Assembly: GCA_016648135.1 (NCBI GenBank) | Contig: JADDOH010000317.1 | Location: 124,001-188,000, forward strand | Length of the DNA stretch: 64,000 nt | Direction: 5' to 3' | Source: Agrypnia vestita | Taxonomy: Eukaryota > Arthropoda > Insecta > Trichoptera > Phryganeidae | In this document: positions 1 through 64,000 of the stretch, in pieces | Numbering within the stretch: the first letter of the stretch is position 1 | Layout: each line of letters begins with the position of its first letter | The notes under the pieces: model-generated | What the model saw: only the letters and a program-made list of their open reading frames with translations | Databases searched by the model: none | What the model was told of the DNA's origin: nothing | Made by a program: the position numbers and the translations under genes

Positions 1-3000
1 GTGTTTAGTACATATTTTAAAAATTTAAGTGGTGTTTTTTCACAGATATCTTTTTTGCTTATTTTTTATACAAATGATACATAATGCTCTAATTCAGTCA
101 TATTAAATCGATAATTATTTTTAATTAAGCGTTTTTTTTATATTTCAATTTATGCGTTGCACTTTTTCGCATCCATCCTCCTTTTTTACGACTGAATAGC
201 TCTTTGATAACAATACGATACGCTTATGATGACATCTGACGGAAATTACTAAAAGTTTATTATCCAAGGCGCAGCCGAGATTTACTTTGAACAATTAATT
301 CACAACACATTAATATTTCTTAATTTCCTTGATAAATCTTTAACCTATTTCGCAAATTAAATTTCTTAAACAGGTGTATCAGCATTTAAGATGGTTTTAT
401 TCAGTTAAACACTTCTACAGGAGAATTAATAACAAATTTATTTGAGAAGAATTTTACAAAGCAAAAACCAGAAACACAGTGATGGGGCTTCCTCCCGTTC
501 TTACCTAAATCCCTTAAATCTTTTGTTTCTGAATGAATATAAACACTCATTGTTTTGAAGGGATTTTTATGATGTTAAAATAAACAGTTTAATGAGTTCA
601 TTGACCTAAAGGGTTGAACAGGTTAAAGGGTAAAGATTCATCTCTTTGTCTTCATATGAAATCCTCCAACCCAGGGACTGACGTAAACAATAAGTTCATT
701 GACCTGAATGGCTAACCTGAACAAAATAAGTATTTGTATCAATATTGTAATTTAAATAAATTCCAAAATATTATAATGATAGTGGAGGTATAACTGTACA
801 ATTCACAATGGTCAAAACTAAAACTAAATACGTTTGATATTAATGTGCCTTTGGTTTTGATAAAGATTTATATGTGATGGTAGATAAGATAATTTATAAT
901 GTATTTCTGCAACAGATACATGTTGCTTTGAATTGTTTCTTGTTGGGTACAGTAATTTTTGTTCTAAAAAAAGATGTAAGTACGAATGAGTATTATTCGC
1001 AATTGAGTTTACTGCGGCTAATATTGAGGATATTTTTATTTACTCATTTAATGCCCCCCAGGGCTTTTTTTTAAAATACTGGTAAGGTAATACAAAATTA
1101 AACTATAATACAAGCAGATTTTAGCAGCACTGTGCGTAGGTACAACTACCATGTATTACGCAAAACATCTCCCAAACCCCATCAATATCTGACACCTGAC
1201 ACCGAGACCATGAAAGCCAGCGCGCAAAATCAACCGAGATGTTGGCAGCTACCGAGACGATAATTGGAAGAGCCCTCCACAAACGACTCTTTGAAACTCC
1301 AGTTTAGACGAAGTCTGCTTAACCTTTTAAACAATTTTTAAAATATGTTGGAATATAGTAATATCGGTAGCCAAAACGTCTAGCTGCTTGTATCTGTTTG
1401 CTAATCTAGGAAGGCTTTGCAGTAGACAATTTAAAAAGTAGCTAATGTCTGCAGTTTCCAAGGCAAAACCTTCATGATTTCTAGTTTGGCAGGATGGAAC
1501 ACGCAAGCAGATACTTTGTAACAATTGAGGACGGTCGACAGTTCCGTTTATTGTTTTGTGTAAAAAGGAAAGATCTATCACTATCTATTTTTCTAGTCTC
1601 TAATTCATCAAGAAAGCAAAAAGATCTAGATATTCTACGGGACGTTTTTTCTCTGCGCCGAATTCGTGTAAAGGAAAACAAAATTTATCACATCCCTTAA
1701 CCCCTGTTAAAATCAAGAACTCTCCGTGTATTCAGACAAGAATTAAATTAAGCGAAAGCGTACGTCTTTTGGATGAAATAAATCTAATTATTCTTCGAAA
1801 ATCTAATTCTGTTTAAATTATATGAAACTGGAATGCTTTCTAAGAAGGAACATGAATTTATGTATGTACTCATATAATATGTATGTATTATTTCTGGCAC
1901 GCACAGAAAAGTAAATGTGATGCGTAGTGTACATGAAATAAATTAGTATCACGGATTCCAAATCCATTTTATTCGTACGAGTTATTTTAGAGTGGCATTT
2001 TTGACGCTTTGTTAATGTCCATACCAGCCGCAGATTCGTGATTTTTTTAAAAATAAGATATGCTGTAGGATAAATCCAGGTTTGTCCAAAGAGAAAAGTA
2101 AATAAATCATAAAGAAAAAAATTATATTTATTTTTGTACTAATTTATAACATTTATTTTAAGACCATGGTATTTGCTAGAATTTAAAAAAATATTCCTTG
2201 GATTTGTGGCTGTGCTTTTTTAGTAAATTAAAATTGTGCCGCTGGCCACATTTCTTGTTTTCTTTAAATTTTTTAACATTATTTATTAAAATAAATTTTG
2301 AAAATTCTAGTAAATACCTACTATTATGTTATTGATAATGAGAGTCGAGAATAAACGTTATAACATTTAAATAAAAAAGAATTTAGTGGAAAAAAGAAAA
2401 AAATTCATTTCATGTTTAACATATTGAAAAGGAATTTCACAAAAAACTTTGAACATTTACAAAAATAAAGTTTTTGGTTTTTATTTATCATTTCTTTTTT
2501 TGCGTAAGACAGTCAGCTGAAACGCGTTGCTACGTTTCTTCAACGAGATAGTTACAATTATTTACTTTTAGCGTTTTAAGAGTTTTATGTTTATATTATT
2601 ATATTATATAATAATATCTATCCCATTTGTATGCCAAAAAAATACAAAATACATCATATTGTTACGCTAGATAGTTGTTACGTTGAAGTTTTATAAGTAA
2701 TGTTCTTTGCATATAATCGATAGTTTGAAAACATCAATAAGTAATGAAATCTATAGTTAATGTAGAATCTGCTTGCACCTATAATTTGAAAGGTGAATAG
2801 ACCTGTAGACAGAACCATTTATTTTGAATAAATCTGCGTACTGAAAAATGCATTTTTTTAAATAGGTTTTTGTATTACTAACTAATCCTTCGCTTTGTTC
2901 AAATAATTTTTTTTTAATAATTCTAATAAACAATCATTCCTTCACAACAATAGCCTTGATAAATAAAATCTTCAAAAATCCAACGCACCCGCGTTCCTTA

Positions 3001-3045
3001 ATTGTTTGATTTTGACGATAGTATCGAAGCGGTTTGAGTAGATAC
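1..3045. other. AT-rich DNA without recognisable gene
   Basis: Only short frames (up to about 84 codons, overlapping on both strands near 1327-1700) with no family match. No transposon ends seen. Confidence 0.5.
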
Positions 3046-3089
3046 TCTAGGGGAGTTTTTTTTTATATTCTGCAGACTTGCGTGCAATC

Positions 3090-3360
3090 TCAAAGCTCAA
3101 TCTGAGCAGTACAATAAAAGCCATCGAGAGAATTGCCCTCGCGGCGGACGGTATCGGCCGTTTTGATTGCCTCGGCCAATCACAGCCTTCCTGTTTGTCG
3201 TCCCCGACTCGCGATTGATTGACCGAGTCGCAGATGGAGCGATCATAACCGCTGCGGGGCGATATCTCGTGGGACGTTCGGAAATTGACATTTCCGATTG
3301 AGTGTGTTCGACACGAGCGCTGGACAAGTTTGAGAATAGAGTCGCTCTCGAACAAGGCAA
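3090..3360. other. GC-rich island, possible cis-regulatory DNA
   Basis: CpG-containing, non-repetitive-looking sequence in AT-rich surroundings. Minus-strand frames of about 100 codons exist in two overlapping frames and look like composition artefacts. Coding is not supported. Confidence 0.25.
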
Positions 3361-4093
3361 TATGACTGCGTCACGAATGCGTATAATATAATATTATTAT
3401 TATAATTATCACAGAGGATACTTACACCTTTGTACCCTTTTGTAATATGTACAAACTTCTTTATTGGAACTAGGTATTAAGCCCGCTCAAAACGTTTCCT
3501 TTTTATTTATCCTTTTCTTTCTTTCTTCAAAAATTAACACTGAATATAATTATTTACCAACACGTCATTGACCGAAACTACGTATTCGATGATCAATTTT
3601 TCCACAATTATTTTTGAGTACAAATTATGCGGTAGATTTTTTTACGAATGACGCGCATGTGTGTCTCAATTTTTTAATAATCTTTAATAGTTAATACAGC
3701 GAAATTGGAACAGTACCGAGTTCCTATCCCGGTGTAGAGCTTTCAGTTCCGGATTTTTTTCATAACCGGGATTACGGGGTTGGCAATTTTCAATCCCGCG
3801 TTACATTAAAAAAAACTCATTACATATCTCGAAACTTAAAATGCGATCTCAATAAGATCAAAGGTGATCGAACCACAGTTGAAGCAATGCGGAAAAACAG
3901 AAAATGGCAAACAAATTCAAGAACAATATTTAAAAAAAAAACTGTCAGCACAGTAATCCCGGTATTTAGACAACAACTCAGCACCGAGATGACGGTGCTT
4001 AGAAAAGTCCTGAAATACAATATCCCGGTACTAACTTAAATATTTTTTTGTAAGACAGATTTTTTCTATTCCTAATTTATTAATCTAATTTGT

Positions 4094-4177
4094 TAGGTCA
4101 TTATTGATCCTAAGTAGGACATTATTGACCTTAATTAGGTCATTATTGACCTTAATTAGGTCATCATTGACCTAAAT
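4094..4177. repeat. Four 21-bp tandem units of AGGTCA-N4-TGACCT palindromes
   Basis: Units 4094-4114, 4115-4135, 4136-4156 and 4157-4177 read TAGGTCATTATTGACCTTAA with small changes. Each is an inverted pair of nuclear-receptor half-sites with a 4-bp gap. Single relatives occur at 23431 (AGGTCATTAATGACCC) and 34181, with shared flanking text, so this belongs to a dispersed repeat. Confidence 0.75.
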
Positions 4178-4235
4178 AGATGGCTCCAGAGTGACATTAC
4201 TGCACAAAGTATAAATATTTTACGAACAATTTGAA

Positions 4236-4472
4236 TATGAAATGTGGGTATAAAAGCAAAGGCAGCACAATATCCAAAAAATTAAAAAAATGTTTTGAAT
4301 GCAGTCACCGAGTATTATTAACTTAAAATGTACTAAATTCTAGATTTGAAATAAAATTTTCGACTATTTTTCCTATAAAATCTCGAATTCAGTACATCAT
4401 TTAATAGTAGTTCCCGATGCCTGCATTAATTTTTTTGGATATTGCTGCCTTTGCTTTTATACCCCACATATA
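4236..4472. mobile_element. MITE related to the one at 48557
   Basis: The left arm TATGAAATGTGGGTATAAAA with AGCAAAGGCAGCACAATATCC mirrors the right arm GGATATTGCTGCCTTTGCTT to ACCCCACATATA. 237 bp, arms about 50 bp. Confidence 0.8.
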
Positions 4473-5199
4473 ATTAATTACGCAATACACTGTTTATGAT
4501 AAATTGCTAATAAACAATATCTCAATAAATTGTAAATAATATTCAGAACAGATTTCAAAGCTTTATTTAAAAAAAATCATAATTGGTTACTGACCCGGTT
4601 AATCCGCAACCTGGTTAACGTGACCCAGGATTTGTAGTGTAATTTTATTTGCCAAAATGATATTCCCCACATGCCTGCCTGAATATTGCATTAGCTGCAA
4701 GTATCGCTCGCAAATCGTGTTAAATATACAATGCGGCTTACCCGGCGACCGGCTACTCTCGCGAGGCGGAAACTTTACGAAGGCTCCTCTGGATCGCGTC
4801 AGCTTTTCACTCAACTCTGTGTATCTAATGTGAAGTAATTCATTAGCTTTTAATTGTTTCTAATAACTATATACGAGTATTTTTGATTATTGAAGAATCG
4901 CTGCAATACAAGTGTGAATAAAAAAAAGAAAACAAAATTAATTTACAGTATACAACACCCTGACGACGGCGACGGAAAGGTTTTTCTGAAACATGTTGGT
5001 GGAATTACTCATATAAAAGAAGTCGATATAAACAAATAATATAATCAATTTTTTTTAAATTAATTTAAAAAGTCTTTTATTGTTGAATTTTATTATTGTG
5101 AGAAAACAAATGAAAAGTGATAATTTGAAATGTAAAAGTGTGTAAAAAAGAAAAAAATATCAATGAAATCCTATCATCCACCACAATACTCACAAATAG

Positions 5200-5420
5200 A
5201 AAGTAATCGAATATCGCTGCCTGTGTGCACTCTGGCGTCGTAATATTTACACACTTCATCCGTCTAGAATTTCTTAGTCAACGCGACGATTTTCAGTTTA
5301 CAACGTCATTTTCATCACGATATATGAAGCTTTGAAATATTCAATTAACTGTCAAAAACATGCCGTATTTTTTGTTCCACATTTTTTATTTTTCAATAAG
5401 AAAAAGGATAGATATGTATA
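5200..5420. repeat. Dispersed repeat with GTCAACGCGACNATTTTCAG
   Basis: Shares this block plus TTTGAAATATTCAATTAACT with 28380-28470, and parts with 25640-26030 (GTCAACGCGACTATCTCCAG). Type unknown; no frame. Confidence 0.5.
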
Positions 5421-5569
5421 CTTTATCTCTTCTATTTTTTTTCTAGCAAACATATTTTTCCAGTGAAATAAGTTTTCTTTTTAAGCAAATTTAAAAAAAA
5501 AAATTGGATGTTACCACTAGACGTAGGGCATGTTCCAGAGTGTCAGTGGATATGAAATTAATATATACT

Positions 5570-5828
5570 AGCTGTAAAAATGACGGAGCATTAGTTCGCG
5601 TCTTTGCTAAGTACTAGTATATATTTATAGTATCTTTTTGGCGATCCACGGAGAGGCGGCGGTAGCAACATGCGATAAGTGGCCGATTCGGGTTTGCTGG
5701 GCCGGGGTTCAAGCCCCATCTCCGCCCGTTTAATTTGGTTTATTTAGCCGTGAATTCGATCGAAATTACGGACGTTACACGAAGTTACGGACGTTACACG
5801 AAGTTACGGACGGAAAACAGAAATCGGC
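5570..5828 (+). mobile_element. tRNA-derived SINE, copy 1
   Basis: It starts GCTGTAAAAATGACGGAGCA. The tRNA-like body has a B-box-like GGGGTTCAAGCCCC near 5705 and CATCTCCGCCCG, then a tail with repeated ACGTTACACGAAGTTACGG. It matches the copies at 24772 and 48264. Confidence 0.7.
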
Positions 5829-6761
5829 AAAGAAATTTTACGTGTAAATAATGGAGGCCTTATGTTGGATAATTAAGAAATATCAGAAGTTAAAGTCCTC
5901 GACATTAAATGTAAGATAATTAATAACCAATTGAATTTAACGAATCCTTTATTAAATACACTCGTATCTCTGTGTCAATGTTTCCTCTTCAATCTTCACC
6001 CCATACTCCGACCATAAATGAAGCGTGCCTCCACCCGTCAGTTGATTTCTTTACACGTTTTATTTATGGAACGGTTTTCTTTAAAAAGTAAAATAATGTA
6101 ACCTAATTTGTGACAAGCTCGTCTATAAACTCGGGGCTTCTGACATTTCCGAATTCACGCTTCTGTACAACAATGGTATTGCAATTTTTAAATTAAATTT
6201 TAAACTATCACGACGAGCGGTCTCGCGCTCGACGCTGTGACAATAGAATTTTTACACATATAAAAAAAACTGTCGGCATTTTTTTTACTTGCTTCATTGA
6301 TATAAATATGTTATTAAATGCGCGGGAACGGTTGCAAAAAAACGAGAAATGAAAATCCCGCGAGCTAAAATATTTTAACCCGCAAATATTTGAAATGTAC
6401 TCGTATTCGTATATTTGTACGAATGTATATATCTCATCAGGATACAGCCATTGTTTCTGCCTGTGGACATTGTGATGTGTATCTAATAAGAGAAACTAAA
6501 AATAGCCCCTTTTCCAAATTGATAAAACGTGTTTGTGTGGGAGCTTTTTTTATTTATTTATAATTACTATTTCAGCACTCTTTAAAAAATTTAATAATTC
6601 TAATTTTGTAGGCGTACACAAATATATACATTTTTGTAGATATACTTACCTACCTGCCTTAATTTTCATATATATTTTTTATATTCATCGTGTACATACT
6701 TATTTTACAACATACACATTATCAATATATATCTACATTCAATTTCATATGTTAATCTGTG

Positions 6762-6870
6762 AGTAGCTTGTTGGTGTAGTGGTTTAAGCTCGCCTAATGC
6801 TCTGGTGGTCGGTGGTTCGAGAACAATTCCAGGACAGCAAGTTAGTCCTGTTTTCACAGCACAAGCGTTT
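6762..6870 (+). mobile_element. tRNA-derived SINE (second family)
   Basis: The A-box TGGTGTAGTGG is at 6772-6782 and the B-box GGTTCGAGAAC near 6814, with a tRNA-like spacing of about 35 bases. No clean cloverleaf acceptor, so a SINE rather than a tRNA gene. The copy at 24520 is its relative on the other strand. Confidence 0.6.
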
Positions 6871-8449
6871 TTAGCTTCATTTGAAAATAGTAAGAATATT
6901 GATGCGTATGTGATTTATTTAAAAAAAATCGACTGTCTCCAAAATACCCTGATCAATTTATGTCGAGGGTGTTTTTCCAAAACACATGGAAAAAAATAAA
7001 TATTGACAAAATCTGATTTACAAAACTTTATGTTGCTCTCCTATAAAGTTCGAAATTATCACTTACGCCCTCTCGGCTGAGGACCCTCGATATTCTATTA
7101 ACATTTCTACAATATTACTGCACATTTATCTGTGCAAACAACTGGAAATTTTCCACATCCCATCTTATTTGTTTTAAAACTGATGCCTCATAGAGAAACT
7201 ATTAAGGATTCAAAATGGCAGCTGAGCCCTCCAAGTAAGAACTAAGTATTTCAAACAAAGTGACGCTGAGCGCATCTGCCTCGCCCGCTGCCTTATTTTG
7301 CAAGTTGGACGGGAGGCGGGGGGATTAGAACGGCCCGCTACGAGAGATACACCTCCGACCGTCAGTAAAGAAAGGACAGGCGTCATTGTTATTACGGACC
7401 GGATAGAATAGCGGTTTCTGGTGGGGTATATTATGGTCCAAGAACCATCAATCCTTTAGCATTACAAGAGAACAAAATGCAAATTAATGAAATCACATTT
7501 TATTGTAAATTTTAAATTTTACAAAATATTTCTACGATATTTAAAATAACTTAGTAAGATAGATATATTTTATTTTATTATATGGTTGTTTCTAGTATTT
7601 TGACATAGTGTATGGATCATAGACCACCAAAATATATAACATAAATTTCTTGGCACACAGTCTGGTTCCAATGCGTTTGACTTGTTTAAAAAGTTACTAC
7701 GTGCTTGTAAATTTTGAAACAATTATGAAAAGTCAACTTAAATACCTACTCTTAAAATGTTTAACGTATTAGTAAATAAGTCGCGTTTTATTACGAAAAT
7801 ACTTGGTTTAGAACTAAATTTAAAAATAATCTATTGTAAAAAATACGTTTTGTTTACTAGGAGACTTAATTCTTCTTCTCTCTCCCCTGCTGGATACACA
7901 GGCTTCTTCTATACCCTTCCATCCTTGTTATTTGCTAGTTGTAGCCGTTTCTCTCCCCCCCACAGCGAATATATCGTCGGGCCATATTTTTTGAGGCCTT
8001 CAACACCTCTTTTATTCTCCTAAGGTCTCCACTTCAGAACTCAGGGAGTTGTAGCATCTTACCTTGCAACATGCCCTGCCCGTTGCCATTTTAGCTTCAT
8101 TATGAAAGAATAAATTTATTAACTACATTATAACTATGTCTCAAATATACGCGAGGGTTGACTTTCGCTGTCCTAAGACAGGCCTAAGCGTGTCATTTCT
8201 TTCCAAAGAATATGCGCTTGTGAAACATACTGCGCAGACGATCGGTCAACCCATTTGCTTTGCCGATTTTACGCGACGGAAAAGACGCGGCGGATGATCC
8301 GCGCAGTGTGGCTTTTCTTTTTTTCCGGCCTTTATCCTCTCGCATAAAGAAGGGGTTCCGTTTATCTCTGCACAATTTTATACAATATTTTTGATATATC
8401 TTCTATAAAGCGTACGACCATCATTAAAATATTTTATATCGTATATTAA

Positions 8450-8700
8450 TAATTCATTTGCTTTAGTACAAATTTAAAGAAATTTGCACCAAATTTTTTT
8501 GCAAGGTTTTAATAATTTTATATGACTTGTATATTTAATATTTGATTCAAGTTACTTTAATGATATACCAAAATTTTGAAGCTTGAGTCTGAAATATTGA
8601 AAAAAAAATGCAAACTCTGAATTAGCTTATCTCCATAACTATTAATATTTGGACACTTTTGCTTGAATATTTTCGACTCATAATTTAGGTAAGAATCTAC
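8450..8700. repeat. Fold-back repeat family F1, diverged right arm
   Basis: It shares GCAAGGTTTTAATAATTTTA, GACTTGTAT, GTTACT(T/G)TAATGATA and CTCCATAACTATTAATATT with the other copies. The left arm is not seen. Confidence 0.5.
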
Positions 8701-8937
8701 TTGTAAAGTATTGTGGACTAGCTATATTCCTTCCTGAATATATATTTTACTCTTTGGTTTATAAATACTACAAAGGTTTGTTTGTTTTTGGCACAAGGTA
8801 GCGGTTTATTTGTTTATTATTTGGCTGCGCCCTCGTTAAGCGAGGGTGAGTTATTTGCTGTCGATATTGTTTGTGGCAGTAAAAATATAATTGAAATTAT
8901 AAAAAGTTCCAAAAATATTTATTCATCTATTATTCTT

Positions 8938-10690
8938 AAAATATTGGATACACTCGTTCTAATACAAATACAATATTTATCGCAGACCATTTTACCACCC
9001 TAACTCCGACCTCTCTGATCTCCTCGAGTGGACCGCCAATTAATCCAACAACAACTGAAGGTAATGGACTTTCGATTACTGTGAACATGGTCAATACCGC
9101 CCTGAAACATATGAAAGCTGGTAAATCGGCAGGCCACGACGGACTAAGCATTGAACATGTCAAACACGCGGGAGGACCAATTTTACAGCTCCTGGCGAGG
9201 TTGTTTACTGGCATTATAAAGAATGGGCAATTACCGAGTAATATGACGAGGACCATAATTACACCCATTCTTAAATCCAAATTATCGGACTCAACCTCCC
9301 ACGAGAGCTACAGACCAATCTCGATTGCCACAACCATCGCGAGATTATTCGAACGCGTGCTGCTAGATCAGGTCGAATCCAGCATGGAAACTAACGACAA
9401 CCAGATGGGTTTCAAAAAACAGACCTCTACCGACGCTGCAATATTTACTGTAAAACGGACACTGGAGTACTACAGAAACAAAAAGACTACTTCATACGCA
9501 TGTTTCCTAGACTTGAGCAAGGCTTTCGACAGAGTTTCTCACCCTTTACTTTGGGCAAAACTCAGGGAAAGAGGCATACCATCGGAGGTAATACGTATCC
9601 TTGACTCGTGGCACAGACAACAGGAAAACCAAGTAAGGTGGAGAGACAGTCTTTCCGAACCTGTTCACATGACGAGCGGCGTCAGACAGGGAGGGTGCAT
9701 GTCCCCAATACTGTTCAACCTTTATATGGACGAACTCACTCAAAGGCTAAACAACGCGGGGGTAGGCTGTCACATCGGAGGACAGTGTCTTAACAACATC
9801 AGTTATGCTGACGATATGGTACTGATGGCACCGTCTATAAGAGGACTACGCATTCTTCTAAAGATCTGTGAAGTGTTTGCTGAAGAAACAAACATGCTCT
9901 ATAACCCTAATAAAACAGCACTGTTGGTTATAAAGTATGGTCAGGGCCCAACAAGTATTCCTCCAGTTACTCTGAACGGTGTGGTCCTGAAGGTGACCGA
10001 AAGAACAAAATATCTAGGACACATAATTACAAATAATCTAATGGACGACGACGATATTGACAGGCAAAGACGAGCTCTCAGTGTGAAAGCGAATATGCTG
10101 TGTAGAAGGTTTCGTCTTTGTAGCACCGCTGTAAAAAGAACGCTCTTCCTTGCCTTCTGTGCAACGTTATATACATGTGAACTCTGGACAAATTATAAAA
10201 AGAGCAGCATAGAAAGACTTCGCATACAATATAACAACGCCTTTCGTATGATGTTTGGCCTTCCCAGATATTGCAGCGCTTCCGGTATGTTCACTGAGGG
10301 GCGTGTTCCCAACTTTGCAGCCCTCTTAAGATCCAGGGTGGCAGGGATGAGGGAAAGGATATACAGCTCCGGAAATATCCTTATCCTGGAAGCCCGTCTT
10401 ACTCCAGAATCCAGCATCGATGCACACTGGAGAAAGATACTGGCCCCGCATAATTGACTTGCCATCGCTCGCTAAAGCCGATATTTTACCGTATATTTCT
10501 TTTGATTACTTTTAATACTTCTCTTCTATTTTATATGTTCTTCTTCTATTTTACTATTTCTCTTTTGTTTTATATAATATTTTTAATGTGTGTATTTTCT
10601 TTTATATGGAATGTGTGGGATTGCACGAACCTCCCCACATTCTGGAATAAAGCTATATTTATTTATTTATTATTTATTTATTTATCAATT
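8938..10690 (+). mobile_element. 5'-truncated LINE insertion
   Basis: The RT frame is followed by about 165 bases of 3' UTR with AATAAA near 10647, then an ATTT/ATTTA microsatellite tail (10655-10690), as expected for target-primed integration. The left boundary is approximate, near the first open codon after TAA at 8937. GC content is higher than the flanks. Confidence 0.75.
8940..10457 (+). CDS. Reverse transcriptase of a 5'-truncated non-LTR retrotransposon
   Basis: The frame is open from 8940 to TGA at 10455-10457, with no natural start because the 5' part is missing; no endonuclease domain is present. RT motifs occur in order: AGKSAGHDGLS, TPILKSK with YRPIS, FLDLSKAFDRVSH, SGVRQGGCMSPILFNLYMDE and SYADDMVLMAPS (the YADD active site), then KTKYLGHII-like and a C-terminal YNNAFRMMFGLPR. 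The type is common in arthropod genomes and resembles the CR1/Rex group; the clade is uncertain. It has no internal stop, so it is a recent insertion, but it cannot be autonomous. Confidence 0.9.
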   Translation, partial: NIGYTRSNTNTIFIADHFTTLTPTSLISSSGPPINPTTTEGNGLSITVNMVNTALKHMKAGKSAGHDGLSIEHVKHAGGPILQLLARLFTGIIKNGQLPSNMTRTIITPILKSKLSDSTSHESYRPISIATTIARLFERVLLDQVESSMETNDNQMGFKKQTSTDAAIFTVKRTLEYYRNKKTTSYACFLDLSKAFDRVSHPLLWAKLRERGIPSEVIRILDSWHRQQENQVRWRDSLSEPVHMTSGVRQGGCMSPILFNLYMDELTQRLNNAGVGCHIGGQCLNNISYADDMVLMAPSIRGLRILLKICEVFAEETNMLYNPNKTALLVIKYGQGPTSIPPVTLNGVVLKVTERTKYLGHIITNNLMDDDDIDRQRRALSVKANMLCRRFRLCSTAVKRTLFLAFCATLYTCELWTNYKKSSIERLRIQYNNAFRMMFGLPRYCSASGMFTEGRVPNFAALLRSRVAGMRERIYSSGNILILEARLTPESSIDAHWRKILAPHN

Positions 10691-11378
10691 TATATTTTAA
10701 ATTGATAAAATTTAAATATAATATACAATATTCACAAGATATGTTATATCTTTTTAGTTACTGTAGGTACATTTCTTGTATTTTGCAAAACATTTATTCT
10801 AGAATCCGTTATGATTCCTAATTTTTAATACCGATTTTCTACTTTTTGATACCGGATTTTTTTAAAAATTTTAACCTACACAATATTTCTATGATTCCGT
10901 GTTTATTGCCGGTAGTGTATATCTTTCCGTTCTCTAAACTACATCTTAACCAAGACTCTCTTTGGTTACATGAACTCGCCTACTCTGTACCAGTCGAATA
11001 GTTTAATTTTTTTATTAGTCGCTCTCCGAGAAATGTTTGTGGGTTGAAGCGTCGTTCTGTCGTTTAGTCGGCGGGTCGCCGGTCACGGCCTTCTTGTTCC
11101 AATCCATCGGCTAAATGTCAACAGGTTTAATAGTGGCTCTAGAGCTTTCCGAGTAGGGCTGAATCGGTACATTAATCGGCGCTTTTAGCCCGAAAATGAA
11201 TGAAGACATGCTCGAAAAAAGTAACTACGCCTCACAAACAATTATTAGTAGCTTCTTCAAAAATAAGAAAAATTATACAATTTACAGATGGATAAGTTAG
11301 AAATTTTTCAAATAAGAAAAAGTGTTTATAATAAATTGAATATTGTAAATAACCAGGTCATTTTTACAAATAGTTATA

Positions 11379-12664
11379 TTAGGTCCTTACATATGAAATT
11401 GGCGTTTAGTATGGGAGGAACATAAAGCCGATTTTTTTTTACTATAATATATTTATTTAATCAAAGTATGTACCATTGCTATCTACGCACTTTTGCCATC
11501 TCATAGGTAGTTCATCGATCCCTTTACTAAAAAAACCATTCGGACGGGAATCAATAAAATCTTTGAAGGCGGTTTGGACTGCCCCATCGGAGTTGAATTT
11601 TTTCCTTTGCAAGAAGTTATCCAAATTTCGAAAAAAATGGTAATCTGTTGGGGCAAGGTCCGGAGAGTACGGTGGATGTCTTAGACATTCCAATTGAAGC
11701 TCCTCTAATTTGGTAGCCGTCTGTTGTGCAGTGTGTGGTCTAGCGTTATCATGAAGCAGCAGTGGCCTAGAGCGATTAACCAGCCTCGGTTGTTTAGCAG
11801 CTAGCTTTTCCATCATGGTTTGCAGTTGCTGACAATAGACATCTGCCGTAATCGTCTGGCCAGATTTAAGAAAGCTGTAGTGAACGACACCAGCACTAGT
11901 CCACCAAACGCTCACAAGTAACTTTTTTGGAGTCAATTTTCGCTTGGGGCATGGTTTGGCTGGTTCGGCAGGGTTCAGCCATTGCGATGAGCGCTTCCGA
12001 TTATCGTACAGGATCCACTTTTCATCACAGGTAATGATTCGATTTAAAATCCCTTCATTATTGTGCCGGTTGAGTAATGCAACGCAGCAGTCAACGCGCG
12101 TTTGTTGATTTGCTTCACTCAATTCGTGAGGTACCCACCTTTCAAGCTTTTTCACCTTACCAATTTGCTTCAAGTGGATTAAAACAGTTTTATCACTAAC
12201 ACCGCAGCCTGCAGCTAACTCGGATGTGGTTTGCGATGGATCCGCTTCCACAATAGCCTTCAATTCTTCATTATCAACTTTGGTCTCCGGCCGTCCACGG
12301 GGCTTGTTCTGCAGGTCGAAATTTCCAGAACGAAAATGTTGGAACCAAAAACGCACTGTGTTTTCTTTTGCGGCACCGTCGCCATACACATCATTAATCC
12401 TTCGAGCCGTTTCTGCAGCACTGGTGCCACGGTGGAACTCGTACTCGTAAATAACGCGATATTTCAAGTTTTTCATTTTGTAAACTGAGTGACGCAAAGA
12501 AAAAAACAATTGAGGAAAAAACAAATGAATTATAATTTTCAAAACACAAATACATGAGTAAATAGCTGTATAAATTTGGATTTGGAATTCCTAACCAAAG
12601 AGAAGATATTTGAGATCAAATTTGCCAGTACGGCAAAACGCCAATTTCATATGTAAGGACCTAA
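11379..12664 (-). mobile_element. Full-length mariner element, copy 1 (cecropia-like)
   Basis: The ends are perfect inverted repeats beginning TTAGGTCCTTACATATGAAA, extending about 28 bp, flanked by TA on both sides (11377-11378 and 12665-12666). Length is 1286 bp, normal for mariner. One uninterrupted transposase frame on the minus strand fills it. Copy 2 at 26735 differs at only a few positions by eye, so both are recent insertions. Confidence 0.95.
11457..12476 (-). CDS. mariner transposase, copy 1 (intact, 339 aa)
   Basis: DNA cut-and-paste transposase acting on the flanking inverted repeats. From the methionine of MKNLKYRVIYEYEFH the length is 339 residues, usual for the family; the frame is open 22 codons further upstream, but this start aligns with related transposases. 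Helix-turn-helix regions are in the first 110 residues. WVPHEL (114-119) and YSPDLAPTDYHFF are mariner signatures. The catalytic triad is D151 (TCDEKW), D243 (LLHDNARPH) and D278, with 34 residues between the last two: DD34D. Similarity to the Hsmar1/SETMAR transposase points to the cecropia subfamily. No stop or frameshift, so it may be active. Confidence 0.95.
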   Translation of the reverse strand: MKNLKYRVIYEYEFHRGTSAAETARRINDVYGDGAAKENTVRFWFQHFRSGNFDLQNKPRGRPETKVDNEELKAIVEADPSQTTSELAAGCGVSDKTVLIHLKQIGKVKKLERWVPHELSEANQQTRVDCCVALLNRHNNEGILNRIITCDEKWILYDNRKRSSQWLNPAEPAKPCPKRKLTPKKLLVSVWWTSAGVVHYSFLKSGQTITADVYCQQLQTMMEKLAAKQPRLVNRSRPLLLHDNARPHTAQQTATKLEELQLECLRHPPYSPDLAPTDYHFFRNLDNFLQRKKFNSDGAVQTAFKDFIDSRPNGFFSKGIDELPMRWQKCVDSNGTYFD

Positions 12665-14121
12665 TATTTTAAATTTGTTTTCTTGTTAGTAGGTAGGTAC
12701 TTATATTCATTTCCCATGTATTATTTTTATTTTTTATTGTCTATAGGTACTTCGATTTCTGATTTTTTATTTTTTAATATAAATTGTATCCCATCGAAGG
12801 GACTGTTGGCCCCCGAAACATGTTGATATTTTCAATGAATGGGTGTTGAAAACAAAGTATAGTTTCTATTAATTTAATTATTAGTAGTATGTTTTTCTGA
12901 AACATACCTTTGACACTGGAGTGAAGTGTAAAATTCTTTTGATATCCGCAACACAGTTATATAAATCGTATTTCGATTCTAAATATATATCTTTCAAATA
13001 GAAAAAAAATTTAGATTAAACTTTGTAATACATGTAAGTTGACTTATTTTGTCACTACCTACTATGTTTCGAGGTGTAATTAATGACTAACCTAAATACA
13101 GGTGTTGCCAATCTATTTAACGTAGACCCCGTCGCGTGATGGAGTGTTTTTGGTCATTAATGGTAAAAAGCCGAATATCGGAGATGGGTTGTGGAATGTA
13201 ATGTTATTCACACATATGTGCTTTCTCAGAATTCAAATTCTTTAGGATTTCAACGGTTTCGAAATTCTTCATTATCAATCCTGTTTGAGGTACCGGGTGG
13301 AGTAGTTTTAATTTATGATTCAAAAGAATGGTTAGCCAATTCCGATTTTTTTGTTGCCTGAATTTAGTTATGCAAACAACTTTCTCGTTTTTTAAACGCT
13401 GGTTTAAACTAATGTTAACATTGAGAACTCTCACAATATATTGAAGATTATAATCATACATCCTCCGGCCTGTCCTAAAATTTTCCACGTTCCAGTTACT
13501 CTTTTGAACCCTTCCCAAAACGTAGGCACCAACCCCTCTCCCCTCAAGGCCTCACCTACGATATAATAAATATGTATTATATTGAATATCATTCGTTCCA
13601 AATTTTGCATAGTTTCTCTTAGGATCCAGACGAGAATAAGTCATCCCTCACTTTCAAACGCCTGGACCAAAATTGTATAATACTTTGTTATTACTTACCT
13701 CCTGCATAACACAAAGGCATCCCCTCCCTCTAAGCCCGTATCTTAAATTATAACTGAATCTGAATCCCAACGCACCATCGGGTACGAACCGTTAGTTGAA
13801 TATAAATCACGAATTAATTAATCCTCAATTAATTTTCCGAAGAAGTAGATAGTGCGCTCAAACGTGTTAAAATGACGCGCAATGATTTGTGAGGCGCCGC
13901 CTTCGTCAGCAGGCCGGTACACTAATATCCCACTACCAAGTATGTAATTTAAAAAAAAAACGTAGCCAATTTTACGGATCGACGGCTTGGCTAATTGCTC
14001 ACAAGATTCGGAATATTCCTCTCCATTAGTTACATGACTATCAAGTTTCGTTATCGTAATGGTATTCAAAAGCGTTTTTTTTTTAATTTAACCAAAAACT
14101 CTGCCTCAATAATAATGGGCC

Positions 14122-14305
14122 TACCACACGCACAAGTATCACCACACTTTTGCATGCGCATGGCGGTTTGTAAACGGGGCACCGTGTACAAAACACCAAC
14201 TACACGCACGTTTGTACACGGAACACCGTGCGTGTAGTTGGTGTTTTATACACGGTGCAACCGGCATGCGCACGCAAAAGTGTGGTGATACTTGTGCGTG
14301 TGGTA
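14122..14305. mobile_element. Near-perfect fold-back MITE (184 bp)
   Basis: TACCACACGCACAAGTATCA continues as an inverted copy ending TGTGGTA; an inner block GTGTACAAAACACCAACTAC is also mirrored. Nearly the whole element forms one stem of about 80-90 bp with a short loop near 14215. Confidence 0.85.
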
Positions 14306-15414
14306 AGTCCAAATCGGTCCTATTGTTGAGGTAGAAGGTATGTCACCATTTCGAAGGTTACGCAGAAATGATGGGATGTTGTATTGTTATAACATTGCCT
14401 ATCCAGCTTTTAGTGTTGTTATAACTTGGCTTACCTGTCTACTGTCTACGTAATGTGTTCAAAAAATATCGAACCTTTGATCTGTGGAAACACATTTCTT
14501 AGTACACAAGTTGTGTCGGGACAGAAGAGTGCTCCATCTTCTCTGCCTGCTCCTGTGGTCAATTATATTGGTTGATTACTTCGTTAGTAATTAAAAGTTT
14601 CAAGTTATTGAATGTGTGCTTTACGTAATAATATAGTTTTAACAGACCAAAACAGCGAAACTTTGCCTTGGCTAAGCCTGTTTTTGAACTTAAATTAAAC
14701 ATTAAATAAACCATGTACAACGACTATTACCATTTGGTGTTCACTGCGTGTAATCATCACCTTCTTGGATAGTTATGCACCGGACATATTTTCAGTATGA
14801 AAAAAATGTCTGCACTTTAGTAGTCATCTTTGGGTGTATCCTTTTCCCAGATTCCTATTTGTTTTGAATCTCTTTTCGTTTTCAATCAATATCTTCGTCT
14901 GGGTGAGATCTGTGCGTAGAATGCGAGGGAATTCGATTTCCTTTATGGCAAATTGAAATATTTGCGTGCATCGGGGCGTCCGCATCTTATAAACATGCCA
15001 TTCAAAAAAACCTAACGCGTATATGGCTAGATATGTTCTTTACACTAGAAATGCACGGAGTGTAGCATCCTTATAAGAAGGTGCTATTGACAGACTTCAA
15101 CATTTAAAAACACCTCTCCGCATTTTTTTTTTTCGACATTTTCAGTTTCGGACCAACCCAAGAACAATACTTTGACTAAACACGTGATGTATTATGCTTT
15201 CGTCATTACTATTACTTGGAGAGGTGCAGTGATGACTAAACTACCCAAATACAATTTTATGTCGAAGTATGAGGGTGGGGCGTGGAGGCGGGGAGGACTG
15301 TTTCTGCTCGTTATTGGGGAATGTGGATAGTAGGGGTTAGGCATACGGAACGTGATTATTTAAAAACTGTACAGGATTATTTGGAAAACATTAATAACCT
15401 CGCAGGACCATATC

Positions 15415-15830
15415 CCTGCCTTGATTATGAGTCGAAAATGTTCAAGCAGCCATGACCTAATATCAATAGTTATGGAGATATGCAATATCAAAGTTCGCAT
15501 TTTTTTTCGACCTATTTTTTACAATTTTGCAAAACGTTGAAGTGTCATTAAGTAACTTATATCGATTACGAAAGCTTCATTCGCTTCGATACAATTTAAA
15601 AAAAATTATAAAACCCTGCAAAAATTCCAATTGGAAGGTTTTTATTATTTTATTTGACTTGTATTAAAGGGAATGAATTTTCATATTCGATATAAGCTAC
15701 TGTAATGATAGTCCAACGTTTTACAAAAGTCAGAAATATTGTAAAAAAGAAATGCAAACTTAGATGTCGCGTACCTCCATAACTATTGACCATAACTATT
15801 GATATTGGTCGTGGTTGTTTGAACTGTGTA
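15415..15830. repeat. Fold-back repeat family F1, copy 2
   Basis: It shares TATCAATAGTTATGGAGATA, CAATATCAAAGTT and ATTTTATTTGACTTGTAT with the 33078 copy; both arms are present. Confidence 0.75.
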
Positions 15831-16266
15831 ATTTGTACATAAGGATAATGAATGATCAGTGGACTTATAATAAACACAATACAAAATAAGACATTATACA
15901 ATAAAATTTTATGCACATGATATGGGAGTAGAAATGGGTAGAAAAAAGTGAGATGATATTGGAATCAGGATTAAGGAAGAGAAAGCCTAGGCTTATAAAC
16001 TTTGTATATGTGACTCAATGGTGACGACACTGAGCTACGTAGAGTTCACAAACGTTTTTTTTTGTGTAATAAAATTAATGTTAAAAAAGTCGATTTCGGT
16101 TTTACTTGCACGTCAAAATTGATAAGTATACAATTTTATATAATAGCGATCAAGATAACACTTATTAAGATAATGTAAACCAAAGAGAGTAGACCCCAAA
16201 TTATAGTTATTTAATACGTGATGTTACCTATCGAAATTTTTAAGATTCTTCTTAAAAATTATTGTA

Positions 16267-17989
16267 CAGTGGGTGGCCATATTATTAGGGACAGTGCTCA
16301 TATTTATGTAATTTCTGTATAAACCATTTTACGAGCAAAACGAATAGATTTTCATGTGGTTGTTTTATTTGATATTGCTGCTGGTATCATTATTTTCAGT
16401 TTTTGTAAGTGGCAATACTGAAAACCTGCGTCATTTTTGACTTAAGTGATGTTATCTCTCAATTGGTTGACGCTTGTTGAAAATTACCGATGTAAGAAAG
16501 TGGTTTAAAATATTTTAAAATTATATTTTCCAAGTTTTTTTCATCCTAAATAATTAAAACGTAAGTAATATTTATATTTGCATTGTATTTGCTGAATTTT
16601 ACCAATGAATTTCAATTTTTTTTACAATATACCGTGATTACCTCAAAATTGCTTTTTTTTAGCATGGGTAAGACTTCAAACACGTCCCCAAAAAAATGTA
16701 GAGACATGCAGACATTATTACTTCATTCCTCACATCCCCAGAGAAACATAGAAACTATTTCGGATGTTTTGAAGTCTGTAGTCAACCGTATAAAAATTAA
16801 AATCGATCAAAACAAACCCCTGGAAGCAGGCCGAATGGGAAAATGTGCAGAAAAAGGATCACCACTCTTCTTACCGATCGTAAAATCAGGGATATCTGCC
16901 TCGAAAATTGTAAGAAGAGTGTTGTCCGTCTGACTACGATGATGAACGACGAAGGAAAGAAAGTTTCAGAAAGAAGAGTCCGCAGGCGGTTAGCCGAAGA
17001 GAACTTGATTGGTCGTCGGCCTATCAAAAAACCACGCCTCACCGAAGCCATGAAGAAGAAGCGACTGTAATATACCAAACAATATCAAAACATGACTATT
17101 GAAGACTAGAGTCGATTAAGTATAATTTTTTTAATTATCCTGTTTGTCAATAACGAATCTTTGTGATAATTATAATATTTTTGAGGTATTATTCTCCGAC
17201 GAATCGACGTTTCAGATTTTGGTCGATAAAAGTTCATTCGTCTAACGACGCCCTGGAGAGCAGTTCCATCCAGACTGTCTTGTTGAGCGAGTTAAACACA
17301 CGGTTATTGTCATGGTGTGGTCTATTATCTCAACGAAGGGCATGGGGCGCCTATACATCGTAGAAGGGACCATAAGTCAAGACAAGACCAGTACAAGAGA
17401 GTACTAAAAACTCGCCTACTACCATAGCTCGAAGAATGGTTCCCTGGTAATGGAGAGTACATTTTATGCATGATTCAGCATCTTTCCACAAAGCTAGGAG
17501 TGTGACTGCATTCCTGGTTGAAAAAAAATTAAGTTTTTCCCTGGACAGGAAACTCACCAGACATGAACCCTATAGAGAACATGTGGGAGCTCACCAAATG
17601 GACAATCGCCAAGCAAGTGATCACCACCAAGCGACAGTTGATTGAAACACTCATCAGAAAATGGCATCACAACCCCGAACTCCAAAAAAATGCTTAAGTC
17701 TATATAAAGAGTATGCCCCGACCCATAGAAGCCATAATTGCAGCAAGGGGTGGCATCACTTAATGCTGAGATATTTTTATTAGATTTCTATTAATTCACA
17801 TGAACACTTATAAGAAAAATATACAATAGTTTTGCATACGAAACTTGTTGTTTTTATGATCTCAATAACACACCCTAGTAAATAAAAAATATCTTTTAGA
17901 CTTACAACCAATTATCTGTGTGATAAATGCTGTTAAACTAGAAAAAAGTAAAATCTGAGCACTGTCCCTAATAATTTGGCCACCCACTG
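16267..17989 (+). mobile_element. Degenerate Tc1-like transposon
   Basis: The inverted ends CAGTGGGTGGCCA(T/A)ATTATT are about 35 bp long, with TA flanks at 16265-16266 and 17990-17991; 1723 bp. The single plus-strand transposase is broken by several stops and frameshifts. Confidence 0.9.
16664..17695 (+). pseudogene. Tc1-like transposase remnant
   Basis: Pieces in different frames include an N-terminal DNA-binding region with SERRVRRRLAEENLIGRRPI (about 16965-17030), then SDESTFQILVDKS (about 17190), MVWSIISTKGMG, EYIFMHDSA (about 17455) and NSPDMNPIENMWELTKW (about 17552). These are the three acidic motifs of a Tc1 DDE transposase. Stops and frame changes lie between them, for example near 17070 and 17360. 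Confidence 0.85.
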
Positions 17990-18599
17990 TATGTTAATTG
18001 TTGTTTTACACATCAATGAATCACATGCCATTTTTATTTTATCTTATTGTCTGCTTTGTATATCCTAAACAACGTACATTTCTTACGCGTCTTAAATGTG
18101 ACCCCTTAATTTCGCCACCTTATATTTTCTTCTGTCGCTTCCTCCTCGCAATGCCATTCACGCTCGTCCTTCGTATTGCTCCTCCTCGTTACTCTTCGTT
18201 ACAATTGTGTGCTTATTCAAATTTCCGAAGCGTGGCAGTGGCGCGTTCGATCTTGCTAATACAAATAATAATAATAATTTTGATTTATCTTTCTTCCCGT
18301 TAAGGGGCAATAAATCTCCCCTCGGCAGGTCCGCCATTACAAGATTAGCCCGCGGCTCCCCGGGGGCCTGCTTGTGACGTATTTTATAATTTATTGCGAG
18401 AACCGAGGTGAAAAAATTGCGGGGCGCTCACTATCGAAGCAAAACTGCGTTGGAACATTTTTACCTCATAATTAGCGATTATTTTTGTACACTCATGAAC
18501 ACCACTATTACTGTTGTAGAGGATTGATTGAACTGCAGTAGTGATCACGGAAGGCAGGCGTGTGCAGTCAGTATATTACATCTATAGGTTTTTTTTACA

Positions 18600-18937
18600 A
18601 CTATAGAACTTTAAAATGAAATATAAATCATGGTAGCGGCCGTGGTATTTATTGGCTTTACTAAAAATATAATTTTATGCCATTAGTTTTTAAATATACG
18701 GTTAGTTTTTTGAATTGGCAACACTTTGACAGCTGACAGTTGATGTGTGCTCAGATTGGTTTACCACTTTGTCATGAATAACAATGCTTGCAAATCGTGC
18801 AATTTGTTAAGGAAATCGTGGTATCTTAATCATACTTAAACACTAATGGCATAAAACTATCTTTCCAATAAAGCCAATACTGTAGCTGTATCCACAATTT
18901 TTATGTGTTTAATTTCATTTTGAAGCTCTACACCTCT
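18600..18937. mobile_element. Inverted-repeat element (probable MITE)
   Basis: Arms at 18600-18695 and 18835-18937 share CTTTAAAATGAAAT, GTATT-TATTGGCTTTA and TTTTATGCCATTAGT in opposite orientations. The arms are diverged. Confidence 0.6.
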
Positions 18938-19634
18938 AAAAAACTTATTTAAAAAAATAAGCGATTCCTATTAAATGTTTATCTAACAGAATATTATTAA
19001 ACATACATTAAAATCGTAATAATATAATAATAATAGGATTATTACAAGATACTCGTACATGATTTACTTAGCAGAAAGTCTAGTATCCATAATATAGAGG
19101 ATTTTAAATGTTGAAGGTCATAAATTAGAGGCTTTAGATGAAGGTGTATGAAAGTGCGAAGGGGACCCGCCTCTAACATGCGGGTTCCTTTCGGCATTAG
19201 ATGTTTTAAAAGGTATATTGCGAAAAATATCGCAAGCAGTAAAGAACAAGATAATGCAGAAATAAAAACTACTTACAGCTTTGAAATAAATGTATTCAAC
19301 CAGGTTGCACGGCTGTTTTTTTCATTAAGTTACTCAATTGCGAGACAGCGCGCGGGCGTCCCGTGTCCGCTAGGAGCGTTCACATATTCATACGCTTTTA
19401 CTTATGTTACATCAAACTTCAGTTTTGAAGAGATCCAAAAAGCACAGTAAGTGGGAATGTAACATCTGCCACCAAAATCGAATTAAAAACCAAAACTCCG
19501 AAATGATAGTATACGTACAAAACACTCATCAGACCAACATGGGTACTGACTAAAAAGAACGAGTGTGCACTAGATGTTTATGACCGGTTTTATTAAATGT
19601 ATTTTGGCGTAAACGGTGAGCTCTATAGGTACAT

Positions 19635-19870
19635 TGTTTAATGAACCAAACCCCTCAAAGATGATCGAGATAGGACGCTTCTGCTCTATTCTATTCAGTT
19701 GTTTTGCCACGTGAAGAGGACGACCGAACAGCAAACACCGAGCTAAACACTAGACCAACAGGTGGAGCGACAAAGACGTACATGTCTGCCTTGGAAATTC
19801 AAAACGATGCGAATTAAAGATCAATTCACCAAGGGTTACAGAGCCAACATAGATGATTACGATGATTCTA
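19635..19870 (+). pseudogene. Possible second LINE RT C-terminal fragment
   Basis: A short frame-broken stretch reads like the LINE tail of the WFGHVKR type followed by a basic region, near 19690-19800. The evidence is weak; it could be chance. Confidence 0.3.
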
Positions 19871-19989
19871 AATATGTACTACTAAAACATTTATTCTTTT
19901 AAAAGTATTTTTAACTATCTACTTTTATTCCTGTGTGGTCCTAGTAAAACGCTTTTGATGTTCAGCATTTCTCACCAGAAAACTTTAAT

Positions 19990-20380
19990 CGAGACTTTGC
20001 TTTGATGATACGATAATCGGTAATCGACGCCGTAGACAAACGCCGGTCACGAACTTTCGACGCCGCCGCCGATTTTTCGGGCTGTTGAAGGTGCCTTTTT
20101 TCATTTCCTTAAAATTTCCCGAACCTCCCCCAGTTTTGTATTCCGGTCCTCGCCGAGTGTTTACGCGAGGAAATTAGCATATAAATTTTGTTGCCTCCGC
20201 GATGAAGATATTTTGAAAGCGAAGACATCTCTCCGCGCCCTCAGCGCTCCGGGGGAAATATTAAATATAAATATAAGGTTAAACAAAAGGAGGAGAGCGG
20301 GGCGGAGGACTATTGGCCGTAAATAATGAGATTCAGGTTGTAAAATGAGGTTACAGCTCGTCGTAAATCCACCGCTTTTT
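19990..20380. other. GC-rich island, possible cis-regulatory DNA
   Basis: Contains TTTCGACGCCGCCGCCGATT and long purine tracts (AAACAAAAGGAGGAGAGCGG) with no frame, no inverted ends and no match elsewhere in the window. Confidence 0.25.
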
Positions 20381-20574
20381 GTTCACTACTCGTCTTGAAA
20401 ATGTATCATTGTACAAATTATCATAACTCCATTTTAATAAGTATTTTAATTAGAGATCGTCGCGTATGCGTACTCAAGAAAAATCGAGGCCGAAAGTACA
20501 AAGTAATCATTCATAAAATTATTCTCGGACCAATCTATTATACAGCAGCGAAACGTGAGCCTGAACCCTGATAG

Positions 20575-20850
20575 AAAAATGTATGTTAAGTATTAATGGT
20601 TATTTAAAAAAAGTGGACAGTAGATAATCAAATAAAACCGCGAACTGGAAGCTTTGTACGACGAACCAGATATCGTGGCTACATTGAAACCACTCCATTT
20701 CGCTGGGTCAGACATGTACAAAGAATTGTACTGCCTTCTTTGTAAGTCCAATGTACTCACCTACGGCGCTGTATCAACAACCCCAAGACCACGGGTAAGG
20801 CCTCGAAGAAGATGGGGTGGTAATATTGAACACGTTGTACACCACTGAAA
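20575..20850 (+). pseudogene. Fragment of a LINE reverse transcriptase C-terminus
   Basis: The text LYDEPDIVATLKPLHF, followed in another frame by a basic glycine/arginine tail, resembles the end of RTE-type RT proteins (usually ...LRWLGHV and GRPRKRW). Frames are broken, and the match rests on this short motif. Confidence 0.5.
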
Positions 20851-23060
20851 GGCTTATCCAACTATTTATTTTTCTCATTTTTCAATACACGTCGTCACGC
20901 CGCATTTTCCTAGGGGTAGGTAAGAGTAGGAGCATCTCACTTATCTTCTTACCCTTCAGATTTCGCTTCTTCTACAGCCATCAGCCTTAAAAAATACTCT
21001 TCCTTTTGTATATTACGATCCTTTAAAATTTGTTCAACACAGTCGCCCTCTTTTTTTACCTACTATTCTAATTCCGAACATTCTTTCACTAGACATTCGC
21101 TCTAATTTGATCCATTCAAGGAATTTTTCTTATCTCTACAGTTTGCCTAACTTACACATCGATTTCAGTCTCAGTGGAAACTAGGTATATCTCTATTAAA
21201 TTAGTCTGTCATTATCCTTTAGCACTTCCGATAGTTACTTAAACACCTTGATATGATGGACTAATTCGGGGTGTCCTGAAGTCAGAAGTCCGTTATTCAT
21301 AATAATTTCTCCATTGTTGGAGACAAACTTTTTCATGGATTAAAAGAGTTTTTTTCGTTATTTTTCATTTTTTAGTTTTGTTCTGCGCGCTATATTCAAA
21401 GTTGTATTGCGCGCGTTGCCAGCGCGGAATTATCGCGCGCAGTTGTCTTGAGCGCAATTGTCGGGGTGCCAAAAGATTGATTTCACATGAAAGTTTTCTG
21501 TATGCATTGTAGCTCGAGAACTCGCCGTAATTTCGAGAAATGTAATATTTATTCATGTTGCTAAATTAGTAGGTATAGTTTTTTTCGACATGTTTTAAAA
21601 ATAACAGTGAATTAATAAAAAAAATAACCTGTTAATTGAATTATAAACCAATGTTGGCTAAAAATATTTTACAACTAAGAGGATATTCATTTTTACCGGA
21701 AATTTGGCCCGTAATATCCGCTGCTTGCGTACTTTTATATCAAACATTTTTTTATGCATAACATTTTTCCGTTTTAATCTGCCAGCTGTAATAAAAATAT
21801 TTATAGACAAAAAAAAGAAATTGTTACGTTTTCAGTCATGTTATTATTTCTTCATCTAGATTTAGATGCTTTAGTATATCTTAACTCTAAACCTAATTCC
21901 CAAGAATAATTATTTCGAATATCCGTCCGTAACCTTGCTATCCAATAGCTGATCTCGTTCCGTTTTCAAAATTGTTATCAATTAAAATGAAAGCATTGGC
22001 TTTATGCTTTTCAATAAAATACTCTGAAATAGATTTTTTTTAATGTTTCAGTTTAATGAAAGTTAAAACTAATAAGTGCATCCATTGCTATATCGCATAT
22101 TTCATTGGTACTAATCATTAATCAAAATACATCGTTCTCTACGTAGCAATGTTCGTCACTAATGCTATAAATTGAGGTACGACTCAAATAATAATGAGGA
22201 ATAAAAAGCAAAAAAAGCAAATATAATTCTCTATTTAATAATGTCCATTATTAACGTTATTAAGACGCTACGCTACTTTAGATAGCCCTGTTCTCATAAC
22301 GTTGACTGGCGGCCGAAATATATAATAAAAGTACGCCATTTTTTACGGGTTATAGCTAGTAAAATAATATTTTCATAGTGAAAACCATCCTGCGAAATGT
22401 CGGAGGCATCATTCCATGGTAGCAACCCCCCCCCCCAAGTTTTCTCAATATGAGTACATATTATTTATTTTCCCGATAGTTTTGTGCAAATATTTTCCCT
22501 CGCCGCTATTCACAAATTGCAGCTATTCAAAAATTCAACTCCCGCTCGGATCGCAAACTCAAACTTGAATTCGAAATTGAGTTTTGGAGTAATGGGTACG
22601 TTACCTATGTTTATTTACAATCGGCATTTTGAAAGTTGGTCAGGAATTTGCACGGGCTGCTTTGCGCTGTGAAGTAAGTACCCGCACTGTACTGTACAAA
22701 GTTAACCGACTAGTGAATGTTTGTTTCCAAGTGTGGAGTATGTAGTTCAAACTAATTGTAACTAAAATCTGAATAGTTGAACGGTAGAGTTCATACTACT
22801 GTAACCGGTGCTATACTTTGTGCGCAAACGCTTCTGTATAGTTCATACTGCGGAAAGTAACGCTGCAAACGGGAGGAGATGACGAAAAGTTAGAAAGAGC
22901 AGCAAACAAAAAGAGTGTGGAAGTCCACACAAAGGCACCGTCTTCCCGCACCCAAGACGTCCCAGAACTTGTGGATCTAGGCTGGGACCCTTCAGACAGC
23001 TGAGGAACCGCAATCGTAAGGGACAGTTTTCCTTTGACACGTGGGCCGATAATCGATGAC
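20850..23060. other. Unassigned AT-rich DNA
   Basis: Holds an 11-C run (22426-22436) and a CG-rich patch with GCGCGC at 21395-21460. No supported gene; the 109-codon minus frame at 22811 has no domain signal. Confidence 0.4.
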
Positions 23061-23067
23061 CGATTAC

Positions 23068-23136
23068 CAGGGGCGTGCAGTGAGAACAAGAAGCATGACT
23101 TGTATTTAAACGTGTATTTGGAAAAAAAAATAGAAA
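23068..23136. repeat. Left-end fragment of the 61226-type element
   Basis: CAGGGGCGTGCAGTGAGAAC and AAGAAGCATGACTTGTATT match the 61226 copy. It is cut off at the start of an F1 repeat; a possible right piece is near 23655-23690 (TTTCAGTTTCTTTTCAAAAT). Confidence 0.6.
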
Positions 23137-23147
23137 ACAAATATATA

Positions 23148-23310
23148 CGGGCTGTACCTGAGCTAGCAGCAGAAACTTAGCCGGTAGATTCCTGACTATG
23201 TTTTGAGTCTAAAATGTTCAAGCAACCATGACCTAATATCAATAGTCATAGAGGTATGCAATATCAAAGTTTGCATTTTTTTCAATATTTCTGACTTATT
23301 TTGAATATCT
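23148..23310. repeat. Fold-back repeat family F1, left arm only
   Basis: It shares GAGCTAGCAGCAGAAACTT and GGTAGATTCCTGACTATG with 33078. It follows directly a truncated copy of the 61226-type element at 23068. Confidence 0.7.
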
Positions 23311-24009
23311 CTATTATTTATATGAAAAGTTGATAAATTGATTCATTCATCTGAGAATGTATTAAACGGCACATAGGCTTAATTATATATACAGCGACGA
23401 TATATATATTTTTTTGACAGACCGTCAACAGGTCATTAATGACCCTAATAGGTGTCAATCTGTCAATTTTTCATATTAATAATGGGGATATACTAAAAAA
23501 AAACATTGTCATTCATCTGGAAAGTCTGCCTAGTAATTATTTAAAATATTTTTTATAAATCTAGTCTGTGCAATTATTTTTTAAAACAGTTTTATTCGTT
23601 TATCTAAGAATGTACTATAACGTCACATAAGATCAATTATATATACAGCGACGATATCTCTTATTTCAGTTTCTTTTCAAAATACGAATACTGCTGACGT
23701 TTCCTGAAGGTTGTAGATAATTGTGAACCATTCTAGATCCTACGATAGTGATGTTCCAAGTGACGTATTACCAGGGGTTCGGTCAGTGCGTAAATTATTT
23801 TTAGCATCTCGTTACAACAGAAGAAGAAGAATATAATTGATCACAAAAGCTTTATTTATAATTTATTGATAAACCTACAGTTATAATTTGAATTAAATCT
23901 ACAAACTACACGGAAAAAAGATTAAAAAACAAACCTCCCGTTTTGAAATCAGATTTTGCGCGTACCGTCTCTGCCTTTGTGGGATTATTGAATTATTAAT
24001 GTAAATATA

Positions 24010-24333
24010 TCATAAAAAAAGTATTATGTAAAAGGAAAAACTCGACATTTTCTTCTGAGAATTATTCTTCGGGCGATTAAAATCACTGTTTTCGACATAA
24101 GTACCAAATTCATCACAGCTTTTCATAAAATTTAGCTCGTAATATTTAAAAACATTCGCGCGATAGAAAGCTTTTCCCTGTTCTTCGCGCCTGGAGTAGG
24201 CATTCTCCGCAGCTTGGCTAATGGCATCTTGCAAGTTTAGTTTAAATGTGTTAAGCCAGATTTGTAGTTGAGAGCCACAACATTTGAGTCGTTCCAGGCA
24301 GATAGAGTAAGTAAAAGGCTTAAAATCATCCAC
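24010..24333 (-). other. Unexplained 107-codon frame
   Basis: Minus-strand text includes AISQAAENAYSRREEQGKAF and FKYYELNFMKSCDEFGTYVE, which looks more protein-like than random AT-rich frames. A second frame from the ATG at about 24331 reads MILSLLLTLSAW, like a signal peptide. The two are in different frames and no family is recognised. It may be a decayed secreted-protein exon. Confidence 0.25.
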
Positions 24334-24519
24334 TCCACAGTTAATTTACTTATTAATTTACTTATTGATTAAACGCGCAATTTTATTTTCATCTACAAAG
24401 ATTTAAAAAAAAAATCTTTACTATTTTTTATTTAAAATAGAGATGTGATCACGGAATGCGTGTCGCATCAATATTATCCTACTATTCTCAAAATGAGCTT
24501 AACGCTTGTGCTATGAAAA

Positions 24520-24620
24520 TAGGACTAACTTTCTGGTGTCCTGGAATGGGGCTCGAACTCCCCACCACCACAGATCACTTGGCGAGCGTCATGACCACTA
24601 CACCAATAAGTTACTAAAAA
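24520..24620 (-). mobile_element. tRNA-derived SINE (second family), minus strand
   Basis: Reverse complement shows TTGGTGTAGTGGTCATGACG, then GAGTTCGAGCCCCATTCCAG, the same A- and B-box arrangement as at 6762. Confidence 0.6.
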
Positions 24621-24771
24621 TATTTTTTTTCTCAACATTCTCTCCCATAACTATAAAGAATTGCTTTATATTTTCTAAAACTAGGTAGGTAATTAAATCG
24701 ATTTTATAAATACTTTGCGAAATTTAACGAAATACTATAAAAAATCGGACTCACTTTTGGTAATTTTTATG

Positions 24772-25040
24772 CAACTAGATGCAACCCGTCAAAAATGACG
24801 GTACATTAGTTGGCGTCTTTGCTAAGCACTAGTATATTTATAATATATTTTTGGCCGTCCATGGAGAGGCGACCGTAGCACCATGTGTCGAGCGGTCGGT
24901 TCGGGTTTGGTGGTCCGGGGTTCAAGCCCTATCTCCGGCCGTTTAATTTTTTTAGCTGTGAATTCGTACGAAATTACGGACGCTACATAAAGTTACGGGG
25001 ACATATAGACGGACAGACAACAAAATTATTTTGTTTGATT
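24772..25040 (+). mobile_element. tRNA-derived SINE, copy 2
   Basis: Same family: GTCAAAAATGACGG, CTTTGCTAAGCACTAGTATA, GAGCGGTCGGTTCGGGTTTG, GGGGTTCAAGCCCTATCTCC, and a tail ending GACGGACAGACAACAAAATT. Confidence 0.75.
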
Positions 25041-26734
25041 AATTTATTATTTATTTATTCTATATTTACCAAAACATTTCAATACTCTTATGTCTCAATG
25101 TCGTTTTTTTATATATATATATATATATTTTTTTTTTATTATTTTTTTTTATTTATTAATTTTTTTTTTTTTACATCTCATTACATATACATATAAAATT
25201 AATAATTACGATAATTTTAAAATTATTTGTCATTTCAAATACACAGTCGTTGATTTTATAAATAAAATTAAGTTAATCATGTTTGTGAAACATTTAATAC
25301 AATCATTATTTTTAAAACAATTTTGTTTGTTTTGTGTTTGAATGCACGTGCAATTTTGGTTATTTTGACATAAAAAATATATATACCTACACATATACGA
25401 AAGATAAGCGAAACAAATCAAGTGTGTTTTTATTTTCATATGTGTGATTATGAAGATCTATAAACTTACCTCCGAGACAATAAATATATAAAAGAGTAAT
25501 ATTAGATTCCTACCGTTTTTCTTGATGTCTCAATTATAGAGCGGAAAATCTGTTCGTCTGAAGCAGCAAAAACTCTGCAAATAAAAAAGAAATAAATACA
25601 AGCTTTGGTGCTTTAAATAAAAAACGGCAATCTGTGCTTTGCCGTCGTGATATTTGCACATCTTCCATCTGGACCAACTAACAAACCATCACGCCGTTTC
25701 CTTGCAGTGATAGGCAGAGAGGATAGAACGCTATATTCCTCTATCTTGACATTTGACACACCACTTTTGCTTCGGCTACATTCAAAATCATCAATATTTG
25801 TAGCATCTTAACATGCCCGGTCTTTCGCGGGCGCCCTCTATTCCTGCTGCCTTCAATATTGGCCTCATGTATTTTCTTAACCATCCCTTCCTCTCTCATA
25901 CGTTCCACATTACCAAACTATCTCAGTGATCCTTTCTTTATTATATCTACCACTTTCTAGGTCAACGCGACTATCTCCAGCGGCAGCTATGGTGCTTCAA
26001 AGATTCCATTTGACTATCAAAAATATTTTTCCGTGTTTCTGGCCGACGTTTCTGATCTATCATCAGTCATGATATTTTGTAACCACCACAACAAATAAGC
26101 CCTGATGATGAACTTGTAATGTGGTCCAAAACGTCGACTAATAATAGTCATCATAATAAAAAAATATTCACCATATTCTTTATTCCTTACTTGGCGATTC
26201 TTCAATTATAATAAATATTTTCGAAAAACAAATTAATTTTTAAAAATCTAAAACACTTTTTTTTTTTAATATGTCATGATTTATTTTGACTTTTTTCTTG
26301 TAGGCATTATTTTTTTCTATGAAATTTATACAAGAATCCAAATTTTTGGCGAAGTCTGATAGTATAAATATGGTATATATATAATAGTATAAGTATAAAC
26401 ATTTTAGTATAAATATAATCACATATATATGTATATTAAAATGACTCGTCATAGAAATATTAAATTACTATTGAACCAATGAAATCGAACTAACGAACAA
26501 TCGCCCACTTAATCACTAGTTTTTAAGGTACCGCAATGTTTTGTAGACTAACTTCATTAAACATCACATCCTGCCCTAGTTCTCCTTTGCTAGATGTCTT
26601 CGGTCCGCCCACGAAGTTGATGAAAAGTAATGAACAAAGCGAGGGCTTACCATATATATAATTGATGAAAACTTTGTGGAAGACTCTCAAACATTTCTCC
26701 CTGGAGACTCAATCTGCTCACTTTGTTTATAATA

Positions 26735-28019
26735 TTAGGTCCTTACATATGAAATTGACGTTTAGTATGGGAGGAACACAAAGCCGATTTTTTTTATTAT
26801 AATATATTTATTTAATCAAAGTATGTACCATTGCTATCTATGCACTTTTGCCATCTCATAGGTAGTTCATCGATCCCTTTACTAAAAAAACCATTCGGAC
26901 GGGAATCAATAAAATCTTTGAAGGCGGTTTGGACTGCCCCATCGGAGTTGAATTTTTTCCTTTGCAAGAAGTTATCCAAATTTCGAAAAAAATGGTAATC
27001 TGTTGGGGCAAGGTCCGGAGAGTACGGTGGATGTCTTAGACATTCCAATTGAAGCTCCTCTAATTTGGTAGCCGTCTGTTGTGCAGTGTGTGGTCTAGCG
27101 TTATCATGAAGCAGCAGTGGCCTAGAGCGATTAACCAGCCTCGGTTGTTTAGCAGCTAGCTTTTCCATCATGGTTTGCAGTTGCTGACAATAGACATCTG
27201 CCGTAATCGTCTGGCCAGATTTAAGAAAGCTGTAGTGAACGACACCAGCACTAGTCCACCAAACGCTCACAAGTAACTTTTTTGGAGTCAATTTTCGCTT
27301 GGGGCATGGTTTGGCTGGTTCGGCAGGGTTCAGCCATTGCGATGAGCGCTTCCGATTATCGTACAGGATCCACTTTTCATCACAGGTAATGATTCGATTT
27401 AAAATCCCTTCATTATTGTGCCGGTTGAGTAATGCAACGCAGCAGTCAACGCGCGTTTGTTGATTTGCTTCACTCAATTCGTGAGGTACCCACCTTTCAA
27501 GCTTTTTCACCTTACCAATTTGCTTCAAGTGGATTAAAACAGTTTTATCACTAACACCGCAGCCTGCAGCTAACTCGGATGTGGTTTGCGATGGATCCGC
27601 TTCCACAATAGCCTTCAATTCTTCATTATCAACTTTGGTCTCCGGCCGTCCACGGGGCTTGTTCTGCAGGTCGAAATTTCCAGAACGAAAACGTTGGAAC
27701 CAAAAACGCACTGTGTTTTCTTTTGCGGCACCGTCGCCATACACATCATTAATCCTTCGAGCCGTTTCTGCAGCACTGGTGCCACGGTGGAACTCGTACT
27801 CGTAAATAACGCGATATTTCAAGTTTTTCATTTTGTAAACTGAGTGACGCAAAGAAAAAAACAATTGAGGAAAAAACAAATGAATTATAATTTTCAAAAC
27901 ACAAATACATGAGTAAATAGCTGTATAAATTTGGATTTGGAATTCCTAACCAAAGAGAAGATATTTGAGATCATATTTGCCAGTACGGCAAAACGCCAAT
28001 TTCATATGTAAGGACCTAA
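26735..28019 (-). mobile_element. Full-length mariner element, copy 2
   Basis: Same ends and orientation as the copy at 11379, with TA flanks at 26733-26734 and 28020-28021; 1285 bp. The left inverted repeat has one change (ATTGACG for ATTGGCG), one T fewer in a T-run, and a few point changes. Confidence 0.95.
26812..27831 (-). CDS. mariner transposase, copy 2 (intact, 339 aa)
   Basis: Same protein as copy 1, with two residue changes seen: FQRFRSG for FQHFRSG and QKCIDS for QKCVDS. The DD34D triad and WVPHEL are kept. The open frame, matched terminal repeats and near-identity to the other copy suggest a young family. No host promoter is evident. Confidence 0.95.
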   Translation of the reverse strand: MKNLKYRVIYEYEFHRGTSAAETARRINDVYGDGAAKENTVRFWFQRFRSGNFDLQNKPRGRPETKVDNEELKAIVEADPSQTTSELAAGCGVSDKTVLIHLKQIGKVKKLERWVPHELSEANQQTRVDCCVALLNRHNNEGILNRIITCDEKWILYDNRKRSSQWLNPAEPAKPCPKRKLTPKKLLVSVWWTSAGVVHYSFLKSGQTITADVYCQQLQTMMEKLAAKQPRLVNRSRPLLLHDNARPHTAQQTATKLEELQLECLRHPPYSPDLAPTDYHFFRNLDNFLQRKKFNSDGAVQTAFKDFIDSRPNGFFSKGIDELPMRWQKCIDSNGTYFD

Positions 28020-28379
28020 TATTAGCGTGCCATTCTTGTTTATGCTGTTCTTTCGCGACTAATGAAACTTTATAATATCATATATTACGTTGACGAGAAT
28101 AGAATTTTGCGTTTTATAATTAAATTTTCTGTATTTAATTAATTACTGAAGATTAAATTTCGGTAAAGTGTTTTGAAATAACGCTGCTCGTTCAAAATAA
28201 TAAAGGATGTTTTTGTTGAATTAATTAGGTGTATTTATGTAGTCGCTCTTCAAATAACAAATAATCAACCCCATTTTATATTATTTAAATATCCAATATT
28301 CGCGTTGCATTGTTAATTTGTTTTGTTCACGATTTCTCGTTTAAAGCTGCAAAAACGTTGCGCTCTGGGTCCGTCTGGG

Positions 28380-28610
28380 AATCCAGGTCAACGCGACTAT
28401 TTTCAGCTTGCAACGTAATTTCCGCGATGAGATATGATGCTTTGAAATATTCAATTAACTGTCAAAGAATACAGTAGATGTACACTGTAGAAGAAGACAC
28501 TATGTTGTCAGTTCTATATTTTTCAACAAGAAAAAAAATTTCGATAAAAGTACTTCGATATCTGTTATTTTATTTCTTGTATGCATTTTTTTTTCAGTGA
28601 TTTTCAATGA
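28380..28610. repeat. Dispersed repeat, second copy
   Basis: Shares GTCAACGCGACTATTTTCAG, CTTTGAAATATTCAATTAAC and the following TTTTTCAACAAGAAAAA with the 5200 copy. Confidence 0.5.
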
Positions 28611-28619
28611 AATGTAGAG

Positions 28620-31600
28620 AAATGCGAATTTAAAATGTACAAGAATCCAAATTTCGAGCGATTCTATGTAGTAAAACTAGTTCGTATGTAAAAAGAATAC
28701 GAATATCCTTTATCACGCGTAGATAAGTTTGAAAACAACATGTTGCATTACATTGAAGTAGAGTGTTAATTTCCTTTTAATTTCCTTTGACATGTACGAA
28801 TAAGAAGGACATAGCATTTTTATGTTGTGGGTATATATTTTCAAATAGAAAACAAAACAATCCATTTCTGTTGTCAGATATTTAAAGCTTGTAAAACTGT
28901 AATGCTGCCGTACTGTAGATACTTAATTAATTTAATTATATCCTTCGTACATCTTTCGCGCCCATAAAAACGCTATTTGTATAAAATGTGTGGCGTATTT
29001 CAAACAGTCCACCCTAATACGTTTTGAGTTAACAACACCGCTACTGCTAGATTCATGCCTTTCTGTCTCACGAAACTAATTGAGTCATTTTACCTTAATA
29101 AATATTACCGTGACCCATTTTAAATTACGAAAAATAAATGGTTGAATGAAGTTGATGTAAAACGAGACGAAAATGAGGATTCTGTATAAAATATAATTTA
29201 TTTATTTTATTATAACTTATAACATTATTGTACTTCATTATAAAACTTAATATTTATATTTAAAATTATTGCTACTTAAGAAAACGCCCTGTCCACTAAA
29301 AACCTTACAATATCCTTATAACAAGTTCGTAAAATATATTAATGTCCACTTTTTTAAATCACTTATATCGGTGTATCTTGATTTATATTTTTTATTACAA
29401 TAGTGAGAAATAAAAATTCTATACAACTGTATTTTTTTAGATAAAGTATATAATATTCTTCATATAATATTATATTTCGGAAACAAAATTAAATATTAAT
29501 ATCATAAATGTAAATATGGACGTAGAAATATTTTGAAATTGGCCATCCATTAATTCTGTATAAAATTGTATTATTTTAGTTAGGCTTATGAAATATTGAT
29601 GAAACAGCCGATTTATTATGAAGTCGCGGAAGCTTTCACCTTAAACTTGGTTAATTTATTTCAATTGCTTTAGGGACTTTATTTTTAATTAAATTATCTT
29701 ATGAATTACCCCAGTTGAGACACGCAGAAGTAATTATGCCGTGGTCCATTAGGTCTTAATGTATAAATGTACATTTTTCGGCGAATAAGGTCACAGAAAT
29801 GTTAGATAAAATATACCTACCTTGATTTTTGTCAGACAAGAAAGCGAAAAATTGAATCATTTATCTAAGATGTAGAAATCAAGATACAATATGAGAGCAC
29901 TTACTCTAATAAGCCGATTAAATTGAAATATTTAGAAATGAAATCTTTGATATTTAATATGCTAATGTTAACCGCTGCGCAGCCCGGCTAAAATTTCCGT
30001 TTAACTTATTTTTTAATTTTGAACATATAATTTATTAACAAAAAAATTAACCCTCAAAATCGAAATTAAAAAAAATTGACAGATTCTTGAATGAAAATTC
30101 ATATTGTTTATTTAAAATGTATTTTAAACAGCCTAGACGTTTGCTAAGTATATTGTATGTTTTTGGGCGGACGGCGTGTAAATAGCCATCCGCTGGTGAA
30201 CTTAATATTCAACTATACCTCTCAATACGGTAATGCAGAAAAAGTGTCAAATTACGTTTTCTCTCTCTGAAGAACATACATGAGTAAACCAAATACGCCA
30301 CAAATGACCACTGATTTGTGATTTATCCTTTTCAGCTTCGAAGACAGTCGAACATCGTCTGGTCACAAATCTTCGTGGCGCCACTTTCTGCAAATATCTG
30401 AAAAGTCTTTTTGGATTTTCCACGTCACAAATGACACGCGAAAAGTATATGAACTAGTGCAAATCCCGGAAGAATATGATTACAATGTTTTACTAATCGA
30501 TTATAATCCGTTCATATATTTTTACTACCAAAAAATTGCATATGTGAAATAAAAACGAGCGTGCATTGCATTTTGAAGCGTGGCCCATTGGAAAAGTTTT
30601 AATCTTTGATGAGAGAGGTATTATTTCCATTGTTTTCCGACTACCATCGCTATATGAGAGCTTACTTTGATGCTGATAGGTACAGGTACACCTGAATGGC
30701 AATACCCCCCATGTTCTCCAAACCCCGCGTCACTAGATTTTTTTAACTGGCAACAGGACGCGCCCAAATATAACTTGAAATGAACATGTTTATTATTCCA
30801 TGGATTTGTGGAATCAACAGTGCCTGGACGAGAATGGCCATCATTTCAAACATTTAAATACCAATAATGTGAAATCTCAAATCACGAAGCGAATTAACAT
30901 TTGGATACATAAAAACGGACATTCAGGAACTAACAAAGGGGTAACAATGTGGCAAAAAATTTCTTCATTGTTAATTATAATTTCTACGGGTATAGGTAGA
31001 ATGAATGAGAATGCGCGTTATGAGCGATGATAAGAAAAATAAGAATCTTTAGATAATCGCCGCACCGACGGCGCTAAAGTCGGCAATTTTTACCGCACCC
31101 TCTCTGCGTTTGTGCGCAAGTTTTAGAATACATTAAAAAGCGATATGCTTTCTCTATCTAAAGATGTATATCGCATCCCTAGTCTTAGAGTACGAAAAGT
31201 AAAAAAGTCATTTTTAAGTTTATAAAGCAGAAATATTGAAAACATTTATAAACTACCTGGTCAAAAATTATCACAGCGCTCCACGAATTGTACAAAATTT
31301 GAGACAGAAAATGTAGTCATTGATTATTCATAATTCATAATAGGTAATGTGTGATATTTCGAGACAGTGCTATTTTTAGTTGGTATATTTCGAATTTTAT
31401 TAATTATTTAGTTACGATATATTTATGCTTGGATGTATTAGCAACAGAAGACAAAATCCACCACGCAAAAATATTTGATCACTGATCATAAACATAATGA
31501 ATTTCAAAGTCATTAATTAATCCCACTCGAATTAATCTTAATCCACTTAATCCCACTTTTATTTTATTTTATTAATATCCTATTCAGATCATTTTTTTCA

Positions 31601-32600
31601 CTTACTGTCTTACTGTTACTGTCATCTTTTTAAATACTTTTAATTGTTTTATTTTATTTTATTAATATCCTATTCAGATCATTTTTTTTCCTTTGTCTAT
31701 AATATAATTAATTAACACCATTATTAAATTGTAAACATTTAATTATTACTATTACTTAATTTTAATTGGCAATAAGATTTATTCACAAATGTTATATAAA
31801 TAATAAATATTCTTGAACATTATACTACTGGAAGAGCACTGTCTGCTATAATACAGTAAATTACTAGTGTAGCAGGCAGGGCGTCAAATCAATTTAGTGT
31901 TTACTTGCTGCCAAGACACTCAACAACAATGAAAAAAGCTTCATTAAATTTTGTAAACACTGTAAACATTTGTAACATTGAACATTGAATAAACATTTGA
32001 ATTTTTTTTGAAGAAATAATCTTTGGATTTCTGCTATTTTGGAAAAAAATATATTTGAAAAAATAACCATTTCTTTATTATTTTCAATGCTCTCTTATTG
32101 TTCCAGATTGTTACTCTGTAGTGTGATTATTTTACTCATTTTATTTTATTTATTCTATCATATTTTAAAGATATTTTATTCCAGCTTGTTACTTTTTTGG
32201 AGTTTTATTTATATTTTTACCAAATTACGTTCTATTTTTTTTACTTTTATTTCAGTTTGCCACTTCTTTTGTGGAGACTGCTGTTTTGATATGAAATGTT
32301 ACCGTTTACATTTATTTATTCCCATTTTTCTCTTCCGTTTTTTCACGCATCTCTCGTGATACTTTTATGTTTGTAATATTTTTTCTTCTTCATCTAAGGT
32401 AGTAAAATGATAAAAAAGGCTACCTACCGCAGAACAGGTATTTCTATATATCTAGCGAGGTAGGTATCTATAATTAATTAAGGTAATTTTATCCTATATT
32501 AATATGGATTATGTGTGTGTATCAAGCAATTAAATGTATTTTAAATTAAATTAAACAAATTTAAATACGAAATTTCTTTAATACAAAAAAAATATTAACG
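28620..32600. other. AT-rich intergenic DNA
   Basis: No convincing gene, splice structure or transposon apart from the small duplication at 31557. Frames near 30493, 30800 and 32039 are AT-driven and low in complexity. Confidence 0.45.
31557..31688. repeat. 42-bp direct repeat, 90 bp apart
   Basis: ATTAATATCCTATTCAGATC with the preceding TTTTA run and following T-run occurs at 31557-31598 and 31647-31688. A local duplication. Confidence 0.8.
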
Positions 32601-32619
32601 TAGTTAGGTAGTTTCCTGC

Positions 32620-33060
32620 TGATTTTGCGCCGCGATTGATTTTTCAATTGGTAGTCCCGTAACTGCGCTACGCTTTGACTTCGCGGGAAATTATCGGCTT
32701 TTGCCGATTCTCAATTAAAATAATTGTAGCCACCCCGTAGCCGCTAGCGGGCTTCGCATAATTATAGGACTCGGCTCGAAACGGACCACTCCGAGCACCG
32801 GGCGGTCCGTGCAAAGTTTCCCACATTTTATGGCAAACTTGTTTTATTACTCCAAGGACGGCGGACGTGTTTTAATGGTGTTTTGCAATTCCCTTGTATA
32901 CCATTAGCCACGCGTCATGCTCTTCCGACTAACCCCCGCACCGGCGTGTTTTCCGGATACAACCCGGATGTAAATAAATTGACGGCCCGTCAAGAGAACG
33001 CGCGGTTCCGCCATCTTATTTTTTTTGTATATTTCAATTTTGCAGCAGGACGATATGAAC
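32620..33060. other. GC-rich island, possible cis-regulatory DNA
   Basis: Includes TTTGACTTCGCGGGAAATTA and ACCCCGTAGCCGCTAGCGGG. An 80-codon frame at 32883 runs into an F1 repeat, so it is not a gene. Similar smaller islands occur at 7250-7440, 8200-8350, 18100-18470 and 33720-33980. Confidence 0.25.
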
Positions 33061-33077
33061 ACCCCCATACATGTATA

Positions 33078-33545
33078 CAGGGTGTACCAGAGCTAGCAGC
33101 AGAAACTTGGCCGGTAGATTCCTGACTATGTTATGAGTCTAAAATGTTCAAGCCACCATGACCTAATTAATATCAATAGTTATGGAGATATGCAATATCA
33201 AAGTTAGCATTTTTTTTTTCAATATTTCTAACTTATTTTTTGCAAAAAGATGAACTATCATTACACTTAAAAAATTAATTTTCTTCAATACAACTTAAAT
33301 AAAATGATAAGAAACCTTGTAAAAAATATTTTTTTTAATTTTTGCAAGGTTTTTATCATTTTATTCGACTTGTATAAAAGCGAACGAATTTTTCATAATC
33401 GACTTAAGTTACTGTAATGATAGTTCAACTTTTTGCCAAAAATATTATAATATTGAAAAAAAGTTCAAACTTTGATATTGCATATCTCTACAACTATTGA
33501 TATTCAAATATCTCTATAACTATTGATACTCAAATTATTTTTAGA
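33078..33545. repeat. Fold-back repeat family F1, fullest copy
   Basis: It starts CAGGGTGTACCAGAGCTAGC. An arm with TATCAATAGTTATGGAGATA and TGCAATATCAAAGTT is mirrored by AACTTTGATATTGCATATCT near 33465. Related copies are at 15415-15830, 23148-23310 (left arm only) and 8450-8700 (right arm only, diverged). Non-coding. Confidence 0.8.
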
Positions 33546-34149
33546 AGTTCAAGCTATAAGATAAAGCAAAAAAAGATGTTTTGCAAATGTCAAGGTAACA
33601 AGTGGGTAATTTATTTAATACGTAACAAGTAGGTATTTCATTTAATATTTTTTATTCAGAGACAATGAAGGTTCATTTCAATAATGCGTAAAAGTCACAT
33701 TCAATTTTTTTCATTACGGATTAACGGATTGCGCACAGGGCCGCGCTAAGCTTGATGAGCGCCCTCGAATTATAAGATTGCGGTCTTTGTGGGGTCCACT
33801 CCGGGGGGTCCGACGGAGCGACAGTCCCCGGGTACAGCGCGAATTATTTAAAAATTATAACAGCTTTGCGCTCTTCTGGCGTTTCAAAACTTTTAATAGG
33901 ATTAAGCCACCAAAACAAAAAGGCTTTTCAAAAGGAGGGCCCGCGGCCCGTCAGTCCGTGCAGCCTGATGGGTGACAAATACGGTGTTATCATTTATTTT
34001 CTTAAATATATATATATATATATGTTAAATTTCACCTCAGTAGCCTTACGGAAACTTTAGAAAGTTTTCCAATGTTTTTTGACTTCAATTCAATTTATTC
34101 AATAAATAATATAGACATTACAAACTTAAATTTAATGCATACACATTTA

Positions 34150-34260
34150 TTTATTTATTTTTTTGACAAACAGATCGTCAAAAGGTCATTAATGACCCCA
34201 ATAGATGGTCCAAGAGTGACATTAAAATAGGTACAAAGTATGAATATTACGTGATATAGT
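34150..34260. repeat. Dispersed repeat with AGGTCATTAATGACC, copy
   Basis: It shares the AGGTCA palindrome followed by AATAGATGG, AGAGTGACATTA and GTACAAAGTATGAATATT with 4157-4225. It has a single palindrome rather than four. Confidence 0.6.
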
Positions 34261-35875
34261 TACATAATACACTTTTTACGATTAATTAATAATAATGTTT
34301 AATAAACTCGTTATCATCATTTTACGTTTATTTTTCTTCAAAATTTCCTGTATGTGTTCCATATAAATTAATTTAAAAATAGTTGTGCTCTTGTATGATT
34401 AATTATGACATTGAAGAAATGTGATCAAAGTTTTTTTTTATAATTTTTTTTTTTTATAAATATTTATAAATTTACATGTAAATAAAAATGTACAGACCTC
34501 AAAATGCAAAATGGTAGATAAATATATTTTTGTTTGCCTAATGCAACGATAAATTTCTGTACTTTCGATTTTCCTTGGTGAATAGGGTTTTTTCCCGGTT
34601 AATACAAAAAAAATGACGAGAACCATCATTTTTACGAACGGGATTTATCTAATATTTTTTTCTGCTTGAATTCGAAATCTCGATGAGCTGAAGAGAGGTG
34701 GGAGGTGAATGCAAAGCAAACATTATATACGAAATGTGTACTTTGAAAATGGAAATACCCACAGAACAATTCTGTGGAAATACCCTTTTATTTTAGTTGT
34801 GATTACTATTGCTGAATGATACAATTACCGCACAGAACCTTTATTATCTGGGCTAATGGAAGGATAAACAGGGTCACAGTAATAATGTTCGCACTTTTCT
34901 ACACTAAATTACTGCTGGAAAAAATTTAATAAATTAACTAAAAAAAATTGAGTATAATACTTAGGTGGTTGTCGGATTATCCAATTTAAACACCGTATCA
35001 GCTCGTGTGCATGGAATGAGACATAATGAGATAAATCTCTTAGGTTTAGTTGAAATAAATTTCAGTACCACACACATGTTGAGATTTTCGATCTGGAGAT
35101 ATATTCAAGAGATCAGTTTGGGATTGGTAGAAAGATTGTGAGACAAAAACTCAAACCCGCGTACATGGCGTTAGATTTGACATAGATACCTACATCTATT
35201 TATTGTGAAAAGTTAGACAAACAGAAGGTATTACATATAATCAAATTCATCCCATCAACGGTCAATGAACTGACATTTTAAGATTGATGTCAAGCAAGTA
35301 TGAAATAAGGTGCGAGACATTGATTCTCTGACACATGGTGCGTACACGGATACTTCAAAAGCCGAGAGTTGTCTCAAGAGAATCTTACGGGAACAAGATA
35401 CACATCTGTGACTCTCCCGAGTAGAAGACTTGTACGTAGACATGGAACATAATGTTCATCTTTTGGGGCGGGCATTGACATGTTGCATTTTCATCACAAA
35501 TTAATTAAAATTGAAGAATTATGGTTTTTTTATTTTATCTAATAACTGAGAATTGTTTGTATCAAGTCTATGGTTTCGAGAGGTGCCATATTCCCTCATG
35601 AACAGGTGTAATTATCAATTAAATCAAGATCCCTCGACACATTTTCACGCTACAATACTCTGCCTGAATAGATCATCACTCAAATATATTGAATAGTCCT
35701 GAATCCTTATTATATTTTTGTTTCTGTGAGTTGATAGTAAATAAAAGGTTAAACAACAGTCTGTTCACAATTACACGATACGGTGCCATAACAATTCCAT
35801 GAATGCAGGTCTACATCCAGTACATGGATTATAAAATTTGTTGCATTAGTTCATTGCTATTTTCTTTTCTTTACA
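34260..35875. other. Unassigned DNA upstream of the exon-like sequence
   Basis: No gene or repeat recognised. AT-rich with short T-runs; it ends in the pyrimidine tract of the acceptor at 35876. Confidence 0.4.
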
Positions 35876-35876
35876 G

Positions 35877-36790
35877 ATTGATCCGACGTTGCAGATCGAC
35901 TTACTGCACGAATGCCGCTCATGAACAAGCTCACAAATGAGCTGGAAACACAACAGTTGTATTAAATCCTTTGATTGAACGATACAAACAACCGTGTGCC
36001 GTTACGAACTGAAGATTGCTTTCGCTGCAGCTAGGATCCTTTATGAGAACCAGAGTCTAAAAGCTAGCAAGACGGAATCAAACTTACAGATTTTCGGTTA
36101 CAGGTAAATTAACCCATTTTTCATTTTTTAAATGATCTTTAAATCTGTTAAAAATTTTCCCAAACTGTAATTATTAATAATTTTTCATATTTCAATAACT
36201 GAGTTTAGTTTGTAAATATTTGAACATTGAATATTGTGGGTGATGGTTATTATTTTACATTACCCTACATTTAATTTTTTTTACTAAGCTGCTCTAAAAT
36301 TAATAAACCATAAATGTAAATGCATTAATAAAAAAGTATCCTACTGCACTATTAAATTCACTGTTACACACTTGTTCCGAATAGAGAATTTCTGAAGAGC
36401 AGGCGGTTTAGAAATTTATGTGATCATTAAAAAGGTCCCTTTTTTTACTGTTACTTAAAACTCTCAGGTAAAATAACTTATCCAACCAAAATAATTGAAT
36501 CTACAGTAAACCTTTTGTATAAGCAGGCTCGATATAACAGATTTTGAATTTGATGAACTGGGCCGTTCAATTCTGGCTACAAGTGCTCACTGAAGAAGAC
36601 ATTGTGGATGAGGTTAAGAACAGGCTACGCCAGCATGGGGAAGTCTTCTGACCCTGAAATTGTCCCTTACTACAAATATTTTCAGTAGTTTGGTCAAGAA
36701 AATAATAATCAAGAAACATCAGATTCACAACATCTGAAGCTGGATTCTTTAAGTGATCTTAACCAACTTTCATTCCTATTTTTCCTTTAA
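35877..36790 (+). pseudogene. Exon-like, protein-like sequence with broken frames, origin unknown
   Basis: A strong acceptor (TTCTTTTCTTTACAG, ending 35876) and a good donor (CAG|GTAAAT at 36103/36104) bracket 227 bases. Within them, frames read SDVADRLTARMPLMNKL, then NPLIERYKQP in another frame, then AFAAARILYENQSLKA, separated by stops or frameshifts. After a gap, 36550-36652 reads DFEFDELGRS and, in another frame, EEDIVDEVKNRLRQHGEVF before TGA. This looks like a decayed copy of a real protein gene that I cannot name. The bracketed piece could also serve as a non-coding 5' exon of ttyh, whose first coding exon lies 1.4 kb downstream. Confidence 0.3.
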
Positions 36791-36942
36791 CTTCTTGTAC
36801 CTCACAAACATCTACAATCAGACAACACCATTATAATTGCATTTTTTATTCTCTATATTATATTATAGTTGCTTTTCTTATATAAAAAGCAATAAAAAAT
36901 AAGTAACTGGATGTGGTGGCGTTTACTTTGTGGAAATCTATT

Positions 36943-37168
36943 TTAACAATTATGAATAAATTTTCTTTTTTTTTTCAGTACTTTATTTTAGAGTAGAAAT
37001 CCCAGACCACCACCACCTAGACACCCCCTCTTTCACTGAACCCACAACCCACATACCAGACATTCACTCCCACGCACTTCAGTCTCGACTCACCCGAAAC
37101 ATGTTGTGTGATACTCTAAAATAAACTAGTGGAAAAAACAAAAATGTAATTTTATTCATAATTGTTAA
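36943..37168. mobile_element. Fold-back element upstream of ttyh exon 1
   Basis: TTAACAATTATGAATAAA and TTTATTTTAGAGTA at 36943-36994 are mirrored by TACTCTAAAATAAA and TTTATTCATAATTGTTAA at 37111-37168. The centre is CA-rich. Confidence 0.65.
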
Positions 37169-37511
37169 TAAGAAATAGCTCCTCTAGGTATTACAATTTG
37201 AATTCAGGAAATGGACTTAAGTTTCCGATGCAAATTTCCCCAATTGATCTGTTCAGTTGAGTGTTTACTGTATTTGTAAAAGTGATTAATTTCTTTGATT
37301 GTTTCACCAAATAAATTAAGAAGCCATTTGTCTACAAAGGGTTTATTGAAGCATTTGTCCCCAGTTTTACCTGGAAGAGATGAAGGGTTTATTTGAGTAG
37401 CAGTCAATTTGTGTTGCAAATTCTTTAGCTTCAGACGTGTGCATGATTTGTTATGATTTCATAAAGTTATACAATTGTCCGTGGTCACCAGGTAGGGGGC
37501 TGGGCTCGGCC

Positions 37512-37640
37512 ATGGCCCCCCGGGACGAGGGCTACCGGCCGAACCTCCTGGCGCAGCTGCTCCATGCGCTGCCCCACGTCAATGTCACGCTGCACAGGGT
37601 CAACTCTACCTTTGCTCCACACTCGGAGCTCTACCTCGAG
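37512..37640 (+). CDS. ttyh: ttyh coding exon 1 (N-terminal extracellular segment)
   Basis: This exon has 43 codons, starting MAPRDEGYRP and ending SELYLE, with a phase-0 end at GAG|GTTATT. It is strongly GC-rich against AT-rich flanks. It carries sequons NVT and NST, fitting an extracellular N-terminus before TM1. The donor is not a strong consensus, but the join to exon 2 gives YLE-SLGILGSVP, as expected in the family. Confidence 0.85.
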
Positions 37641-40600
37641 GTTATTACTATTAACTCAAGCCTGGACGTTTTTGTGATGTGTTTCGCTTCAGTAATTGAT
37701 CCTCTTGGCCCGTTGAAGCGTAAAAAAAAATCACTTTATTAACTTGATATCTTTTACCAATATAGAATCATTATTAGACTATTAAAATAATGTTTATAAA
37801 AATTGATAATCAAATACCGCCATTATCATAAAAATTTCACCTCAATACTGTATTACTAACTGTATAGTCTACTATTATTTTTATTCTTACTGTATTGTCT
37901 ATTATTGTCATTTTACTATTATTACTGGGTGGTCTGTTTTATGCAAACTGTATATAACTAACAGTATACAGTTTAACTATATAGTCCTACATTATTATTT
38001 AAAATTGCAAAGTTATGGAAATTATTTTTCAAAACAGTGCATTTTCAGTATTTTTTTTAAACACTTTTTCCGATGTACCGTTCCATATTCCATTGGTCTA
38101 CTGCTAATGGCCATTTATTAAAATTAGTCTTCTGGCAATGGTGATTGATTCTACAATCCTGTCTGCAGCTGAAAGAGAGGCTGACCTCAGAGTTTAACGC
38201 CTTCCATTCAAGTTGTCCATATCTTCAAGAGCTCTTGAAGATATAGAGTTGCCATATTATCCTTGCCTTGAGCCTTGAACATCAACCAACTCAATTTAAA
38301 TTTGACTCTTTCAGGGAAACGAAGCCAATGAAGTTGTATGCATTATGTAGAGAAATGTAATACAGATAACCTCAATTCAATGCGGTGCTATGAGAATTTT
38401 TCATAAAACTGGTTCAATTTTAAAATTTCATAGGTGCAGCACTAAATATGGTATTGGGGGCTTCCACTGACTCATAACCATACTTCCCCGAGTATTTAAA
38501 TATATTACGAAATCAGTAAATTACCCAGTGATATGAAGGAGGTACGCTTGTATGCTAGAATAAATGCATGTAGTCGGCGCAACATTTTGTCGTGATATAG
38601 CTTTTAACAAAAATATTTATAACATAATTATTCATTAGAAAAGCCAGCCACTCTAGTTCCTTAAGGTAAATCCATTTCCAAAAAAAAATCCAATGTCAAA
38701 TTGACATATTTGTCTATGGAATGGACACAATGTGCTAAAACATATTCATGTAATAAATTCTCTCATGTGTTCTTTATTTCTGTGATATTCAGAGCTTGGG
38801 GATCCTGGGCTCGGTGCCAGCAGCCTGGCTGATCCTCACACTCCTGGTGCTACTCATTTACCTTCTCACTCGCTGCTGCGATAGGAAACCACGTCCTGCC
38901 AAAAGTATCTCAGCATTGAAGGTCAGTGAAAGTTCACCCTTAATAATTAGTAAGAGATAGGTTTTGAGTATGAGAGTGTATGCGTATACTAAATATAAAT
39001 TTACATAAGACTACATTTATGTATCATGACTACACGATTTTCTAGAGGAGCAAAGTTAGTTTGTATTTATTACATATATTATTATGTACATACATATAAT
39101 ATTAGAATTACAGATTTAGGTAGGATATTTTATTCTTTACTTGTATAAGCGTGGAGCAGATAAATTAATTAATATGATTAATATGAATGATGTAACATAG
39201 CCACCTGAAGGACATAATTGTTTACGATAATGTATCCTAAAATACTGACAGTACTTTTTGTTTTTCCCAAAAGGTGACGTTATGTATAGTGGCCGTTTTC
39301 TGTTGTGGCTCCATCGGTGTCGGTCTGTACGGTAACGATGACCTGCATAATGCCGTTATACAGGCACTCGATGCTGCTAAATCCATCAACAATATTGTTG
39401 GTTCCATTAGGAATCAGGTTTGTAATTTTTCTTTATCTATTTTATCATTGTATGATAAGTAATACACTTTTTATGATAAATAATAAACAAATAAATTTAG
39501 ATAATCGTAGAGCTATGTAGACTTAATGAATTTTCTCTAATAGGTTGTACTGTGTATTACTTAAACATTTATTTGGCATATTTTATATTCAAATATTAAT
39601 TCTGCAGACTAACTCGATTGAGCTGGCCCTCGTGAAGAAGGTGAAACCTAAACTGACGGAGCTGGCGGACATATTTGACTCCCCAGTGTCCAACCAGACG
39701 GCCCTGGGCATCTTGCTTAATACCCTGTCTTCCGTCAGGAATAACACCACGATGGCCGTCTCTGCAGCGGCAGATATCAAACGCCCTCTGGCTGGTATTA
39801 ACATGGACCGGTCGCTAGAGGTGATAAGTGTAAACCAATTTTATTTTTATTCACTCCATGTCATTCATTTGTATAAAAAAATTTGTCATCTACCTCATAC
39901 TTAAGTTAGTAATACCGAAACAAATTGACTGAATAAAAGGGCCCACTAGCTGAACAGGTCTGGAATAGTAGCGTATATTTGATATAAAATGAAAAATATC
40001 AAGACTTCGGCACACAATGTTGTTAAATTCAGTGATGTACAAGATACCCTATACAAAGTATCTGGAATTCAAAATGCAAGATACTTTAAAATCAAGTATT
40101 TCAAATACCAGATACAAAAAACATTCTGGAATGGTATCTGAAATACTAGATACAAAATACCTATCTTCCAAATACTTTATAAAGATAAAATCCTTTTGTA
40201 AGAAAACACATTTTATTGAATGTAAGTTTATTATTTTACGTGAATTATTTACAAATAAATCGCGTTGCTCGCGCAAATGTGATAAAATAAAATATTATAT
40301 TTTTAAGGTTTTAATTGAGGCTTAAGTAAAACCAGTTCTTCAAATATTTTGTCGCTCATTTTTTTTCAATGAGGTCTCATTATAGGTACATCATTGCAAA
40401 AAAGTATCTTAGCAAACTTAGTATTTACAAAATACTAAGATATCAAAATAATGTATCTAAATACAAGATATAAGATGAAAATACATACATATGTATTTTG
40501 TATCTTGTATCTGCATTTCAAATAGATACTTGTATCTTAGATAAGTCACATCTCTGGTTAAATTCCAATACTACAAAAATTATGTATGTACATAATCAAT

Positions 40601-43600
40601 ATTTTTTTATAATTAAAATAGGAAGTCTCTTATATAATAAAGAAGGTTTTCTAAATGCATAATATGTTAAAATATTGACAAATTAGTTTATCCAATATTC
40701 AGAACAGTACTGGATTTTTGTCACAGGGACATCATTAATCAATCAATGAACATTATAGATGTCTCACAGACACGAAACTGTATTTTTATGGGAAAGTAGG
40801 TATAGAAGTCTTTTGACAAATAAAGTATATTGCTAATAAAAACTCCAAAAATCAATATAGATATCTCATTAGCGACATTTGTGGTCATTCAAGGGGAATG
40901 AAAAAGCTGTGGTGCCGGTCGCGCTGAGGATCATTACAACTCATATGTGAAACGTGGTGTGTAATTTAAATATATACAACTTCCAAAAATTAGTAGACAT
41001 GGTATTCTACCATGGGTGGAAATGGCGAACGTTACATTGTGTAAAATGATCACTTACGATAGGTCGTAAGCCCTATGTACACCCAAAAGACTTCTATACC
41101 TACTTTCCCATAAAAATACAGTTTCGTCTCTGGGAGACATCTATAATCTACATTGATTAGTTTATCTAATTTTACTTTTGTGTAATTAAAATTAAGATAT
41201 ATTAAGGTAACACCAAATATTTAGATTATAGTATATAGATGTATTATTTATTTCTGTGTTTTTTGCTTGCTAAATTTTGTTAAAAATAATGGTAAAAATA
41301 TCAAAGCAATATAAGCATAAATATAAGAAAAGTCTTAGTTGGTTAAAAGCATTTTAAAATTAAGGCTCGGTTGCGCCAGCAGAAGTAAATTTAGTTCGAG
41401 TAACATTGACCCGAGTAACTTTTTTTACCCTCAGCTGAGAGTAAACTCGATTTCGGGTTGTACAAACGTCTTTTTTACCACTGTCAAACCAATAATAAGG
41501 CTAATAGGATGCCAAGCGGAATAAACCTCAAATACCGCATTTGTCTATGGAATTTGATTTATTTCAGTTTTTCACCACTGGCGATACGTACTTTTGCGGT
41601 TCAAAACCAGTTCAAACAAACCACTTTATTCTATGAAACAAACCGAAAAAACGTCAAACCATCGCTAAAATAATGCGAAATTAAAAGTTTCATTTTAATG
41701 TTTACAAATTTCAATACGAAAATGACAGTGACAAAATTCAAATGACAAGTACCTATATGGACAAATGTCACATTTTGAAATCAGCTGTGAGAGGACGGCC
41801 ATTTTTTTTTACCAACGTTTTTACCAACCTATCTTGGAGTAAAAAAAAGTTACTCATGTATGTACTTCGGTGAGTTAAATATTTTTACCATAGATGGGGC
41901 AACCCGTTTTAGTAAAAAAAGTTACTTGAGTAACTTTTTTTTACCTTTACTTTAGATGGCGCAACCGGGCCTTACTGGTGTTAATTTTCAGGTATAATAT
42001 ATGGATGGAAATTTTGTCTGTTAAATCAAAGTCCGCAAAACTTGCAAGATTCTGGTCAATAAATAACTGAAATCTTATCGTCTATCTGAATTGATTTTAT
42101 AATCCTGATTTGAATCAATCGGAAAACCAAATGTGGGATTTTTGGGAAATTAATATATTTTTATAGTACTTGTCTTGTATTTTGTCACATATTTTCAATG
42201 TTTATTTTCAAATTTATTCTCAAAATATTGACATTATTGTCAGTGTTATCATATAACAATACTACACTAACGAATAAATTGAATAATTTTAATAGACCAT
42301 TATTATTAATTACTCATAGGCATACATATATTTTGCATATGCAATAGAGTTATGTTGTATAAATATGCACAAGTCAGTGTAAATTTGTGTTGAATCAAAA
42401 TAAAATGATTTCAATGCTCCAGTAGACTTATCATAACTGCTAGAGCCTTTGGGACTGGTGAGGGGAAATTTGTTTTTTTTGTCATGACCATAATATACCT
42501 GTATTAACTGTTTGTTAAACATATTTTTTTTATGGTTATAAATTGCTACCTGGGATAAAATCAAAAGTCAATTCTTAAACTATTCATTTATTATTTTATA
42601 TACTATATAAATAGACTTGAAGAATGAAGATGGTGGTAATGTCAATGTAATACATATTCATACCGTTACATTGCACTCCAATAAAATAAGAAAACATTCC
42701 CGTATCAGAGGTATTTAAAATAATATATATTGTAATCTTGATAAAATAGTAAATGAATCTAAAAGTAGGCTATGCAAAAAATACTTTCCGCCAACTCTTG
42801 TGCTGTTTAACTAGTTTAAAAATAATCTTTATTGTACTTAAAATAGTAGGTTTTTTATATTGCAACATAAAATTGTAACAAAATTAAAGGGTGTAATCCT
42901 GTTTATAGCGCTGGCGTCGTGGAGAATGGTGGCGATGGGTGGGTGCCATGGCCGCTTGGTCCGCACTGGTGGCGGCCTGCGCTGTGCTGCTGGTCGGTGT
43001 GGCGCGACACTCACGGCGTGCTCTCATCGCCTTCAGCGTGTGTGCCCTGGCCGCTCTGGTAGCCTGCTGGCTGGCTGCCGGGGCCGCCCTTGCTGCTGCT
43101 GTGGCGCTGGCCGATGCCTGCCATGATCCTGCTGCTGCTGTCACCATGATGGCTCCGCCTGACCTACCCCCGGAAGTAAGATATAACAAAGCTTTACCGA
43201 AAATATCAAACCTGTAAACCTATCGAGCTTTCGGATATTATAGAATGTTAAGGACCCCGTGAAGTTTTTATTATTCAGTATTATCATTTTCTGTCCTTCA
43301 AGGTTAGTCATTTTTATCTGTGTTGTAAAATAATTTTATCATTCTTTCTATTATACATAGGGCCGGTTGTTTCAATTTGGATTAAAGTAAGCGTTCGTTA
43401 AAAGCATAGATATTTAAGAAAACGGATCGTCTGATTGGTGGAGAACGCAAAAATCTATGCTTTAAACGAACACTTACTTTGATTCAACTTGAAACAACCG
43501 GGCCTTATTGTGTTAGGTTTATCTATTTTTTAAATAAAATAATTAACATCATTAATGTAAAAATTACAAGTAAAAATTCAACATGTTTCATGAGAGTAAA

Positions 43601-46600
43601 CAATGAAATAGTCTGGATTAAAAACGATTTTTGGATCAAATACACAAAGAACATGGAACATGACCCACATGGAGCGCAGAGAAAAGTCTGGAAAATATTA
43701 AAAAATCAGAAGAAACCAGTAAATGAATATGTCTGAACTACCAAAATCTCTCTACAAAGGAGTGGAAAGATATTTTGAGAATTTGTACAGAGATGAAGAG
43801 CAACACGAACCTAAAGAATCGCAAGTCTCCTGGTTTGGATGATATCTCATATGAAATGTGACGTATGTAGGAAATAATTTACCACATGAAATCTATAAAC
43901 TGTTCAATAACATCCTAAAAAATTGCAAGATACCGCAGGACTGGCATATGAGTATCACGGTTTCCATATTTAAAAAAGGAAGTAAAAACAACCCTGAAAA
44001 TTAAAGAGGGTTTTCTTTTAAGTTCGGTACTTAAATTATTTACAGCAATTTTAAAAAAGAAACTCAAACAAACTATCACAAATTGAGAAAAATAACAAGG
44101 ATTTAGGAAGAATAGATCTACAACCGACGCAATATTCGTTATACGGCAAGTGAAGGAGAAATCTATAGAGTATAATAGACCAAACCATGCCTGCTCCATG
44201 GATTTAACCAAGGTGTTCCGCACAGAACAGGCAACAAAGGTGCGGTCCGCTGATTCCGCTTCAGAAGCCTTCTGGATGTCTCACACAGCACGGGCGCACC
44301 GTGTGAGCAGCTGGAAAAAGAGCGATATTAGTACACGGGAATGTGCACCAGAGGCGACAGCAAAAGAATTTGCTTCGAGCAAAATGTCTAAACTCGACGA
44401 GGTCGTCAAGAATAATCGTCTTAAAAAAGACGGTTGAACTGCGAAGAAATACTTAGCTTGGCAAAATCCGCGCCAGCAATCAGCACTCCACAGAAGCGGT
44501 AGGTACCGAGCGTGAACGTCCGCTCAGAGTCAGCACACCGCAGAAACAGTAGGTACCGAGCGTGAATGTCCGCTCCGTGTCAGCACACCGCAAGGCGATC
44601 GCCGCCGATAGCAAGTACCGGGCGTGAAGCGAGAGCGCTCGGCGTTAGCAGTCAGCAACAGCAGATCTTGATGACGTAGTTCGGCTCGAGCTTGAGAGCG
44701 AGCGATGTCAGCAGGCAGCAAAATCGTAGGAGGTAGTCGGGTGAGTAAATGAAACACACGTGAAGGGTTTGCCACGGCGTTTTAAACCAGACTGAGGGTC
44801 GGTCCGCCTTGAATGCGATATTTATACCCTCGGCCGGGACCAGGAGGCCCCGGCCTCGAAGCCAATTAAAACAAGTTACAGTTTGCATACAAATGGCGCG
44901 TTTCGGCCGCTTATTTCTACTACATATATTACAGTTTTTTAATTATTAAATTAAACGCACCTCCCCCGGAGGATTTACATATATGTCATTACATTGACTG
45001 CGTCTCAATAAACAGTCTGACATATTGCGTGGCAACCTTGAGACATTATTATTAAAGCAACAGTTAAAATATATCTCATTTTCTGGCCCGGCGGGCTATG
45101 AAATTTCAACAATTAAATCTCTTAAAAATCCAAATTAACTTTTAGGTTTAGTTTTTTGTGTCTATTATATAGAGTGCGTCGCAGCGCATCTGTTGATATA
45201 TCACACTTTATTGTAAGTCGCAGCTTACTATAGTTATGAATTTTTAAACTTTTCAACAAAAAACTAATTTTGTAATTTATTCAAAATTATTTCCACATAT
45301 GAGTGTGTATATTCTCTAGATAGGTCTTGATCCACTGATCATTATACAAAAAGAATTATCAAAATCGGACACCTCTGACGGAAGTTATTCCGGTTTGTGT
45401 GTTCATATGAGCTTTTGTATGGAAAAAACCCAGCCCAGTATGTCGCTCATAAGCGGCGGCTGGTTTTGTGTTGGTGGTGTCAGACTTATGTTTCCATATT
45501 AATGTGATTGTGATTCACTCATTAATAATGTATTTGAAAAAGTATTTAGATTTTTCCTTGCCATAAAAAATGTATGTTTTTTACCAATGATCTGTTGGCA
45601 ATCTGTTATGCCATACAGTCAATCATTTATTGTGTCATCTGTAGACAACTTTTTATGTCTTACAGAGTGTGTGCATGTGTGTGACTCTACTACTTATCTT
45701 TTATAAGTGTTGAGACAACTTTAATGTTGCTTATCTGGCAAATATGATGATAATAGGGTACAAAATGCGCCTTGTGCGCAAATAAAAACATCTCCCGCCC
45801 GCTCTTTTTATTAAAACAATGAAAATGCGGTATTTTATTACATAGAATTATGATTCAGGTCCATCTGAAATCAAAAAACCATTAATTTCCATCATATTAG
45901 AGAGCTCTGAAATGTAAAAAAATCTGAACATTAATATTTTCATATAATATTTTCAGCAAAAACATACACATTTCAGATCATGCACTCTAACGCATTTCCA
46001 TTGTCATCAGCGGGATGCGTTCTCATGGAGCTGAGGCTCCGCATTCGCTCATCCCCTCTCCCGGGTGCCGCCGCCTGACGCCGAGACACGTATAAGGACA
46101 ACCACCGCGGCCGAGAACTCGCGCGCTGTCCTCGGCACGGTACCCATCCTCAACCGGGGCACGGCGATCGGCGTTGGCCCTGAAAGGGGCCTTTGCTCTG
46201 TTTCATTCACATGAGAAATTTCTATCATTTATATGACGTGATTACGTCAACTACAGAGCTCGAAAGTTCGGTTGCCTGACGGTAGGCGCAGGCAATGTCC
46301 TGTCCATAACACAAGGTGTAAAACAAATGCGGAACAAAAGGGAGTGTCGCTCCCAAAATATGTTGAATTTTTATTATAAAATTTAATTGTTAAAATAAAG
46401 TGTTAATTATTTTATTTACAACATGATGCCACAAAGGGAATTTAAAATTTTTTAATCAGTTATTTATGTTTTTATTAAAGTTTATATTTTTATAGTATTT
46501 TTTCCATACTCATTTTATCTGATTTCCATGCAGTGTTTCACCCGTGCGCCAGTTGCATATTCATCATTATTAATTTAATTAACAGATCGTCCGCTACTAC

Positions 46601-49600
46601 TTAAGCTGCGAAGTGACCCATGGTAACCCTTTCACGCAACGACTGAGGGAATCGCAACGCTCCGTATCTAATGTCCGCCAGGGACTCTTACAGCTGGGTC
46701 GCATTGCCACTTCCACATTCAATAATCCAGGTTAGTGTGTTTTGAGGCGGCCATCCACATTGCGGTATGCCTTCGCAGGTATACCGGAGCATGTATGCTA
46801 TAAAAGTGTACAGGCGAAAGGAGAAAAATTGAAATTCTTTCTGCTTGCGCATTTCTTTTTTTTCTTGAAGATTCTTTTTACCTGTGCAGTACAGACTAGA
46901 GCATGTGTGGGTGCTCACCTATGCAGTCACCTAAGGTCTCAGTTGTGCCGTAGCTGTGACAGAGAACGGTTGTGTTGTGTGCAGTGTATTTATTCTTTTA
47001 AAAAAATTTTTTTTTTAAAGTCGTAAGCGTAATTAAAGAGTTAACTGAAATTTATAAATTAGAACCGTGTCTTTGATACTTAAAGAGTAAGGACTACCAT
47101 GATCGCTCCAAAGAAGAAGCTGAATATAGAAAATTGCTGCAAAAGCTAAAAGAATTGGAGCCTGACACCAATAAGAATATAGTTATAAAAAAAATATTTA
47201 ATTTGTGAAGCAATTTACGAAAAGAGATAAAGAAATATAAAGCTCGGGAGCGTCATCAGACGACGCGTATAGACCAACATTGTGGTACAATAATTTATTT
47301 GATTTTCTGGGTATAAGACATTCTAGGGTATTATGCCGTGTTTTTAATAGGAATCATCATAAAGTTTTCATAATGATTCAGTGTTTTATGCATAATCTCA
47401 TCTAACAGCACAAATTTTGAATATTAAAATACAGATTTAAGGGAATAACCCGTATGACATTTTTTTGTTGATATTTTGCAAAACAAATCATTTTAGATTG
47501 AGTCCTCAACTAGGTACATTGTATTTAATTTTGTGTGCAGGCTTGCAGCCAGCACTTAGCTCCTTGACTGCGGAGACCAATGCAGCTGAGCGTGTGCTGA
47601 ACAGCCTCACGGCCCTGGTGGGCTGCCAAGCGGTGCGCGCGCACTACACTGCGGGCGCGAGGGCGCTGTGCGATGCGGGTCTGTTGGGGCTAGCGTTACT
47701 TCTGCTGGCTGCTGTGCTCGCCGGCCTGCTCTTCACCGTGCTTGTGTGGGTGGACAGCCACACTTGGATCTACATACAGAAGAAGTGAGGCGCAATGTTA
47801 TCTCCTTCAGTGTTTTTAGTAACCTCCAGATATTTTTCCCATTTTACGATGTTTGTCATAGTTTTTTAAAAAATAGCACTATTTTCAAAGCCCGGAAAGC
47901 AATTTGCTTAGTCAGAATTTTGAGATCTCTCGACGAGGAATTGGGAAAGACTCATCTCACTTAGATATAAAATAAGTCTTCACAATAAATTAATGTTTAT
48001 TTAAGTTGAAAATTTATCCACTCTGTATGTGAGTATACATACATACAACATAATATGTATTGAATATTCTTTTATTAAATGAATTATGTTAAGTAGATAA
48101 CGACTGCTTTTGTATTTTCTCGGAAATCCTCAGTGTCAATGAGATTAAAAAATAGTACTTGTTTGTGTATAAGCTGGTTAAACTTCCGGGAGATATCAAA
48201 TTAAAGCAATGTCATACAGCATCTATAATTTGTCAGTAAAATGTCACGTGAGAAATACTATAAACTAGCTGTACCCGTAAAAAATGACGGAACATTGGTT
48301 CGCGTCTTTGCTAAGCCCTAGTATATATTTATAGTACCTTTTTGAGGGTTCACGGAGAGGCGATCATAGCAACATGCGTAGAGCAGGTTTGCTAGCCCGG
48401 GGTTCAAGCCCTATCTTCGGCCGTTTAATTTGTTTTTAGCCGTGAATTTGAACAAAATTACGGATGTTACATGAAGTTACGGATGAACAGACAGACGGAC
48501 AAACACAGAAATTATTATGTTTGATAATATAAAAATATTTTTTTAGTTAAAGACTATATATGAGGAGTATAAAAGCAAAAGCAACAATATCCCGCTGAGG
48601 TGTTTTTGAGATAAATACAAAAAACCTTTCACTACTCAAATAAATTTCTCTGGAATGTACGTAACATACAACTTACTGGAAATAAGTTTTTTTAAATCAT
48701 TGCCACCTTAGTTTTCTTTAGTATAAATAAATATTTAACTTTTATATTTGGATATTGCTGTCTTTGCTATGATTTTCAATCTAAAATTGACACCAACTCT
48801 CACTTCAGTATGTAACGGCCATTTTAAATCATTTTTAACCAATATCCACTTCAACCAATCAACCCTAGCGGGGGAGGTTTGCCTTGCTTTCATACCCCTC
48901 ATATATATGATCTGTTCATTTTTATAAATGTCTTATAGGCGGGACTACGGCGGAGATGAACACGCCCCCTTCCTGCCCTCATCGTCATCAGCCAGCGGAG
49001 CCCTGGTGCCCACCGGCGGCGGAGCGGCCCCCGGAGGCGGGGCGCGCACCCTGCCCCGGAGCCAAGGGTCGTACAGCCCGCCCCCCCTCCCCCACCACCA
49101 CCACCCCTCGGCCCCCCCCTCCTATGGCTCTGCGCTGGCGATGGCCGCGCTGTCCCCCCCACTGCAGCACAGGCATGACAAGCGATAGAGCTTCTTTTTA
49201 TTTCCAAAAATAATCAGACTGTTGAATTATTTAAATTTTTTCATCGGCAAAAGCCATATATGTATTTGTGTAAGTAATATCATTCAAAACGACAATTCCT
49301 TGTCGTTTTCATAAATTCGATATAATGTGTAAAAAGCAGCATTTAGAAGTAAAAGCTATGGGTCATACATTTGTAAAGGCAGTTCATTTTAATTAGGATA
49401 AATTATAGAAGTCTCACAGAGACAAAGATTATTTTATGAGAAACAGAGTGCATTTCATTTTGCCTGTCAATCAGTGTTCCTTCATTTAATTAGATGAAGT
49501 TCAGCAATTTTATTTATTATTTTTCTTGTACGTAAATTGTATTTCAAGTATTAACATATTATGATCATGATAAAAATTTAGGCATCAAATTCAGGAATGA

Positions 49601-51850
49601 GGTTAAAGGATGGGTTAACATTAAGAGCAGCGCTTGTAGCCCAGCGGACATGATACTAGTTTCTCAAACCGAGAGTTCTGGGTTTGATTCCCGGTTAAGT
49701 CATAATAAATCTAGGTGATTTACCTGAGCCTGGGTGTTTTGGTGAGGTATAACATATTAAAAAAATTGATTGTTGATATTTGCTAGCTATCTTTATTATC
49801 AATTAAATAAATTTAAAAAAATGTTTTCGTTTCAGTAAATGGGCCTCATGGCCTGTATGAGTGTTTAAAAAAGATAAATATATATTTTTTTAAATTTCGG
49901 AAACGAAGTTTCACAGTCTGGTTATTTTTCAGTTATATTTTAAAACTGTGATTTTCTTGGTTGGCAAGGTGTGTACACCAGCTTTGTTAAAATTTTCAGT
50001 CAATTATTGTATTTAAATAAATTTACTTAAAAATGTAAGTAGCCCAATAATTATTAAAAGTAAAACGAATACGTATGCACTATTTTCCCAACTTTGAAAT
50101 CACAGTCATTTAGGTTAACCTTAGTTATGCATTTTATGTCTTAAATACATTATATAGTTATGCAATAAATACTCTGTTGTAAGCAATTCAGGATTTCTCA
50201 GGAACGGTCTAACTAACCAGCCTACCATCGCTATTACTTAATTCCTTCTGCTCACAAAGTGGAATCTTGTATGTTCCGACAAATTATGCAAAATCAGCAT
50301 TCAATATCCTAATTCGCAATAGTACATTACCATTGCATCATTCTAAAATTATCTTCCAATATTTTTCTGTAATTGTACAAACAATTCTCTTCACTTCAAA
50401 CAACTCTGTGCTCACTAATTACCTTAGTTACACAGTTGCCATATCATCTTGTAACAATTTTTTTCTGTCTGTCACCATTCAAATATACAGTATTAACAGT
50501 AAGATATTTAATATCCTAATAGTTTATTTTAATATTGGTTAAAAAATTTTGCAATGTAAGCATTAACATAAAATTTTATTTGTAAACTGATGATTTCTAC
50601 CGATTCTCTGAAATAAAAATGAATTCTATGAAAGAAAAATAATTAATTTAAATTATACAACTTACGAGTCTGACCATCATGTAAATGTCCTACGAAAGCG
50701 GAGGTTGAACCAATAAAACTATGCTTTTGAAATATGAGTAAGTAAACTGCTGAGTTTATTAGAAATATATTATAATTTTTTTCTCCTCTTTAATGTTTTC
50801 TTGTTCTTTAATGTTGTTCTTAATTTAGCATGTAGTCTAAGATTAAAAAAAACATTTTCTTATCTCAATTTTTTTGCTACATATTAGCTATTGTCTTTGT
50901 GGTTGTTATTTTATATTCTCTCTGGAAGATTCATTTTGTGTTTCTTCTTAAATGTAATTTTGGCTGTGCAAATATTTTATTTGGGTTTATTAGCAACTTC
51001 TGATAGAGAAGCATGATTATTTTTTTAATGTTGATAATAATTGGCTATCGTTTGTGTGATTCTACGTACATTCCGACTTCATTCAAGTTTCTGTTTTATT
51101 TTTTCCTTTGGTGTTTTAGGATCATATTCAGTGTATTATTTAATAGTGAATGTGGTTCATGCTGCAAGCCCTGCTTTGTGCCTCCGACACCCCTTCTCCA
51201 GCCCCGACGACTATTCTCTCCTCTCTGAACTCTGCCGAGTGATTCAATTTATCCATTGTCCTTTCGAGACACAATTTTAGTTTAATATGTTTATTCAATT
51301 ATTGCTAATTACAACATATTAGCATTTAAATAGCCGTAATTGCGGCATTTTTGATTGTGTTACAAACATTTAAAATGATATATGTAATACGTATTTCCTT
51401 AAAATCATTCTCATAAAACCCTGGTGTATTGGTAATATTGAATTTTTCAAAACAGAATCTTTTAAAAACATGAAAATAGAATTTTTGAACAGTCAATTTT
51501 ATTTACAATCAAAAATATGGTTTATATATTATCAAAATATTTTAATAAGACTGTAATTTACAGTGGAATAATACATTATAAATTAAAATTTGAGTGAAAG
51601 TATTTGCAACGTATTGTTGTTGTATGTTTACAGAAATGACGGTGGCATCGGTCAGTACGGTTCCGGCAGAGGCGGCGGGGGCCCAGGGGCCGGGGGCACC
51701 GGGGGGCGTGGCGGTCATCTCCCCTCGGGGGCCTGCCACACGCTGGGCCGCCTGCCCTCACACAGCCCCGCCGGCGCAGGACCCAACAATGGCAAGTACG
51801 CGACTCTGAGCAAGCAGTGCAAGACTCTGGAGAGCTCCGACTTCTACTGA
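37512..51850 (+). CDS. ttyh: Tweety homologue (TTYH family membrane protein), nine-exon gene model
   Basis: Model: exons 37512-37640, 38793-38921, 39274-39417, 39608-39820, 42909-43175, 46586-46730, 47541-47784, 48939-49172 and 51634-51850. All phases agree, and the sum is 573 codons plus UGA. Membrane segments are predicted near residues 46-70, 87-107, 219-237, 243-270 and 389-413, the five-TM plan of Tweety proteins. N-glycosylation sequons fall at N24, N31, N163 and N179/N180. Family-typical pieces include LGSVPAAWLI, RYYLSCEV, the cysteines of VGCQ and ALCDAG, and the post-TM5 string WIYIQKKRDY. Tweety proteins are plasma-membrane proteins reported as volume- or calcium-regulated chloride channels, although structures show no obvious pore and suggest lipid handling. 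The start is the ATG in GGCCATGG, just before the conserved N-terminal helix; an upstream in-frame ATG at 37443 is less likely. Intron 8 needs a GC donor. The family call is firm; exon 8/9 joining is less so. Confidence 0.9.
38793..38921 (+). CDS. ttyh: ttyh coding exon 2 (TM1)
   Basis: The acceptor is TATTCAG and the donor AAG|GTCAGT; 43 codons, phase 0 at both ends. It encodes a hydrophobic run ending in IYLLTRCCDRKP, i.e. TM1 followed by the basic, cysteine-containing cytoplasmic turn typical of Tweety proteins. Confidence 0.9.
39274..39417 (+). CDS. ttyh: ttyh coding exon 3 (TM2 and start of extracellular domain)
   Basis: The acceptor is CCCAAAAG and the donor CAG|GTTTGT; 48 codons, phase 0. 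It encodes TM2 (VTLCIVAVFCCGSIGVGLYG) followed by an amphipathic helix of the first large extracellular domain. The splice site leaves GTG as the first codon. Confidence 0.9.
39608..39820 (+). CDS. ttyh: ttyh coding exon 4 (extracellular helical domain)
   Basis: The acceptor is TTCTGCAG and the donor GAG|GTGATA; 71 codons, phase 0. It is helical and charged, with glycosylation sequons NQT (residue 163) and NNTT (179-182), between TM2 and TM3. The reverse strand also has an open frame, but codon content and family match favour the plus strand. Confidence 0.9.
40030..40556. mobile_element. hAT-type MITE in ttyh intron 4
   Basis: An exact 8-bp duplication GTTAAATT is at 40022-40029 and 40557-40564. 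The ends are CAGTGATGTAC and, inverted, CAGAGATGTGAC, followed by many AAGATAC/GTATCTT units. 527 bp, non-coding. The 8-bp target duplication and CAG-start ends define hAT. Confidence 0.85.
40755..41145. mobile_element. MITE with about 60-bp terminal inverted repeats, ttyh intron 4
   Basis: TATAGATGTCTCACAGACAC at the left mirrors the right end with few mismatches; identity runs through TTTTATGGGAAAGTAGGTAT on both arms. About 390 bp. A partial relative (ATAGAAGTCTCACAGAGAC) is at 49405-49430. Confidence 0.8.
41361..41974. mobile_element. MITE with TAAGGCYCGGTTGCGCCA ends, ttyh intron 4
   Basis: Inverted ends at 41361-41378 and 41957-41974. Inner parts share AGTAACTTTTTTTACC blocks in both orientations. 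About 614 bp; no transposase frame. Superfamily not resolved. Confidence 0.75.
42909..43175 (+). CDS. ttyh: ttyh coding exon 5 (TM3 and TM4)
   Basis: The acceptor is TGTTTATAG and the donor GAA|GTAAGA; 89 codons, phase 0. The first residues RWRRGEWWRW precede TM3, then VLLVGVARHSRRAL links to TM4 and CWLAAG. Other frames are also open because the exon is GC-rich, but only this one splices in phase on both sides and matches the family. Confidence 0.88.
43360..43504. mobile_element. Small MITE (145 bp), ttyh intron 5
   Basis: GGGCCGGTTGTTTCAATTTG at 43360 mirrors ...AACTTGAAACAACCGGGCC at 43504. The arms of about 55 bp also share AAAGCATAGAT. No coding capacity. Confidence 0.8.
43655..44215 (+). 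pseudogene. Decayed non-LTR retrotransposon reverse transcriptase in ttyh intron 5
   Basis: Fragments in changing frames read KVWKILKNQKKPVNEYV (near 43686), KSPGLDDISYEM (near 43823), then LPHEIYKLFNNILKNCKIPQ and DWHMSITVSIFKKGS with PENYRG-like text (43881-44010), and TTDAIFVIRQVKEK-like text at about 44120. The order is that of the palm/fingers region of a LINE RT. It ends at about 44215, where unrelated GC-rich sequence begins. Confidence 0.7.
44380..45022 (-). mobile_element. LTR-like segment with core promoter, ttyh intron 5
   Basis: On the minus strand it starts TGTCAGACTG at 45022. TATAAATA lies at 44819-44826 and an insect initiator TCAGTC has +1 at 44793, about 33 bases downstream. 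A GC-rich leader follows, with a 50-bp tandem repeat (44481-44632). This suits a retrotransposon LTR. The other boundary and a target duplication were not found, so a non-LTR promoter remains possible. Confidence 0.4.
44481..44632. repeat. 50-bp tandem repeat, three units
   Basis: Units start CAGCAC at 44481, 44531 and 44581 and share GTAGGTACCGAGCGTGAA and GTCCGCTC; the third is diverged. Inside the LTR-like segment. Confidence 0.75.
46586..46730 (+). CDS. ttyh: ttyh coding exon 6 (second extracellular domain)
   Basis: The acceptor is TTAACAG and the donor CCAG|GTTAGT; 145 nt, ending in phase 1. The text begins IVRYYLSCEVTHGNPF and continues as an amphipathic helix. The RYYL-x-C pattern is a Tweety hallmark in the second extracellular domain. 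Confidence 0.9.
47541..47784 (+). CDS. ttyh: ttyh coding exon 7 (second extracellular domain, TM5)
   Basis: The acceptor is TTGTGTGCAG and the donor AA|GTGAGG; 244 nt, phase 1 in and phase 2 out. It encodes the helix with VGCQ and ALCDAG cysteines, probably paired extracellularly, then TM5 (about residues 389-413) and WIYIQKK at the cytoplasmic face. Confidence 0.9.
48264..48528 (+). mobile_element. tRNA-derived SINE, copy 3 (ttyh intron 7)
   Basis: Same family: GTAAAAAATGACGGAACATT, CTTTGCTAAGCCCTAGTATA, GGGGTTCAAGCCCTATCTTC, and a tail with ACAGACGGACAAACACAGAA. All three copies share one orientation. Confidence 0.75.
48557..48905. mobile_element. MITE abutting the ttyh exon 8 acceptor
   Basis: TATATGAGGAGTATAAAAGC at 48557 mirrors GCTTTCATACCCCTCATATA ending at 48905. 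It shares TATAAAAGCAAAGGCAGC(A)AATATCC with the element at 4236. It ends 33 bases before exon 8. Confidence 0.75.
48939..49188 (+). CDS. ttyh: ttyh exon 8 (cytoplasmic Ser/Pro/His-rich tail), with alternative short end
   Basis: The acceptor CTTATAG gives KKRDYGGDEHAPFLP, the conserved segment after TM5, then a low-complexity tail with a poly-serine run, a PPPLPHHHHP stretch and GGG runs. Two ends are possible. If not spliced, the frame stops at TAG 49186-49188 after QHRHDKR, a 506-residue isoform. If a GC donor at 49173-49174 (CACAG|GCATGA) is used, the exon ends at 49172 in phase 2 and joins exon 9 in frame. I see no well-placed GT donor; a weak one in AAGG|GTCGTA would also be phase 2. Confidence 0.8.
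49625..49760 (+). mobile_element. tRNA-derived SINE in ttyh intron 8
   Basis: The A-box-like TGTAGCCCAGCGG and B-box-like GGGTTTGATTCCCGGTTAAG are followed by a tail with TGATTTACCTGAGCCTGGGT. A decayed tRNA-like body; a functional tRNA is unlikely. Confidence 0.55.
51116..51229 (+). other. Possible alternative terminal exon inside ttyh intron 8
   Basis: A pyrimidine-rich acceptor (TTTGGTGTTTTAG) ends at 51119. In the phase set by exon 8's GC donor, the frame runs 36 codons through CGSCCKPC to TGA at 51226-51228. Composition is GC-richer than the neighbours. No family match is known to me; a second frame over the same bases is also open, so coding status is unclear. Confidence 0.25.
51634..51850 (+). 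CDS. ttyh: ttyh exon 9 up to the UGA stop
   Basis: The acceptor is ATGTTTACAG. One nucleotide completes the phase-2 codon, then the text begins NDGGIGQYG and is glycine-rich, with HTLGRLPSHSP and GKYATLSK. It ends ...ESSDFY at UGA 51848-51850. The segment is intrinsically disordered and cytoplasmic. The frame is not closed in practice: see the 256-codon continuation downstream. Confidence 0.8.
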
Positions 51851-52621
51851 GGGCGCGCGGGCGGCGCCGGGCCCCCGCCCCCGCCTCTGGCCCTCGACCC
51901 GCGCGGCCTGGCGCCCCCTGACCCCCGCGACATCACACCGCTCACTAACCAGATCAACCGCTTCGATCCCAAGTACGCTTCCTTCGGTCCAAAGCATCTC
52001 AAGGCTGTGGGAGGCCCGCTCAAGGCGCAGCCACTCCCCGACATCGGAGAGCTACCTCCGCGCGTTGAACTTCCTCCTCGTGTGGAGTTGGCCACCTTTC
52101 AACGCCCTCCACCACAACCCGACAAGTACGCAACCATCCGTACTGGAGGCAAGTATGATAAGAGTCACAAATACGCGCAGCAAGTGGAGCGCGAAGAGGC
52201 AGCTGCCACACTGGATCGGCGAGCCCGTCGCCCGACTCCCAAGACAGGCAACGGAGTATCCATCGTCCACCAGCCTCTTCCGGAGCCCCCGCAGCCTCTC
52301 AGCGCGGCTCATTTCACTCAGTACCGCTCGCCGGCTCCACCAGCTCTACCCTGCTGCCCGCAAGGTGGGCAGCCGTCACACCGCTCCCAGAACAGGGCGG
52401 GCCGCACCCCTGAAAAGTTTTTCTCTACCAGCAGTCAGCGACCTTCCCACTCGCACACTCTGGACCGCCGGCATCACACCAGTCAAGGTGGCCAGGGGGG
52501 CGGAGGCGGACGCAGCGGGTCTCAGACCCTGGACCGAAGGGGACGCCAGGGTCCGCGGAGCGCACCGCAGGACCAGGGAGGCGAGGCCACCAAGGACCTG
52601 TACGCCGTCACCGAGTTGTAA
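51851..52621 (+). CDS. ttyh: Candidate stop-readthrough extension of ttyh (256 codons)
   Basis: After UGA at 51848 the same frame is open to TAA at 52619-52621, followed by two more stops (TGA, TAA). About 770 bases without a stop would be notable even at this high GC. The translation is protein-like: LTNQINRFDPKYASFGP, an exact tandem ELPPRV-ELPPRV, KYATI, HKYAQQ and three TLDRR copies. Its KYA and TL(D/G)R motifs also occur before the UGA (GKYATL, HTLGR), which ties the two parts to one protein. The last residues are YAVTEL, a class I PDZ-ligand pattern. I recall readthrough being reported for a Drosophila tweety gene, but cannot verify it here. Alternatives: a hidden intron, RNA editing of UGA, selenocysteine, or an assembly error. 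Confidence 0.7.
   Translation, partial: GRAGGAGPPPPPLALDPRGLAPPDPRDITPLTNQINRFDPKYASFGPKHLKAVGGPLKAQPLPDIGELPPRVELPPRVELATFQRPPPQPDKYATIRTGGKYDKSHKYAQQVEREEAAATLDRRARRPTPKTGNGVSIVHQPLPEPPQPLSAAHFTQYRSPAPPALPCCPQGGQPSHRSQNRAGRTPEKFFSTSSQRPSHSHTLDRRHHTSQGGQGGGGGRSGSQTLDRRGRQGPRSAPQDQGGEATKDLYAVTEL
51859..51880 (+). promoter_or_regulatory. Possible GC hairpin just downstream of the ttyh UGA
   Basis: GGGCGG at 51859-51864 can pair with CCGCCC at 51875-51880, starting eight bases after the stop. RNA structures 3' of leaky stops are known in insects. The whole stretch is GC-rich, so pairing could be accidental. Confidence 0.3.
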
Positions 52622-55600
52622 TGATAACTTCCGAGTGAAGCCCACGTGGATGGTAGTCATTGCGTGGTTTCACTTATATCAAAAAAATGTGGCGACAAAA
52701 GCAATAAATTTTTCATCAAATATGAATGTAATTTGGGAAAAGATGGTGATAAAGAAGATAAATGCTGACTTGGAAATTGGACTTAACAAAATTTGGCTAA
52801 TGAGCGGTTTGTTTGCGGAGTGGGGGACTAGCCTCGGGTTCATTCTGTTTTGATTGATTAGTGTCTGCCTGAGGAATGCTGAAATATTTATATTTTGGAC
52901 TAAATCGCCTCGTGAAGAAAAATGATCAATTATTACAGTTTACTAAATAAAAGTATCTTTTTTAAAAATAAACCTCCGCGGGTGATTTTATATAATTAAA
53001 GGAGAAGCGCTCAGCGCTGAGTGGTATGAGACGGAGTCGTCTACGTGTTGTTTTGTTCATTCAATGTTGTCGTACTAACTTTAACTCTACTCGTAAAAGA
53101 CTCAGTGTTTGTAATATCTAGAATAAATAGTCAGGTAGGTAACACCGAACAACTGAAATGACAAACGGGATCAAATTTTACTTCATCACGCTTCCAGCGA
53201 CGTCCTCATACCCCCCGCACTTATACAAGTTCTCATTTCTGTACTTTTTCACACCAAACCATTAAATTAAGATTACTGAGCACAAATTGTACATAATATT
53301 GGAGTATATGAATTCACTCCATGTTTTCAACATTTTTTAGTCATTATTTAGATAAAATCTCACAATTTAAATAAAAATCATTTCATACTCGGCATTGATA
53401 AAATTATTCCCACAAAACAGAGAATTCAATTAATCTGATTAAGTTTTAAAAAAAATAGAATCTCATAGAAAGTAAAAACAACGAAATTGTGAAAAAAATT
53501 ATTAGGATTCTCGATTCACAAATCAATAATGATACTTTAAAGTTATTCATATAAATTATACTCAAACTAATATAAACATAGTATGAAATGTATCTTTCGA
53601 ATTTAAGAAATTGATAAAACAGAATGAAAGATGAGGAATGCTGGGTTATTTGAACATAATAAATAATGAGAGAGAAAAAAACTACAGTGTCCATACAAAT
53701 GATGTCACATTATTTAAGACTAGATAGCCTTTAGGTTAAGATAAGGTGTTTTGCGATGGATTTGGTGTTGATGGTTATACTTAGGAAATAAGCAGATGTT
53801 ATTTATTCCTCGAGTTGTAAGCTAGTTTACAAAATGACTTTTATATGTATTCGCATGACGTACCCAGACTGGCCTCGGCCAAGCGAACTCACACACAAGT
53901 GGGCTCCGGGTATGGCTTGTGCACTTTTGTTCATAAATATCATTGTACGAGCACAACTAATCAAATATTAATTAAGCCTGCATTTTTTCATTCCATATAA
54001 TTGTTTTAATGAATCTTTTACAGAATATCATGTTTTGTTATTCACATTAATGTTTTTTTATCCAATTTTTTATGATCACGTTGTTCCAATGATTTTCCTT
54101 TAACTGATTCAGTTCAATAAAAGCTAAACCAGTTACCGGAGACATGATACATTTTAAAACAAGTGAAGTGTTTGACTTTTGTAGATATTTCTATCGAGCC
54201 TATTTATATAAATTTATTATATTAGAAATAAATTGTAGGTTTTCGTAAACTGTGGACACATACAGTGGTTTGTATTAACATTTTATAGGCAAATGCTCAA
54301 AATAAATTTCATATATATGATAAGTAGTTTAGTTATAACAAATTCATTCAAACATTTAATAAGCACGAAGATTTAATAAGAGTGTGTCGATGTGGAGTAT
54401 AAATATTGAAAGTAAGTTTCTTGTTTATGAATTTTGATTGCCATCTTGTAATGTGAAGATTTCTAGTAGCGGTTGTGTACTGACGGCATGAGAAATCTAC
54501 ATCTATCAAATTATTCAAAGTTGATCTTTTCATATATTTTTATGTATATTATTTCTGTATAAATAATTTATAATAATGAATTAATGTTAGACTGTACAAA
54601 CTAGTCAATCTTATATGTGACCCCTCATCACTTGATGAGTATGGGGCAACGCTACTTGGTTTTCATTATGATAAATTATTAAATATTTATTTTGATATCA
54701 TCACATCTTGTGGGGGTTTTAATGCTTGCGGTGTGTGGTGTGGCGATCTGCGTACCCACAGACATTTCTAATTAACTCCTGACAATATATTTATTTTCCT
54801 TTTTGGAAAAATCATCCACGCCTCACATATAAAATAATACAAATTTTAATATTTAGTTAGAATGCTACGGTGCATACTATTTGATACTTAATGTGTTTTT
54901 GTGTACAAAGTTTATAATACATATTGTCGTGCCCATATTCTACTGTATGTAATTATAATTGCAGAAATAATCCGATTTCTTATTCAGTTAAGATGGTATA
55001 CTTTTATAATTTTTTAGATTATCAATATTGATATAATTACCATCGTCACTGCAAATACTTTACAAGTAGCTCTCGGTTTGTACCATGATAAAATGAACAT
55101 AATTAAATAATGTAAGACAATGAGTTACTTTCCTAGTCTCCCTGAAAAAATATATGTATGTACATAATATGATATCGGTTGTGGATGTGGAAAGAACTTG
55201 AAAATTAATGCACAATTCAGCCACTTGGAAATTAATGCGCAGTAAAAAATGAAAAATAAAATATTCTTAGTTATACAAAACAAGTAATCTAAATTCAGTT
55301 AAATTAAAATCATTATATTCTATTTTTCCAACAAAGTGCAAATGGTTGAAGATCATCTCAGAATTGGGATACCATTATGCTCCTTTTCGTGTTAGCATTT
55401 TGCTCAAAATAATGGTCAATCTCAGAATTCATGAGCAATGGCCTCCGTTGTTGAAAGCCCTCCACACTCGCCTTTGCGCAGTGTAGAAACCACATGTTTT
55501 TCCAAAATACCAAGCTAACTGGGGATATTGTGGTTATTATAATACTGATATTATTATAATATATGTTATTATTACAACTGGGGAATCAGCGCAAATAGAA

Positions 55601-56828
55601 CTGTCATAAACCAAGAGCTGCTTGTAATCTATATTTTGCCTATATTGTATAGAACTGAACAAATTTCTGAAATATAGAAGCCAGTAGGATGATTTTTAAT
55701 TTATACATCACACGTATGTTCAAGAGTCGTTTAGCTATACACATTGACTGTATGCCCGAACTGACAGTAACGTAAAGCGTAAAAAATTACTGCAAATGTG
55801 ATCATAATTATTTGTATTGTATTTTTTAAGGCCAATTTCAATATATGTAATTATTTGATCTGTGTGTGCCATATGTCAGAATAGGGGAATACGAACCATT
55901 CCTTTAGTCCCCATTTTCCTTAATGCATATTGTTGTGGAGAACTTGTTTGTTGTAAAAGTCGGTTCATTTTTATTTAACAGAATTTATAAAAAGGATCTT
56001 TTTGTATGTTATCAACATATAATTATTTAAGACCCATTTTTATACGGCAATGATTGTCATTCCACTGTGATGATTTATAGTTAACAAGAAATTGATCAGT
56101 GAAGATAAATGATTTAATTTTCATATTTAAGATGAATTTTTCTATACCTACATCACTGTCATATAAATTAATTTAGATGGAAGTTTCAATCATTTCCATG
56201 AGTTGGTATGGCCATCAACTTAATACATGAATATATAGACAACTGAGATGAATTTAATTCTAAAAAAGGTGACGATTAGTTTAAAGTTTTTCAATTTTAT
56301 TTATATCTTTAAGAAAACACCCAATTGGCTCAATTGTAGCATTTTATAATTCCATTGTGATTGAAATGTGTTAGTTTTTGTAATTTCTAATACACATTTT
56401 AAGATGTGTTGACTAAAATTACACTAAGTATTGTTCAGCCAATATTTTGCCAAAGATAATATTATCATTAACTTTTATGTTACATTTACAAATACAAAAC
56501 AGTGTAAACTCGCTAAAATATTCCTGCTTTTTCTAAGAGTATACAATCATTATTTTTGATGTTTTACTTCTTTTGGATACATATTCTTAAGACAAGACTT
56601 TTTAAAAATTGCAATTTTTTTTTATTATTCGCAATATATATTGATTTACAACTGATCGACTTTTGATAAAGTATTCTCGATTTATAAGTAGTTAATTCAT
56701 GCTAAATATATTAATTACTCGATGGTACTGTGTATAATATACACTTAATAAAAATATTAGAATTCTTTGTGCTTTTTCTTTCAATCCTATTTACTGTTCC
56801 ATTTGTAATGCCTATATTTATTATATTC
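52622..56828 (+). other. Probable ttyh 3' untranslated region and AT-rich unique-looking DNA
   Basis: No coding frame or recognisable transposon is seen here. AATAAA occurs at 52703-52708 (about 80 bases after TAA) and 52946-52951, with more A/T-rich signals at about 54117 and 56748. Base composition drops sharply to AT-rich right after the coding end. This is the longest stretch in the right half without an obvious repeat. It may be a long 3' UTR, but that is inference. Confidence 0.4.
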
Positions 56829-56830
56829 TA

Positions 56831-59120
56831 CAGTAGAACCTCGATAATTTGAAATTCAAGGGACCCAAAAAAACATTCCGAATTATGCAGAAGCCCCATT
56901 AATTCAAAATTAAAGAAACCAAAAAAAATCTCGATGCGATTGGGAAGTTTGCCAAAAATCGTAAAACTCATGTAAAAACCCATTTCAATTTTGTGAAAAA
57001 CCTCTGCAATTTTGCATATTTCAAGAAATCATTTCCAAACGCAATATTTATTATGCTAATACAAAAGTTGCGACATTTCTATTACTAAAGTACCTGATAT
57101 TCATCTGTATTCTGAACTAAACAATATTACTATTTCCTGTATCTTGACAGTCATAGTATAATATTGTGACGCCGTTTGACAGGTTTTTAATTAATGAATT
57201 CAATCAATTAAAAAGTTAATTACATATTTGTAATTGTGAATAACTTAAGGTTTGCTTTATTGATGTAACGAATATTCGCATTCGCAAAGTTCGAGTGAAT
57301 ATTTTGCGAATATGAACATCAGAAAATACATAATATTAGGTTAATAAAAAATCCATTCATTTCTTATTTTTTTATTATTACAAAAAGTAAAATTACCTCG
57401 TAATCATATTATCAGTCTTCACTTTACTTTAATATTTGGTATTATTTATTTACCATCTACTTCTACCTTGGGTAATAAAGCTTAAGATTCCAGATCACTA
57501 AATAACAATTAACTTCTCATTACAACTTAGAAAACAAAAAATATAATAATGCGATGTAAATAAACAAAAACAAATTCTTCTATGAATAATGTTAGGTAAT
57601 CATCTTCTTGAACGAAACTAAAAAACAAAATCAAACCTAAACTATGTTCTTCAATGACAAACTATGAATAATTTATGTTTTATAAGAAAACACTTTAAAC
57701 AAACAAAAACAAAATTATTATTTATGCTTCTATTAGATCAACTCTGAAATTCTCGGAACAAGATGCAAACGGAACGCGCCTCGCGTGAAACTGAGCCGCT
57801 AATTTATCCTTAAGCCATGTATTCACTAGGGGACAAATCGCGAAACATTCCGCTCGGCATGTCGCATCAATATCTACGCTCATGTTTCGGCGACAATGAC
57901 GCGGCCATTTGACGTGTACACACCGGGACTCGCATATCTTGTCGCGGAAATGTCACCCGATGAGCTTATGTTGACAGCTGCGGTATCTCATTTGGCGAAA
58001 ACGGGGTTCCGCGCAATTCGAAATGTTTTTTTGGGTCGCAATTTCAAATAAACGAGGTTTTACTGTAGTAAATTGAATATTATTAAAAACAAGGTCCTTT
58101 TTGCAAATAATTACTGTTTTCCAGACGTCGCGGAAATATATCGCCCTATGAGGTTATGATGATAGCCGCGTATCTGTTTATGTTAATGAGTTTATCGAAA
58201 AGTAAGAGGAGAATGCGAAATTATTTACTGCAAAGAGAAAGAAGGACGGACATTTTATGCGATCTTCGATCGATACAGCTCGATGAGTTCAAGAACGATT
58301 TCGTTTCCCCGCATTGTCATCTTGACAGATACAGCGCATGCGTATTCACTTGTAAACATACCACGTGGTACTGACGCTCCGCGGAATGTTGCAGTGAGTA
58401 CGCTCGGGTACCGTGCGCATGGCAACGTTGCCATGGCACGTAGAAACGCCGCGCTATGTTGTGCGCGAGGTCGCGGAACAGTGCACGACGTTGCAACGTC
58501 ACGTAGACTCTATGCCGCGCGTGCTGTTGAGGGACAATTTGTCCCCTAGTGAATACATGGCTTTAAATTGATGTGAGGCTTCTTCAATCTTCACTCGATT
58601 TTAACATTTGATTCCGTCTTTTTTCTCACTCAGACTAACATACAGTTATTAACAGTTATTAGCAATCATCCACCAACACGTGAAATAATAAGATAAGTCA
58701 GTAATAACTTCTTACAAAGCAAACAACAAAAGAGGAATTTGAGAATTTTTAAAATGAAAACACATTTTAAATGTGTAAAGTACAAGAAATTAGTGCAAAC
58801 CAAAAACCTTTCTAGGCAAAACACATCTAAATAGCCAACTGAAGAAAGCACGCATAGGATTCCCCAATTTGAGGGATTGCGAGGTACCATGAAATACATA
58901 AAGGACACCCAACACGAATGCGCACATTATTAATTTTTTTCAACATGTTTTAAAAATGTCGAATTATGTCTAAAATGTATTGATTTATGGTGCAAGGGGC
59001 TAAAAATTATTTCAAATTACGAATTACCTGGGTTTTCGAATTATCGGAGTTAATGTACTATGAAATTAAAATTTTGGGACTTATGGATTTAAATTTTTTT
59101 TAATTAACAGGGTTTTATTG
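56831..59120. mobile_element. Pogo-like element region holding the Harbinger nest
   Basis: The left end CAGTAGAACCTCGATAATTT has a TA flank at 56829-56830; the right end, GGGTTTTATTG-TA at 59109-59122, is the decayed mirror. A third, inverted end of the same family lies at 58003-58065 (...ACGAGGTTTTACTG-TA), inside the Harbinger element. A related copy is at 61985-62270. No transposase is seen. Confidence 0.6.
57813..58562 (+). mobile_element. PIF/Harbinger-type element remnant
   Basis: The ends AGCCATGTATTCACTAGGGG (57813) and its reverse complement (ending 58562) are nearly perfect for 26 bp. They are flanked by TTA at 57810-57812 and 58563-58565, the Harbinger target duplication. The interior (about 58195-58310) reads RRMRNYLLQRERRTDILCDL, typical of the start of Harbinger transposases, but no catalytic part remains. 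A stretch is present twice (57945-58000 and 58128-58180). Confidence 0.8.
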
Positions 59121-59279
59121 TATAGAATACAACATTATACAATTCATGCGATTACATTTCATATTTTGGGTCGTGTAGTAGTTTTTTTTTCATAATTATT
59201 GTATTTGAGGATGGATGCAATAAAAAAAAAAATATATATTTTATATTTTTAATAATAATTTATTTATCTTAATTACTTA

Positions 59280-59408
59280 TCATAGGAATGGTCCCCATCC
59301 AATATACATCTGACAGAGGTTGACGATACTCGTGGCTTCTAGGATGAGATTATTAGCTTGCCCTTCCGGCGAAAGCGATAGGGAAAACTGCTTGTCCTTT
59401 GTGCGAAC
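59280..59408 (-). CDS. Tor: TOR kinase, last exon (FATC domain)
   Basis: On the minus strand the acceptor TTTACTTTCCAG is followed by 42 codons and TGA (59280-59282). The text ends NLCQMYIGWGPFL, which matches the FATC tail of target-of-rapamycin kinases (usually NLCQCYIGWCPFW). The Q-x-x-x-L-I-x-x-A-T framework is kept. Two expected cysteines are M and G, and the terminal W is L. FATC is essential for TOR kinase activity and for membrane or redox sensing. AATAAA lies on the minus strand at 59259-59264, 16 bases after the stop. The divergence suggests a TOR paralogue; moths are recalled to have two TOR genes. A decaying copy is the alternative. Confidence 0.85.
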   Translation of the reverse strand, partial: VRTKDKQFSLSLSPEGQANNLILEATSIVNLCQMYIGWGPFL

Positions 59409-60237
59409 CTGGAAAGTAAATAAATATGATTACATTACACAATCAAATATGAAATTATGTTTAACACACAATTTGTTCATAAATTGCATAAGTAGTTTCA
59501 ATGATGAATACTTAGTTAAAACTTAATTAAGAAAAATAAACATAATGGTCATGGTTTGGTGATGGTCAAATTTATCATAAAATTCACCGCAAATACATAT
59601 TTCGGCATTTTCTTTTCCACGGCGGCTTCAACCACTATTTAAAAGGATTTTTTTATTAAAAACGCGTTAATTACTATTTAAAAATAAAAATTCCAAACTA
59701 TAAAATATGTCAAACTACTTATGTAGTAACTTTTAAATCTGTCTGCTGTGCGCTGCAGCTAGAATTGGTTAGTCTTTCTGTGAAGATTTTATTTTGTTAA
59801 AAAAAATCACTATAAAACATATTTCTATGCAAACTTTGACTGCAATATGAAGTAATATTATATTAAACCATCAAAAGCAAATGATTTTCTCCCTAATAAT
59901 AATGTTTTTGGCTACATAATATACGAATTTGTCAGTTGTGTCGTTGAGAATGTTTTTTTCTCATTATAATAATAAAATGATAACCTCGTATATAAGAATA
60001 TTATTATCAGGTGAACATAAAAAACAATGATGTAAGAAAAACGGTCGTTTAATATTTTTTTTATGCAATAAATATTATTGAAAATTGAACAACGATGAAA
60101 ATAAGAAGCAAAGAATTTACAAACAGTATACATGTATTCTGTTTGTAAATTAGATAAAATAGATAAATAAATGTAAGATTAGATAAAATAGATAAAAAGA
60201 AAATGGTATTTTTCAAAATAATTTTAAAAACATGTTC

Positions 60238-60268
<31 letters not shown>

Positions 60269-61736
60269 AAAAAAAGTAAAACCAAAAAATGCCTTTATAT
60301 ATAAAAACCTATATAATTATTTTTTTAATAACTTTGTTTTTCACATCATTCTTACGATGAATCCAAACCTTATACACTTTGTCCAGGTCAATCTTTTTTC
60401 TTTCAATATATGAGATCTAATTCTTATAAAATTGGCTACATGTTCAATATTTAGTTTTTCGGCGTTCAGTTCACACTCTATTATGTTTGACGCTTGAAAT
60501 ATTGCACAAATATCACGAAGAACTGAAAAATTAAAAAGCGTGGGTTTTCCAAAATTTTACATTATGACACTTTTCGATAAAATGCATGAAATGATTTAAA
60601 AAGTATTCAGAAATATCGATGTTTTTTAAATTCTAGACAGAAAATAATAAGAAATTAGCTCAAATAATACGAAAAGTGGAAGGTCAATATTATGTAAACA
60701 TTTTAACATATCGTCATGATCGTAGAACAATGACGGATGTGCAAAAAATTCTATATTGACTTTTTTGGATTGTTAAAAAGTGAAAAAAAGAAGCCATCTA
60801 ATGGTATACAAAAAGTGTATTTTTCTCATTAATTTAATTGTTGTTATACGAAGTCGGTATAACGAAGGTTCTGATTTGCGATCGTAGAACAATGCAGCAT
60901 TTGTAAAAACGTCATTGTACTGCGCTGACTATACTTGAGGTTTGAAAGGTTATCAACTTTAAATAATTAACCCAAGTTTCAAAGGAAAATCTTTTATAGT
61001 TGTCGAGCTATGACACAAAGTATCTTTATGTAAATAAAACTTCTAACTGCTCTCCTGCAAATTTGAGAAAAATCACATGCGTCGTTTTTCTACGATTATG
61101 ACGATATGCAGTAGGATATCCGGCCATCCTCGGGTGTTTCCGTATATGTTAATTGTCAGCGGGTAACATCGACAATAGCCATCTCTTTCTATCAAAACTT
61201 TTTACGCAAGCAATATTAATGACCAGGGGCGTGCAGTGAGTACAAGAAGCATGACTTTTATTCAAACATATATTTGGAAAAAAAAATCAAAATTAATCTG
61301 GCAGAATACTATGAAATATTAAAATCTGAATAATATTTTAATTATTGTGATAGGAATATTACAAGATATAATCTCGTATTTCGGTTTCTTTTCAAAATAT
61401 ATGCTCAGGAAAAAGTCATGCTATTTGTTCTCACTGTACACCCCTGTTCATGATATATATTATGAACTCTCATGTTTAATTGATACTACATTTAGATTAA
61501 CTGTCAGATGTGTCGTGAAACAGCACGTTCAAGTCACGAAACACCTTGAATTTCAAACATGTAATATGAATGTCCGTCCAGCCTTAAATTTAATTTTCTT
61601 ATTAACTTTTAACCTAAACTTAATATTTTGGACAACCCGATTCCGGAGATGTATTTATATTATTATCCGAATAAAAAAAAATCACCATTATTTCCCCGCT
61701 GCCACAATAATCTTTCCGTATATGGGAATAACTCAC
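59409..61736 (-). other. Last intron of the TOR gene
   Basis: About 2.3 kb between a GTGAGT donor and a CAG acceptor, both minus strand. It holds AT-rich DNA, an (ATTT)n microsatellite near 60238-60268, and a fold-back element at 61226-61450. No exon is seen. Confidence 0.6.
61226..61450. mobile_element. Fold-back MITE in the last TOR intron
   Basis: CAGGGGCGTGCAGTGAGTAC plus AAGAAGCATGACTTTTATTC mirrors the right end AGTCATGCTATTTGTTCTCA to ACACCCCTG. A left-half copy sits at 23068-23136. Confidence 0.75.
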
Positions 61737-61929
61737 CATCCCCTGCAGGCGCTGCTCGATGTGCGCGAGATGGTCCTTGGCGGATTGATTGGTTCTCTCC
61801 GCAGAGCTGGTGTCCCGGGCCGCAGAACGCTGCCAGGCCACCAGGGGATCATACACGAAGGGGCGGATTACCGACATCAGGGTGGCTGTTTGTGAGCGCA
61901 GGACACGTAGAGTTACTTCACAGCATTTT
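61737..61929 (-). CDS. Tor: TOR kinase, penultimate exon (end of kinase domain to FATC linker)
   Basis: On the minus strand the acceptor is TTTATAG and the donor ATG|GTGAGT; 193 nt, phase 2 in and phase 0 out, which fits the FATC exon. The text includes LRVLRSQTATLMSVIRPFVY then DPLVAWQ, corresponding to the C-lobe helix of mTOR that ends in FVYDPLLNW. Next comes a short linker with AKDHLAHIEQRLQGM, equivalent to mTOR's NKKAIQIINRVRDKL. The usual negative-regulatory linker is much shorter than in human mTOR. Upstream exons would lie at higher coordinates; I found none up to 64,000, so this gene is partial here. Confidence 0.8.
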
Positions 61930-61984
61930 CTATAAATTTTCACAAAGGTTACATACAACGAGAAAAAAACAGCTGTTTTATATA

Positions 61985-62270
61985 CAGCAGGACTGAGTTA
62001 ATTCGAAATTCAAGGGACGCAAAAAAACATTTCATATCACGCGGAAACCTTTTAATAACTTGTGTGGTCAAAAAGCTGCACCATTATTAGATTTAATAAC
62101 TTGTTAAAAAATAAATCGAATTACGTGACTATTAATTATGTATTGATTTATGGCGCAAGGGTCTAAAAATTATTTCATATTACCGGGATTAATCAACTAT
62201 GAAATTAACATTTTGGGACTTTTGTGTTTTTAAAATGTTGATTTATGGTGAATTGCGAATTATCGGGGTT
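61985..62270. mobile_element. Pogo-like MITE relic
   Basis: It shares GAAATTCAAGGGACSCAAAA at the left with the element at 56831, and TTGATTTATGG(T/C)GCAAGGG plus GGGATTAAT-ACTATGAAATTA at the right with 58980-59070. Ends are decayed. Confidence 0.55.
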
Positions 62271-62285
62271 CTAATTAATGAGCCT

Positions 62286-62351
62286 GGGGCCGCGTCGCAT
62301 ATATCCGACGGAGCGCGACTGTCCCCAGGGGCCGCGTCGGATATATCCGAC
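62286..62351. repeat. Direct repeat GGGGCCGCGTCG-ATATATCCGAC
   Basis: Units of 24 bp at 62286-62309 and 62328-62351 differ at one base. The second contains the palindrome GTCGGATATATCCGAC. Function unknown; could be a transposon end. Confidence 0.6.
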
Positions 62352-62590
62352 AGGCACAAAATAAATTATTTATCGACGGCCGCGTATCGAATTTGAAAAA
62401 CGTAATTTTTTCCCAATAGAGAAATCCTGTTGTGACCTGTCGTTCCATTTTCGACTCAAAAACATGGCCGATTATAGCTTAAATCAACACTCAAAGTAGA
62501 AGTTTTTCGGTCGTCAAAATCGTATAGAAAAGTTATAGATGTCGCCCTAAACTCATGTTGTACGATCGAAAATTATATAATGAAATAATA

Positions 62591-62759
62591 TTCCGTCGTC
62601 GTCACGTCCTTAGTACGCGAAAGACACATGCGTGGTACATGCAAAAATCACGTGTCTGTCGCCGTGTCGATCTATTCCGTCGTCATGTGCCCAGCGCGTG
62701 AAAGACGTTCACGTGTATGGTACATGCAAAAATCACGTGATTCCGTTGCTATGTCGATA
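62591..62759. repeat. Tandem duplication, period about 84 bp
   Basis: Both units contain TTCCGTCGTC, GTGGTACATGCAAAAATCAC (GTATGGTACATG in the second) and TGTCGAT. CpG-rich; lies just upstream of the piggyBac relic and may belong to it. Confidence 0.6.
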
Positions 62760-62849
62760 GGAAGGGTTTTTTATTTCTTCAGTTCGCGCCCAGCAATCAC
62801 AGTTGGAACACGGATCTACGCGCGGATAATATATACATATATTCGCGAT

Positions 62850-63109
<260 letters not shown>

Positions 63110-63173
63110 GTAGGATATCAAATAATAATAGTAGTGTATGTAGTAAATATTAATTTTCGGCAAATGGTTTAAT

Positions 63174-63839
63174 TATTATTTTTCGGAAAATGTCGGGTTG
63201 GCAACATTATCGGAATTCAAAAAAAGATTATTTTTTTAAATTTTTTGATAAAAAAATCATTGCATTTCGACACTTACGATAAAATAATATGAATGTGTGT
63301 GTTTTTTTTTTAATTTACGCATGTTTTCATGGTTTTTTCGTAAAAAGAAAAATCACAAAAAATTCCGAAAATTTACGGCCCTTGCCTATATGTTTGCTTT
63401 GGAATTTTTAGGCCCTCAACAAGTTAATGAGAAATTACTGTTTGTGTTTAAACATTTTTGAACATAGTACACAATTCTGTATTACGCTCTTTTGTACAAT
63501 AATTGGTAGCCCTAAAATCCCATGAAAAGTTTATTGTTACATAAAAAGAAAAAGATTATTTAGTTATCTTCATTTATTCAATACAACTGTATTACAGATT
63601 TTTTTTTTTTATTTATTTCTTAACTTGTTGTGGGCCGTAAATTTTCGGAATTTTTTGTGATTTTTCTTTTTACGAAAAAACCATGAAAACATGCGTATAT
63701 TAAAAAAAAAACACACACATTCATATTATTTTATCGTAAGTGTCGAAACGCAATGATTTTTTTATCATTTAAGTAAAAAAAATAATCTTTTTTTGAATTT
63801 CCATAATGTTGCCAGCGCAACATTTTCTGAAAAATAATA
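63174..63839. repeat. Long inverted repeat with 208-bp arms
   Basis: Arms 63174-63381 and 63632-63839 are about 95 percent identical by eye in opposite orientations. Shared blocks are GACACTTACGATAAAATAAT, ACGCATGTTTTCATGGTTTT and GAAAATTTACGGCCC. The 250-bp spacer is AT-rich without a frame. Confidence 0.85.
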
Positions 63840-64000
63840 AAAGAATTTTACCTTCCATTAAAATTCCTATTTTGTTTCCCTCGACGCCTGGAATCCATTA
63901 TGAGAGAACAGCCTGCTGTTTCGGCACTTATACACGCGTTCCTACCCCCTCTGATTCCCTGTTTGCGACAATTTATTCCCGCTGGTATCCCTGTTTCCGG

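What the first reader, a model, noticed from the sequence alone, without database searches (positions are those of the whole stretch)
51848..52621. 256-codon open frame directly after the ttyh UGA: candidate programmed readthrough
Seen: the frame entering UGA 51848 continues without a stop to UAA 52619, and three stops follow in a row. The downstream peptide is non-repetitive in parts and shares motifs with the segment before the UGA. Known: insects use stop readthrough widely, with UGA the leakiest stop. I recall a Drosophila tweety gene among the reported cases, but cannot verify it. Inference: a short 573-residue and a long 830-residue protein are made. The base after UGA is G, not the strongest leaky context.
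Basis: partly seen in the sequence, partly recalled or inferred. Interest (0 to 1): 0.88.

Follow-up and report, generated by a model that had tools for sequence, protein, structure and literature searches.

The report
Conserved tail behind tweety stop codon
In what looks like a caddisfly, the gene for the membrane protein tweety has a long protein-coding stretch right after its stop codon that matches tails of fly tweety proteins, so some ribosomes probably read through the stop to add a 256-residue tail ending in a putative docking motif.

Summary
In detail: a nine-exon tweety (TTYH) gene ends at UGA 51848-51850 after 573 codons; the frame runs on for 256 codons to UAA 52619, then UGA, UAA. 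Openness alone is weak evidence (33 of 2000 shuffles stay open; the +1 frame is open too). Homology is decisive: a profile of 56 related tails (the eight with organism names all Diptera) gives this frame 50.5 bits; the best of 2144 other sequences gets 6.7. Blocks DPRD..NRFDPKY..GPK, K-ATxRxGG, QPLPE-P and LY[AS]VTEL keep their order. The frame has no ATG; the first AATAAA lies beyond the UAA. Seven of 224 listed homologues continue past the same DFY stop, each with Trp there (inferred: UGA read by another code). Best explanation: UGA readthrough adds a tail with a class-I PDZ-ligand-like end (-TEL). Main rival: alternative splicing, which long Drosophila tty models imply; here one weak acceptor overlapping the UGA (TGAG|) is the only one that keeps the conserved start of the tail. 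The context (UGA-G) is not the classic leaky one and downstream structure is not beyond composition. No RNA or peptide data were available. A new member of a known kind, perhaps already in supplementary lists I could not open.

The parts
37512..37640 (+). tweety coding exon 1 (start ATG 37512)
   Evidence: homology
38793..38921 (+). tweety coding exon 2
39274..39417 (+). tweety coding exon 3
39608..39820 (+). tweety coding exon 4
42909..43175 (+). tweety coding exon 5
46586..46730 (+). tweety coding exon 6
47541..47784 (+). tweety coding exon 7
48939..49172 (+). tweety coding exon 8, ending at a GC-AG type donor (AG|GCATGA)
   Evidence: junction fits Arctopsyche P0001 (..LHRNEASGQYG.. vs ..LQHRNDGGIGQYG..)
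51634..51850 (+). tweety coding exon 9 up to and including the first stop
51848..51850 (+). UGA stop, followed by G
   Evidence: 140 of 224 listed homologues end at the same D[FY]Y
51851..52618 (+). 256-codon extension frame, no in-frame ATG
51920..52000 (+). conserved block DPRDITPLTNQINRFDPKYASFGPKHL
52124..52156 (+). block KYATIRTGGKY, resembling KCATLRHGGRY of P0121
52253..52330 (+). conserved block GVSIVHQPLPEPPQPLSAAHFTQYRS
52592..52618 (+). C-terminal KDLYAVTEL, class-I PDZ-ligand-like end (-TEL)
   Evidence: 51 of 224 listed homologues end in TEL
52619..52627 (+). TAA TGA TAA, end of the extension
52703..52708 (+). first AATAAA after the UGA; none between UGA and UAA
51851..51926 (+). 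GC-rich predicted stem-loop just 3' of the UGA; stable, but not beyond composition
   Evidence: 80-nt fold; z-scores
51792..51797 (+). GCAAGT donor-like site in the GKY codons; would pair with acceptor TGAG|51852 (60 nt) in the splicing rival

Best explanation
The mRNA of a single-copy (pre-duplication) insect tweety gene carries a UGA followed by a conserved 256-codon frame. Most ribosomes stop and make a 573-residue channel-like membrane protein; a minority insert an amino acid at the UGA and make an 830-residue form. Its extra tail is proline-rich, probably disordered (not tested), and ends in LYAVTEL, which would let PDZ scaffold proteins hold the long form at particular membrane sites. 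Shown by computation: gene model, open frame, homology of the tail, shared stop position. Inferred: the readthrough itself, its rate, and the PDZ role.
For: Profile of 56 related tails: 50.5 bits, E 2.3e-14, for this frame; best of the 2144 other sequences 6.7 bits. Without the FNRFDPKY filter (35 tails): 46.2 vs 4.9 bits. P0121 found from the caddis sequence alone, E 2.3e-10, a score that includes 29 shared pre-stop residues; extension-only BLASTP vs P0121 E 6e-7 and 2e-5. Seven of 224 homologues continue past the DFY stop, all with W there and all with a next residue encoded by a G-codon; in P0191 a W also follows the terminal TEL, so a UGA-as-Trp table was probably used. P0072 joins the full membrane domain to the tail through that W. 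Database models in Topomyia (P0153) and Lutzomyia (P0148), both named partial, lack a Met and start, by alignment with P0121, directly or two residues behind the stop; Aedes (P0155) has the tail as a separate protein. No in-frame ATG. First AATAAA beyond the UAA. Only one acceptor lies before the DPRD block; it overlaps the UGA and scores below the gene's own eight; donors of exons 7 and 8 meet no in-frame acceptor before 52165.
Against: UGA-G is not the classic leaky context (UGA-C/UGA-CUA, recalled; PMC13170385 section 18 stresses +4 to +9). RNA structure after the UGA is not beyond composition (z +1.05 to -1.51 for four windows starting within 9 nt of the stop; z -1.08). Drosophila tty long models reach a YAVTEL tail without the GKYATL..DFY segment, i.e. 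by splicing, and P0152 (Pseudolycoriella tweety-2) is modelled likewise. Profiles from 15 long forms and from 4 hymenopteran tails did not recover the caddis extension; pairwise matches to Hymenoptera are weak (E 0.3 or worse) and centre on the last eight residues. No named lepidopteran or beetle protein with the extension was listed. The first 23 codons after the UGA are not conserved with P0121. The Trp codons are inferred, not seen as DNA.
Confidence: 0.68

Rival explanations
1. Alternative splicing makes the long form. A 60-nt exitron-like intron runs from the GC donor in the GKY codons (AATG|GCAAGT, 51792) to an acceptor that overlaps the stop (TTCTACTGAG|GG, exon start 51852); retention gives the short form, removal the long one, in frame.
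For: Long Drosophila/tephritid tty models lack GKYATL..DFY (GPNN|A.. in the six whose junction was shown), and P0152 reads GPNNG|SS... The gene already uses one GC-AG intron, with a weaker donor than this one (-1.6 vs 0.9). The join keeps frame. The first base after the UGA is G here, and the next residue is of a G-codon in 7 of 7 continuing homologues, as an AG acceptor would demand.
Against: It ranks 13th of 530 in-frame pairs. Acceptor score -2.2, below all eight acceptors of the gene (-0.4 to 4.6); 35% of the 2924 AGs on the + strand of the window score as well (hand-set matrices). GAG acceptors are rarely used (recalled). 60 nt against 190-3410 nt for the other introns. P0072 has the unspliced segment fused to the tail.
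Confidence: 0.15
2. Alternative splicing with an acceptor far inside the extension (for example 51796 to 52435, or exon 8 to 52165 or later) makes a long form that keeps only a later part of the tail.
For: The best-scoring in-frame pair of 530 (donors within exon 9) has donor CAA|GTACGC and acceptor TTTTTCTCTACCAGCAG at 52435; exons 7 and 8 have in-frame acceptors from 52165 on (not scored).
Against: It removes some or all of the conserved blocks at 51920-52330, which would then have no reason to be kept in frame.
Confidence: 0.06
3. Recoding other than near-cognate readthrough: selenocysteine insertion, or A-to-I editing of UGA to UGG.
For: UGA is the codon for both; Trp is what the continuing homologues show.
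Against: No SECIS family match in 51500-56500 at E up to 10. ADAR disfavours an A with G on its 5' side (recalled). P0191 also has W at a second, terminal position, pointing to translation table choice rather than editing.
Confidence: 0.04
4. The tail is a relic or a separate gene or cistron, not part of a tweety protein now.
For: Some annotations treat it as a separate protein (P0148, P0153, P0155, P0201).
Against: No ATG in 256 codons, frame and motifs intact, and 15 listed homologues hold both the last membrane segment and a TEL end.
Confidence: 0.05

Closest known systems
Insect programmed stop-codon readthrough genes (catalogued by PhyloCSF in Drosophila and Anopheles; PMC5100048, passages seen)
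   Same: Single in-frame UGA, conserved coding frame behind it, stop position shared among homologues, insect host.
   Different: UGA-G context rather than a classic leaky one; shown here by protein homology across orders, not by codon-substitution signatures; no experimental support.
Drosophila tty long isoforms (e.g. P0113, P0114)
   Same: Homologous membrane protein with a long tail ending YAVTEL.
   Different: The database models skip GKYATL..DFY and its stop, i.e. reach the tail by splicing.
Dipteran tweety-2-type tails: P0121, P0149, P0150 (unnamed), P0153, P0155, P0201 (named)
   Same: Tail blocks in the same order; where the C-terminus is held it reads Y-S-V-TEL; in P0121, P0149 and P0150 the tail directly follows the DFY stop, read as W.
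   Different: The caddis gene branches outside the dipteran tty/tweety-2 duplication; the tails listed are Q/N-rich in part and often longer. That the tail-only and unnamed ones belong to tweety-2 is inferred.
drifter/vvl stem-loop-promoted readthrough in Drosophila (PMC13170385: abstract, passages and section 18 seen)
   Same: A stable stem-loop starting within about 10 nt of the stop is predicted here too.
   Different: Here the stability is what base composition alone predicts; stop and context differ (UAG there).
PDZ recognition sites proposed in fly/yeast readthrough extensions (PMC4999894, one passage)
   Same: A PDZ-ligand-like end gained by reading through a stop.
   Different: Here the end is shared by 51 of 224 homologues; the passage names no gene and calls for experimental tests.

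Membership tests
Tweety (TTYH) family | Tweety domain | tested here: met
   PF04906 E 7.3e-117, residues 10-440; PDB TTYH1 7p5j E 8.8e-48
Programmed stop-codon readthrough gene | in-frame, conserved coding sequence after the stop | tested here: met
   conserved blocks start 23 codons after the stop, the first 23 codons are not conserved with P0121
Programmed stop-codon readthrough gene | stop position conserved in orthologues | tested here: met
   140 of 224 listed proteins end at the same D[FY]Y; Arctopsyche P0001 among them; the stop codon type in them was not seen
Programmed stop-codon readthrough gene | synonymous-substitution (PhyloCSF) signature in orthologous DNA | not testable with these tools
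   no orthologous insect DNA reached; the genome search did not complete; one viral-contig scan found no relative
Programmed stop-codon readthrough gene | leaky context (UGA-C or UGA-CUA), typical rather than obligatory (recalled) | tested here: not met
   UGA-GGGCGC
Programmed stop-codon readthrough gene | downstream RNA structure, optional | tested here: inconclusive
   MFE -38.8 kcal/mol, z -1.08; nine windows z -1.71 to +1.45
Programmed stop-codon readthrough gene | no splicing that bypasses the stop | tested here: inconclusive
   one weak in-frame acceptor remains; no RNA data
Programmed stop-codon readthrough gene | ribosomes or peptides beyond the stop | not testable with these tools
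   no profiling or proteomics data
Selenoprotein | SECIS element in the 3' UTR | tested here: not met
   no SECIS match in 51500-56500 at E up to 10

The most novel reading that the evidence does not exclude
An ancestral insect tweety made its PDZ-ligand tail by reading through one UGA. After a duplication in the dipteran lineage the two copies reach the same tail by different routes: tweety-2 keeps readthrough, while tty splices out the short C-terminus with its stop. The UGA-G may even serve twice, as a leaky stop and as the AG of a weak 3' splice site, which would explain why the next base is always G.
Probability: 0.25. Interest if true: 0.78.

Novelty: new member of a known kind. Interest (0 to 1): 0.56.

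Why it matters
Few readthrough tails have a proposed function (general knowledge). This one is long, recognisable from flies to a probable caddisfly, and ends in a motif whose job (PDZ scaffold binding) can be tested directly. It offers a way to ask how and why a readthrough route is exchanged for a splicing route after duplication. It also warns annotators: in several insects the tail is listed as a separate protein or joined by doubtful introns.

Tried and rejected
Openness of the frame as proof: rejected, since 33 of 2000 shuffles stay open and the +1 frame is open as well. RNA structure as the trigger: not supported beyond composition. Selenocysteine: no SECIS. Hymenopteran and Drosophila tty tails as homology proof: profiles of 15 long forms and of 4 hymenopteran tails did not recover the caddis extension and pairwise matches are weak, so I do not claim full-length homology with them. 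The two bee models that jump ESS|REPP (P0090, P0108) would need a 36-nt intron if their DNA is like P0072, so I read them as gene-prediction artefacts (inference). Viral contigs scan for relatives: none. Literature: searches gave no paper; one search listed six papers with 'tweety' and 'readthrough', none about insects by title (listing only); one search listed six papers with CG3638, of which I looked into two by passages (PMC8273234; PMC11175612, where 'readthrough' does not occur); and one search are listings; 'find' in PMC5100048, PMC3840789, PMC4999894 and PMC13170385 gave no mention of CG3638 or tweety; supplements were not open. This is not proof that it is unpublished.

Caveats on the numbers: one search listed the best 120 of 267 hits, so the 224 proteins are those listed, not all homologues, and they are not independent lineages. 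The 56-tail and 35-tail profiles came from a search whose query alignment held the caddis tail as one of three rows; the 56 were further chosen for FNRFDPKY, part of which the caddis frame has. P0121, found from the caddis sequence alone, is the independent anchor, and the extension-only comparison is. The splice scores use matrices set by hand from general knowledge.
Full report
Observation. The window holds a tweety (TTYH) gene on the + strand. Nine coding exons from 37512 to 51850 splice into 573 codons and a UGA at 51848-51850. Pfam Tweety matches at E 7.3e-117 and solved TTYH1-3 structures at E 8.8e-48 to 2.8e-44. The closest protein found is tweety of Arctopsyche grandis, a hydropsychid caddisfly, 80% identical over 69% of the 830-residue query; in a tree of 34 sequences the window, Arctopsyche and the five rows of the moth branch form one group (100/100). 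I infer a caddisfly. One intron (49173-51633) is of the GC-AG type; the Arctopsyche protein fits that junction.

The frame after the UGA runs 51851-52618 without a stop or an ATG, then TAA TGA TAA. The first AATAAA is at 52703, beyond the UAA. Openness is not impressive in itself: 33 of 2000 dinucleotide shuffles stay open and the +1 frame is also open.

Is it protein? Searching with residues 545-830 found P0121 at E 2.3e-10, a protein that begins in the pre-stop segment, has W where the stop is, and continues with DPRDVSGNGFNRFDPKYISIGPKAL, KCATLRHGG, GISILNQPLPEIP, NLNQYRS and DLYSVTEL. With the extension alone, BLASTP gives E 6e-7 and 2e-5. A profile search followed; the three searches list 224 proteins in all. 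A profile of the 56 that hold FNRFDPKY (eight carry organism names, all Diptera) gave this frame 50.5 bits; of the 2144 other sequences tested (1143 six-frame ORFs of the window, 1001 shuffled or reversed versions) the best had 6.7. Without that filter, 35 tails gave 46.2 against 4.9 bits. By contrast, a profile of 15 long forms (mostly Drosophila tty and Hymenoptera) recovered only the exon before the stop, and one of 4 hymenopteran tails recovered nothing relevant.

How do relatives treat the stop? Of 224 proteins, 140 end at the same D[FY]Y, 51 end in TEL, and 33 do neither. Seven continue past DFY; all seven have W at that place, and the next residue is G, E or D, all of them G-codons. P0191 shows a further W just after its terminal TEL, which I read as a table with UGA=Trp. 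P0072 joins the complete membrane domain to the tail this way. Models in Topomyia and Lutzomyia are named partial, lack a Met and start directly or two residues behind the stop by alignment with P0121; Aedes has the tail as a separate protein, and D. melanogaster SD02285p (P0201) is a tail-only protein. Fifteen TEL-ending proteins hold the last membrane segment; P0072 has W, the other 14 lack the DFY stop segment, e.g. GPNN|A in Drosophila and tephritid tty, ESS|REPP in two bees.

Readthrough or splicing? I listed all in-frame pairs of a donor in exon 9 and an acceptor behind the UGA, intron 45 nt or more (530 pairs; hand-set matrices). The ten best land at 52303-52483, inside or behind the conserved blocks. 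Between the UGA and the DPRD block (51920) there is a single AG, the one formed by UGA and the next G; with the GCAAGT donor in the GKY codons it would give an in-frame 60-nt intron, 13th in the ranking. Its acceptor score (-2.2) is below all eight acceptors of this gene (-0.4 to 4.6). Skipping exon 9 does not help: the donors of exons 7 and 8 have no in-frame acceptor before 52165; exon 6 could join 51852 but would lose exons 7 to 9. So readthrough is favoured, but the exitron-like alternative is the one to test, the more so because splicing is what long Drosophila tty models imply and because the next base is always G.

Context and structure. UGA gave the highest readthrough of the three stops in a Drosophila dfr reporter (PMC13170385, section 18), but the following G is not the classic context (recalled). 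That paper reports that stem-loop stability and distance matter (passages). Here a GC stem forms at once after the stop (-41.9 kcal/mol for 80 nt; -38.8 for 100 nt from 51856), but four windows starting within 9 nt of the stop score z +1.05 to -1.51, so selection for structure is not shown. No SECIS was found.

Evolution. In the tree the dipteran tty and tweety-2 clades and the flea form one group (98/99) apart from the caddis and moth genes (midpoint root, drawn only). With any root outside that group the duplication is later than the split, and the window's gene is co-orthologous to both; tweety-2 copies of other orders, if they exist, were not sampled. The tail is thus at least as old as the common ancestor of flies and caddisflies. 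The Hymenoptera share the last residues (LYAVTEL), which suggests greater age but is too short to prove it.

Function. The tail adds no Pfam domain. The end Y-x-[VAMI]-T-E-L is found in 51 of 224 proteins and fits a class-I PDZ ligand (general knowledge). PDZ recognition sites in readthrough tails were proposed before, without a gene name in the passage I saw (PMC4999894). A review says the importance of the long C-terminus of Drosophila tweety is not known (PMC8273234, passages).

Verdict. The finding is real and the tail is coding; readthrough is the best but not the only route. Kind: a new member of insect programmed readthrough, with an unusually clear tail and a possible mechanism switch between paralogues. 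I could not check supplementary catalogues, so the fly and mosquito orthologues may already be listed.

Noticed in passing
window 11460-12590 (-) and 26815-27945 (-): Two mariner-type (Mos1-like) transposase frames of 377 codons (stop to stop), identical at 1129 of 1131 bases, with 32-base inverted termini: probably a recently active element.
   Followed up: partly
window 8940-10454 (+): 505-codon open frame with a reverse transcriptase domain (PF00078, E 2e-35), probably a retrotransposon.
   Followed up: no
window 49173-51633: GC-AG intron in tweety, with a weak donor (CAG|GCATGA); without splicing the exon runs into TAG and would end ...QHRHDKR, a possible third C-terminus.
   Followed up: partly
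window 51851; P0072, P0121, P0147, P0149, P0150, P0181, P0191: The base after the stop is G here, and the next residue is of a G-codon in all seven continuing homologues, although the residue itself changes (E, D, G). Unexplained.
   Followed up: partly
window 51810-52850 (+): A second overlapping open frame of 347 codons (stop to stop) in the +1 frame of the same GC-rich stretch; the tail profile did not match it.
   Followed up: partly
P0181, P0191: Two unnamed tweety fragments with a much shorter tail after the stop (58 and 49 residues to TEL, W included), ending YMVTEL, so tail length varies greatly.
   Followed up: no
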